Source: Nitrospirota bacterium (GTDB taxonomy: Bacteria; Nitrospirota; Thermodesulfovibrionia; UBA6902). Taken from it: a stretch of 34,534 nt of DNA. Each line of letters starts with the position of its first letter. Positions within the stretch are counted from its first letter, which is position 1. Below are positions 1 through 34,534 of the stretch, one piece after another. The position numbers were made by a program, and so were the translations under genes. Location of the stretch: the NCBI GenBank assembly GCA_016234115.1, contig JACRHD010000013.1, positions 1-34,534 of the forward strand. The letters are read 5' to 3'. The notes beneath the pieces were generated by a model. The model saw nothing but the letters and a program-made list of their open reading frames with translations. It did no database searches and was not told where the DNA came from.

Positions 1-139
1 AGCGGAAGTTCTTCTCCGCGACCTGAAGGAGCTTCCAGATCATTGCCGTGGCACTCTGAACCTTCTTGAACCGCTTCGCTGCATCAGTCCTCAGCCTTAC
101 CGAGCTGAACGGAGACTCCACTACATTTGTTGTCCGAAG
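1..139 (-). pseudogene. IS256/mutator-family transposase, C-terminal fragment
   Basis: Read on the minus strand, positions 139 to 1 form one open frame beginning LRTTNVVESPF, followed by VRLRTDAAKRFKKV and ATAMIWKLLQVAEKNFR. This pattern is typical of the region near the C-terminus of IS256/mutator-type DDE transposases. The frame is still open at position 1, so the true C-terminus lies outside the window. Everything N-terminal is missing: at position 140 the sequence changes abruptly into a CRISPR repeat, whose reading in this frame does not look like a transposase. The gene is therefore broken and cannot encode an active enzyme here. Family recognition is from memory of the motif; the break is seen directly. 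Confidence 0.75.
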
Positions 140-224
140 GTCGCGCCCCGCGCGGGGCGCGTGGATTGAAACAGGCGATTTTCCGAATCCCGTTTTGCGG
201 CTGTCATAGTTGGTCGCGCCCCGC
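140..224 (+). CRISPR. CRISPR array remnant: one full repeat, one spacer, one truncated repeat
   Basis: Positions 140-172 are a 33-base unit starting GTCGCGCCCC and ending GTGGATTGAAAC, with a GC-rich palindrome between. This is the typical form of type I-C repeats. A 40-base spacer follows (173-212). At 213-224 the first 12 bases of the repeat recur exactly and then the match stops. Loss of the 3' part of a repeat is common at the leader-distal end of an array, so 224 is probably the trailer end. No cas gene, leader or further repeat is present, and the expected upstream repeats are replaced by the transposase stump. The spacer is slightly longer than usual for type I-C. Confidence 0.75.
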
Positions 225-324
225 AGGAGTTTGTCCCTTTGCCGGAAATTCGGCTTTTCTGCCGCTGCTCATTAATAATATTAATCCGGTCATAGCGCTG
301 TACCTAACCCCGCGTTTCATGAAT

Positions 325-330
325 TATAAT
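325..330 (+). promoter_or_regulatory. possible -10 element for the riboswitch/TonB operon
   Basis: An exact TATAAT lies at 325-330 in an AT-rich stretch between the CRISPR remnant and the structured leader. No convincing -35 hexamer sits 16-18 bases upstream, so this is only a candidate. Transcription from here would give a leader of about 240 bases containing the 383-408 palindrome and the riboswitch-like fold. Confidence 0.3.
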
Positions 331-382
331 GGAAATCACAACAAATAATTATTCTCTTGTAAAGTTGAAACAAGATACGGAT

Positions 383-408
383 GGTATCCGGCTCATATGA
401 CGGATACC
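383..408. repeat. 8-bp perfect inverted repeat in the leader
   Basis: GGTATCCG (383-390) and CGGATACC (401-408) are perfect inverted arms around a 10-base loop, just upstream of the riboswitch-like element. A second, shorter pair (TCTTGT at 355-360, ACAAGA at 370-375) lies before it. These could be an operator or an RNA hairpin; the sequence does not decide. Confidence 0.4.
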
Positions 409-437
409 GGACAAAGCTGTCAATTAAAAAAGATACA

Positions 438-521
438 CCACCGAAGGGGTAAAGCCCGGGCAACCGGGCGACACAAAGTTTCCTGTCCTGAGGTCTCGGG
501 ATAGAGGGACTGCCGAAGTGG
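438..521 (+). promoter_or_regulatory. probable GEMM-I (c-di-GMP-I class) riboswitch aptamer, divergent
   Basis: The fold matches the GEMM-I layout. P1 pairs CCAC (438-441) with GTGG (518-521). A purine-rich joining strand runs GAAGGGGTAAA (443-453). P2 is GCCCGG/CCGGGC (454-469) capped by a GCAA tetraloop. The strand GACACAAAG (470-478) matches the hallmark GACGCAAAG with one change. P3 is closed by GTCC (485-488) and GGAC (507-510), with CCTGAG and TAGAGG elements resembling a tetraloop receptor. The position that contacts the ligand in the joining strand appears to be G, as in c-di-GMP sensors, rather than the A of cGAMP-sensing variants. It sits before a terminator and an operon encoding a GGDEF-EAL protein. 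Assigned by eye, so a different RNA class remains possible. Confidence 0.5.
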
Positions 522-536
522 CAATTGGTCAGGAAA

Positions 537-566
537 GCCCACCCTTTCGCGGGTGGGTTTTATTTT
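537..566 (+). terminator. intrinsic terminator acting as riboswitch expression platform
   Basis: CCCACCC (538-544), loop TTTCGC and GGGTGGG (551-557) form a perfect 7-bp GC-rich stem followed by TTTTATTTT. It lies 16 bases after the aptamer and 10 bases before the TonB receptor start codon, the position expected for ligand-controlled transcription termination. Confidence 0.85.
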
Positions 567-576
567 GGGGATCACC

Positions 577-2682
577 ATGCAGACTGCCGCAAGGAAGAAG
601 GTAAACAACAAGCTGTATTATTTTCCGGTCCTGTTGTTCTGTCTTTTATGCTTCCCGTCTCCCGTTTATACGCAGTCATCGGGATCCGGCGGCGCGGCAG
701 ATGAGTCAATCCTTTTCCTGGAGATACCTTCGGTATACAGCGCCTCCAAATACGAGCAGAAAATCACCGAGGCCCCGTCATCGGTGAGCATCATTACGGC
801 GGATGAAATCAGGAAATACGGATATCGCAATTTCGCTGAAATTCTCCGCAGCATAAGAGGGTTCTTCATTTCCAACGACAGAAATTACAGTTATCTCGGC
901 ATCAGGGGGTTCAGCCTGCCGTCGGATTATAACGACCGTGTCCTCATCCTTGTCGACGGAATAAGGGTGAATGACAACATTTATGACTCCGTATTGCTCG
1001 GGAACGACTTTCCGCTTGAGACCGACCTCATCGACCGTATTGAGGTCGTCAGGGGCCCGGGGTCCTCATTGTACGGCAGCAATGCGTTTTTTGCCGTGAT
1101 CAATGTACTGACGAGGCCGGGCCGTGACTTGAAGGGGTTTGAGATTTCCGGCGAGGCGGGGACCAATAATACATACAAGACCCGGCTCAGCTTCGGCGAC
1201 AGGTTGCAGCAGAGGCGGGAGCTGCTCCTTTCAGCCTCCTATTTCGACAGTGACGGAAACGAGCGCCTGTTTTATGAGGAATTTGACGCCCCGGAGACGA
1301 ACAACGGCGTTGCGACCGGTTCGGATTCCGAGAAATACAAAAATCTCTTCGCAAAATTTACTGTTAACGACTTCACATTGCAGGGCGATTACCACCACAG
1401 AAAAAAATGGATACCCACCTCTCCCTGGGAAACCATATTCAACCATGACAATACTCACACTATCGATGAAAGCTACTGGATAGACCTGAAATATGAACAT
1501 GCGTATCCGAAGCGGTTAAATGTCCTGGCCCGCATCAATTACAATTACTACAAATATTACGGGTGGTATCCCTATGCCTGCGAAACAGGCGATGACACTT
1601 GCGTCCCGCCGGTTGTTGTAAACAAAGACTCCGCATACGGGAAATGGCTGTACGGCGAGCTGCAGGCAAACGCCTTACTCACGGAAAGACACAGGGTGAC
1701 GGCCGGCGCGGATTACCACAATAATATACGGCAGCATCAGAAGACTTTTTATTCCGACGCCGATCCTGAAGTGTGGGGCCGGCTTGACGACAGGCGTGAT
1801 CTGGACAACTGGGCTTTATTCATTCAGGATGAAATCAGCGTCACAGACGGCCTGTTGTTGCATGCCGGGGTGCGCAATGACCAATATCAATCATTCGGCA
1901 ATGCCGTGAGTCCCCGCGCGGCCATAATTTATGATCCTTTTAAAGGGACTACATTCAAGGCGGTTTACAGCCGGGCCTTCCGCGCTCCAAGTGTTTATGA
2001 GCTCTATTATAATGATGTAGGAGTCTCGGCAAAGGCCAACCCGGACCTCAAGCCTGAAACCATTAATACTTATGAGCTGATATATGAACAGTACCTCGGA
2101 AAATATCTTCGCGGGACTGTGGCCGGCTTTCATTACAAAATTGAAGACCTCATAAGGCAGTATCCCGATCCTGCGGATGGACTCCTCGTATTCAATAATG
2201 TCGACACCGTCACGGCAAACGGCATGGAGCTGGAGGTGGGAGGGAAGAGCGAGAGCGGATTTGAGGGATGGGTGAGCTACACGTATCAAAAAACAGAAAA
2301 CAGGGAAACGGGAGACGTCCTTACAAATTCTCCCGAACACCTTGCAAAGGCAAACCTGATTGTCCCGCTCATAAGAGACAGGCTTTTCCTCGGGATGGAA
2401 GAGCAGTACACGGGCAGGAGAAGGACCCTTCACCGGGAAAAGCAGGAAGCCCTTCCCGAAGGGCTTAGGGAAGAAGTCTTCCCTTCCGACCATTATGCGG
2501 GGTCCTATTTCATTACCAACGCTACTCTTTACGCCAAAAACATAAACAATCTGCAGGTCTCCGCCGGAGTATATAACCTTTTTGACAGGAAATATGCCGA
2601 CCCCGGAGCCGGGGAGCACCTTCAGGACACTATTGAACAGGACGGCAGGACATTCCGCCTGAAACTGACTTATAGCTTTTGA
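577..2682 (+). CDS. TonB-dependent outer-membrane receptor
   Basis: An outer-membrane active-transport receptor of 701 residues. A signal peptide comes first (basic MQTAARKKVNNK, then a hydrophobic run ending near VYTQ). The plug domain follows at about 45-165: APSSVSIITADEIRKYGYRN, then LGIRGF, RVLILVDGIRVND, IDRIEVVRGPGSSLYGSNAF and AVINVLTRPG. The rest is beta-barrel rich in aromatic, alternating strands, and it ends LKLTYSF with the terminal Phe expected of barrel proteins. The ATG at 577, with GGGG at 567-570, is preferred over the GTG at 553, which lies inside the terminator stem. The substrate cannot be read from sequence; the linked periplasmic binding protein suggests a small organic ligand or cofactor. 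First gene of a three-gene operon. Confidence 0.93.
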   Translation: MQTAARKKVNNKLYYFPVLLFCLLCFPSPVYTQSSGSGGAADESILFLEIPSVYSASKYEQKITEAPSSVSIITADEIRKYGYRNFAEILRSIRGFFISNDRNYSYLGIRGFSLPSDYNDRVLILVDGIRVNDNIYDSVLLGNDFPLETDLIDRIEVVRGPGSSLYGSNAFFAVINVLTRPGRDLKGFEISGEAGTNNTYKTRLSFGDRLQQRRELLLSASYFDSDGNERLFYEEFDAPETNNGVATGSDSEKYKNLFAKFTVNDFTLQGDYHHRKKWIPTSPWETIFNHDNTHTIDESYWIDLKYEHAYPKRLNVLARINYNYYKYYGWYPYACETGDDTCVPPVVVNKDSAYGKWLYGELQANALLTERHRVTAGADYHNNIRQHQKTFYSDADPEVWGRLDDRRDLDNWALFIQDEISVTDGLLLHAGVRNDQYQSFGNAVSPRAAIIYDPFKGTTFKAVYSRAFRAPSVYELYYNDVGVSAKANPDLKPETINTYELIYEQYLGKYLRGTVAGFHYKIEDLIRQYPDPADGLLVFNNVDTVTANGMELEVGGKSESGFEGWVSYTYQKTENRETGDVLTNSPEHLAKANLIVPLIRDRLFLGMEEQYTGRRRTLHREKQEALPEGLREEVFPSDHYAGSYFITNATLYAKNINNLQVSAGVYNLFDRKYADPGAGEHLQDTIEQDGRTFRLKLTYSF

Positions 2683-2700
2683 TATCGCGGGCAGGACAAG

Positions 2701-3648
2701 ATGTTTAATTCATATTTGAATAAGTCCATATTGATCGTCACGACGCTCCTGTTATTTTCCGTTTACCGTGAAACCTGCGCTTATGCCGCGTCCGGCAGCA
2801 GGGTCGCGGTCCTATTAAGTCAAGCCTCAGCTCCTTATCAGGACGCCCTTGAGGGCTTCAGACGCTATCTTGACGAAAAAGGCTCCGGGGCCTCATTCGA
2901 CATTTATCACTTGAGCGGCAATAAGACTACGGATGAACAGATCGTCAGGAAGATCATCGGGGAAAGGGCCGCCCTGATTTACTGTCTGGGAACGCCCGCC
3001 GCGGAAGCGGCACTCGAACAGATCACCGACATCCCGGTCATCGCGGGCCTTGTCCTGAAAACGGACAAATTTCATAACAGGAAGAATGTCGCCGGCGTGT
3101 CGCTTGAAATCCCACTGACGACGCAGTTTGAAATGATGAGGCGCATACTCCCGGAAGCGAGGACGATCGGGGTCCTGTATAACCCTGATCAGAACAAACA
3201 GCTCGTGGCCTCCGCAGCGGAGATTTCCGGCAAATTCAATTTGAGCCTGAAGGCCTATCAGGTATATTCGCCGAAAGACCTGCCTGACGCCCTTAAACAC
3301 ATGTCGGGGACAGTAGACGCCCTGTGGGGGATAAACGATAACGTTGTGTATACACCTGAGACGGCAAAACAGATCCTGCTTTTTTCTTTCCGGAACTATA
3401 TCCCATTCATAGGTCTGTCCTCCGAATGGGTAAAGGCTGGAGCGCTTTATGCCCCGGGCAGGGATTACAGAAGTATCGGCGCCCAGTGCGGCGAAATGGG
3501 ACTGAAGGTCCTGCGGGGCGCTCACGCGGATTCCATACCCGACGCTTCGCCGCGCAGGGTGGTTTATTCACTGAACTTAAAGACCGCCGCACATATGAAG
3601 ATATCCTTCCCGGAGACCATAATCCGGGAGGCGAATAAAATTTATTAG
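2701..3648 (+). CDS. ABC-type substrate-binding protein, TrpX/PF04392-like, without a transporter
   Basis: A 315-residue periplasmic protein with an N-terminal signal peptide (hydrophobic segment about 9-29, cleavage likely after CAYA). The fold signature follows: VAVLLSQASAPYQDALEGF, then LIYCLGTPAAEAAL, IPVIAGLV, a NVAGVSLEIPL segment, and RTIGVLYNPDQNK starting the second lobe. This matches the ABC_sub_bind family, which binds aromatic amino acids or similar small ligands. The gene starts 18 bases after the TonB receptor and ends 9 bases before the GGDEF-EAL gene. No permease or ATPase is adjacent, so the protein may deliver a ligand signal to the membrane sensor rather than feed a transporter. 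That role is inference. Confidence 0.85.
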   Translation: MFNSYLNKSILIVTTLLLFSVYRETCAYAASGSRVAVLLSQASAPYQDALEGFRRYLDEKGSGASFDIYHLSGNKTTDEQIVRKIIGERAALIYCLGTPAAEAALEQITDIPVIAGLVLKTDKFHNRKNVAGVSLEIPLTTQFEMMRRILPEARTIGVLYNPDQNKQLVASAAEISGKFNLSLKAYQVYSPKDLPDALKHMSGTVDALWGINDNVVYTPETAKQILLFSFRNYIPFIGLSSEWVKAGALYAPGRDYRSIGAQCGEMGLKVLRGAHADSIPDASPRRVVYSLNLKTAAHMKISFPETIIREANKIY

Positions 3649-3657
3649 GCGGCCGGG

Positions 3658-6228
3658 ATGAGACTGAAGACATTGAAAAACAAGATGAGCATTTCATCCA
3701 AATTTATCCTGTTGACCGGTTCGTTGATTTTACTGACCTCGTCGGTTGTCGCAATATTTATGATAAGAGCTGAAGCATGGCATTCTTACAGAGAGCTTGC
3801 GGAAAAAGGGAATTCCCTGGCCCTTATCATGGCTGAAAATGCCGATTACGGTATTTATACGGAAAACCTGGAAAACCTTAAAGCCGTAGCGGAAAGCCTG
3901 GAAAATGACAGCGACATAATATATGTGAGAATCTACAACGCGGACAAAAAAGTTTTAGTATACAGCTCAAAAAAAACATCTCTGCTCCGGCCCCGGCCCG
4001 GCGACAGGGTCTTTCCGTTTCCTGTCAATATGAGACAGCCCGTCACTACCCACTTTGATAATTTCATCGATATAATCGCGCCTGTCACATCTGTTCAGGG
4101 AAGATTCACTGACACTCTCTTTCCCGGAGAAGTTCAACCGGGAAGGCGGAAAATTATAGGCTACCTGGAGATCGGCCTGACACTTGAATGGGTAAGCGCC
4201 AAGGTAAACAGCTTCATTGTGTCGGCCGTCATATCCACGTTTTTATGCGTGCTGCTGGGCATAGCGCTGGCAATACTGCTTTCAAAAAGGATAACGTCGC
4301 CGCTCGGGAAATTAAACCTCGCGACCCGGGAGATCGCCGCCGGAAGATTTGATCACCTGGTCGATATCAGGACAGGAGACGAAATCTCCGACCTTGCCGG
4401 GGCCTTCAATCACATGCTGGGCCGTTTAAAAGATTTCCGCAGTCAGGTTGAGGCCCGCACCAATGAGCTGTCCATGAGCAATCAAAAATTAATTGAAGAA
4501 ATACGGTCGCGTACGGAGACGGAAATCTCGCTTGCCGCAACAAAGATACGCCTTCAGCACCTGCTCACCAATACCCCTGCCGTAATTTACAGTTGCAAGC
4601 CGTGCAGGGAATTCGAGGTCGCCTTTATCAGTGAAAACATCAAGTCACTGATCGGGTTCTGTAACCATGAATTCCTGAAAGACCCGCAGAAATGGGCGCT
4701 CTGTGTCCACAGGGACGATGCATGGCGGTTCATGAAGGAGCGGGAGCGGGTATTCTCTGCCGGACACAATTCCATAGAATACCGTTTCATGCATAAGGAC
4801 GGGCAATTCATCTGGATTTATGACGAGCTGAAACTGATCCGCAACGCCGACGGGGTCCCGGTCGAAGTCGTCGGATACATGATAGACGTAACAAAGCGCA
4901 GGACGCTGGAAGACCAATTGATCAAGGACGCCCTGCATGACCCCCTGACGGGGCTGCCGAACCGCGCCCTGTTTCTGGACCGTCTTGAAAAAGCCATAGC
5001 GACCGCGAAACGGCTGAAAGACTGCGTATTCTGCGTATTGTTTCTCGACCTGGACCGTTTCAAGAAAGTCAACGACGGCCTCGGACACGTTACCGGCGAC
5101 AAGTTACTGATCGCCGCAGCCGGGAGATTGAGCAACTGCATACACGAAAACGATACCGTCGCCCGCCTCAGCGGTGATGAATTCGCCATTATCCTCGCTG
5201 ATATGAAGGGCTATTATGGGGCGGAAAATATTTCGGCCCGCATCCATAAGGAGCTGACGACCCCGTTCAACATCGACGGGCAGGAGATATATCTGAGCGT
5301 CAGCATCGGGATCGTCATGAACGACAAAAAGTATGAGCGGGCCGAGCAGTTTTTACGCGACGCCGATACGGCGATGTATCACGCGAAAGGGCGAGGGGGG
5401 GGCTGTCATGTCCTGTTCGACACGCATATGCACGAGCTCGCGCTCAGGTCCCTGCGCCTGGAGACGGGCCTTCGGCATGCTGTCGAACGCGGGGAACTGT
5501 TTCTTGAATACCAGCCGATCGTGTCGGCAAATACGGGAAGGGTCAAAGGGTTTGAGGCCCTGCTGCGGTGGAGTCATCCTGAACATGGCCTGCTTCTTCC
5601 GAAGGATTTTATTCACGTGGCCGAGGTGACCGGCCTCATCGTCCCTATCGGCAACTGGGTGATTCACGAGGCATGCCGCCAGATGAAGATATGGCATAAC
5701 GAATTCCCTTCTTATTTCCCCCTCGCAATAAGCATAAACATCTCCAGCAGGCAGTTCACCCCCCAGTTGATACAATATATCAAACGCGTTCTCGGGGAAA
5801 CAGGCTTTGATCCGGGCAGCCTTATTCTGGAGATTACGGAAAGCGTCATTATGGAAGACCCTGAAGCCACCGCCAGGATACTTATGACGCTGAAGGGAAT
5901 GGACGTACGACTGCAGATCGATGATTTCGGCATGGGGTATTCGTCATTGAATTATCTTCACCATTTTCCTGTCGATGCGTTAAAGATCGACCAGTCGTTT
6001 ATCCGGCGCATGAATGATAACGAGGACAGGATGGAGATTGTAAAGCTGATCATTACGCTGGCCCACAACCTCTACATGAACGTGATCGCCGAGGGGGTTG
6101 AAACGGTCGCCCAGCACAATCTGCTGCGCGATATGGAATGTGAATACGTCCAGGGGTTTTTGTTCTCCAGCGCCCTGGGCGTAAAAGAAGCCGGGGACTT
6201 TTTACAGCGGGACCACATAGCGCGCTGA
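3658..6228 (+). CDS. membrane-bound sensor with HAMP, PAS, GGDEF and EAL domains
   Basis: An 856-residue inner-membrane c-di-GMP turnover protein. Order: TM1 about 15-36, periplasmic sensor about 40-183, TM2 about 186-209, HAMP 210-262, coiled segment, PAS about 298-415, GGDEF about 420-585, EAL about 595-845. The cyclase motif is SGDEF (505-509), an accepted variant. The position of the inhibitory RxxD site reads HEND, so product inhibition through that site is unlikely. The EAL domain has FEALLRW (632-638), DDFGMGYSSLNYL, KIDQSFI and EGVET, so phosphodiesterase residues look intact. Both activities are plausible; net direction is unknown. Position last in an operon behind a GEMM-like riboswitch suggests feedback. 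The start is the ATG shortly after the preceding stop, with only a weak ribosome site. Confidence 0.93.
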   Translation: MRLKTLKNKMSISSKFILLTGSLILLTSSVVAIFMIRAEAWHSYRELAEKGNSLALIMAENADYGIYTENLENLKAVAESLENDSDIIYVRIYNADKKVLVYSSKKTSLLRPRPGDRVFPFPVNMRQPVTTHFDNFIDIIAPVTSVQGRFTDTLFPGEVQPGRRKIIGYLEIGLTLEWVSAKVNSFIVSAVISTFLCVLLGIALAILLSKRITSPLGKLNLATREIAAGRFDHLVDIRTGDEISDLAGAFNHMLGRLKDFRSQVEARTNELSMSNQKLIEEIRSRTETEISLAATKIRLQHLLTNTPAVIYSCKPCREFEVAFISENIKSLIGFCNHEFLKDPQKWALCVHRDDAWRFMKERERVFSAGHNSIEYRFMHKDGQFIWIYDELKLIRNADGVPVEVVGYMIDVTKRRTLEDQLIKDALHDPLTGLPNRALFLDRLEKAIATAKRLKDCVFCVLFLDLDRFKKVNDGLGHVTGDKLLIAAAGRLSNCIHENDTVARLSGDEFAIILADMKGYYGAENISARIHKELTTPFNIDGQEIYLSVSIGIVMNDKKYERAEQFLRDADTAMYHAKGRGGGCHVLFDTHMHELALRSLRLETGLRHAVERGELFLEYQPIVSANTGRVKGFEALLRWSHPEHGLLLPKDFIHVAEVTGLIVPIGNWVIHEACRQMKIWHNEFPSYFPLAISINISSRQFTPQLIQYIKRVLGETGFDPGSLILEITESVIMEDPEATARILMTLKGMDVRLQIDDFGMGYSSLNYLHHFPVDALKIDQSFIRRMNDNEDRMEIVKLIITLAHNLYMNVIAEGVETVAQHNLLRDMECEYVQGFLFSSALGVKEAGDFLQRDHIAR

Positions 6229-6238
6229 GGCCGGGAGA

Positions 6239-8272
6239 TCAGACTATCTTCGAGAAGTCCCCGAGCGCGCCGAAGACGCTTTTTACGGAGGAAAGCAGGG
6301 CGAGCCTGTTGTTTTTTATCCTCTCGTCTTTGTCCATCACGAGGACGCCGTCGAAGAACGCGTTGATCGGTCTTTCAAGCTCAAACAGTGCCCTGAAATT
6401 CCTGTTTGTCATTTCATTGCCGGTCCGCACGGCCGCGCTGTACAGTTCCTTTTCCACCGGCTCCGTGAGCAGAGATACATCCACTTTGTCCGCCTGGACT
6501 TTGGCCAAAATATTGTAGACCCTCTTTGCCGCCAAAAGCAGAGACGGGAACCCGGCGTCCTTCCTCAAATCCGAGAGGGCGTCGATCCGTGACTTTAAAT
6601 CATTCATGTTCAGATTTCTTACCGCGAGGGCCGCGTCGACGAGGTCATAGCCGTATCCCTGCGCCGATAAGGACCCTTCGAGACGCTGATTGAAAAACTT
6701 CAATACCTGTTCAAGAAGCGCTCCTTTATTTCCAGGAGAGACCGGCAAACCCTCTATCGCTTTCTCCGCAAGCATGTCGATTGAGAGAGGATATTCCCTG
6801 TTCTGCAGGATAGTTATTAAGCCGGCGGCCTGGCGTCTGAGCGCGAACGGGTCTTCCGAGCCGGAAGGTATTAAACCGAGATGAAAAAATGAGGCAATAT
6901 TGTCCATTTTATCAGCGAGGGAGATGATCGTGCCCATTTCCCCGGCCGGCAGCGCATCGCCCGCGGATTTCGGCAGATAGTGCTCGCAGACCGCATTCGC
7001 CGTTTCTTTGTCTTCACCCGAATTCAGGGCGTATATCATGCCCATATACCCCTGCAGCTCAGGGAATTCTCTCACAATCCCCGTTACGAGGTCAGCCTTG
7101 GAAAGCATGGCGGCCCTGAGGAGTTTTTCCACGGGCCGGAAATTCAGTCTGCCGGCAATAAAAGAGCACAGGGATTTTGTCCTCTCAGCCTTGTCATGGA
7201 GGGTGCCGAGTCTTTCCTGAAAGGTCACCTTCCTCAATCTTTCAACATAATCCCATAAAGGCCTCTTACGGTCTTCGGAAAAGTAAAATACCGCGTCCTC
7301 AAGGCGGGCCCTCAGCACGCGCCCGGCCCCCTTCCTGACGATATCGCTGTTTTCAGAGGTCGTGTTGCTTACAACGATATAATGAGGAAGGATGTTCCCC
7401 TGCATGTCCTCCGTAGAAAAATATTTCTGGTGGGTCCTCATGACCGTTATGAGGAGGTCTCTGGGCAGTTCAAGATATTTGTCCTCAAAGCTCCCTGAAA
7501 CCAGGACCGGATACTCCACTAAAAAAGTCACCAGGTCCAGCAGCTCCTCATCCTCATGCACCCTGATATTCCGATCGGCTTCAATCTTCCTGAGCCCGTC
7601 AGAAATAATTTTCTTCCTCTCCGCGTAATCCGCGACAACATAATTCCTCGCCAGAAGGGAAAGATATGCGGAGGGGTCTTTTATCCTGATCGCCGACGGA
7701 GAAAGAAACCTGTGCCCGAGCGACACGTCGCTGCTCTTTATTCCGTCGAGCTCGAACGATATTACTTCGCTGCCGAACAGGGCGGCTATCCAGCGCACGG
7801 GCCTCAAAAATCTGAGAGCGCCGTCGCCCCACCTCATTGTCTTGGGAAGCTGAAGGGACGAGATGGTCCCGGGCAGCCCTTCACTCAGCACGTCCTTCGT
7901 CTCCCTGCCCTTGACCTCGACGGTGACCGCAACGTACTCTCCGCGGTCTGTCCGGACAAGCCTGAGCTTGTCGACGTCCACATTCAGTGATTTCGCGAAA
8001 CCGGCGGCCGCTTTCGTGGGCTTGCCTTCGTTGTCGAAAGCGACTTTTTTCGGGGGCCCGAGTGTTTCGACCGTCCTGTCTTTCTGGATACCGGACACTC
8101 CGTCGATCAATATAGTCAGCCTCCGGGGCGTGGCGTATCCGGAAACGCTCCCGTATTCTACCGACTCCCTGTCAAGAAACCGGACAAGCCCTTCCCTCAA
8201 TATCTCCAGCCCCCTGAGAACAAACCGGCCAGGTATCTCTTCGCAGCCTATTTCAAGTAAAAAAGATTTCAT
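6239..8272 (-). CDS. glyS: glycine-tRNA ligase beta subunit
   Basis: A 677-residue beta subunit of the heterotetrameric glycyl-tRNA synthetase, which binds tRNA and supports charging by the alpha subunit. The family opening is clear: FLLEIGCEEIPGRFV, then YATPRRLTILI, GPPKKVAFD, KTMRWGDGALRFLRPVRWI and VMRTHQKYF. The C-terminal part carries the anticodon-binding DALR-like region (about 560-677). Length is normal for the family. It follows glyQ on the same strand after a 110-base AT-rich gap. Its ATG has no visible Shine-Dalgarno, only a poly-A/T tract. It converges with the GGDEF-EAL gene, with 10 bases between stops and no clear terminator. Confidence 0.97.
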   Translation of the reverse strand: MKSFLLEIGCEEIPGRFVLRGLEILREGLVRFLDRESVEYGSVSGYATPRRLTILIDGVSGIQKDRTVETLGPPKKVAFDNEGKPTKAAAGFAKSLNVDVDKLRLVRTDRGEYVAVTVEVKGRETKDVLSEGLPGTISSLQLPKTMRWGDGALRFLRPVRWIAALFGSEVISFELDGIKSSDVSLGHRFLSPSAIRIKDPSAYLSLLARNYVVADYAERKKIISDGLRKIEADRNIRVHEDEELLDLVTFLVEYPVLVSGSFEDKYLELPRDLLITVMRTHQKYFSTEDMQGNILPHYIVVSNTTSENSDIVRKGAGRVLRARLEDAVFYFSEDRKRPLWDYVERLRKVTFQERLGTLHDKAERTKSLCSFIAGRLNFRPVEKLLRAAMLSKADLVTGIVREFPELQGYMGMIYALNSGEDKETANAVCEHYLPKSAGDALPAGEMGTIISLADKMDNIASFFHLGLIPSGSEDPFALRRQAAGLITILQNREYPLSIDMLAEKAIEGLPVSPGNKGALLEQVLKFFNQRLEGSLSAQGYGYDLVDAALAVRNLNMNDLKSRIDALSDLRKDAGFPSLLLAAKRVYNILAKVQADKVDVSLLTEPVEKELYSAAVRTGNEMTNRNFRALFELERPINAFFDGVLVMDKDERIKNNRLALLSSVKSVFGALGDFSKIV

Positions 8273-8400
8273 TTTTTAAATTAAAAATAAAAAATCAAAA
8301 TGCAAAATGACAAATCAAAAACTAAAAATAACGGCATGACGTCATTTTTGCATTTTAATATGTCATTTTGATCTTTGATATTTCATTTTTGACTTTTCAG
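8273..8400. repeat. AT-rich imperfect palindrome between glyQ and glyS
   Basis: The glyQ-glyS gap is made of short A-rich and T-rich words (AAAATGCAAAATGACAAATC and, further on, the opposite-strand GTCATTTTTGCATTTT). They fold back on each other around a GCATGACGTCAT core near 8333-8344. The glyQ stop codon and its last codons (SQK) lie within the block. Such word-like AT palindromes look like a dispersed intergenic repeat rather than a gene. Confidence 0.6.
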
Positions 8401-9258
8401 TAACGGGAACCCCATCTCCTCCCTCAATCTAAGATAGCCTTCGGCGCATTTCCGGGCGAGATTTCTCACCCTCGCTATATAAGCCGTCCTTTCCGTCACG
8501 CTTATCGCGCCCCGGGCATCCAGCATATTGAAGCTGTGAGAGCACTTCAGGCAGAAATCATAAGCCGGCAGCACGAGCCCTTTCCCCAGAAGCGCCAGCG
8601 CTTCCGCTTCGAATTTATCAAAAAGCGTGAAATGCAGCGACGCATCGGACTCGTCAAAATTATACCTCGAAAATTCGACCTCTGTTTCATGATGTATGTC
8701 GCCGTAGGTGACGTGCCTGTTCCATTTGATGTCAAAGACGCTGTCTACCCCCTGTATGTACATGGCGATACGTTCGAGTCCGTATGTAAGCTCCACGGAC
8801 ACCGGTTTCAGCTCAATGCCCCCGACCTGCTGGAAATAGGTAAACTGCGTTATCTCCATGCCGTCGAGCCATACCTCCCAGCCTAATCCCCAGGCCCCGA
8901 GCGTGGGGGACTCCCAGTCGTCTTCGACAAAACGGATATCGTGTCTGTGCAGATCGATGCCTATTGCCGAAAGACTTTTCAGATAAAGCTCCTGCGTATC
9001 GTCAGGAGAAGGTTTTAATATCACCTGGTACTGGTAATAATGCTGGAGCCTGTTGGGATTTTTCCCGTACCTTCCGTCGGTCGGCCTTCTTGAAGGTTCG
9101 ACATACGCGGCCTTCCAGGGCTCGGGTCCGAGCACCCTGAAGAATGTCGCGGGGTTAAAGGTGCCTGCCCCGACCTCGATATCATAAGGTTGGTGTATGA
9201 CGCAGCCTTCTCCGCCCCAGAATTCATGCAATTTTAAGATCAGGTCCTGTAAATACAT
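8383..9258 (-). CDS. glyQ: glycine-tRNA ligase alpha subunit
   Basis: The catalytic alpha subunit of the bacterial alpha2-beta2 glycyl-tRNA synthetase, class II, which activates glycine and transfers it to tRNA-Gly. Family motifs are plain: [20 protein letters not shown] at the start, [73 protein letters not shown] and [10 protein letters not shown] start it at the ATG at 9258 (291 residues, [10 protein letters not shown]), which matches the usual N-terminus. An upstream ATG at 9279 and a further one at 9294 would add residues encoded by a dispersed repeat. The last three residues before the stop come from the AT-rich repeat. Confidence 0.96.
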
Positions 9259-9272
9259 TTTTTTCTTTAAGG

Positions 9273-9352
9273 CCGTCATTCCGGCAAGTCTCAAGCCGGA
9301 ATCCAGTTCTTTAATGAAGAATGTCTGGATTCCCGCTCAACAGACTGCGGGC
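9273..9352. repeat. dispersed GTCATTCC...GGATTCC-type palindromic repeat
   Basis: CCGTCATTCCGGCAAGTC (9273-9290) is followed by GGAATCCAG (9298-9306) and its exact inverse CTGGATTCC (9325-9333), then CCGC and a GCGGGCTTGACAAG tail. This is the same element type seen at 10453-10584. It resembles the non-coding intergenic repeats scattered through many environmental genomes; no ORF is evident in it. Confidence 0.65.
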
Positions 9353-9482
9353 TTGACAAGCAAGGGGCTTTTTCCTTCCCATTACGAACATAAATTTTAA
9401 AAGGAAGCGCAGGGGTTTGTCAAACTTGCGGAAAGAGAATTCATTATGATGAAATTTCTGCTATCCTATATCGAACACTGAC

Positions 9483-10436
9483 ATGAGCCATCCCGGAAAC
9501 AAAACCGTCATCATAATCCTCGGTCCCACCGCGGTCGGCAAGACCGGTGTTTCTCTGCTTCTTGCCGAGGCGCTGAATACGGAAATCATAAGCGCCGACT
9601 CCATGCAGGTTTACCGGAATATGGACATCGGCACCGCGAAGCCTTCTCCCGCCGAGCTCAAAAGGGTCCCTCATCACCTTATCGATATGCTGTCGCCGGG
9701 CGAATCTTTCAGCGCGGGGATGTTTAAAGAGGCCGCCGTGGCCGTTATCGACGGCCTGCACGCTAAGGGAAAGGTCCCGGTCATGGCAGGGGGCACAGGA
9801 CTTTATATCAGGTCGCTGACAAGGGGGCTCTTTGAGGGCCCGCCCGCGGACAGGGCCGTAAGAGACCGGTTAAATGAAGAAGAGAGGGTCCGCGGCAAAG
9901 GACATCTTTACGGATACCTTTGTTCCCTCGATCCCGAGGCAGCGGCGAAGATAAGCCCCAATGATTTAAGAAGGACCATCCGGGCCCTCGAGGTCTCCCT
10001 GACGGGCGACAAGACGATTTCCGAATTCCGCGCCGCTTCAACAAGGCCGCAGCCGTACGACTTCATAAAGGTCGGCCTCAGCAGGGACCGGAAAGAGCTT
10101 TACGGCCTTATCGAAAGGCGGGTCGATCATATGATTGATAAGGGGCTCCTGCGGGAAACGGAAAGACTCCTTCGAATAAGGCCCGGCAGGACGGCCCTGC
10201 AGGCGTTAGGGTACAGGGAGATGGCGGATTATATAATGGGACAGGTTGGATATGAGGACGCCGTGAGACTGATTAAAAAGCGCACGAAGATGTATGCAAA
10301 AAGGCAGTATACCTGGTTCAGGAAAGAGCCCGATATAAAATGGGTGGACGTCACCGGCATTACGGAGTCGCAGGAGATTTTCAAAAAAGTATTGAATGAA
10401 GTTGAAATTCTCAGGAAATTGATTTACTCTTACTGA
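9483..10436 (+). CDS. miaA: tRNA dimethylallyltransferase
   Basis: A 317-residue enzyme that transfers a dimethylallyl group to N6 of adenosine-37 in tRNAs reading UNN codons. It has the P-loop GPTAVGKT (14-21), the substrate-tRNA segment SADSMQVYRNMDIGTAKP, HHLIDMLSPGESFSAGMF, and MAGGTGLYIRSLTRGL. Later segments ALGYREMADYI and KRTKMYAKRQYTWFRKEPDI are typical of the C-terminal half. Length is normal. It lies upstream of hfq, the classical miaA-hfq order, but here the two are separated by a 199-base repeat-filled gap. The start ATG follows a weak ribosome site. Confidence 0.97.
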   Translation: MSHPGNKTVIIILGPTAVGKTGVSLLLAEALNTEIISADSMQVYRNMDIGTAKPSPAELKRVPHHLIDMLSPGESFSAGMFKEAAVAVIDGLHAKGKVPVMAGGTGLYIRSLTRGLFEGPPADRAVRDRLNEEERVRGKGHLYGYLCSLDPEAAAKISPNDLRRTIRALEVSLTGDKTISEFRAASTRPQPYDFIKVGLSRDRKELYGLIERRVDHMIDKGLLRETERLLRIRPGRTALQALGYREMADYIMGQVGYEDAVRLIKKRTKMYAKRQYTWFRKEPDIKWVDVTGITESQEIFKKVLNEVEILRKLIYSY

Positions 10437-10452
10437 GGATGGCTGGTCATGG

Positions 10453-10584
10453 CCGTCATGCCCGAAATTCTTAATCGGGCATCCAGATTTCATATGCTCA
10501 TGGTTCGACAAGCTCAACATGACAAGCTTGTCACCCTGAGCCTGTCGAAGGGTGGGTTCCCGCTTACTGATTGCGGGAATGACG
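10453..10584. repeat. composite palindromic repeat between miaA and hfq
   Basis: Outer arms are CCGTCATGCCCG (10453-10464) and CGGGAATGACG (10574-10584). Inside is a second inverted pair, TTCGACAAGCTCA (10504-10516) and TGAGCCTGTCGAA (10538-10550), matching at 12 of 13 positions. The layout is one repeat element nested in another. It separates hfq from miaA, so hfq probably uses a promoter in or after the element. Confidence 0.65.
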
Positions 10585-10635
10585 ACAGTAATGAAAAGAT
10601 AATGTTAGAAAATTTAAAAAAAAGGAGGGCCCTTA

Positions 10636-10872
10636 ATGAGCAACAATGATCATAAGCTTCAGGACATGTACCTCAATCACGTAAGGAAAGAAAAGATGCC
10701 CGTCACCGTTTATCTCGTCAACGGCGCCCGCTTGCGAGGCGTTATAAAAGGTTTTGACAAGTTTGTCATCCTGCTCAAAAACGATGTCCAGCAGATTGTT
10801 TACAAACATGCCGTTTCCACTATCTCTCCCGACAGAGACGTTAATATGAAACTTGAGGAGCAGGCGGAATAA
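10636..10872 (+). CDS. hfq: RNA chaperone Hfq
   Basis: A 78-residue Sm-like hexameric RNA chaperone that pairs small RNAs with mRNAs. The Sm1 motif ([25 protein letters not shown]) and Sm2 motif with the YKHAVSTI signature are both present. The C-terminal tail is very short ([14 protein letters not shown]). A strong ribosome site, AAGGAGGG, lies 7 bases before the ATG. Its TAA abuts the GTG of the Nudix gene with no gap, so the two are surely cotranscribed and probably translationally coupled. Confidence 0.97.
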
Positions 10873-11265
10873 GTGAGGAGAAACCCCCTTCTTACCGTAG
10901 ACGCGATCATAGAGACCGGAGGCGGCATTGTCCTGATCAACAGGAAGAACCCCCCTGCCGGCTGGGCCATTCCAGGGGGCTTTGTCGATTACGGCGAAAC
11001 ACTTGAAGAAGCCGCAGTCCGCGAGGCAAAGGAAGAGACCGGGCTTGATATTAATCTCGTACGGCAGTTCCATACTTATTCAGACCCGGAAAGAGACCCC
11101 CGGCACCATACGGTATCCACCATCTTCATAGCAACGGCCGCCGGGGCCCCGGTGGCTGCGGACGACGCGAAGGAAGCCGGGATATTTACAAAAGACGGCC
11201 TTCCGGACGACATCGCCTTCGACCACAGGCGGATACTTGAAGATTATTTCAGCGGGAAGTATTAA
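10873..11265 (+). CDS. Nudix hydrolase, ADP-ribose pyrophosphatase-like
   Basis: A 130-residue single-domain Nudix protein. The Nudix box is complete: G36, E42, then R50-E51 and E54-E55-x-G57 ([20 protein letters not shown] onward), giving a metal-dependent pyrophosphohydrolase of nucleoside diphosphates linked to another moiety. The sequence most resembles small ADP-ribose pyrophosphatases, but the substrate is not fixed by sequence. It starts with GTG directly after the hfq stop, reusing hfq's ribosomes. Confidence 0.9.
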
Positions 11266-11269
11266 TTGA

Positions 11270-11331
11270 AGGCTCCAGGGGCCGGTAGCCAGGGGCCTAC
11301 CCCGGACCCTGGACCCCGGACCCCGGATCCT
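11270..11331. repeat. GGACCC/CCAGG word repeat between converging genes
   Basis: A GC-rich block of repeated short words (CCCGGACCCTGGACCCC and the opposite-strand CCAGGGGCCGG) fills the gap between the Nudix and thioesterase stops and continues into the thioesterase reading frame. A related block lies at 12353-12408. The inverted words can fold, so it may serve as a bidirectional end. Confidence 0.55.
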
Positions 11332-11719
11332 GTATTTTCATCAGTTTCCCGAATGCGTCGGCTATTATCTCGCCTTCTTCCGTCACAATCTTTGCATACG
11401 CTTCCATAAGCTTTCGGGAACCTTTTACAATCTCCGCCTCTACGACGATCTTCTGTCCGGGCCTGAGGACCTTCCTTAAACGGACATCCAGACGGGCGGT
11501 CACCGCGGGCGTACCGGTCTCTATCGAGAGCTTTCCCATGGCTTCATCGAGAAGGGTCGATATAATCCCGCCGTGGACAATATTTAAAAAGCCCTGATGC
11601 TCCCTGCGGGGCACAAATTCAGCCCGCATGGTCCTGCCGTCGAAAACAAAATTCAGCTTCAGCCCGGCAGGGTTCCCGGGGCCGCACGCAAAACAGTAAC
11701 CGTCGTCGATGAGCTCCAT
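11297..11719 (-). CDS. PaaI-type hotdog-fold thioesterase
   Basis: A 140-residue acyl-CoA thioesterase of the hotdog superfamily. The catalytic region is VHGGIISTLLDEAMG (48-62), with His-49, Gly-50, Gly-51 and Asp-58 in the usual places. The N-terminal CFACGPGNPAGL motif is shared by a common subfamily. Its substrate is unknown. It lies 2 bases after MarC, so the two form an operon. The last eleven residues, QDPGSGVQGPG, are encoded by the GC-rich dispersed repeat and are unlikely to belong to the ancestral protein. Confidence 0.88.
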   Translation of the reverse strand: MELIDDGYCFACGPGNPAGLKLNFVFDGRTMRAEFVPRREHQGFLNIVHGGIISTLLDEAMGKLSIETGTPAVTARLDVRLRKVLRPGQKIVVEAEIVKGSRKLMEAYAKIVTEEGEIIADAFGKLMKIQDPGSGVQGPG

Positions 11720-11721
11720 TA

Positions 11722-12309
11722 CTATTTAATCAGGTTCTCCACGCCCAGGCGTATCATCATCACGGCAATGGACGCCAGCAGGATCGCCATCACCTTTGAA
11801 AGGGCGATGATGCCGTTTTTACCTATCGCTCTCGTTATGTCGTCCGCCTTTACAAATGAAATCCACACGATACCGAGATTCAGAATGAGCGATATGACAG
11901 TCGGAAAAATTCCATGATGGTCGATCAGCACCATCAGGGTGGTGAGCACCGCCGGCCCGACTATCAAAGGCACTCCTATAGGGACCACCCCGATCGCCTC
12001 TTCGATCTTTCTCCTTTCGCCGCCGTAGCGCAAGAGGTCCAGCACGGCGATCACAAGCAGGACCAGCCCGCCGGCTATCTTGAAATCATCGACGGTGATG
12101 CCGAGGATCCGGAAGACCACTTCGCCGATCGCGACAAAGACGAGGCTTACCGCCAGGGCCGTAATGATCGAATGCCTGACAACGGTCTTCCTGCTTTCTT
12201 CGTCTATTTCACCGGTCACTGAAAGGAACACGGGCAGGACCGCGAACACATCCATTGCCACAAAGAGCGGAATGAACGTCATCGGCAGACTTTTCAGGAC
12301 CTCGAGCAT
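11722..12309 (-). CDS. MarC-family integral membrane protein
   Basis: A 195-residue polytopic membrane protein with about six transmembrane helices. The family pattern is clear: FIPLFVAMDVFAVLPVFLSV at the start, GGLVLLVIAVLDLL in the middle, then VPIGVPLIVGPAVLTTLMVL and a last helix IALSKVMAILLASIAVMMIR. MarC (UPF0056) proteins lack an agreed function; the old link to multiple antibiotic resistance in E. coli was not upheld. Cotranscribed with the downstream thioesterase. Confidence 0.92.
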   Translation of the reverse strand: MLEVLKSLPMTFIPLFVAMDVFAVLPVFLSVTGEIDEESRKTVVRHSIITALAVSLVFVAIGEVVFRILGITVDDFKIAGGLVLLVIAVLDLLRYGGERRKIEEAIGVVPIGVPLIVGPAVLTTLMVLIDHHGIFPTVISLILNLGIVWISFVKADDITRAIGKNGIIALSKVMAILLASIAVMMIRLGVENLIK

Positions 12310-12352
12310 AGATAGATTATAGACACAAATTCCAGGTTCGTCAAAGAACAGG

Positions 12353-12408
12353 GTCCGAGAGTTTTTTCCCCCGGCCCCTTAAACCCTTGACCCCTTGGAC
12401 CCTGTCTT
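12353..12408. repeat. second GGACCC/CCCTTGACC word repeat
   Basis: Between MarC and recO lies GGGTCCGAGAG, then CCCTTAAACCCTTGACCCC and TTGGACCCTG. The outer words GGGTCC and GGACCC are inverted. It is related in style to 11270-11331 and holds no ORF. Confidence 0.45.
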
Positions 12409-12409
12409 A

Positions 12410-13156
12410 TTACGGTGTCGGGAACCCGGACGATAAGAGTTTCCTGCTGAGCAAAAAGGTAATATGCCTGTCAATCAGCGCCGACAACTCGGTGAGCACC
12501 TCCGGGCGAGGTTTGAGGCGGTTTGAGATGTGAACGGGCCATTCGATGCTGTGCGCGTAGAAGCGTATGGTATTGTCGTGGATCCGCATGAACGGTTTTC
12601 CCTCTCCGGCCTGAGCGCCGGCGCATTTGCCGCAAAGTGTCGTACCAGCGTCGGGATAGAAATCCAGGCTGCGTTCACCGCACCTTCCACACCCTTTCAG
12701 CCGGGGGGCGTACCCTATCACCGCAAGCAGGCGGACCTGCGTGATGATATGCAGCGCGTCCTTCGGTTTCTCCTCCGATGCCGTTACGGCCCGGAGCACA
12801 TTGATAAAAAAGGAGAACAGCCTTTTATTGGGAATTCCCTCGGGGATAAGGCAAAGCAGCATCTCGGTAAGCTTCGACATGCCGACAAAATCCTGAAGAT
12901 CTTCTCTTATCCGGTGAAAGGAGCTTATGATGTCGGACTGGGTCAATTTAGGCAGCGCAGCCTGCTCCTTGCCCCACAGGGATATCCTGGCGTGCGTCAG
13001 CGGTTCAAGGCTGCTGCCGAACCTGCTTTTGGTCTTTCGGGGGCTTTTTGCGAAGGCCCTGATTATTCCCCTGTCTGAAGTCAGGTAGGTTGCGATAAGG
13101 TCGGCTTCGCCGTATTTTTGTGTCTTGAGGACTACGCCTTCCGTTCTCGTCAGCAT
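12410..13156 (-). CDS. recO: DNA repair protein RecO
   Basis: A 248-residue recombination mediator that loads RecA on gaps together with RecR. The N-terminal OB-fold opens TRTEGVVLKTQKYGEADLIA and continues ITYLTSDRG-like, AKSPRKTKSRFGSSLEPLTH. The central helical region carries a four-cysteine zinc site, C156-x2-C159 and C175-x2-C178. Length and order are normal. The gene sits alone between two repeat blocks, so it probably has its own promoter, though none is obvious. Confidence 0.94.
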   Translation of the reverse strand: MLTRTEGVVLKTQKYGEADLIATYLTSDRGIIRAFAKSPRKTKSRFGSSLEPLTHARISLWGKEQAALPKLTQSDIISSFHRIREDLQDFVGMSKLTEMLLCLIPEGIPNKRLFSFFINVLRAVTASEEKPKDALHIITQVRLLAVIGYAPRLKGCGRCGERSLDFYPDAGTTLCGKCAGAQAGEGKPFMRIHDNTIRFYAHSIEWPVHISNRLKPRPEVLTELSALIDRHITFLLSRKLLSSGFPTP

Positions 13157-13163
13157 AAAAAAA

Positions 13164-13243
13164 GAGTCAAGAGTTATGAGTTAAGAGTTAAGTAAAAAAA
13201 TCCCGGGAAGTATTTATGGCTTGACTCTTGACGCTTAACCTCT
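13164..13243. repeat. inverted TCAAGAGTTA/TTGACTCTTG repeat
   Basis: AGTCAAGAGTTATGAGTTAAG (from 13165) and the opposite-sense CTTGACTCTTGACGCTTAAC (13220-13239) flank a central TCCCGGGA palindrome at 13201-13208. The block fills the gap between recO and the nuclease gene, whose stop codon lies at its edge. Confidence 0.6.
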
Positions 13244-13697
13244 ACATTATGTTGCCGAAATCCTCGGGCTTCAATTTTTCCAGCCAGTCTTCGAGCTCGT
13301 CGTTGTTCCTGTGCTCGATGACGTGCTCGTCCACGAATATGGGGGCATTTATGCGTATTGCCACTGCTATGGCGTCGCTGGGTCTTGAATCAATGGAGAT
13401 TTCAGTCCCGTCACCCTTGTCTACATAAATCCCGGCATAGTATGTATTGTCGACAATCTCGGTGATGACGATCTTCGTTACAGTCATCTTCATCCCCAGT
13501 ATGACATTTTTTATAAGATCGTGAGTAAGGGGGCGGGGCGTAACTATTTTCCCTAACGCGAGGGCGATGGAATCCGCCTCGGGCTTTCCTATCCATATCG
13601 GTAATGTATTGTTGCCGTCGGTCTCCTTCAGAAGCAGGATATACATGTTGCTTCTCGGGTCGAACAGCAGTCCCTCGATTTTCATTTGCCGTACCAC
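13242..13697 (-). CDS. bifunctional nuclease-family protein (BFN/DUF151)
   Basis: A 151-residue protein of the DUF151/BFN family, named after a plant nuclease able to cut DNA and RNA; the bacterial role is not settled. Recognisable segments are LPIWIGKPEADSIALAL, RPLTHDLIKNVI and SIDSRPSDAIAVAIRINAPI followed by FVDEHV. The GTG at 13697 has a good ribosome site (GAGGT, 5 bases away), which favours it over the ATG four codons later. Bases 13698-13933 before it hold only palindromic repeats. Confidence 0.9.
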   Translation of the reverse strand: MVRQMKIEGLLFDPRSNMYILLLKETDGNNTLPIWIGKPEADSIALALGKIVTPRPLTHDLIKNVILGMKMTVTKIVITEIVDNTYYAGIYVDKGDGTEISIDSRPSDAIAVAIRINAPIFVDEHVIEHRNNDELEDWLEKLKPEDFGNIM

Positions 13698-13790
13698 AGA
13701 ATACCTCGCAGGTTTAGAAATTTATAAATATGATACCTTAAAAACGATATTTTTTCTATCGAGGGAGGGATCGGTATTCGTGTCCGTTGT

Positions 13791-13833
13791 CCGTGTCCGT
13801 TTTTCTTTTTACGCGCACGAATTACGGACACGG
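13791..13833. repeat. 10-bp perfect inverted repeat, CCGTGTCCGT/ACGGACACGG
   Basis: CCGTGTCCGT (13791-13800) and ACGGACACGG (13824-13833) are perfect inverses around 23 bases. The left arm is preceded by an extra GTGTCCGTTG word. Part of the repeat-rich gap between the nuclease gene and the aminotransferase. Confidence 0.6.
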
Positions 13834-13912
13834 TTCATGATTAAGACCGTAGCGCCCTCGTTTACCGGGGGCGGCTTCACCATCGGGGGTAAATATTATA
13901 GTGGGTAAACAT

Positions 13913-13933
13913 CGTCGGGGGTAAACCCCGACG
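13913..13933 (-). terminator. hairpin directly after the aminotransferase stop
   Basis: CGTCGGGG (13913-13920) and CCCCGACG (926-933 of the same block, 13926-13933) form an 8-bp perfect stem with loop GTAAA, one base past the stop codon. There is no T-run, so it may act as an mRNA 3'-end hairpin. GTAAAC/GTTTAC words nearby suggest it is also one copy of a dispersed repeat. Confidence 0.5.
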
Positions 13934-15127
13934 CTACGTCAGCTTCGATAAGGCCTCTTCGAGCCTGTCAAGGCCTTTTTTGATGTTCTCCAGGGACGTT
14001 GCGTAAGAAAGCCTTATAAACCTGTCATCGCCGAATGCCATACCGGGGACGAGCGCGGTCTTTGCCTGTTCAAGGAGATACGCGGAAAGGTCCAGGGAAG
14101 TGTCTATTGTCGTGCCGTTAAACTTCTTGCCGTAACAGGATGAGACATCAGGAAACGCATAGAACGCGCCGACCGGCGTCACGCATGAAACGCCTTTTAT
14201 ACTGTTCAGCCGCCCGATCATGTATTTTCTTCTCCTGTCGAATTCGGAGACCATTCCCGGGATAAAATCCTGCGGCCCCCTCAGCGCCTCCACAGCGGCC
14301 TTCTGGGATATGGACGCGGGGTTCGAGGTGGACTGGCTCTGGATATTGGTCATGGCCTTGATGATGTCCTTCGGCCCGGCGGTAAACCCGATTCTCCAGC
14401 CTGTCATTGCATGGGACTTGGAAAGCCCGTTTACGACGATGGTCCTCTTCTTTACCTCTTCACCTAAAGAGGCTATGCTGATATGCCTGAAGCCGTCGTA
14501 CGTGAGTTTTTCATATATCTCGTCGGAGATAATGTAGAAGTCGTGCCGTACAGCCATCTCCGCTATCGCCTCAAGGCTCTTCCTGTCGTAGGCAAGCCCG
14601 GTCGGGTTGGAGGGTGTGTTCAGTATCAACGCCTTTGTCCTGCCTGAAATTTTCTCTTTAAGCGCATCATGCTCGAGCCTGAAAGAATTCTTTTCATCCG
14701 TCCCGGCGATAACAGGCGTCGCGTCGTTCAGGATGACCTGGTCAGGGTACGTGACCCAGTAGGGCGAAGGGATAATTACTTCATCGCCGGGACCGAAAAG
14801 CGCCTCAGCGATGTTGTACAGGCTGTGCTTGGCCCCGCACGATACTATTATTTCATCCTTTTCATAATTGAGGTGATTGTCATTTCTGAACTTATCAACG
14901 ACGGCGGCCTTGAGTTCATCAATGCCGCCTACAGGGGTATATTTTGTAAAACCGTCTCTGATCGCCCTGATGGCGGCTTCCTTGATATTTTCAGGGGTAT
15001 CGAAGTCAGGCTCGCCCACGCCGAAATTAACAATGTCTTCTCCTGCGGCCTTGAGCGCCTTTGCCTTTGCGTCCATCGCAAGCGTCGGTGACGGTTTGAT
15101 CGCCTTTGCCCTGTCGGATAATCTCAT
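13934..15127 (-). CDS. aspC: pyridoxal-phosphate aspartate aminotransferase, class I/II
   Basis: A 397-residue fold-type I aminotransferase interconverting aspartate and oxaloacetate, or a similar pair. It has the family start LSDRAKAIKPSPTLAMDAKA, the substrate segment FGVGEPDFDTP, YTPVGGIDELK, the cofactor segment LNTPSNPTGLAYD, DEIYEKLTYDG, and the lysine motif NGLSKSHAMTGWRIGF in which the Lys of SKS forms the Schiff base. The layout is that of the thermophile/Bacillus-type aspartate aminotransferase, which can also be a prephenate aminotransferase; the sequence alone does not separate these. It lies 77 bases after the heptose kinase on the same strand. Confidence 0.92.
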   Translation of the reverse strand: MRLSDRAKAIKPSPTLAMDAKAKALKAAGEDIVNFGVGEPDFDTPENIKEAAIRAIRDGFTKYTPVGGIDELKAAVVDKFRNDNHLNYEKDEIIVSCGAKHSLYNIAEALFGPGDEVIIPSPYWVTYPDQVILNDATPVIAGTDEKNSFRLEHDALKEKISGRTKALILNTPSNPTGLAYDRKSLEAIAEMAVRHDFYIISDEIYEKLTYDGFRHISIASLGEEVKKRTIVVNGLSKSHAMTGWRIGFTAGPKDIIKAMTNIQSQSTSNPASISQKAAVEALRGPQDFIPGMVSEFDRRRKYMIGRLNSIKGVSCVTPVGAFYAFPDVSSCYGKKFNGTTIDTSLDLSAYLLEQAKTALVPGMAFGDDRFIRLSYATSLENIKKGLDRLEEALSKLT

Positions 15128-15152
15128 TTCCCACCTCGTTTATTATTTTTTA

Positions 15153-15215
15153 CTAAACCACGGAGACACGGAGAAAAACAACTTTCATCCACAGATTTCG
15201 CAGATTAATCATTCC
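15153..15215. repeat. CACGGAGACACGGAG / CACAGATTTCGCAGATTA word repeat
   Basis: The gap between the kinase and the aminotransferase contains ACCACGGAGACACGGAGAAA and ATCCACAGATTTCGCAGATT, typical of word-like dispersed intergenic repeats. The kinase stop codon and its last ten or so codons lie inside the right end. Confidence 0.55.
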
Positions 15216-16221
15216 TCCATGTCCTCTGCGGCTGATTATTCTGTTTCCCCGGTTTGTCCGGACATATCTTCATGCTTTCCAGGACCTCTTTCGGGGTGAC
15301 GACAGCGGTCCCCACCTTGCCGACTACGACCCCGGCAGCGTGATTGGCGATGATTGCGGCTTCCTTCAGGGACGCGCCCGCGGAATGAGCGAGTGTCAGC
15401 GCCGCTATTACTGTATCTCCGGCCCCGCTTACATCATATACTTCCCTTGCGCAAGTCGGGATATGAGTAATCCTCCCGCCCCGTTCAAAAAGGGTCATCC
15501 CTTCGTCGCCCCTCGTTATTACAAGTGAGCCGCAATTGATCTTTTTCAGGAGTATCTTCCCCGCGGCGATCAGGGTCTTTTCATCGGAAATATCAATGCC
15601 CGAACCGAAGGAGGCTTCCGCAATGTTTGGGGTAATAAGGCTTACTCCCCTGTAATATTCAAAATGCCCGACCTTGGGATCGACCGCGACAAATACCCGG
15701 GGACCGCAAAGGCGAAGGACCTTCGCGATCAGGGCCTTTGTAATCATCCCTTTTGAATAGTCGGAGATAATGATGCCCTTTATGGCGGGAATACACGCCC
15801 TTACATAATCGAGAACCAGCGATAACGTTGCAAGGCCGATATCGGATTTTATCTCTTTATCAAACCGGACCACCTGCTGGCTGTGCGCGATGACCCTTGT
15901 CTTCACCGTTGTCGGCCTGTCCCTGTCTACAACTATTCCGTCGGCGCCGATGCCGCTCTCCCTGAATTTATTGACGACTATTTTGCCGATGTCGTCGCTG
16001 CCGACCGTCCCCGCAACATAGACCTTCCCGCCTAACGACAGGATATTATGCGCGACGTTCGCCGCGCCGCCGAGCAGCAGGTTTTCATCCGTCACCTCCA
16101 CCACGGGGACAGGGGCCTCAGGGGATATCCTTTTTACTTTGCCCCAGACATACTGGTCCACCATCAGGTCGCCGATGACGAGGATGCCCGTATTCTTGAA
16201 TTTCTTAAAGAGACCTGTCAT
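15205..16221 (-). CDS. rfaE1: D-glycero-beta-D-manno-heptose-7-phosphate kinase (kinase-only HldE1/RfaE1)
   Basis: A PfkB-family sugar kinase of about 338 residues that phosphorylates heptose-7-phosphate at C1 in ADP-heptose synthesis for lipopolysaccharide. Diagnostic segments are ILVIGDLMVDQYVWGKVKRI, PEAPVPVVEV, LGGAANVAHNILSLGG, DPKVGHFEYYRGVSLITPN and the catalytic DVSGAGDTVIAA. The nucleotidyltransferase half found in fused HldE is absent. I start at the ATG at 16221, because the 73 codons upstream to 16440 run through repeat sequence and do not resemble the family. The tail NNQPQRTWRND is repeat-derived. A Gram-negative outer membrane with heptose-containing LPS is implied. Confidence 0.9.
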   Translation of the reverse strand: MTGLFKKFKNTGILVIGDLMVDQYVWGKVKRISPEAPVPVVEVTDENLLLGGAANVAHNILSLGGKVYVAGTVGSDDIGKIVVNKFRESGIGADGIVVDRDRPTTVKTRVIAHSQQVVRFDKEIKSDIGLATLSLVLDYVRACIPAIKGIIISDYSKGMITKALIAKVLRLCGPRVFVAVDPKVGHFEYYRGVSLITPNIAEASFGSGIDISDEKTLIAAGKILLKKINCGSLVITRGDEGMTLFERGGRITHIPTCAREVYDVSGAGDTVIAALTLAHSAGASLKEAAIIANHAAGVVVGKVGTAVVTPKEVLESMKICPDKPGKQNNQPQRTWRND

Positions 16222-16545
16222 AGTTGTTCGTAAATCTGTTGACCATAAATTTAGCATGCGGGCTTTGTGTTTGGCAACCGGCCTGCCTTTCCCTGATTCA
16301 CCATCAAGAGACAAGCCACAGAGATCACAGAGTTTTTTCTCCCGGATATCAGGGGCGTATTGCGAAGAGCAAGTTTTTTTATAAATGCCGGGGTGTGCAG
16401 AGTTAAAGCAGCTATTATGGTATTTTTTCCTGAATAACAATGACCTTCTCTGTGACCTCTGTGGTCAGGTGGTGGATTTTGAAATTATTTGAATACTTTT
16501 AAAATAAAATGTTAAATTATAACAGTTAATCAGCTCCGATAATCT
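16222..16545. repeat. repeat-filled divergent gap with a 17-bp inverted pair
   Basis: This 324-base gap separates the kinase start from the divergent PhnD-like gene. CCACAGAGATCACAGAG (16316-16332) and CTCTGTGACCTCTGTGG (16448-16464) are inverses at 16 of 17 positions, bounding a 149-base unit. The unit is the size of a miniature inverted-repeat element, but no target duplication was confirmed. From 16480 to 16545 the sequence is AT-rich (TTGAAATTATTTGAATAC, TATAAC) and probably holds the promoter of the rightward operon. Confidence 0.55.
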
Positions 16546-17454
16546 ATGAAGAAAATAGTCATTGCCTTTTTCATATACCTGGCTGTCCTGAGCGGCTGCG
16601 ATAAAAAAGAGACGCCGCCTTCCGTCCGGACCTCCGAAAAAGAGACCTTCGTCATCGGTCTTATACCCGAGCAGAATATTTTCAGGCAGATTGAACGATA
16701 TGAGCCTCTTGCCGCTTATCTTTCCGAAAAGGTCGGCCTGCGGGTAAAACTGAAGGTCCTTCCCCGCTATGGAAATATTATCGATAATTTCGTCTCCGAA
16801 GGCATGGACGGCGCATTTTTCGGGAGCTTCACCTATGTGCTGGCGCATTCAAAACTGGGTCTGGAAGTGCTTGCGAGGCCGGTGGCCGACGACGGCCAGT
16901 CCACATATCACGGCCTGATCTTTGTCAGAAAGGACAGCGGCATCAAGAACGCAAAAGACATGAAAGGGAAAATATTTGCCTTTGTGGACAAGGCCACGAC
17001 CGCCGGATTCATACTTCCTCTCGCCTACTTCAAAAAGAACGATATTGAAAGCTACAAGACCTATCTGAAAGAGGGTTATTTCTCGGGGACCCACGAAGAC
17101 GTCATCTATGATGTCCTGAACAGGAAAGCCGATATAGGCGCCGCGAAGAATACCGTGTATGCAAGACTCGCAGGCAGCGACGTAAGAATACAAAATGAGC
17201 TGACCGTACTTGAAAAGTCGCCCGATGTGCCGGAAAACGGGCTGGCGGTGAAAAAGAGTATCGACAGCTCCGTTAAGAACAGGATTACGGAAGTCCTGCT
17301 GAATATGCACAATGACACGGCCGGCAGGAGGGTATTGGAGAAATTCGGCGCCCTGAAATTCATAGAGACCTCCAATGACGACTATGCCCCGGTATTCAAA
17401 TACGCGGACCAGATCGGCCTGGACCTTTCCAGCTATGACTACATCAACTATTGA
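16546..17454 (+). CDS. PhnD-like substrate-binding lipoprotein
   Basis: A 302-residue periplasmic solute-binding protein of the phosphate/phosphite/phosphonate-binding family (PF12974-like). It has a lipobox LSGC with Cys-18 and then a Lys-rich linker. Family segments are FVIGLIPEQN, YEPLAAYLSEKVGLRVKLKV, DGAFFGSFTYVLAH, YHGLIFVRKDSGIKNAKDMK, KIFAFVDKATTAGFILPLAYF, and a DVIYDVLNRKADIGAAKN segment. No ABC permease or ATPase is near. It lies 13 bases before a histidine kinase, so it is more likely the ligand-sensing partner of that kinase than an importer component. Ligand unknown. Confidence 0.85.
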   Translation: MKKIVIAFFIYLAVLSGCDKKETPPSVRTSEKETFVIGLIPEQNIFRQIERYEPLAAYLSEKVGLRVKLKVLPRYGNIIDNFVSEGMDGAFFGSFTYVLAHSKLGLEVLARPVADDGQSTYHGLIFVRKDSGIKNAKDMKGKIFAFVDKATTAGFILPLAYFKKNDIESYKTYLKEGYFSGTHEDVIYDVLNRKADIGAAKNTVYARLAGSDVRIQNELTVLEKSPDVPENGLAVKKSIDSSVKNRITEVLLNMHNDTAGRRVLEKFGALKFIETSNDDYAPVFKYADQIGLDLSSYDYINY

Positions 17455-17467
17455 TGACGAATGAAAG

Positions 17468-19306
17468 ATGAAGAAAAAAATAATCATCGTCGTAAGCATC
17501 TTTTCCCTGCTTTTCTCCCTTGGCGGCGTATATATAATCGTCTCTATTGAGAAAACGACCTCGGACCTTGAAAAACTAATCATGCTCCATCAGGTGGAAA
17601 TACTGAGGGAGCACCTGCTGATACAGATCAAGCGAGTACAGTCCGACCTCAGCATCAGGCACACACGCTACGCAAAGGGGTTCAACACGGTTGTGACCGA
17701 TGTAACAATCATGAAGAGGGCGGCCGAATCCTGTTTTAGCTGCCATCATGCCGACGGCACAAGGGAAAGGCTCAAAGACCTGGAAGACCAGATCCACAAT
17801 TACAGAGACGCCCTGAGCAGGGTGACGACCATAAGGGCCAACGCCGAGAGACTGAAGTCGGAAGAAGACAACGCCTACATCATGGGAGAGAAGCTGATTG
17901 AGAGCGTAAAGGACATGATGGCCATGGCGGGCAGCAGGCTCGAGGAAAAGACCCAGCATGCCCTGACCGAAATAAACGCGACAAAAAGGATACTTTTCGT
18001 GCTCATTATATCCGGGCCCTTCATCGCGACAATACTGATGGTGATTTTTGTAAAGGGTTTCACGAAACCGATACAACTTCTTCTGGACGCGACAAAAACG
18101 CTGAAGGAAGGCGATATGGATTACAGGATCGTGGGGCTGAAAGATGAATTCGGGGTCCTGGCTTCATCCTTTAATGAGATGGCGGGGTCCCTGAAAGAAC
18201 AGATGTACAGGGTGGAGGAAAGTGAAAAGAGGTACAGGATGCTCTTTGAGAGCGCCAGAGACGCCATATTCATCATGGAGGCCGAGGGCAGAAACGCCGG
18301 AAAGATCGTGGCGGCCAATGAGGCGGCGGCGGCGATGCACGGATACACAGTGGATGAATTATTGACGATGCATATAGGAGACCTCGACACGCCGGACATC
18401 GCCAAAGACATCCCTGACAGGATAAGAAGGATCGTTAACGGGGAATGGATCAAGGATGAAATCACGCACCTCAGGAAAGACGGGACTATTTTCCCGGTTG
18501 AAATAAGCGCGGGCCTCCTTGAGCTGTCGGACCATAAATATGTCCTCGCTATCGACAGGGACGTTACCGAACGCAAGCAGGCGGAGGAGCAGTTGCTCCG
18601 CACTGAACAGATGGTAGTATGCGGAGAGGTGGCGACCGGCCTGGCCCATGAAATCAAGAACCCCCTCGCGGGCATCAAGGCGTCTATAGAATTGTTCTCC
18701 GGGATATCCACGCTTCCTGAAGACGACAGGAACATCCTGCAGAAGGTCATTGGTGAAATAAAGCGTATCGAATTATTGCTCAAGGGCATCCTTAATTACG
18801 CCAAACCGCCCAAGCCCGACTTCAGCTCGGTAGATATAAACAGTCTCCTGGATACGGCCCTCACCTTCTCTCTTAACCCTTCGTTCGCGGCCCGCAATTC
18901 AAGGGCGGCGATACAGGTCGTGAAGGACTTTGATGATCTCCTGCCGCAGATCATAGCCGACCCCATGCAATTGAGCCAGGTATTTCTAAACCTGTTTCTG
19001 AACGCGGTCGAGTCCATGAACAACGGCGGCACATTGACTGTAAAAACATCGTATAATACAACAAGGAATTCGATATGGATAAACATATCCGATACAGGCA
19101 AGGGTATAGAAAGTGAATTGATGAACCAGATATTCAATCCTTTCTTCACCACCAAATCCAAAGGGACCGGGCTCGGACTGCCTATCACCAAACGGCTGAT
19201 AGAACAGCACGGCGGCGTTCTGGCCTGTGAAAACAATCCGTCCGGAGGAGCAACATTTACGATCAGTCTTCCGGTCAAACAAAAGGAAAAGGCGTTATCG
19301 GCATGA
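17468..19306 (+). CDS. sensor histidine kinase with periplasmic c-type heme motif
   Basis: A 612-residue transmembrane kinase. Order: TM1 about 4-26, periplasmic helical sensor about 27-172, TM2 about 174-196, HAMP 197-250, PAS about 253-370, HisKA with phospho-acceptor His-394 in HEIKNPL, and HATPase_c about 490-605 with the N box LNAVESM, DTGKGI and GTGLGLPIT. The notable feature is ESCFSCHHADG: Cys-89, Cys-92 and His-93 form a CXXCH site in the periplasmic domain, so one covalent heme c is likely and the kinase may sense redox state, oxygen or NO. Preceded by the PhnD-like lipoprotein and overlapping the response regulator start by 4 bases (ATGA), so the three proteins very probably form one pathway. 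Confidence 0.93.
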   Translation: MKKKIIIVVSIFSLLFSLGGVYIIVSIEKTTSDLEKLIMLHQVEILREHLLIQIKRVQSDLSIRHTRYAKGFNTVVTDVTIMKRAAESCFSCHHADGTRERLKDLEDQIHNYRDALSRVTTIRANAERLKSEEDNAYIMGEKLIESVKDMMAMAGSRLEEKTQHALTEINATKRILFVLIISGPFIATILMVIFVKGFTKPIQLLLDATKTLKEGDMDYRIVGLKDEFGVLASSFNEMAGSLKEQMYRVEESEKRYRMLFESARDAIFIMEAEGRNAGKIVAANEAAAAMHGYTVDELLTMHIGDLDTPDIAKDIPDRIRRIVNGEWIKDEITHLRKDGTIFPVEISAGLLELSDHKYVLAIDRDVTERKQAEEQLLRTEQMVVCGEVATGLAHEIKNPLAGIKASIELFSGISTLPEDDRNILQKVIGEIKRIELLLKGILNYAKPPKPDFSSVDINSLLDTALTFSLNPSFAARNSRAAIQVVKDFDDLLPQIIADPMQLSQVFLNLFLNAVESMNNGGTLTVKTSYNTTRNSIWINISDTGKGIESELMNQIFNPFFTTKSKGTGLGLPITKRLIEQHGGVLACENNPSGGATFTISLPVKQKEKALSA

Positions 19307-20697
19307 CCGGCAAAAAGAAAATTTTTCTTATAGACGATGATGAGCTGATTGTCACCGTACTGAGCAAGGCATTGCAGGGCGAAGGATACGAAGTGCAGTC
19401 CGAGACCACCTCCTTCAAAAATATTACCGACAAAATCGGGGCCTATTTCCCTGACGCGGTGCTGCTCGACAACAAACTCTCCGGCATGAGCGGTCTGGAC
19501 ATCCTCAAAGAGGTAAAGCAGAGCGGGATAGACTCGCCGGTAATAATGCTGACCGCCGACGACACGGCGGAGACGGCCGTGAAGGCGATGAAATTAGGGG
19601 CCGCGGACTATCTTACCAAGCCCTTCAATATAGAGGAGATGAAGATCGTCATAAGCAATATCATCGAGAAAAAAGCGCTCCGGCAGGAAGTCGATCTCCT
19701 GCGCAGGATCAGCAGCGAGCTCTTTGACGAAAATATCATAGGGGAATCCGGCGTCGTAATGGAGTTGAAAAACAAGATAAAGAAGATAGCCGAGGCGCAG
19801 GTATCAAGCATATTAATCACGGGGGAAAGCGGCACCGGCAAAGAACTCTTTTCAAGGTACATCCACCGCCTGATGTACGGAGACGGCAAGTCCAGGAGCA
19901 AACCCTTTGTCGCCATCAATTGCGCGGCGCTGCCGGAGCATCTGATGGAGAGCGAGCTGTTCGGACATGAAAAGGGCGCATTCACCGACGCCAGGACTGA
20001 AAAGAAAGGGGTCTTCGAACTGGCAAACGGAGGCACCATCCTCCTTGACGAGATAGGGGAAATGAAACCCGCTCTTCAGAGCAAATTATTGAGGGTCCTC
20101 GAGGAAAGGTCCATAAGGCGCATCGGCGGCAAATGGGACATGCAGGTGGACGTTACCGTCATAGCCACCACGAACAGGAACCTCTCCGAGGCCGTCAAAA
20201 CAGGCGAATTCAGGACGGACCTCTTTTTCAGGCTGAGCACTTTTTATCTCCATATTCCCCCGCTCAGAGAGAGGAAAGACGACATACCGTTGCTGGCCCG
20301 CCACTTTCTCTCGCATTACACCACGCGGTACAACAAAAAGGCGATCAAGGCCTTTGATTCGCAGGCTGAAAGGCTTCTGGTTTCCTATAACTGGCCGGGC
20401 AACATCAGGGAGCTTAAAAACCTCGTTGAAAGGCTTGTCGTGCTCGAGAATTCCGAAGAGCTCCTCCCGGAACACCTGCCGAACTGGCTGACGGGCGCAT
20501 CCGCGGGCCGGACCGCTCCGGCCGCTGATAGAGGGTTTGTCCTCCCTGAAGAAGGCATTTCTCTGGATGATGTGGAAAAAGACCTTTTTATACAGGCCCT
20601 GAAAAAGGCGGATTATAACAAGGTGACGGCTGCGAAGCTCCTCGGCATCAGCTATGACTCATTCAGATACGGCATCAAGAAGTACGGTTTAAAGTAG
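19303..20697 (+). CDS. sigma-54-dependent response regulator (NtrC/AtoC type)
   Basis: A 464-residue transcription activator. The receiver domain (about 5-120) has acidic pocket DDD (11-13) and phospho-acceptor Asp-56 in LLDNKLSG. The AAA+ domain has Walker A GESGTGKE, the sigma-54 contact loop GAFTDA (a frequent variant of GAFTGA), Walker B LLDEIGEM, and the R-finger region ending in YNWPGNIRELKN. A Fis-type helix-turn-helix closes the protein (NKVTAAKLLGISYDSFRYGI). It would open sigma-54 promoters when phosphorylated by the linked kinase. The cytochrome promoter at 31074-31088 is an obvious candidate target; that link is inference. Confidence 0.95.
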   Translation: MTGKKKIFLIDDDELIVTVLSKALQGEGYEVQSETTSFKNITDKIGAYFPDAVLLDNKLSGMSGLDILKEVKQSGIDSPVIMLTADDTAETAVKAMKLGAADYLTKPFNIEEMKIVISNIIEKKALRQEVDLLRRISSELFDENIIGESGVVMELKNKIKKIAEAQVSSILITGESGTGKELFSRYIHRLMYGDGKSRSKPFVAINCAALPEHLMESELFGHEKGAFTDARTEKKGVFELANGGTILLDEIGEMKPALQSKLLRVLEERSIRRIGGKWDMQVDVTVIATTNRNLSEAVKTGEFRTDLFFRLSTFYLHIPPLRERKDDIPLLARHFLSHYTTRYNKKAIKAFDSQAERLLVSYNWPGNIRELKNLVERLVVLENSEELLPEHLPNWLTGASAGRTAPAADRGFVLPEEGISLDDVEKDLFIQALKKADYNKVTAAKLLGISYDSFRYGIKKYGLK

Positions 20698-20710
20698 GGG
20701 CGACCCCTAC
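20694..20710. terminator. hairpin shared by converging genes
   Basis: GTAGGGG (20694-20700), CGA, CCCCTAC (20704-20710) form a perfect 7-bp stem that contains the stop codons of both converging regulator genes. No T-run on either side. It may act as a bidirectional mRNA end or be a fragment of a dispersed GGGGCGACCCC repeat. Confidence 0.5.
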
Positions 20711-21375
20711 ACAAACTCGATCCCTGCCCTGTAGGTATTGTAGTCGACCATTGAAATCCATTTGACGATGCCTGCCTTCCGGTCCAGTCCTTCGATAGCG
20801 ATCTTCTGGCCGGCATGAAGTGAATAGTCCGTCATGATGCCCATTCCCCCGTCGCTGATGTCGACCATATCTCCCTGCAGGTTCATTATCTTCGCATCGT
20901 GTTCCGCGGCTTTTATGGAATACTCAAAGCCCCCTTTGAGCAGACGCCTCTCGTGCCTTCTTTTGGACCGCCGCCTGTCCATATTCGCAGAAATTCCGGA
21001 CGGGGCGTCTTTCTCCAGGACATGCTTCAGAATGAACTTTACCTGGTAAAAATCGAAAGGCTTGGATATGAACTGGTAGGCCAACTCCTCCACTTTTTTC
21101 TTGCACTCGTCATTAAGCTCATCGGCCGTCATGATTATGACCTCGGTGTCCGGCGAAATCTCTTTTATTTTTTTCATGACCTCCAGGCCGTTGGTGTCAG
21201 GCAGATTTACATCGAGGAAACAGACGTCGTAAAAATTTGAGGACACCTCATGGGCGACGTCAGTGCCGTTATCGAGGCTCTTGATCTCCACGGGACAATT
21301 ACAGATAGCGGGAATATGTTTTGACAGCCCCCATCGGACCAGACTGTCGTCATCAACTATCATTATACGTTTCAT
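20707..21375 (-). CDS. response regulator with PilZ (c-di-GMP-binding) output domain
   Basis: A 222-residue REC-PilZ protein. The receiver starts MKRIMIVDDDSLVRWG, with the acidic pocket at 8-10, phospho-acceptor Asp-55 in FLDVNLPD, IIMTADE and the conserved Lys in SKPF. From about 128 the PilZ domain shows the Arg-rich c-di-GMP motif (RRRSKRRHERR) and DISDGGMG, matching the D/NxSxxG signature. Such proteins couple a two-component signal and c-di-GMP to motility, exopolysaccharide or gene output. I start at the ATG at 21375 because the upstream 19 codons do not belong to the receiver fold. It converges on the sigma-54 regulator and points away from the cytochrome genes. Confidence 0.92.
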   Translation of the reverse strand: MKRIMIVDDDSLVRWGLSKHIPAICNCPVEIKSLDNGTDVAHEVSSNFYDVCFLDVNLPDTNGLEVMKKIKEISPDTEVIIMTADELNDECKKKVEELAYQFISKPFDFYQVKFILKHVLEKDAPSGISANMDRRRSKRRHERRLLKGGFEYSIKAAEHDAKIMNLQGDMVDISDGGMGIMTDYSLHAGQKIAIEGLDRKAGIVKWISMVDYNTYRAGIEFV

Positions 21376-21390
21376 CTCGTACAAACAAAA

Positions 21391-21405
21391 GCAATTTTTG
21401 TACCA
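21391..21405 (-). promoter_or_regulatory. sigma-54-like promoter before the REC-PilZ gene
   Basis: Minus-strand TGGTACAAAAATTGC has the GG-N10-GC spacing and TTGC element of sigma-54 promoters, with TGGTAC in place of TGGCAC. However, its -12 element lies only 15 bases before the ATG, so the transcript would begin about four bases before the start codon without a ribosome site. Treat as a match whose function is doubtful. Confidence 0.3.
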
Positions 21406-21621
21406 TTTAATTCTTAAGGGCGTTGTAACCACGCAATTATCATAGAGATATGAGAGGAGATCAGAACAAATCCCTGTCCCGAATTTATCCTAACTCCTCT
21501 TTTTCATGGAGAGGAATCGTTCAGGGCAATCAGTTATTGCGGCGTTGTTTTCAACGGGCGACACTAAGGACAACGGTTTCACAGGTCCTGAAACTGCCTC
21601 GGGGGAAATTCGGTTTCCGGT

Positions 21622-21649
21622 AAAATAACCAGAGGGAAATGGTGGTTTT
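21622..21649 (-). terminator. weak terminator after the 12-heme gene
   Basis: On the minus strand AAAACCA, an 11-base loop and TGGTTATTTT lie about 12 bases past the stop of the cytochrome gene. The stem is short and only partly GC. The rest of the gap (21376-21621) shows a small CGTTG/CAACG hairpin near 21547 and nothing else recognisable. Confidence 0.35.
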
Positions 21650-21660
21650 CCCAAAACGTT

Positions 21661-23439
21661 TTATGGATAGCTCTCGTTGACGTGTGTCCTGCCGTGGCAG
21701 ACAAGGGTGCAGCTTCCTGAAAAAGCGCCCGTATCGGTGAAGATGGGAAATTGGTTCCCGGGCGCAGGGAAGACTGTCCTCGTGTCGAAGTTCATCAGGT
21801 TCGTGTGGCTTCCTGAAACTCCATCGTCCCGGATGCCGTGGGGGTCATGGCACACGGAACACGGGGCGGTCCTGTCCACAATATGCTCCAGATGCCTGTT
21901 AAAGCTCTGGTCCCCTAAAATGCTCGTCCTGTCGTGGCAAGTGTAGCACAGGGCATAATTCTGAAAGCTCTCAGGAGTATTGTCCGTAGTCAGATATTGC
22001 GCCCTTAATATCGGGGCATAATTGGAACCGTGAGGGCCTCCCGATACGCCTCCGTCGTCTCTGTGACAGGCCGTGCAATAGATAATGCTCGACTCCGAAA
22101 GGCCGGGTTCATAGGTGGAAGGGATGCTCGGCACATCGGGATTGCGTCCCATCCCGATCACAGGGTGATATGAGGGGTTTGACAGGGCGAAGTCCACGCG
22201 GGTATTCGTGCTGTCGACGACCCTCGGGATGAAGAATATCTCGGGCGCAAGGTCGGCGTGGCACTTGAAGCATACCTCATATTCATGCAAAGCCGGGTTC
22301 GCTTCCGCACGGTTCGCATCAACGCCGCTGACATTTTCGAGTCTCCCCGATATATGGGGCGCGGCAGCGGACCTGTTATTTGCCGCATGAGGGTTGTGGC
22401 AATCAGCGCACTCGACGTGCCTGTCGGAGATGAAGGCCGGCTCTTCAGTAGGATCATGGTATTGGGCCGTCATTCCGATCATTGTCGCCTCTACGGGATG
22501 GCGCGAGATCTTCTGAAACTGGGCCTTTATGTTCTTTGACGCTACGGCCCCGTCATGACACAGATAACAATTTCTTTCTTCTTCCTGGTAGTTGAGGAGC
22601 CTCAGGGGCCCGCCCGCGAAGTGCGGTAAATGGCAGCTCTCGCACCCCCATTCGGACACCGAAGTCCACGTGGGCCACGTCCTGGGAGGCATGGGCAGGA
22701 GGCCGTTGACCGCAGCCTGCGACGCAGCGTGGGCGGAGAATGTCCATCCGCTCTTCTGGTGACACGCGATGCAGAGGGCCGAATACCGGTTATTCATATT
22801 GAGAAATTTCCCATAGCTGTCGTTATGAGGGTCATGACACGTGGTGCAGTGCATCTCGGCGTCGAGGCCGCCGAAGACGAGCTCGGGCGGCGGCGTGGGA
22901 TAAAGCTCCGCATTGGGAAGCGCGCTGTAGTACGAAAACGACACAGGGTGATGGACGGAGAGATTTAGCCCCAGGTTGGAAAGTGTCCCGGCCGGCATAG
23001 TCGTGATCCCGCCCTGCATTGCGATTACTCCTCCGGATACCGCGACCGCAGGATTTACGACCGCCCCGAGGGCGAGGGTGCCGTCATGACAACTCAGACA
23101 GAGCTTGGTGGGACCGGTCGGCTGGATCGGTACGGGCGACTTTAATGACGGGCTCGTGTAAAAAGAATAACTCTGGGGTTCAAGCTCTTTGTTCCACAGG
23201 GGAGAGCTGGGCGTAGCATTGTGCGGCGTATGGCAGAAGACGCAAATGCGGCTTTCCGAAAAGGCCTTTATCGGTCCCGGCCCCGAGGCGGACAGGTCGT
23301 GCTTGGTGTTGATGATATTTGTTTGCGCGAGGCCGGATGAAGGAGGCATAAACAGGCACACGCCCAGGAAGAGCGCCATGGCAAAGCGTATGACAGGTCC
23401 TATGCGGTCCCGGCTGAATTCAGAATTTCCCATCATCAT
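21661..23439 (-). CDS. 12-heme-type c cytochrome (11 CXXCH plus one CX3CH)
   Basis: A 592-residue secreted multiheme protein with a signal peptide (hydrophobic 16-34, SSGLAQ). It has eleven CXXCH sites: CVFCH, CLSCH, CTTCH, CIACH, CESCH, CYLCH, CADCH, CFKCH, CTACH, CYTCH and CSVCH. Near the C-terminus SCTLVCHGRTH is a CX3CH site. Many are followed by an extra His (CHDPHN, CHTPHN), the doubled-CXXCH style that gives bis-His hemes. Residues about 45-230 resemble the whole tetraheme protein at 30069-30941. Its start overlaps the NHL gene by 20 bases, so translation is coupled. Likely an outer-membrane or extracellular electron carrier; location is inferred. Confidence 0.93.
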   Translation of the reverse strand: MMMGNSEFSRDRIGPVIRFAMALFLGVCLFMPPSSGLAQTNIINTKHDLSASGPGPIKAFSESRICVFCHTPHNATPSSPLWNKELEPQSYSFYTSPSLKSPVPIQPTGPTKLCLSCHDGTLALGAVVNPAVAVSGGVIAMQGGITTMPAGTLSNLGLNLSVHHPVSFSYYSALPNAELYPTPPPELVFGGLDAEMHCTTCHDPHNDSYGKFLNMNNRYSALCIACHQKSGWTFSAHAASQAAVNGLLPMPPRTWPTWTSVSEWGCESCHLPHFAGGPLRLLNYQEEERNCYLCHDGAVASKNIKAQFQKISRHPVEATMIGMTAQYHDPTEEPAFISDRHVECADCHNPHAANNRSAAAPHISGRLENVSGVDANRAEANPALHEYEVCFKCHADLAPEIFFIPRVVDSTNTRVDFALSNPSYHPVIGMGRNPDVPSIPSTYEPGLSESSIIYCTACHRDDGGVSGGPHGSNYAPILRAQYLTTDNTPESFQNYALCYTCHDRTSILGDQSFNRHLEHIVDRTAPCSVCHDPHGIRDDGVSGSHTNLMNFDTRTVFPAPGNQFPIFTDTGAFSGSCTLVCHGRTHVNESYP

Positions 23440-24496
23440 ACTGTTCGGTAATCCGGTAAACCTGCACTCTCCGGTTATAAGTGTCGGCTACATATAATAT
23501 ATCAGTGTCGTCGATAAATATGCCAGAAGGAAGCCAGAATTCGGCGAAATCGCCCCCCCTTTTTCCTACAGTGAGGAGAAAATCCCCCTGTCGGCTGAAG
23601 AGTTGAATATTGTCGAAGAAGCTGTCGACGACATAGATAGCGCCGTCCTTGTCCACTGCCACGCCTTTAGGCATCGCAAAATCTCCGGAGCCGTCTCCAT
23701 GCCTTCCGAATGAGTTTATAAAGCCGCCGTTCTCGTTGAAGGCCGCTATCCTGAAATTCATTGTGTCCGTCACATACAGCACGCCCGTCCGGGACCAGAA
23801 GATATGGGTGGGGAGGTTCAATTGCCCTTCAAGGTCTCCTCTCTGCCCGAAGGACAAAACAGCCTCGCCCTTTTTGTTGAAGGCATATATCCTGTTTTCG
23901 GGGGTGTCCGCAACGTAGAGGATTTCTTTGCGGCTGTTATACGCAAGACCCGTGGGTCTCTTCAGTCTGCCCGAGCCTGTTTCGAAAATGGAAAACAGAA
24001 ACTCGCCCTGACTGTCGAAGACAGCCACCTTGCCGGCCGTCGAGTCCGACACGTAGAGCCTGAGGTCCTCATCGAACGCCGCGCCCACCGGCGACCTCAA
24101 TGGTTCGGGTCCGGCATCGAAGATCCTGACATATTTTTGCTCTTCCGGAATAAACAGGTGAACGCACTTGCAGCCTATGTCAGCAACCGCGAGGCGGCCG
24201 TCCGGTCCGGTCGTAACGGCAATCGGCAGGATGAAAGAGTCGTCGTCGCCCCCGCCTTTGCCGTAAACAGCGATGCTTAACACGTCCCCGGCAGAGCTGC
24301 TGCGCGCAAAACCCTTCACGGTCATGAGATATGTTACCTTCGCCTCGTTGGGCTGGTACGGCCACTGAAGGTTTATATCAGGGCCCTCCGTACGGAGCGC
24401 CCATTTTGAGGCGCAGCCCGTACTCAGGAAAATAATAAGCGCAGCCATTATCAAGGGCCGGCAGCGTATCCCCTTATATAATCTTTTGTCTTTCAT
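23420..24496 (-). CDS. NHL-repeat beta-propeller lipoprotein (second copy)
   Basis: A 358-residue lipoprotein with lipobox LSTGC (Cys-28). After the linker it consists of NHL-type propeller blades with the recurring pattern of L-P-x-G-[IV]-A-V-D followed by Y-V-[AV]-D-[ST]: ILPIAVTTGPDGRLAVADIG, RSPVGAAFDEDLRLYVSDST, KRPTGLAYNS, LNLPTHIFWS with LYVTDTMNFRIAAF, AMPKGVAVDKDGAIYVVDSF, and WLPSGIFIDDTDILYVADTY. About six blades. Such proteins often accompany multiheme cytochromes as scaffolds, but the exact role is unknown. Related to the NHL protein at 28354-29565. Confidence 0.9.
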   Translation of the reverse strand: MKDKRLYKGIRCRPLIMAALIIFLSTGCASKWALRTEGPDINLQWPYQPNEAKVTYLMTVKGFARSSSAGDVLSIAVYGKGGGDDDSFILPIAVTTGPDGRLAVADIGCKCVHLFIPEEQKYVRIFDAGPEPLRSPVGAAFDEDLRLYVSDSTAGKVAVFDSQGEFLFSIFETGSGRLKRPTGLAYNSRKEILYVADTPENRIYAFNKKGEAVLSFGQRGDLEGQLNLPTHIFWSRTGVLYVTDTMNFRIAAFNENGGFINSFGRHGDGSGDFAMPKGVAVDKDGAIYVVDSFFDNIQLFSRQGDFLLTVGKRGGDFAEFWLPSGIFIDDTDILYVADTYNRRVQVYRITEQYDDGKF

Positions 24497-24552
24497 ATGT
24501 CACTTTACAGATAGTCCATAGTAGTCACTTTCCCTCAACTACTTACTGCTGA
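24497..24552. repeat. TACTTACTGCTGACTACT-type word repeat
   Basis: The short gap between the isomerase and NHL genes contains GTCCATAGTAGTCACTT and CTACTTACTGCTGACTACTT, resembling words seen at 29832-29908 and 34349-34384. No hairpin with a T-run is present, so readthrough in the operon is possible. Confidence 0.4.
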
Positions 24553-25545
24553 CTACTTAATCTTTTCCGCCTCTATTATCTCTATCTTCGCATCTTTTCT
24601 CAATGCGTCCTCCCACTCGCGCAGTCTCTTCTTACGGGCCTCGGTCCGGAGCTTGTTTAAGATCACTCCCCTGACTTCCTCGAAAGCAAACTGCTTCTCC
24701 GGCGTGTACTCCTTCAGTTTGATGATGTGAAGGCTGTCGCCAGTCTTGATTACCCCGGAGATGTCTCCCGGTTTCATTTTTCTCGCCTCCTCGCAAAGCT
24801 CGGCGTCTCTGTCTTTCCTGAGCTCCGCGTCGTGCGCGATAAACGTGCCGTCAGTCGCTATCTTAAAGGGGTCCCGGTCACCTTCTTCAAGCAATTTTTT
24901 TAAAATTTCCCCGGCCTTCGCAACCGAACCGGCGTCTTCGGGCTCCAGAAAAAAGACGACGTCGGTGACCGTTATTTTTTCCTGCCTGAGGAATTTCTCT
25001 TTTTCGTAAACGCTCCTTATCTCGTCTTCGGATACGACGACTTTATCGACTACCTCCTTCATAAAGACCCTGTTCAGGATGATGCCCCTTTCCGTTTCAG
25101 CGCGAAAATCTTCTTCAGTCGTCGCCTCTTTTTCGAGCAACTTCCTGAAGATGAAGTCGCCTCCCATTCTCTCCTTCAATCTCTCAACCCGTTTGTCCAC
25201 TTCGGAAGGGTCGATCTTCATACCGCCGGCCCGGGCGCTCTGGTAAGCCAGTTCCTCTGTCACGACCCTGTCGAGGGCCTCTTTTCTAACGGCCTCCGCG
25301 CTCTCCACGACATCAGGCCCCTTCGAGGCCCTGACACGGTCCATCATCTCAAGGACGGCCTTGAGCGTAATATCTCTTCCGTTTACCCTCGCTGCAACGG
25401 TCTTTCCGGCGTCCTGACCAGGTCCTTCGGCAACACCTTGCCCGGCCTGCTCCTGTGACGGTCCCCCGCCGCTCTCACCGGCCATCGCCGGACATGACAG
25501 GCATATCCCTATCAATGAAAGCATAATGCAAACTGCTTTTATCAT
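24553..25545 (-). CDS. SurA/PpiC-type periplasmic peptidyl-prolyl isomerase
   Basis: A 330-residue periplasmic folding factor. It has a signal peptide MIKAVCIMLSLIGICLSCPA, a Gly/Gln-rich linker, a SurA-like N-terminal helical domain (VARVNGRDITLKAVLEMMDR and EALDRVVTEELAYQSARAGG), then a parvulin/rotamase domain about 190-300 (KITVTDVVFFLEPED, MKPGDISGVIKTGDSLHIIK) and a final helix. The ATG at 25545 has a strong ribosome site GGAGGAGAG. The parvulin active-site residues are not easy to place, so chaperone activity may dominate. Its place between a beta-barrel gene and a multiheme cytochrome gene suggests help in folding those exported proteins. Confidence 0.88.
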   Translation of the reverse strand: MIKAVCIMLSLIGICLSCPAMAGESGGGPSQEQAGQGVAEGPGQDAGKTVAARVNGRDITLKAVLEMMDRVRASKGPDVVESAEAVRKEALDRVVTEELAYQSARAGGMKIDPSEVDKRVERLKERMGGDFIFRKLLEKEATTEEDFRAETERGIILNRVFMKEVVDKVVVSEDEIRSVYEKEKFLRQEKITVTDVVFFLEPEDAGSVAKAGEILKKLLEEGDRDPFKIATDGTFIAHDAELRKDRDAELCEEARKMKPGDISGVIKTGDSLHIIKLKEYTPEKQFAFEEVRGVILNKLRTEARKKRLREWEDALRKDAKIEIIEAEKIK

Positions 25546-25646
25546 CTCTCCTCCTATCGAGAGTATACAAGAAGACAACTCCTCATCTTCTTTCTCTGTG
25601 TTACCTGTGGTTTATTTTTATAGTAAGAAATCTGTCCGCGAAGGGA

Positions 25647-27686
25647 CTAAAATAATTGCCTCTTTACGTTTAAATAATAATACTGATGTATCTTTTTTGT
25701 TTCTCCGGCCTGGGAGGCTGCCGTCGATTTGCTCTGAGAGCTGGATGCGCTCGCTCCCAGGCTCACTATCAGCTTGCCGACCCTCCAGACGAGGTTCGAA
25801 TTGAGTGAGTATATTGAAGCCTCTACCAGACCCCTTGTATCGGCATAAGCCGCGCCCGCGGAGAGCAGGAGGCTCTTTTCAGGTATCCTCTTCTGGACGG
25901 CGGCGGAAAGGGTAGAGGTCTTGACTGAATACCCCTGTCCGTTTACTTCGGACGTGCCCTCGGGATAAGTTGTGATCACATACGATGCCGCCGCATTGCC
26001 CGTGGCGGTCTCACTGAAACTGTGAACGTATTCCACCTCGTTTCTCCACGCCCAGTACGGCGAAACGTTTGAGCTGACTTTCTGATACTCTGTAAGAACA
26101 GTGACAGGCTCTTTCTCGACAACCACGCCTACGGTATGCGACTTGGAATCGATAGGCTCCCCCGGGAAGGTCCCTGAGAGCACCGAGGATTTCATCCTTA
26201 CAAACCTGTAATAGGGATTTACCATGTTATTCATCAGATTTGACCCGAGATTGTATCCGGCAGAGTCCGTCCGGAGTCTGAGTTTCTCCGAAATCAGGGA
26301 ATAGGTGACGAGGAACTCGAAGGTCCCGTCTGTGGCGGAGCCGGCCGGAAGGACGTCGGCGATAATGATGTCCGTGATCTGGAAGGTATTGCCGAAAGGC
26401 GCTACCCGGAAGTTTATGCCCTCCACGAGGGGAATGAGCTCCGACGGCGGCAGCGGCGACCGCAGAAAGACCCTGATGGTGGCCTGGTCCGCGCCCTGAG
26501 AATTGAGGAGGAAGGCGCCGGGCACCGGGAGCTCCACGGGGTGGGGCTCATTGACGATGTCCGTCGCTCCCGAGGTATCCATTACAGTCCTGCTGAGGCT
26601 GACCCCGGCCGTCAATTTACCGCTGGGAATCAGCTTTGTATAGTTTGTCGCAATTGAATGAGTTGCGCCGTCGGAATCGCTGCCCGAAGATTCGGTCATA
26701 ATGCGCTTATACGAGTACGAGTTGTTCAGACTCCGGTAGAGCCTGTGCAGGAGGCCCGCCTCGAACGTGTTGGTAGTGCTTAAAAACGTGGTCCCGACGG
26801 CCCCGGGGGCGCCGGACGTGAACGTATTTTCGAGATAAGAATATGAGCTCCCCACGTCGAAGTTCAGCGGAAGCGAGACGTCAACGCGTTCGGACCACGA
26901 AAACTGTTCACTTTCAAGGGAGGCGGAAGGACTTTTCTGGCTGAACGTGTTCTGGGACAAACGGAGGCCCGTGCTTGCATTATGCGTTTTGACCAGGGTC
27001 CCTAAAGAATATACATCCGAGTCGCCGTCAAGCGATAACGATGAGTTGAAATCCGAATGGTTATACATCATGTCCGTTGAAAACAGGTTTCCCACGCTGT
27101 CCTGTTCGTAGTAGGTGCCGCTTACTATGAAATTCGTCACCTCGGAAGTGCTCCCTGTGGACTCAAGGGTGTTTTCCGTATAACTCGAACTGAAAAAGAC
27201 CGGCCTCTTCCGGTAACGGAACAGCGCCCCTTCGGTGGTAGATTCGCTGCGGGAGCGCCCCTGTTTCAGCAGGGGTTCGGAGCGGCGGGCGAACAGTTCA
27301 AGATTATAGGGATGCTCGGGCAGCAGAATCATGGTGCCGGAATACATGATAGTGCCGATGTTCTTCCAGCCGTCGTCGGCCCTGGAGGAGGTGCTTATAC
27401 TTTCATGCCTGAGGCCGCTTGAAATTGAAAGTGTATACATAATAAACCTGGGGTGATAGACGAACCCCTCCGAAATAAGGGTCAATCTCTCCCTCAGAAT
27501 GGTGTCCGTCAGCTCCAAATCGTTTGCGCCCCCCTTTCCACTCTCTTTCTCAACAGAGGTGAACAGTTCCAGGTCCCCCCTGTTTTCAACCGGCCTCGGG
27601 ATGAACCTCTTCCAGTCGGCAGATGCGGAAACAGGGATTGCCGTCAGGGTCGCGGTCAGGATGATGATTATAGCAATATGTTTCAT
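25647..27686 (-). CDS. large outer-membrane beta-barrel protein, candidate electron-conduit porin
   Basis: A 679-residue protein starting MKHIAIIIILTATLTAIPVSASA (signal peptide), followed by a region about 25-90 and then a long run of alternating amphipathic strands, rich in Ser, Thr, Tyr and Leu (for example FIVSGTYYEQDSVGNLFSTD, LTAGVSLSRTVMD, SLLLSAGAAYAD). It ends VKRQLF, with the C-terminal Phe of BamA-recognised barrels. Near the middle (about 385-470) a globular insert has the pattern ATIRVFLRSPLPPSELIPLV. No close named family is recognised. Flanked by the pentaheme and isomerase genes, it fits the porin partner of a porin-cytochrome conduit. A longer GTG start at 27737 is possible. 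Confidence 0.75.
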   Translation of the reverse strand: MKHIAIIIILTATLTAIPVSASADWKRFIPRPVENRGDLELFTSVEKESGKGGANDLELTDTILRERLTLISEGFVYHPRFIMYTLSISSGLRHESISTSSRADDGWKNIGTIMYSGTMILLPEHPYNLELFARRSEPLLKQGRSRSESTTEGALFRYRKRPVFFSSSYTENTLESTGSTSEVTNFIVSGTYYEQDSVGNLFSTDMMYNHSDFNSSLSLDGDSDVYSLGTLVKTHNASTGLRLSQNTFSQKSPSASLESEQFSWSERVDVSLPLNFDVGSSYSYLENTFTSGAPGAVGTTFLSTTNTFEAGLLHRLYRSLNNSYSYKRIMTESSGSDSDGATHSIATNYTKLIPSGKLTAGVSLSRTVMDTSGATDIVNEPHPVELPVPGAFLLNSQGADQATIRVFLRSPLPPSELIPLVEGINFRVAPFGNTFQITDIIIADVLPAGSATDGTFEFLVTYSLISEKLRLRTDSAGYNLGSNLMNNMVNPYYRFVRMKSSVLSGTFPGEPIDSKSHTVGVVVEKEPVTVLTEYQKVSSNVSPYWAWRNEVEYVHSFSETATGNAAASYVITTYPEGTSEVNGQGYSVKTSTLSAAVQKRIPEKSLLLSAGAAYADTRGLVEASIYSLNSNLVWRVGKLIVSLGASASSSQSKSTAASQAGETKKIHQYYYLNVKRQLF

Positions 27687-27767
27687 AATGGAATAAAGGA
27701 GTCGGAATACGGTTTGAATACGCTGTTTCCATTCCACATTCTGACACCTGAATTATGTATTCTGTCT

Positions 27768-28295
27768 TCACTTAAGCAAGTATCTTCTGTCGGACATATG
27801 CGCATTGTGACAGGAGGTGCAATCCGTGTCAACGTCTTTATGCGCTTCATTACGGGCTATGGCCTTCTCATCGTGGCAATGGAGGCAAAATTCTTCCGAC
27901 TTTGAGACAAGGAGATATCGCTGCCTGGAACTGTGCGGGTCATGGCATACCCTGCACCCGCCCGAGGCAAGGGGACCATGTATCCATTGCTTGTCCATGC
28001 GGAATTCGTGGCACCTGACGCAGAGCTCCTCGATTGAGGCGACGAACCTGTTGGTGCCCTGTATATGGCACCCGTTGCACATTTTTGCGGCATATGGACC
28101 GTGCTGATAACTGGTCCTCTTTTTTACGCCTGCCTCCCCGGCGTCCCCCTTTTGTACCTTCGCGACCCTTTCTTCCTCAGGGTCGGGCACGCCGTCGAAG
28201 AAGAAACTGAGGACCCTGTATCGTGTCGTTGCCTCGCAGCCGTACAGCAGCGCCGCCGTCAAAATGATGGTCAGGAATATTGTAGACTTCTTCAT
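27768..28295 (-). CDS. pentaheme c-type cytochrome lipoprotein
   Basis: A 175-residue lipoprotein with lipobox LLYGC (Cys-20). Five CXXCH sites: C73 (CNGCH), C92 (CVRCH), C114 (CRVCH), C137 (CLHCH) and C159 (CTSCH). Extra His residues after the third and fifth (CHDPH, CHNAH) fit the doubled-CXXCH family with bis-His hemes. Start chosen at the ATG at 28295 because the upstream 52 codons lack a signal peptide and overlap the preceding gene; GGGAAG precedes the ATG. It lies directly before the barrel gene, so it may be the periplasm-facing or barrel-inserted cytochrome. That placement is inference. Confidence 0.9.
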   Translation of the reverse strand: MKKSTIFLTIILTAALLYGCEATTRYRVLSFFFDGVPDPEEERVAKVQKGDAGEAGVKKRTSYQHGPYAAKMCNGCHIQGTNRFVASIEELCVRCHEFRMDKQWIHGPLASGGCRVCHDPHSSRQRYLLVSKSEEFCLHCHDEKAIARNEAHKDVDTDCTSCHNAHMSDRRYLLK

Positions 28296-28353
28296 TGCTT
28301 CCCTTGCGCCCATCTTTGAAAAAAGAGGTGTCAGGGGAGAGGAAGCTTCCCGC

Positions 28354-29565
28354 TCACTTCTCTTCCGGCTTCCCTGTATTCCCGGCGGCGTCGCCTGTTT
28401 CACCGGGCGCTCCGGGCTCTTCCTTTGTTCCGGACTTTTTCTGCATTTCATCCCATTCCCTCTGCCGTTTTTCCTCGAGCTCGTTCAGGAGCACATCTTC
28501 AGAGGGATACGTCTTCCCTTTTTCCTTCCCGAAGCCGAGGACGTTCACCAGGCGTTCCCCGAACTGGCTCGTTACCAGGACCAGGTATTCGAGCTCGAAG
28601 TCGGGCTTCGCATACTTCTGAAAGTACTCCAGATTGTCATAGTCAATGGTGACCTTTGCCGGGAGGAGGAAATCGCCGGGATTGCGCCCGCCCTGTCCGA
28701 AAAAGAGGAGTATCCTGCCGTGCTTGCTGAATATCTGCACGTTCTGAAAACCGGCGTCAACCGCATAAAGCCGGCTTTCCCTGTCAAGGGCGACGCCTCT
28801 GGGCCTCGAAAAATGTCCCAGGTTATTCCCCAGCTTTCCGTACACGGCGATAAAGTGTCCGTCCCTGTCGAACTTTACGACCTGGACCCTCCCCGCGTCG
28901 GCGACATAGACATATCCGTCACGGTCAACAGCCACATTGGTGGGCATGGAAAGCAGCGCCATGGGGTCTTCCCCGGAATTTCCGATACTCTTGACCATCT
29001 TGCCCGATTTTTTTTCAAAGATCCTGACCGCGCCGTTCATAATGTCGGCGACATAGACCCTGTCTTCGAATGCCGCGGCGTCTACCGGCTTCCAGACCCC
29101 GGGGCTCCCGTATGCCGTCAGGTACTCATCGTTTTTATCAAAGACGACCACCTGTCCCCTGATCGGGTCCGTAACATACTTGGTGCCGTCCTCTTCGATG
29201 CTGATGTTAAGCGGCTGAATGAGCTTGCCGGGGCCCCTCACCCCCTTGAGGGTTTCGTATTTCTTTGCCTTCAGATCAAAGACGATCACTGTATCATTGG
29301 TGTCGCAGACGTAGATCTTTCCGTCATAAATCCCCACTCCGTAGGGCTTGTCCAGTTTCCTGTGCCGCTTCGCCCCGATTACGAAATCGTCAAAAGCTGA
29401 ATCTTCCTCGATGTCATGCGAACCTGAAAAGGAAGTGAGATACTGGAGGCGTGGGAGCTCAGGCGGCGAAGGGAAAAATACCGTCTCGTCCTTTTTTGGG
29501 GGCGCCGCGCACCCCACGATAATAAGCAGACACATTGCGTATGCAATGTATTTTACTCTCTTCAT
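28354..29565 (-). CDS. NHL-repeat beta-propeller lipoprotein (first copy)
   Basis: A 403-residue lipoprotein with lipobox IVGC (Cys-19) and about six NHL blades: DKPYGVGIYDGKIYVCDTND, IQPLNISIEEDGTKYVTDPI, KPVDAAAFEDRVYVADIMNG, SMPTNVAVDRDGYVYVADAG, SRPRGVALDRESRLYAVDAG and a final blade. A charged C-terminal tail (about 360-403, EEKRQREWDEMQKK, then Gly/Glu-rich) follows. It is the first gene of the minus-strand cytochrome run and has a good ribosome site (GGAGAG). A 378-codon open frame on the opposite strand is only a shadow. Function unknown; blade order and context match the other NHL lipoprotein. Confidence 0.9.
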   Translation of the reverse strand: MKRVKYIAYAMCLLIIVGCAAPPKKDETVFFPSPPELPRLQYLTSFSGSHDIEEDSAFDDFVIGAKRHRKLDKPYGVGIYDGKIYVCDTNDTVIVFDLKAKKYETLKGVRGPGKLIQPLNISIEEDGTKYVTDPIRGQVVVFDKNDEYLTAYGSPGVWKPVDAAAFEDRVYVADIMNGAVRIFEKKSGKMVKSIGNSGEDPMALLSMPTNVAVDRDGYVYVADAGRVQVVKFDRDGHFIAVYGKLGNNLGHFSRPRGVALDRESRLYAVDAGFQNVQIFSKHGRILLFFGQGGRNPGDFLLPAKVTIDYDNLEYFQKYAKPDFELEYLVLVTSQFGERLVNVLGFGKEKGKTYPSEDVLLNELEEKRQREWDEMQKKSGTKEEPGAPGETGDAAGNTGKPEEK

Positions 29566-30007
29566 GCGAACTCTCCTTCTTTGCGTGTCCGTTGATAAAA
29601 CCCGGCCATGTATCTCACGGAGAAAAACCTGAATTCACAGCCGCTGGTGCGCCCGGACATTCGCTGATTTTCTTTCTGGATATCTGAAAATTATCTGTGT
29701 TCATCCGGGGTCGTTTTGTTCACCGCCGTGTCCGCTGCGGCTTTTCTTTCTTCTCCCCGAGAAGAGGCGCGAAAGCTTACATAGTATATCATTTTCCTTT
29801 CAACTTTTGGTTCATTCACTCTCGGTCCATTCAGCAGACAGCAGACGGTAAACAGCAGGCAGTAGAGAAGCGCACTGTCTACCGGCTGCCGCCTGCCGTC
29901 AACTGCCCAGGCTTATTCATAAACTCCGGGAGGTATGATTCAATAATATGTTGCCGCAATCCCCTGGCCGGAATTATCGCGTGGTATAAAACGGACACTC
30001 CGTGCTA
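29566..30007. other. leader region of the minus-strand cytochrome operon
   Basis: No gene is visible. 29832-29908 carries CAGCAGACAGCAGACGG and CTGCCGCCTGCCGTCAACTG-like words, an imperfect inverted repeat related to blocks at 24497 and 34349. The only promoter candidate is an extended -10 (see next entry), giving a leader of about 210 bases. Confidence 0.4.
29783..29791 (-). promoter_or_regulatory. possible extended -10 promoter for the NHL-cytochrome run
   Basis: Minus-strand TGATATACT is an extended -10 (TGnTATACT). The -35 region 17 bases upstream (ACCAAA) is poor. It is the best candidate between the 30008-30041 terminator and the NHL gene. Confidence 0.35.
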
Positions 30008-30041
30008 AATAAAAGAAGGGGGATGGAATCCATCCCCCTTC
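30008..30041 (-). terminator. intrinsic terminator after the tetraheme gene
   Basis: GAAGGGGGATGG (30015-30026) and CCATCCCCCTTC (30030-30041) form a perfect 12-bp stem with a 3-base loop. On the minus strand it is followed by TTTTATTT. It lies 28 bases past the tetraheme stop and separates that gene from the NHL-cytochrome operon. Confidence 0.92.
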
Positions 30042-30068
30042 AGGTAACTTCAGACTATCCTGCTCATT

Positions 30069-30941
30069 TTACGGAGTAAAAGAAGTAGGATCGAGGTAAT
30101 TCGGGTCAAGTGAGCCCTTGTCATGACAGGTCAAACAGAGGGCACTTCTGATGTCACTCCTCCAGAGGAGTCTTTCGCCGGAGTTCCCTTTGTTATGGAC
30201 TGAATGACAGGTCCCGCACTCGAGCCTGGCATCTTCACCATAAAGGTGGTCGGCTATGGTGGAGCCGTCCGCTGTCATTTCCGTGCCGGAATCCCTGATG
30301 TACTTGTCCGAGCCCTGTACTGCTTCATAATCGAAGCCGATCGGGTGGTGGTTGCCGAGATAGCCGTCTTTTCCGATCAGGTAGGTCTCGTCATCGATCT
30401 CCAGGTCGCCGTTGCCGATAGAGGAAACAGGCTGCGGAGCGCTGCCGTATGAGTTAACGGCAACAGTGCCGTCATGACAGCTCAGGCAAAGCAGTGAGGT
30501 GCTGCCCGGGGTCATGCCGTTGTCGATTGCCTGGGAGCGCAGGTCGCCTGTAGTGGGCTCGCCGGGGCCGTTAACGTACATCTGATAGGAATCCGCCAGG
30601 CCTGTAACTTCATGGTTCCACAGAGGCAGATAATTGAACTTGTCGGACGGGGCATTAATGCCTGTTCCGACTGCTACTCCGGTAAGCTTCATGGAGTGGT
30701 GCGGGGTATGACAGAAGATACAAATCCTGTCGAGAACGTCCACTGAGCCGGCAGCCCAGTAAGTCATGCCTTTTGCCTGCTGGTTGCTCTTACTCAGATC
30801 ATGGACTGAGCCGTTAATTCCCGCTCCCGGCACGTAGCCGCCAGTCGTCCATGAATCTTCCGGGGTGTATGTGGCCATAGCGCTGGATACGATAAATAAT
30901 CCGAGAGCAAGGCACAATAATACTAAAATATGCTTCTTCAT
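30069..30941 (-). CDS. secreted tetraheme c-type cytochrome
   Basis: A 290-residue exported protein with a signal peptide (MKKHILVLLCLALGLFIVSS, cleavage near AMA). Four CXXCH sites: C74 (CIFCH), C152 (CLSCH), C242 (CGTCH) and C269 (CLTCH). Candidate distal ligands include His-47 in HDLS, the His in CHTPHH, His-198/199 in NHHPIGF and His-249 in CHSVHN. The arrangement HDLS, ICxFCHTPH, LCLSCHDGTVA, HPI/VxF and LCLTCH also forms the N-terminal third of the 12-heme protein at 21661-23439. A strong ribosome site (AAGGAGGA), its own sigma-54 promoter and its own terminator mark it as a separately controlled, probably highly expressed gene. The heme count matches the filament-forming OmcE, but no homology to it was tested. 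Confidence 0.93.
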   Translation of the reverse strand: MKKHILVLLCLALGLFIVSSAMATYTPEDSWTTGGYVPGAGINGSVHDLSKSNQQAKGMTYWAAGSVDVLDRICIFCHTPHHSMKLTGVAVGTGINAPSDKFNYLPLWNHEVTGLADSYQMYVNGPGEPTTGDLRSQAIDNGMTPGSTSLLCLSCHDGTVAVNSYGSAPQPVSSIGNGDLEIDDETYLIGKDGYLGNHHPIGFDYEAVQGSDKYIRDSGTEMTADGSTIADHLYGEDARLECGTCHSVHNKGNSGERLLWRSDIRSALCLTCHDKGSLDPNYLDPTSFTP

Positions 30942-31041
30942 ACGTTACTTCCTCCTTAATTTTGTTTGTTTTTGTTTCTCCGCGCGTCTCAAGACGCACG
31001 CTTTTTTTCGGCGCCTCCGACACCCCCGCATCAAAAGCGCC

Positions 31042-31093
31042 AATTCTGGCAGACTATCTGACAGTTAGCAGTCGCAATTAGCATGCCAGAATT
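31042..31093. repeat. 10-bp inverted repeat enclosing the sigma-54 promoter start region
   Basis: AATTCTGGCA (31042-31051) and TGCCAGAATT (31084-31093) are perfect inverses, 32 bases apart. The right arm contains the -24 GG of the sigma-54 promoter; the left arm falls about 11-20 bases downstream of the expected transcription start. A regulator bound to both arms could cover the promoter. Confidence 0.6.
31074..31088 (-). promoter_or_regulatory. sigma-54 (RpoN) promoter of the tetraheme cytochrome gene
   Basis: Minus-strand TGGCATGCTAATTGC matches the -24/-12 consensus TGGCACG-N4-TTGC at all but one position, with exact GG-N10-GC spacing. The predicted start is near 31062, leaving a 121-base leader that contains GCGTC/GACGC and GGCGC/GCGCC hairpins before the ribosome site. 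Activation would need an enhancer-binding protein such as the regulator at 19303-20697. Confidence 0.8.
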
Positions 31094-31411
31094 TTTATGC
31101 GGGTCTTACCGTATCTCAAATTTCATTCTCCAGCCCTCTAACCATACAGATTTAAAATCATTTTCCGGATTTCAGCGCTTGCCGCCGGACCCACGGGTGC
31201 CGGAATTTCTCCGCACAATTGGTGAAATATCCAAAAGGAACTGGGGAATTTACCATCAGCCCCTCAGCCGGGGAACCGTAATATCTTCCATGTAAAATTT
31301 TTCAACTGTATGGGTGGGGGTTTTCGGGAATTTGCAGGAGGTGACGGTAAGAGAATCAGGGTGACGCAAGGGGCGGGTCTGACAACCCGCCCCTTGCGCC
31401 GGTTCAAGGGT
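31094..31411. other. region upstream of the sigma-54 promoter, with a 14-bp hairpin
   Basis: No gene is visible. CGCAAGGGGCGGGT (31365-31378) and ACCCGCCCCTTGCG (31385-31398) form a perfect 14-bp stem 14 bases past the stop of the 897-residue gene; it lacks a T-run, so it is an mRNA 3' hairpin or weak terminator. The remaining bases 31094-31364 are where enhancer sites for the sigma-54 activator would lie; I could not define a clear tandem site. Confidence 0.5.
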
Positions 31412-34105
31412 TTATGGACTTAACGCAATGATATTAATGCCCGCGCCGCTTGGTCCGACTGTAACCGTAGCAGAAGGAGCGGAAAAGACATAGTTGTACT
31501 TTGTGACCAGGATATCGTATGTCCCTGGTTTGAGATTGCTGACTGTATAGGTCCCGCTCGAATTAGTAGAGACCGTTATTGTCGAGGAGCCCTTTACCGC
31601 CTTCACTGTTGCTGAAGACACGGGGGTCACGCCGTCGGACTTGTATACTTTCCCGGTTATGGTGAAAGTGGCAGGAGTCACTGTCAGCGTCTCAGTGCGG
31701 CTCTGTCCGATGGTATCGACCGCCTCGTGAGTGATGGTCTTCAGGCCCGCGGTCGTATACGTGTGCGTAAATACCGTGCCCTGTGGGCCGCTCTGCTGCG
31801 GACTGCCGTCGCCCCAGTTCGTAATTTTCACGAGAGATACGCCGTTGTCGTCCGTGGAACTGTCAACAATAGTTGCGACCCAGGTATCGGCATTGAGAAC
31901 TACAGGGTTTGAGTGGCTCGCCGTCGGCGGCTCATCGGCCTTGTAGACGGTAACTTTCTTACTCGTTGAGGCCGAGGTCGAATTCCCCGCGTCTATTACG
32001 GTGAGTGTTACAGTATATGTTCCCGCGGCAAGATATGTATGTGAGGCGGTCGCGACCCCGACAAAGGTGTCTTTTGTGCCGTCTCCCCAATTCCATCTGA
32101 ATTCACTGCAGGGATTGCTGCTGTAACACAATGAGGCCGAGGCATTGACCACAAGCGTCAGGCTTATGGGAGGGGAAAAGCCGAAGCTCGGCTGCGGCCA
32201 GTCCTTATGGATGCCTTTGGCCTCTCTTGCCAGAGTGGCCTTGTTCATAGGACCTGTGCCCCACGGCGGGACCTCTGTATACCCGGACCCGCCGCCGCCG
32301 ACATGGCACTGCCCGCATACGAGGTCCACGTCCAGCTTGACCTGATAGTGGGGAAGCATGGCGGCCGACAAATCAGCCCCCTCATGGCATTGCGCGCAGG
32401 AAGCGTGCTGCGCGGGATCATAGATACATGGCGACATCAGGTGGCACGTTCTGCAGGAATCATCCAGCGTGACTCCGCTGTGCATCGCCATGCCGGATGA
32501 CAGGTCCGGCGACGCATGGCACTGTTCACAGGCAGGATTGAGGTCCGCATTATTGGGGTCATACGTACAGGCCTGCTCCACGTGGCACTGCCTGCAAGCC
32601 AGGTCCCACCAGCCGACTGTATTGGCAGTGCGCTGTCCGGCGTCCCACTGCTCCTGCGTGGGGAATGTACTGTAGTTCGCGTTTGTGCTTATCCTGAAGA
32701 TATGCGAAGAGGACGTGCTGCGCTGGTTCAGACTGGGCATATGGCAGAGCTTGCATGCGCAGGCTATGTCCTCGACTGCACAGTTGCCGAGGGGGTCTCC
32801 GTCACCGGGCGCGTGCGTCATCCTGGTCTGAACAGTGATGACCTTGTCGGCATGACATTCCGGGCAGTCCTTCTTAAAAGGCGCCGTTGCATTGACCGCC
32901 TTCACCGTGCTCTGGTGGACGTCATGGCAGGTGGTGCAGCCTGTGCCGACCCCCTCATGCTCAGGGTCTTCATAAGCTGAAAAAGAACTGGTGTATCTCG
33001 ACGGGTCGCCGATTTGCGCGAAATTTCCGGTAAACCCTCCATGCGCCCCGTTCAAAAACTCGTTACCGGTGGAGTACCCGTAAAACTGGAGGGCATAGCC
33101 GCTGTATCCGCCGATCTCGATTGCGGGAAGGGGATAGAGGGGTTCGGATGCCGGCAGGGAGACGTTGTCCGTATACGGAGTAGGCACGATGTTGGCCCCA
33201 AGTCCTCCCCCCGTATACGGCAGGGTATGTTCCTGTCTGTGGCAGTTCATGCATAACGCGGTTGCATCGGCGCCCCTTGTAATAGTGGGGCCGCCGTTCA
33301 TGTGATTTGTGGCGTCATGACACCGTTCACACGTAATCCCGTCCACAGCCCATGAACCTGATATGGCACGACCGTCTCCGTCAGGGTCAAAATCAACTTT
33401 TCCGGTGGTATTGGCCGGGGTCCAGGAAATGCGCGGGAAGCCCGCCTCGGGGCTGCGACTGCCGCTGACCGCCTCGTCCATGGTATAACCGGTTGTGTGG
33501 CAGCGTCCGCATCCGTATGAAACAGCAGTCTTGTTCGAGCCCTGATCATAACCGTCAAAAACAGCTAATGGAGCAGCCGGTTCAAGCATCCATCCGCCGA
33601 GAATATAATAAAGGGACTTCTTGCCTGATATCCATATCCCTCCGCCTGCCGTGCAAACGCTTTGGCTCGCAGTCTCGGAGTTGGAGCAAAAACCGAGAAT
33701 ATCGATTGTATTGTCGGTCCAGTTGATCACGTTGCCGGCTTCATCGGAAATATAGGCCGTCCCCTCGGGCCCCGCGATTTGTATAGGCGGCGTCTGAGCG
33801 CTCCTCAACATATTTTTGTGACCGGTCCTGAGATAGGCTGTCATGTCCGGCACGGGACGATTGAACATGCTGGTGACCCCTGAGTTGTGGCATGTTAAAC
33901 AGGACCCGATCGTGCCTTGCGGGTATATCCACCCTCCGGGCGGCACCGTGGGATTAAGCCTGGAGCCGTCACCCGAGTATATCCGGCCCGCCTGTGACCA
34001 GGCATTCTGTGCAGCCGGTATCAGAAGAATTATGAGTACAAAGAAAATAATCGCCGGCAGAATGGCCTTCGCGACGCGTTCATTTTTATTCCTTTTATTG
34101 ATCAT
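31412..34105 (-). CDS. 12-heme surface cytochrome fused to PKD-like and carboxypeptidase-regulatory-like domains
   Basis: An 897-residue exported protein. A signal anchor/peptide spans about 13-37. Twelve CXXCH sites lie between residue 69 and about 615: CLTCH, CGRCH, CERCH, CMNCH, CTTCH, CPECH, CKLCH, CRQCH, CEQCH, CRTCH, CAQCH and CGQCH. Then come a PKD domain (FRWNWGDGTKDTF, HTYLAAGTYTVTLTV), a second PKD-like domain (ITNWGDGSPQQSG, HTYTTAGLKTITH) and a carboxypeptidase-regulatory-like domain (ITGKVYKSDGVTPVSSATVK, SGTYTVSNLKPGTYDILVT). The beta-sandwich tail suggests cell-surface display or binding to carbohydrate or mineral. Ribosome site GGAGG is 6 bases before the ATG. The tail TVTVGPSGAGINIIALSP resembles that of the partial gene at 34446. 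Confidence 0.93.
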   Translation of the reverse strand: MINKRNKNERVAKAILPAIIFFVLIILLIPAAQNAWSQAGRIYSGDGSRLNPTVPPGGWIYPQGTIGSCLTCHNSGVTSMFNRPVPDMTAYLRTGHKNMLRSAQTPPIQIAGPEGTAYISDEAGNVINWTDNTIDILGFCSNSETASQSVCTAGGGIWISGKKSLYYILGGWMLEPAAPLAVFDGYDQGSNKTAVSYGCGRCHTTGYTMDEAVSGSRSPEAGFPRISWTPANTTGKVDFDPDGDGRAISGSWAVDGITCERCHDATNHMNGGPTITRGADATALCMNCHRQEHTLPYTGGGLGANIVPTPYTDNVSLPASEPLYPLPAIEIGGYSGYALQFYGYSTGNEFLNGAHGGFTGNFAQIGDPSRYTSSFSAYEDPEHEGVGTGCTTCHDVHQSTVKAVNATAPFKKDCPECHADKVITVQTRMTHAPGDGDPLGNCAVEDIACACKLCHMPSLNQRSTSSSHIFRISTNANYSTFPTQEQWDAGQRTANTVGWWDLACRQCHVEQACTYDPNNADLNPACEQCHASPDLSSGMAMHSGVTLDDSCRTCHLMSPCIYDPAQHASCAQCHEGADLSAAMLPHYQVKLDVDLVCGQCHVGGGGSGYTEVPPWGTGPMNKATLAREAKGIHKDWPQPSFGFSPPISLTLVVNASASLCYSSNPCSEFRWNWGDGTKDTFVGVATASHTYLAAGTYTVTLTVIDAGNSTSASTSKKVTVYKADEPPTASHSNPVVLNADTWVATIVDSSTDDNGVSLVKITNWGDGSPQQSGPQGTVFTHTYTTAGLKTITHEAVDTIGQSRTETLTVTPATFTITGKVYKSDGVTPVSSATVKAVKGSSTITVSTNSSGTYTVSNLKPGTYDILVTKYNYVFSAPSATVTVGPSGAGINIIALSP

Positions 34106-34170
34106 GCGTTGCCTCCGGTATAAATGATTTGTGTTTTTGCAATCACATAATGATTAATTCTGTATGGCAT
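34102..34170 (-). CDS. possible 22-residue leader peptide overlapping the 12-heme gene start
   Basis: A minus-strand ATG at 34170 opens 22 codons (MPYRINHYVIAKTQIIYTGG then NA) ending in a TGA that overlaps the ATG of the 12-heme/PKD gene as ATGA. GGAGG lies only two bases before this ATG, which is closer than usual, so initiation may be poor. If translated, it would couple to the cytochrome gene. No homology is recognised. Confidence 0.25.
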   Translation of the reverse strand: MPYRINHYVIAKTQIIYTGGNA

Positions 34171-34277
34171 CACCTCCCGTTTCGGAAGTATGTTATGACG
34201 GGGGCCGCTCCTCAGCGCCTCCTGAATGCGTGGCTCGTGCCGCAAGCTCGCCATGCAGATGTGTCCGCTCTGCATTT
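34171..34277 (-). other. structured 5' leader of the 12-heme/PKD gene
   Basis: The transcript start region folds as GCC, A-bulge, ATGCAGA paired with TCTGCAT, GGC (minus strand, within about 34246-34276), followed by GC-rich sequence with further pairing (GCGGC/GCCAC words and GGAGGCGC/GCGG). No known riboswitch class was recognised. The total leader of about 170 bases is long for a simple gene. Confidence 0.4.
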
Positions 34278-34283
34278 GGCGTA

Positions 34284-34312
34284 TACCCTACAGACGGCAA
34301 GTGAGAATGTCA
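34284..34312 (-). promoter_or_regulatory. sigma-70-like promoter of the 12-heme/PKD gene
   Basis: Minus-strand TTGACA (34307-34312, a perfect -35) is followed after exactly 17 bases by TAGGGT (34284-34289), a weaker -10. It lies between the upstream gene's terminator and the structured leader. Start predicted near 34277. Confidence 0.6.
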
Positions 34313-34348
34313 ACAATTATTTAACATAATAAACAAAACTTATAGGGA

Positions 34349-34384
34349 GTAGTAGACAGTATACAGTAAAAACTGCCGACTGTT
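34349..34384. repeat. AGTAGACAGTATACAGTA-type word repeat
   Basis: GTAGTAGACAGTATACAGTA and CTGCCGACTG words resemble the blocks at 29832-29908 and 24497-24552, here beside a terminator. Non-coding dispersed repeat. Confidence 0.4.
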
Positions 34385-34392
34385 TATAAGTT

Positions 34393-34422
34393 AAAAAAAA
34401 GGCAGGCGGTTGCCCGCCTGCC
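34393..34422 (-). terminator. intrinsic terminator of the partial downstream-of-window gene
   Basis: GGCAGGCGG (34401-34409) and CCGCCTGCC (34414-34422) form a perfect 9-bp stem; on the minus strand eight Ts follow (34393-34400). It ends the gene whose stop codon is at 34446-34448. Confidence 0.95.
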
Positions 34423-34445
34423 TCTTGTATAACCCGGTCAAAGGG

Positions 34446-34534
34446 TTATGGAGTTACTGCGTTGTAGCTGTTGCCGGAACTGCTCGGTCCGACTGTTTTC
34501 GTAGCTACCTGATGCTGAACGCCGACTCCTGAAC
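34446..34534 (-). CDS. C-terminal end of a secreted protein related to the 12-heme/PKD protein
   Basis: Only the last 28 or so codons are in the window. They read SGVGVQHQVATKTVGPSSSG and NSYNAVTP, then TAA. The ending V-GPS-(S/G)-x-G-N/I-x-x-x-A-x-x-P resembles the C-terminus of the 897-residue protein next to it, both in sequence and in distance to the stop. It is likely a tandem paralogue sharing the carboxypeptidase-regulatory-like tail; whether it also has hemes cannot be seen. Confidence 0.6.
   Translation of the reverse strand, partial: SGVGVQHQVATKTVGPSSSGNSYNAVTP

Follow-up and report, generated by a model that had tools for sequence, protein, structure and literature searches.

A probable Uet/OmcE-type extracellular electron transfer operon in Nitrospirota, with a candidate joint between cytochrome nanowire and outer membrane

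Layout of the cytochrome locus

The window, meaning the entire stretch of DNA analysed (34,534 nucleotides), is the whole of contig C61 in a 3.5-Mb, 97% complete Nitrospirota genome. As the initial annotation had stated, the eight genes of a cytochrome locus (A to H) all lie on the minus strand, between 21661 and 34105, as seen in the open reading frames and their translations (Table 1). Most of the features that it had listed are likewise visible in the translations, which contain 12 CXXCH motifs in the PKD-domain protein (A, 897 aa, also with a CarboxypepD_reg domain), 4 in the tetraheme protein (B, 290 aa) and 5 in the pentaheme protein (D), together with lipoboxes in the pentaheme protein and in both NHL proteins (IVGC in C and LSTGC in G), a terminal Phe in the barrel (E, ending ...KRQLF) and Rotamase_2 and SurA_N matches in the isomerase (F). 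Genes C-D-E-F-G-H are packed tightly, from 29565 down to 21661, and B probably has a transcript separate from this C-H operon, because a strong terminator-like hairpin (30041-30015) comes after it.

Table 1. Positions of the genes and sites in the window
Feature	Position	Strand	Basis
B, secreted tetraheme, OmcE homologue, UetA-like	30069..30941	-	sequence match to OmcE
C, NHL/6-bladed propeller lipoprotein 1	28354..29565	-	Pfam NHL, DUF5128
D, pentaheme lipoprotein, MtrA-related	27768..28295	-	MtrA profile match, lipobox, 5 CXXCH
E, outer-membrane beta-barrel, UetC-like	25647..27686	-	AlphaFold2, Foldseek
F, SurA/PpiC-type prolyl isomerase, UetB-like	24553..25578	-	Rotamase_2 2.8e-12, SurA_N_3 1.9e-10
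G, NHL/6-bladed propeller lipoprotein 2	23420..24496	-	Pfam NHL 1.1e-25
H, probable dodecaheme cytochrome, UetJ-like	21661..23439	-	OmcE match and heme motifs
A, 12-heme PKD cytochrome, neighbour of cluster	31412..34105	-	PKD_4 7.3e-16, 12 CXXCH
Intrinsic terminator-like hairpin 3' of B	30015..30041	-	12-pair stem, 8 G-C pairs, T tract
Sigma-54-type -24/-12 promoter TGGCATGCTAATTGCG	31073..31088	-	147 bases 5' of B start codon
Response regulator with PilZ-like domain, adjoins operon	20707..21432	-	Response_reg 4e-21; weak PilZ
Histidine kinase and sigma-54-dependent response regulator	17468..20697	+	HisKA/HATPase, Sigma54_activat

The sigma-54-type site before B does not rise above chance when scored in the window alone, and the signal at tetraheme genes emerges only from comparison across genomes. 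In particular, 29% of 91 tetraheme genes taken from the fetched loci have an upstream score of at least 13.5, compared to 2.4% of 1314 other open reading frames; the window's own site scores 13, just under the cut. Strong matches precede the tetraheme genes in most Nitrospirota and in several Geobacter loci. The natural reading is that B, as an abundant wire subunit, would be expressed from its own regulated sigma-54 promoter. The histidine kinase and the sigma-54-dependent regulator are probable regulators of the cluster; homologues occur near it in loci L011-L014 and L016. The response regulator that adjoins the operon has a 77% identical ortholog at the same position in L011, and its PilZ match falls under the curated cut-off.

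Other neighbouring genes were also noted. Protein A was considered as a part of the system and rejected as unproven, with no homologue in any other locus compared; its gene is followed by a hairpin and preceded by a terminator-like site. A gene for a phosphonate-type substrate-binding protein (16546-17454) lies directly before the histidine kinase gene, has a homologue in the same place in L011 and is perhaps the kinase's sensor partner. Further away, the plus strand has consecutive genes (553-6228) for a TonB receptor, an ABC substrate-binding protein and a GGDEF/EAL protein, apparently unrelated to the cytochromes.

The barrel, its pentaheme neighbour and their conservation

The initial annotation had named the prediction of a non-barrel as a result that would count against its reading of E. 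The AlphaFold2 model, calculated on an alignment of 46 sequences, is a confident barrel with about 28 long strands and a small inserted domain near residues 377-465 (mean pLDDT 90, pTM 0.75; probable start at 27686). The best Foldseek matches of this model are large outer-membrane barrels, of which MtrB (6r2q_B) is second (E 8.6e-9). MtrB resembles it structurally no more than other barrels do (TM of about 0.4), and therefore the fold class of E is sure and a specific kinship is not. E matches no Pfam or NCBIfam model, as expected from the earlier remark that it fits no nameable family, and has no sequence or profile match in the PDB, MtrB included; the lack of a family match only shows that the barrel belongs to a fast-evolving family.

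The pentaheme protein D is encoded directly next to E. Its open reading frame begins at 28451 (227 aa), and the conserved start at 28295 (175 aa) is the probable true one. The lipobox (LLYGC) and the five CXXCH motifs are conserved in nine aligned sequences, and MtrA (6r2q chain A) is matched by D at 2.9e-19 with a profile and at 7.4e-10 with the single sequence. The PDB sequence file gives this chain the misleading label 'Cystathionine beta-synthase'. Because D has five hemes versus ten in MtrA, D alone may be too short to span the barrel. The adjacency of a large outer-membrane barrel and a periplasm-facing multiheme cytochrome is conserved, which places the pair in the porin-cytochrome functional class.

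Conservation was examined at two scales. A search of 41 relatives with the barrel found E in nine genomes, the window's own included, and the gene order in relatives is tetraheme, (extra cytochrome), NHL lipoprotein, pentaheme, barrel, (isomerase), NHL and the 11-CXXCH protein. In these relatives, the ortholog of C adjoins the pentaheme gene and the ortholog of G lies directly before H; F has the same place in L011, L115, L116 and L117, and the other Nitrospirota subtype lacks it at that position. Across a wider range, named genomes searched with OmcE and related proteins as queries yielded 80 loci from Planctomycetota, Verrucomicrobiota, Bacteroidota, Calditrichota, Ignavibacteriota, KSB1, Pseudomonadota (Proteobacteria), Nitrospirota and others. 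According to profiles, the barrel is present in 47 and an NHL gene in 67 of the 80 loci, and 22 contain B, the pentaheme, the barrel, NHL and H together; the figures for H tend to be too high, as many loci had been collected by way of their H match, a bias that touches the co-occurrence of B, D, E and NHL less. Within the Nitrospirota, the H profile finds 77 of 296 genomes at 1e-40, in some cases through one half of it only. Since the core gene set and its order recur in relatives and across phyla, the locus is not a chance assembly, and the initial annotation's alternative, that the genes would not be conserved together, does not hold.

These results bear on the possibility that E is an unrelated outer-membrane transporter whose gene merely adjoins cytochrome genes. 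The missing family match and the Foldseek scores, which are those of barrels in general, would agree with it; E nevertheless keeps its position between the pentaheme and the NHL2/H genes over large evolutionary distances, and Pfam finds no TonB plug domain in it, making this explanation highly improbable.

The same genome has a second, divergent copy of the system on contig C59 (about 2000-22200; L099, L100 and L131). It contains a split H (a 262-aa tetraheme and a 387-aa protein with seven CXXCH), NHL genes, an isomerase, a 631-aa barrel candidate weakly similar to E, a second tetraheme and a D-like cytochrome with 15 CXXCH.

The tetraheme B and the composite cytochrome H

The best PDB match of B is OmcE (7tfs, E 6.5e-14), followed by 9yuq (6.7e-12), a second OmcE relative whose single entry holds 16 copies of the chain. 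In an alignment with OmcE and its relatives, B keeps all four OmcE heme motifs and four candidate distal His (HDLS, HTPHH, NHHP and SVHN). By homology, its four CXXCH motifs and this set of distal His, B is assigned to the homologues of OmcE, a nanowire subunit of Geobacter.

The second 12-heme protein of the initial annotation, H (592 aa), has that number of motifs only if a CX3CH motif is counted (CTLVCH, residues 577-582; window 21694-21711); by CXXCH alone there are 11. In 47 homologues all twelve motifs are invariant or nearly so, and the CX3CH is invariant, for which reason 12 hemes is probably the better count. The 'undecaheme' UetJ proteins in the literature may likewise be dodecaheme proteins that were undercounted, and judging from sequence probably are.

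H is divided into an OmcE-type domain (22726-23439) and an eight-heme domain (21661-22725). The N-terminal part of about 200 aa matches OmcE 7tfs at 3.8e-41 and 9yuq at 1.4e-33, and OmcE is the sole significant Foldseek match of the H model; the N-domain model has low confidence (block pLDDT mostly 34-64, no hemes in the model), and its OmcE match is specific. Further, in ten fetched loci, including the one on contig C59, the two halves of H are separate, adjoining genes. A tree built from 151 domains puts almost every N-domain, fused or split, in one cluster, apart from the stand-alone tetrahemes, with a support of 90/65 for the 75-row group and of 99/91 for 71 of those rows. This grouping suggests that an OmcE-type module devoted to an eight-heme partner is old and widespread. 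The H/UetJ family is conserved over many phyla, as two adjoining genes in some Nitrospirota. In the literature searched, the 11-heme protein is nowhere recognized as a 12-heme fusion with a nanowire domain; papers outside that search may have it.

Two other explanations depend on what H and B do. According to the first, H would be a multiheme reductase, located outside the cell or in the periplasm and acting for instance on nitrogen or sulfur oxyanions, the barrel would admit the substrate, and the cluster would be a respiratory enzyme system. The CX3CH heme motif in H and a weak match of its middle part to OcwA (6i5b, 2.8e-5) point this way, as does the presence of dsrA in this Nitrospirota genome, from which it follows that other respirations exist. 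The OcwA match, however, covers CXXCH-rich sequence, the confident model of the H C-domain matches no reductase in the PDB significantly, and the genes kept alongside H encode an MtrA-like pentaheme and an OmcE-type subunit, all of which leave a reductase very unlikely. According to the second, D, E and H would form a three-part conduit like MtrCAB, B would be a soluble or surface tetraheme shuttle that does not polymerise, and the OmcE-type domain of H would be a surface module. A sequence can show a heme arrangement and not polymerisation, and the separation of the stand-alone tetrahemes from the H N-domains in the tree would be consistent with such a conduit. Against it, the candidate OmcE ligand positions, including the His of the N-terminal HDLS, are all kept in both B and H, and the 16 chain copies in the 9yuq entry would fit a filament. 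This second explanation is therefore judged unlikely, with a better claim than the reductase.

Relation to known systems and the proposed electron path

The initial annotation had suggested that this may be an undescribed type of conduit, which is not supported. The same list of parts has been published as Uet ('undecaheme electron transfer') in Candidatus Tenderia and Gallionella, where it comprises the tetraheme UetA, the isomerase UetB, the barrel UetC, the NHL proteins UetH/UetI, the undecaheme UetJ and the trihemes UetD/E/G (PMC10734462). Matched by composition only, B corresponds to UetA, F to UetB, E to UetC, C and G to UetH/UetI, and H to UetJ. There are two differences from this description: UetJ is undecaheme whereas H has 12 motifs once CX3CH is counted, and instead of the periplasmic trihemes UetDEG there is a single MtrA-like pentaheme lipoprotein in the window. 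With no triheme gene in the window, the locus is a related variant of Uet and not a strict match. Moreover, two loci of Candidatus Thiodiazotropha (L057 and L059) have a Uet-like composition with triheme genes and are recognized by the B, E, G and H profiles of the window family; no isomerase was seen in either. The shared parts and these profile matches identify the window locus, at the level of sequence, as a member or close variant of the described kind. A set of isomerase, pentaheme lipoprotein, multihemes and six-bladed propeller lipoproteins had also been noted in Desulfovibrio ferrophilus (DFE_0448-0465) and Candidatus Desulfofervidus (PMC8322314), which, compared by description, have extra genes for OmpA-family, F5/8 type C domain and other lipoproteins.

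The Geobacter OmcE loci (L020, L021, L028 and L036) share with the window an OmcE homologue with flanking NHL genes, multihemes with D-like repeats, an open reading frame of about 740 aa ending in Phe and a sigma-54-like promoter before the tetraheme. They differ in having 8-10-heme cytochromes and apparent ResB/CcsA-type genes and in lacking an H (UetJ-type) protein, and their barrel candidate has no detectable similarity to E (E 0.01 to 9). Of the Geobacter neighbours named in the initial annotation, NHL genes do flank OmcE, and no prolyl isomerase was seen in these loci. The MtrCAB/Pcc systems resemble the locus in combining a barrel, an MtrA-related periplasmic cytochrome and an outer cytochrome, with D resembling MtrA; they differ in that D has five hemes versus ten and E is unrelated to MtrB by sequence. 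Strict membership in MtrCAB was rejected on three grounds: E has no MtrB profile match, D has five hemes, and no protein of the locus reaches the OmcA/MtrC NCBIfam cut-off, leaving the locus without a surface decaheme of that type. Another conduit, OetABI, contains the barrel OetI together with OetA and OetB (PMC10553843).

Overall, a function of the locus in extracellular electron transfer is well supported, and the porin-cytochrome logic of the initial annotation is upheld by the predicted barrel, the MtrA-related pentaheme, the OmcE-type cytochromes and the conserved operon. The locus is probably a Uet/OmcE-type operon that combines an outer-membrane conduit with a cytochrome nanowire and in which H would be the joint, placing such a system in groundwater Nitrospirota. 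In the proposed path, D would sit inside the barrel E and conduct electrons through the outer membrane, in the manner of MtrA within MtrB, and H would bind on the outside, with its eight-heme domain facing D/E and taking over from D. In OmcE filaments, a His of one subunit binds the heme of the next (PMC9473688, PMC12954529). Since OmcE subunits are linked in this way, the OmcE unit attached to H would provide a ready-made base, or first unit, for a filament of B. We infer the placement of D in E, and the contacts of H with both E and B. The lipoproteins C and G would be surface or periplasmic scaffolds, F would fold or deliver the barrel or the cytochromes, and B would be produced in excess from its sigma-54 promoter under the adjoining two-component system. 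The conduit could feed the nanowire or be fed by it, with electrons running outward to minerals or partners or else inward, as both directions are compatible with the sequence.

The passage of electrons between cytochrome nanowires and the outer membrane has been described as poorly understood (PMC10553843). The general system is a known one, of the Uet/OmcE type; the fusion of a wire subunit with an eight-heme cytochrome may be what connects the wire to the cell, and it occurs in a barrel-conduit operon common to many phyla. The specific proposal that the H/UetJ family is this missing joint, with the eight-heme domain docking on the conduit and the OmcE-type domain capping or nucleating the filament through an inter-subunit His-heme bond, is a tentative one, somewhat short of an even chance. 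It turns the nanowire-to-membrane question into a testable one, with one protein, two domains and predicted partners. No protein from this or any other Uet locus is known to have been isolated as part of a complex.

The locus had also been put forward as a candidate complete one, which is not supported: it contains no inner-membrane quinol gate, and the PKD protein A is outside the conserved set. Genes of the NapC/NirT family are located elsewhere in the genome. In four loci of the other Nitrospirota subtype (L014, L015, L016 and L088), a seven-heme protein and membrane-type open reading frames of about 190 aa are found downstream of H; these are possible genes for the inner-membrane side or for cytochrome maturation.

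Follow-up and report, generated by a model that had tools for sequence, protein, structure and literature searches.

The stretch analysed here, called the window, is 34,534 nucleotides long and represents the whole of contig C61 from a Nitrospirota genome of 3.5 Mb in 69 contigs. Its minus strand carries a gene for an OmcE-like tetraheme c-type cytochrome of 290 amino acids (30069-30941) with four CXXCH motifs, which heads an electron-transfer cluster on the same strand (21661-29565) encoding an NHL propeller, a multiheme protein of 227 amino acids, an outer-membrane-like protein of 696 amino acids, a PPIase, another NHL protein and an 11-heme protein of 592 amino acids. The gene order is identical in two related genomes, G008 (locus L096) and G057 (L097). 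Upstream of the cytochrome (31412-34105) lies a gene for an 897-amino-acid protein with 12 CXXCH motifs and PKD and carboxypeptidase-regulatory-like domains, with a strong hairpin at its 3' end (31365-31398; an 11-pair inverted repeat with no T run). This repeat, at the far end of the interval 31089-31411, was considered as an enhancer but was attributed instead to the 3' end of the 897-amino-acid gene. On the other side of the cluster, a receiver-PilZ (RR/PilZ) protein is encoded on the minus strand (20707-21375; PF00072, 4e-21; PilZ, 0.0005, below the family cut-off), and the genes for a periplasmic binding lipoprotein (16546-17454), a sensor histidine kinase (17468-19306) and a sigma-54 activator (19303-20697) lie in a row on the plus strand. 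A search for related loci gave one useful close relative, L166, labelled 'Nitrospirae bacterium' and obtained from groundwater.

Members of the OmcE family are the builders of bacterial electric nanowires. In the PDB, the window cytochrome matches OmcE of Geobacter sulfurreducens (7tfs_A, E = 6.5e-14) and one further multiheme chain (9yuq_N, E = 6.7e-12). Invariant in eight homologues are the four CXXCH motifs and the distal histidines at positions 47, 81, 199 and 249, and when the protein is aligned to OmcE these histidines are located in the same four motifs; the Nitrospirota protein differs from its Geobacter counterpart in having a longer N-terminal part. In OmcE filaments, a histidine of one subunit ligates the haem of the next (PMC9473688). 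The window protein is an OmcE-like tetraheme cytochrome and probably forms filaments. A literature search, for which most subscription papers were beyond reach, returned no paper in which an OmcE-like gene of this phylum is controlled by sigma-54.

The cytochrome gene is preceded by a sigma-54 -24/-12 promoter, TGGCATGCTAATTGC (31074-31088, minus strand), with a predicted transcription start at 31062, the same position as that given in an earlier note on this DNA. The string occurs once in the window, matches all 11 specified bases of TGGCAYRN4TTGC and has the exact GG-N10-GC spacing that the note had reported. The promoter end and the ATG (at 30941) are 132 nt apart; a ribosome-binding site, AGGAGG, read directly on the minus strand (30951-30956), stands 9 nt before the ATG, and an intrinsic terminator of 12 pairs, eight of them G-C, with a T-rich tail lies 3' of the gene (30015-30041, minus strand), in keeping with the earlier description of a cytochrome with its own ribosome site and terminator. 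The genome encodes RpoN (PF04552, E = 2.4e-61). It also contains 22 exact sigma-54 sites in its 3.5 Mb, and sites with at most one mismatch number 164 against 147 in the control, so that a lone exact site is by itself only suggestive; one-mismatch sites, with counts at the control level, were dropped as evidence. Conservation is more informative: among 30 tetraheme homologues in this class with upstream DNA, the window's own included, 22 have a site matching 11 or 12 of 12 positions upstream, where dinucleotide shuffles give an expectation of 0.33 and the reverse strand, as a control, gives one. At the level of sequence, conservation across homologues thus confirms the promoter assignment.

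On the sensor side, the lipoprotein is of the PhnD/PtxB/AioX type (PF12974, E = 4.9e-62), with matches to the phosphite protein PtxB (6e-29), AioX (4e-16) and ArrX (2.6e-14). The kinase has a periplasmic CXXCHH motif, followed by HAMP, PAS, HisKA and HATPase domains. This motif is kept in every orthologue that reaches the region, although the rest of the periplasmic part is fast-changing, and its conservation suggests a covalently attached haem and hence redox or gas sensing; it is from this haem motif that we infer redox control. The sCache_heme domain (PF11845) is absent from the Pfam matches of the kinase at E 0.001. In the AioX-AioS-AioR system, the kinase is triggered by the binding protein, and an RpoN promoter is the target of the regulator (PMC5908839); the layout in the window resembles this system because the CXXCHH kinase follows a PtxB/AioX-like binding protein. 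Like AioXSR and ArxXSR, the window has X, S and R genes in a row, an X component of the PtxB/AioX type and an AtoC-type regulator with an RpoN promoter, but it differs from them in the CXXCHH of its kinase and in its target, which is a cytochrome and not an adjoining molybdoenzyme. No arsenic molybdoenzyme next door was recognised in the window's list of open reading frames. At another locus, G004:C34 (L139:1477-10637), two PhnD-like genes lie near one kinase-activator pair, and the X component is seemingly duplicated.

The activator is of the NtrC/AtoC type and has all three expected parts, namely a receiver (PF00072), an AAA+ sigma-54-interaction domain (Sigma54_activat, PF00158, E = 3.3e-64) and a Fis-type helix-turn-helix (HTH_8, PF02954). 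Orthologues in other genomes are 58-84% identical, with 84% identity in G008, where the cluster is syntenic. The sigma-54-contact motif reads GAFTDA instead of GAFTGA, a variant unique to this protein among the 27 activators read in the genome, while the orthologues read have GAFTDA or GSFTDA. The NorR mutant G266D, with an aspartate at the second glycine of GAFTGA, still activates sigma-54 and escapes control by its sensor domain (PMC2941729). The variant in the window is compatible with function, since NorR with the same change is active, and it may point to a different mode of control; G266D is a laboratory escape mutant, whereas the GAFTDA of the window is natural and conserved. The activator and its kinase lie about 10.4 kb from the cytochrome promoter, which agrees with the earlier note's placement of a sigma-54 response regulator and kinase about 10 kb away. 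With 33 clear sigma-54 activators in the genome, and four weak matches besides, a chance neighbour is likely and nearness alone is weak evidence for a regulator; we therefore rejected proximity as an argument.

The connection comes instead from a shared sequence upstream of the target genes. In the window and in G008, the upstream regions of the cytochrome and RR/PilZ genes have a sequence in common, from which a motif was derived. A first guess, GGNNATTTYACC, had 31 matches in the genome and was too loose, and a 14-base palindrome, TGGTKATTTYACCA, which is seen in full (14/14) beside activator orthologues of other genomes, was used instead; the motif was first spotted in part in the window, and its extension to 14 bases and its pairing at 22 bp were derived from those other genomes. 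Upstream of the cytochrome promoter, half A, TGGATATTTCACCA (31220-31233, minus strand), matches 13 of 14 bases and lies some 160 bp before the predicted start, and half B, TGGGGAATTTACCA (31242-31255, plus strand), 22 bp from it, matches 12. A predicted enhancer for an activator, as is characteristic of a sigma-54-dependent promoter, is thereby placed at 31220-31255. The same arrangement recurs before the RR/PilZ gene, our proposed second target, where half A, TGGTTATTTTACCG (21618-21631, minus strand, 13/14), and half B, TGGTGGTTTTCCCA (21640-21653, plus strand, 12/14), are again 22 bp apart and a second sigma-54 site, TGGTACAAAAATTGCT (21390-21405, minus strand, 11/12), occupies the same place as in G008 (L096:9872); the start predicted from this second promoter leaves only some 4 nt ahead of the likeliest ATG.

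None of the halves in the window is perfect, and these four positions (31220, 31242, 21618 and 21640) are the only matches of at least 12/14 in its 34.5 kb, forming two 22-bp pairs, one ahead of each sigma-54 site. With permuted motifs, the window gave 0.64 matches at 12/14 and 0.03 at 13/14. Across the genome there are eight sites with at most one mismatch, and a 22-bp partner together with a downstream sigma-54 site is found for the window's two only. The enhancer motif, TGGTKATTTYACCA, differs from the published ArxR-like gtaacaattcaagc.

In 101 related genomes, we found 26 perfect motif sites. The intragenic ones almost never have a partner, and most of the intergenic ones are paired at 22 bp and lie some 80-110 bp ahead of sigma-54 promoters, the target being mostly a 4-heme gene, in many cases accompanied by a divergent sigma-54 RR/PilZ gene (both in G002, G004, G005, G009 and G042; the 4-heme gene only in G045). 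The 22-bp pairing is present in G050, G053, G042, G004, G002, G009 and G005; the paired gene is a truncated multiheme open reading frame in G050 and an 8-heme gene in G053, and the pair in G041 is spaced at 24 bp. An exception is G009:C26, where the site precedes a non-haem gene. No sigma-54 site was found in range of the motif in G009:C10, G002:C80b, G005:C220, G100:C25 or at one G041 site, the G008 cytochrome has no clear 22-bp partner, and no clear motif copy was seen in five genomes with activators of 58-76% identity (G003, G015, G018, G036 and G044). For many of the sites counted here, an activator orthologue was seen alongside; G041, G045 and G005:C187 are not among these. Because the enhancer pair is common to the window promoters and to loci beside activator orthologues, the link between activator and cytochrome, which the earlier note had proposed, gains computational support, and the cytochrome gene is very probably switched on by the kinase-activator pair 10 kb away. 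The note had mentioned neither the relationship to OmcE nor the enhancer, the RR/PilZ target, the CXXCHH motif, the binding-protein gene or the GAFTDA variant.

We propose a circuit in which the binding lipoprotein and the kinase, with its periplasmic c-type haem motif, would sense a respiratory signal, and the kinase would phosphorylate the NtrC-type activator (19303-20697). The activator is expected to bind the paired near-palindromes (31220-31255, 22-bp spacing) and, by looping to sigma-54 RNA polymerase at 31074-31088, to open the promoter, giving a transcript that would start near 31062 and mostly end at the terminator (30015-30041). The RR/PilZ gene would also be switched on by this activator, by way of the paired sites at 21618-21653 and the promoter at 21390-21405. 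For this circuit as a whole, from binding protein and kinase through activator and paired enhancer to a self-contained sigma-54 cytochrome unit, with RR/PilZ as a further target, we estimate a probability of roughly 80%.

The cytochrome might have a true sigma-54 promoter that is run by another of the 33 activators, with the window activator serving other genes. With so many clear activators in 3.5 Mb, one would be expected by chance within 10-15 kb of about a quarter of all positions, and a second OmcE-like gene, on contig C59, has an adjoining activator and kinase of its own. However, the enhancer pair is common to loci beside orthologues of the window activator, the C59 cluster is without the motif, and the C-terminal helix-turn-helix of the window activator scores 146-220 to its orthologues and at best 97 to the other activators read in the genome, so that none of these has a similar DNA-binding end; we regard control by a different activator as improbable. 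Even less can be said for the idea that the -24/-12 match arose by chance and that transcription of the cytochrome gene depends on a promoter of the sigma-70 or another type. About seven exact sites would be expected in the genome at uniform composition, by our own estimate, against the 22 seen, and a sigma-70-like site matching 9 of 12 positions is present at 31119-31091, but sigma-70-like sites in the region are about as frequent as in shuffled sequence (3 against 2.1), the upstream distance of the enhancer is normal and the retention of the site in 22 of 30 homologues makes coincidence highly implausible.

The remaining alternatives leave the sigma-54 switch in place and concern its input and its reach. 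If the kinase were without haem, the signal would be solely the ligand of the PtxB/AioX-like protein and the circuit would not be redox-controlled. XSR systems do sense oxyanions via a binding protein (PMC5908839), and the best structural match of the lipoprotein is a phosphite-binding protein; against this stands the CXXCHH preserved in a periplasmic part that otherwise changes fast, and we consider a haem-free sensor possible, if the less probable of the two. Somewhat less likely still is that, through a leaky terminator, transcription from the sigma-54 promoter covers the entire downstream cluster and not the cytochrome alone: all genes from 29565 to 21661 are on the same strand and their order is conserved behind the promoter, yet the terminator has 12 pairs and similar hairpins lie 3' of the orthologous cytochrome genes in G008 and G057.

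In Geobacter sulfurreducens, the RpoN regulon likewise combines sigma-54 promoters (TTGGCACGGTTTTTGCT) with electron-transfer cytochromes (PMC2725144), whereas here a specific pairing of an activator with a cytochrome through a defined enhancer is proposed. In two other genomes, G002 and G009, the tetraheme gene of the regulon is followed by an ArrA-related molybdoenzyme (L149:1974-4715 and L150:1700-4762), at 639 and 604 bits far below the ArrA cut-off of 1600. It seems to us an even bet that the c-haem kinase, the binding protein and the GAFTDA activator together make up a redox or acceptor switch dedicated to a nanowire-type cytochrome of Nitrospirota, and that this switch, with its paired enhancer, remains linked to the OmcE-like gene while the respiratory genes around it vary, from the outer-membrane cluster here to the ArrA-related molybdoenzyme in G002 and G009. 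When bacteria produce cytochrome nanowires is largely an open question. Because a single 15-kb stretch gives every element of the circuit to the base, from promoter and enhancer to activator, kinase and target, the circuit could be rebuilt in a laboratory strain, and other uncultured Nitrospirota can be searched for this switch with the enhancer as the query.

Other loci carry related arrangements. The tetraheme gene on C59 (G000:C59, L092:9534-14802) has an exact sigma-54 site, is divergent from a pentaheme gene that has a site of its own, and adjoins a kinase with one CXXCH and a GAFSGA-type activator, which suggests a parallel circuit with a different enhancer. An exact sigma-54 site lies upstream of a gene for a 1695-amino-acid protein with 32 CXXCH motifs (G000:C21, L094:384-7583), with an activator adjoining, and another precedes an ammonium-transporter-like gene (G000:C49:23399, L011), which fits the expected nitrogen control. 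In a clade in which the DNA-binding helix of the activator is changed (G026 and G036), TGGTC..GACCA palindromes are found near sigma-54 sites (L145:17479, L145:1308 and L144:9931), a lead towards a possible co-change of activator helix and enhancer site.
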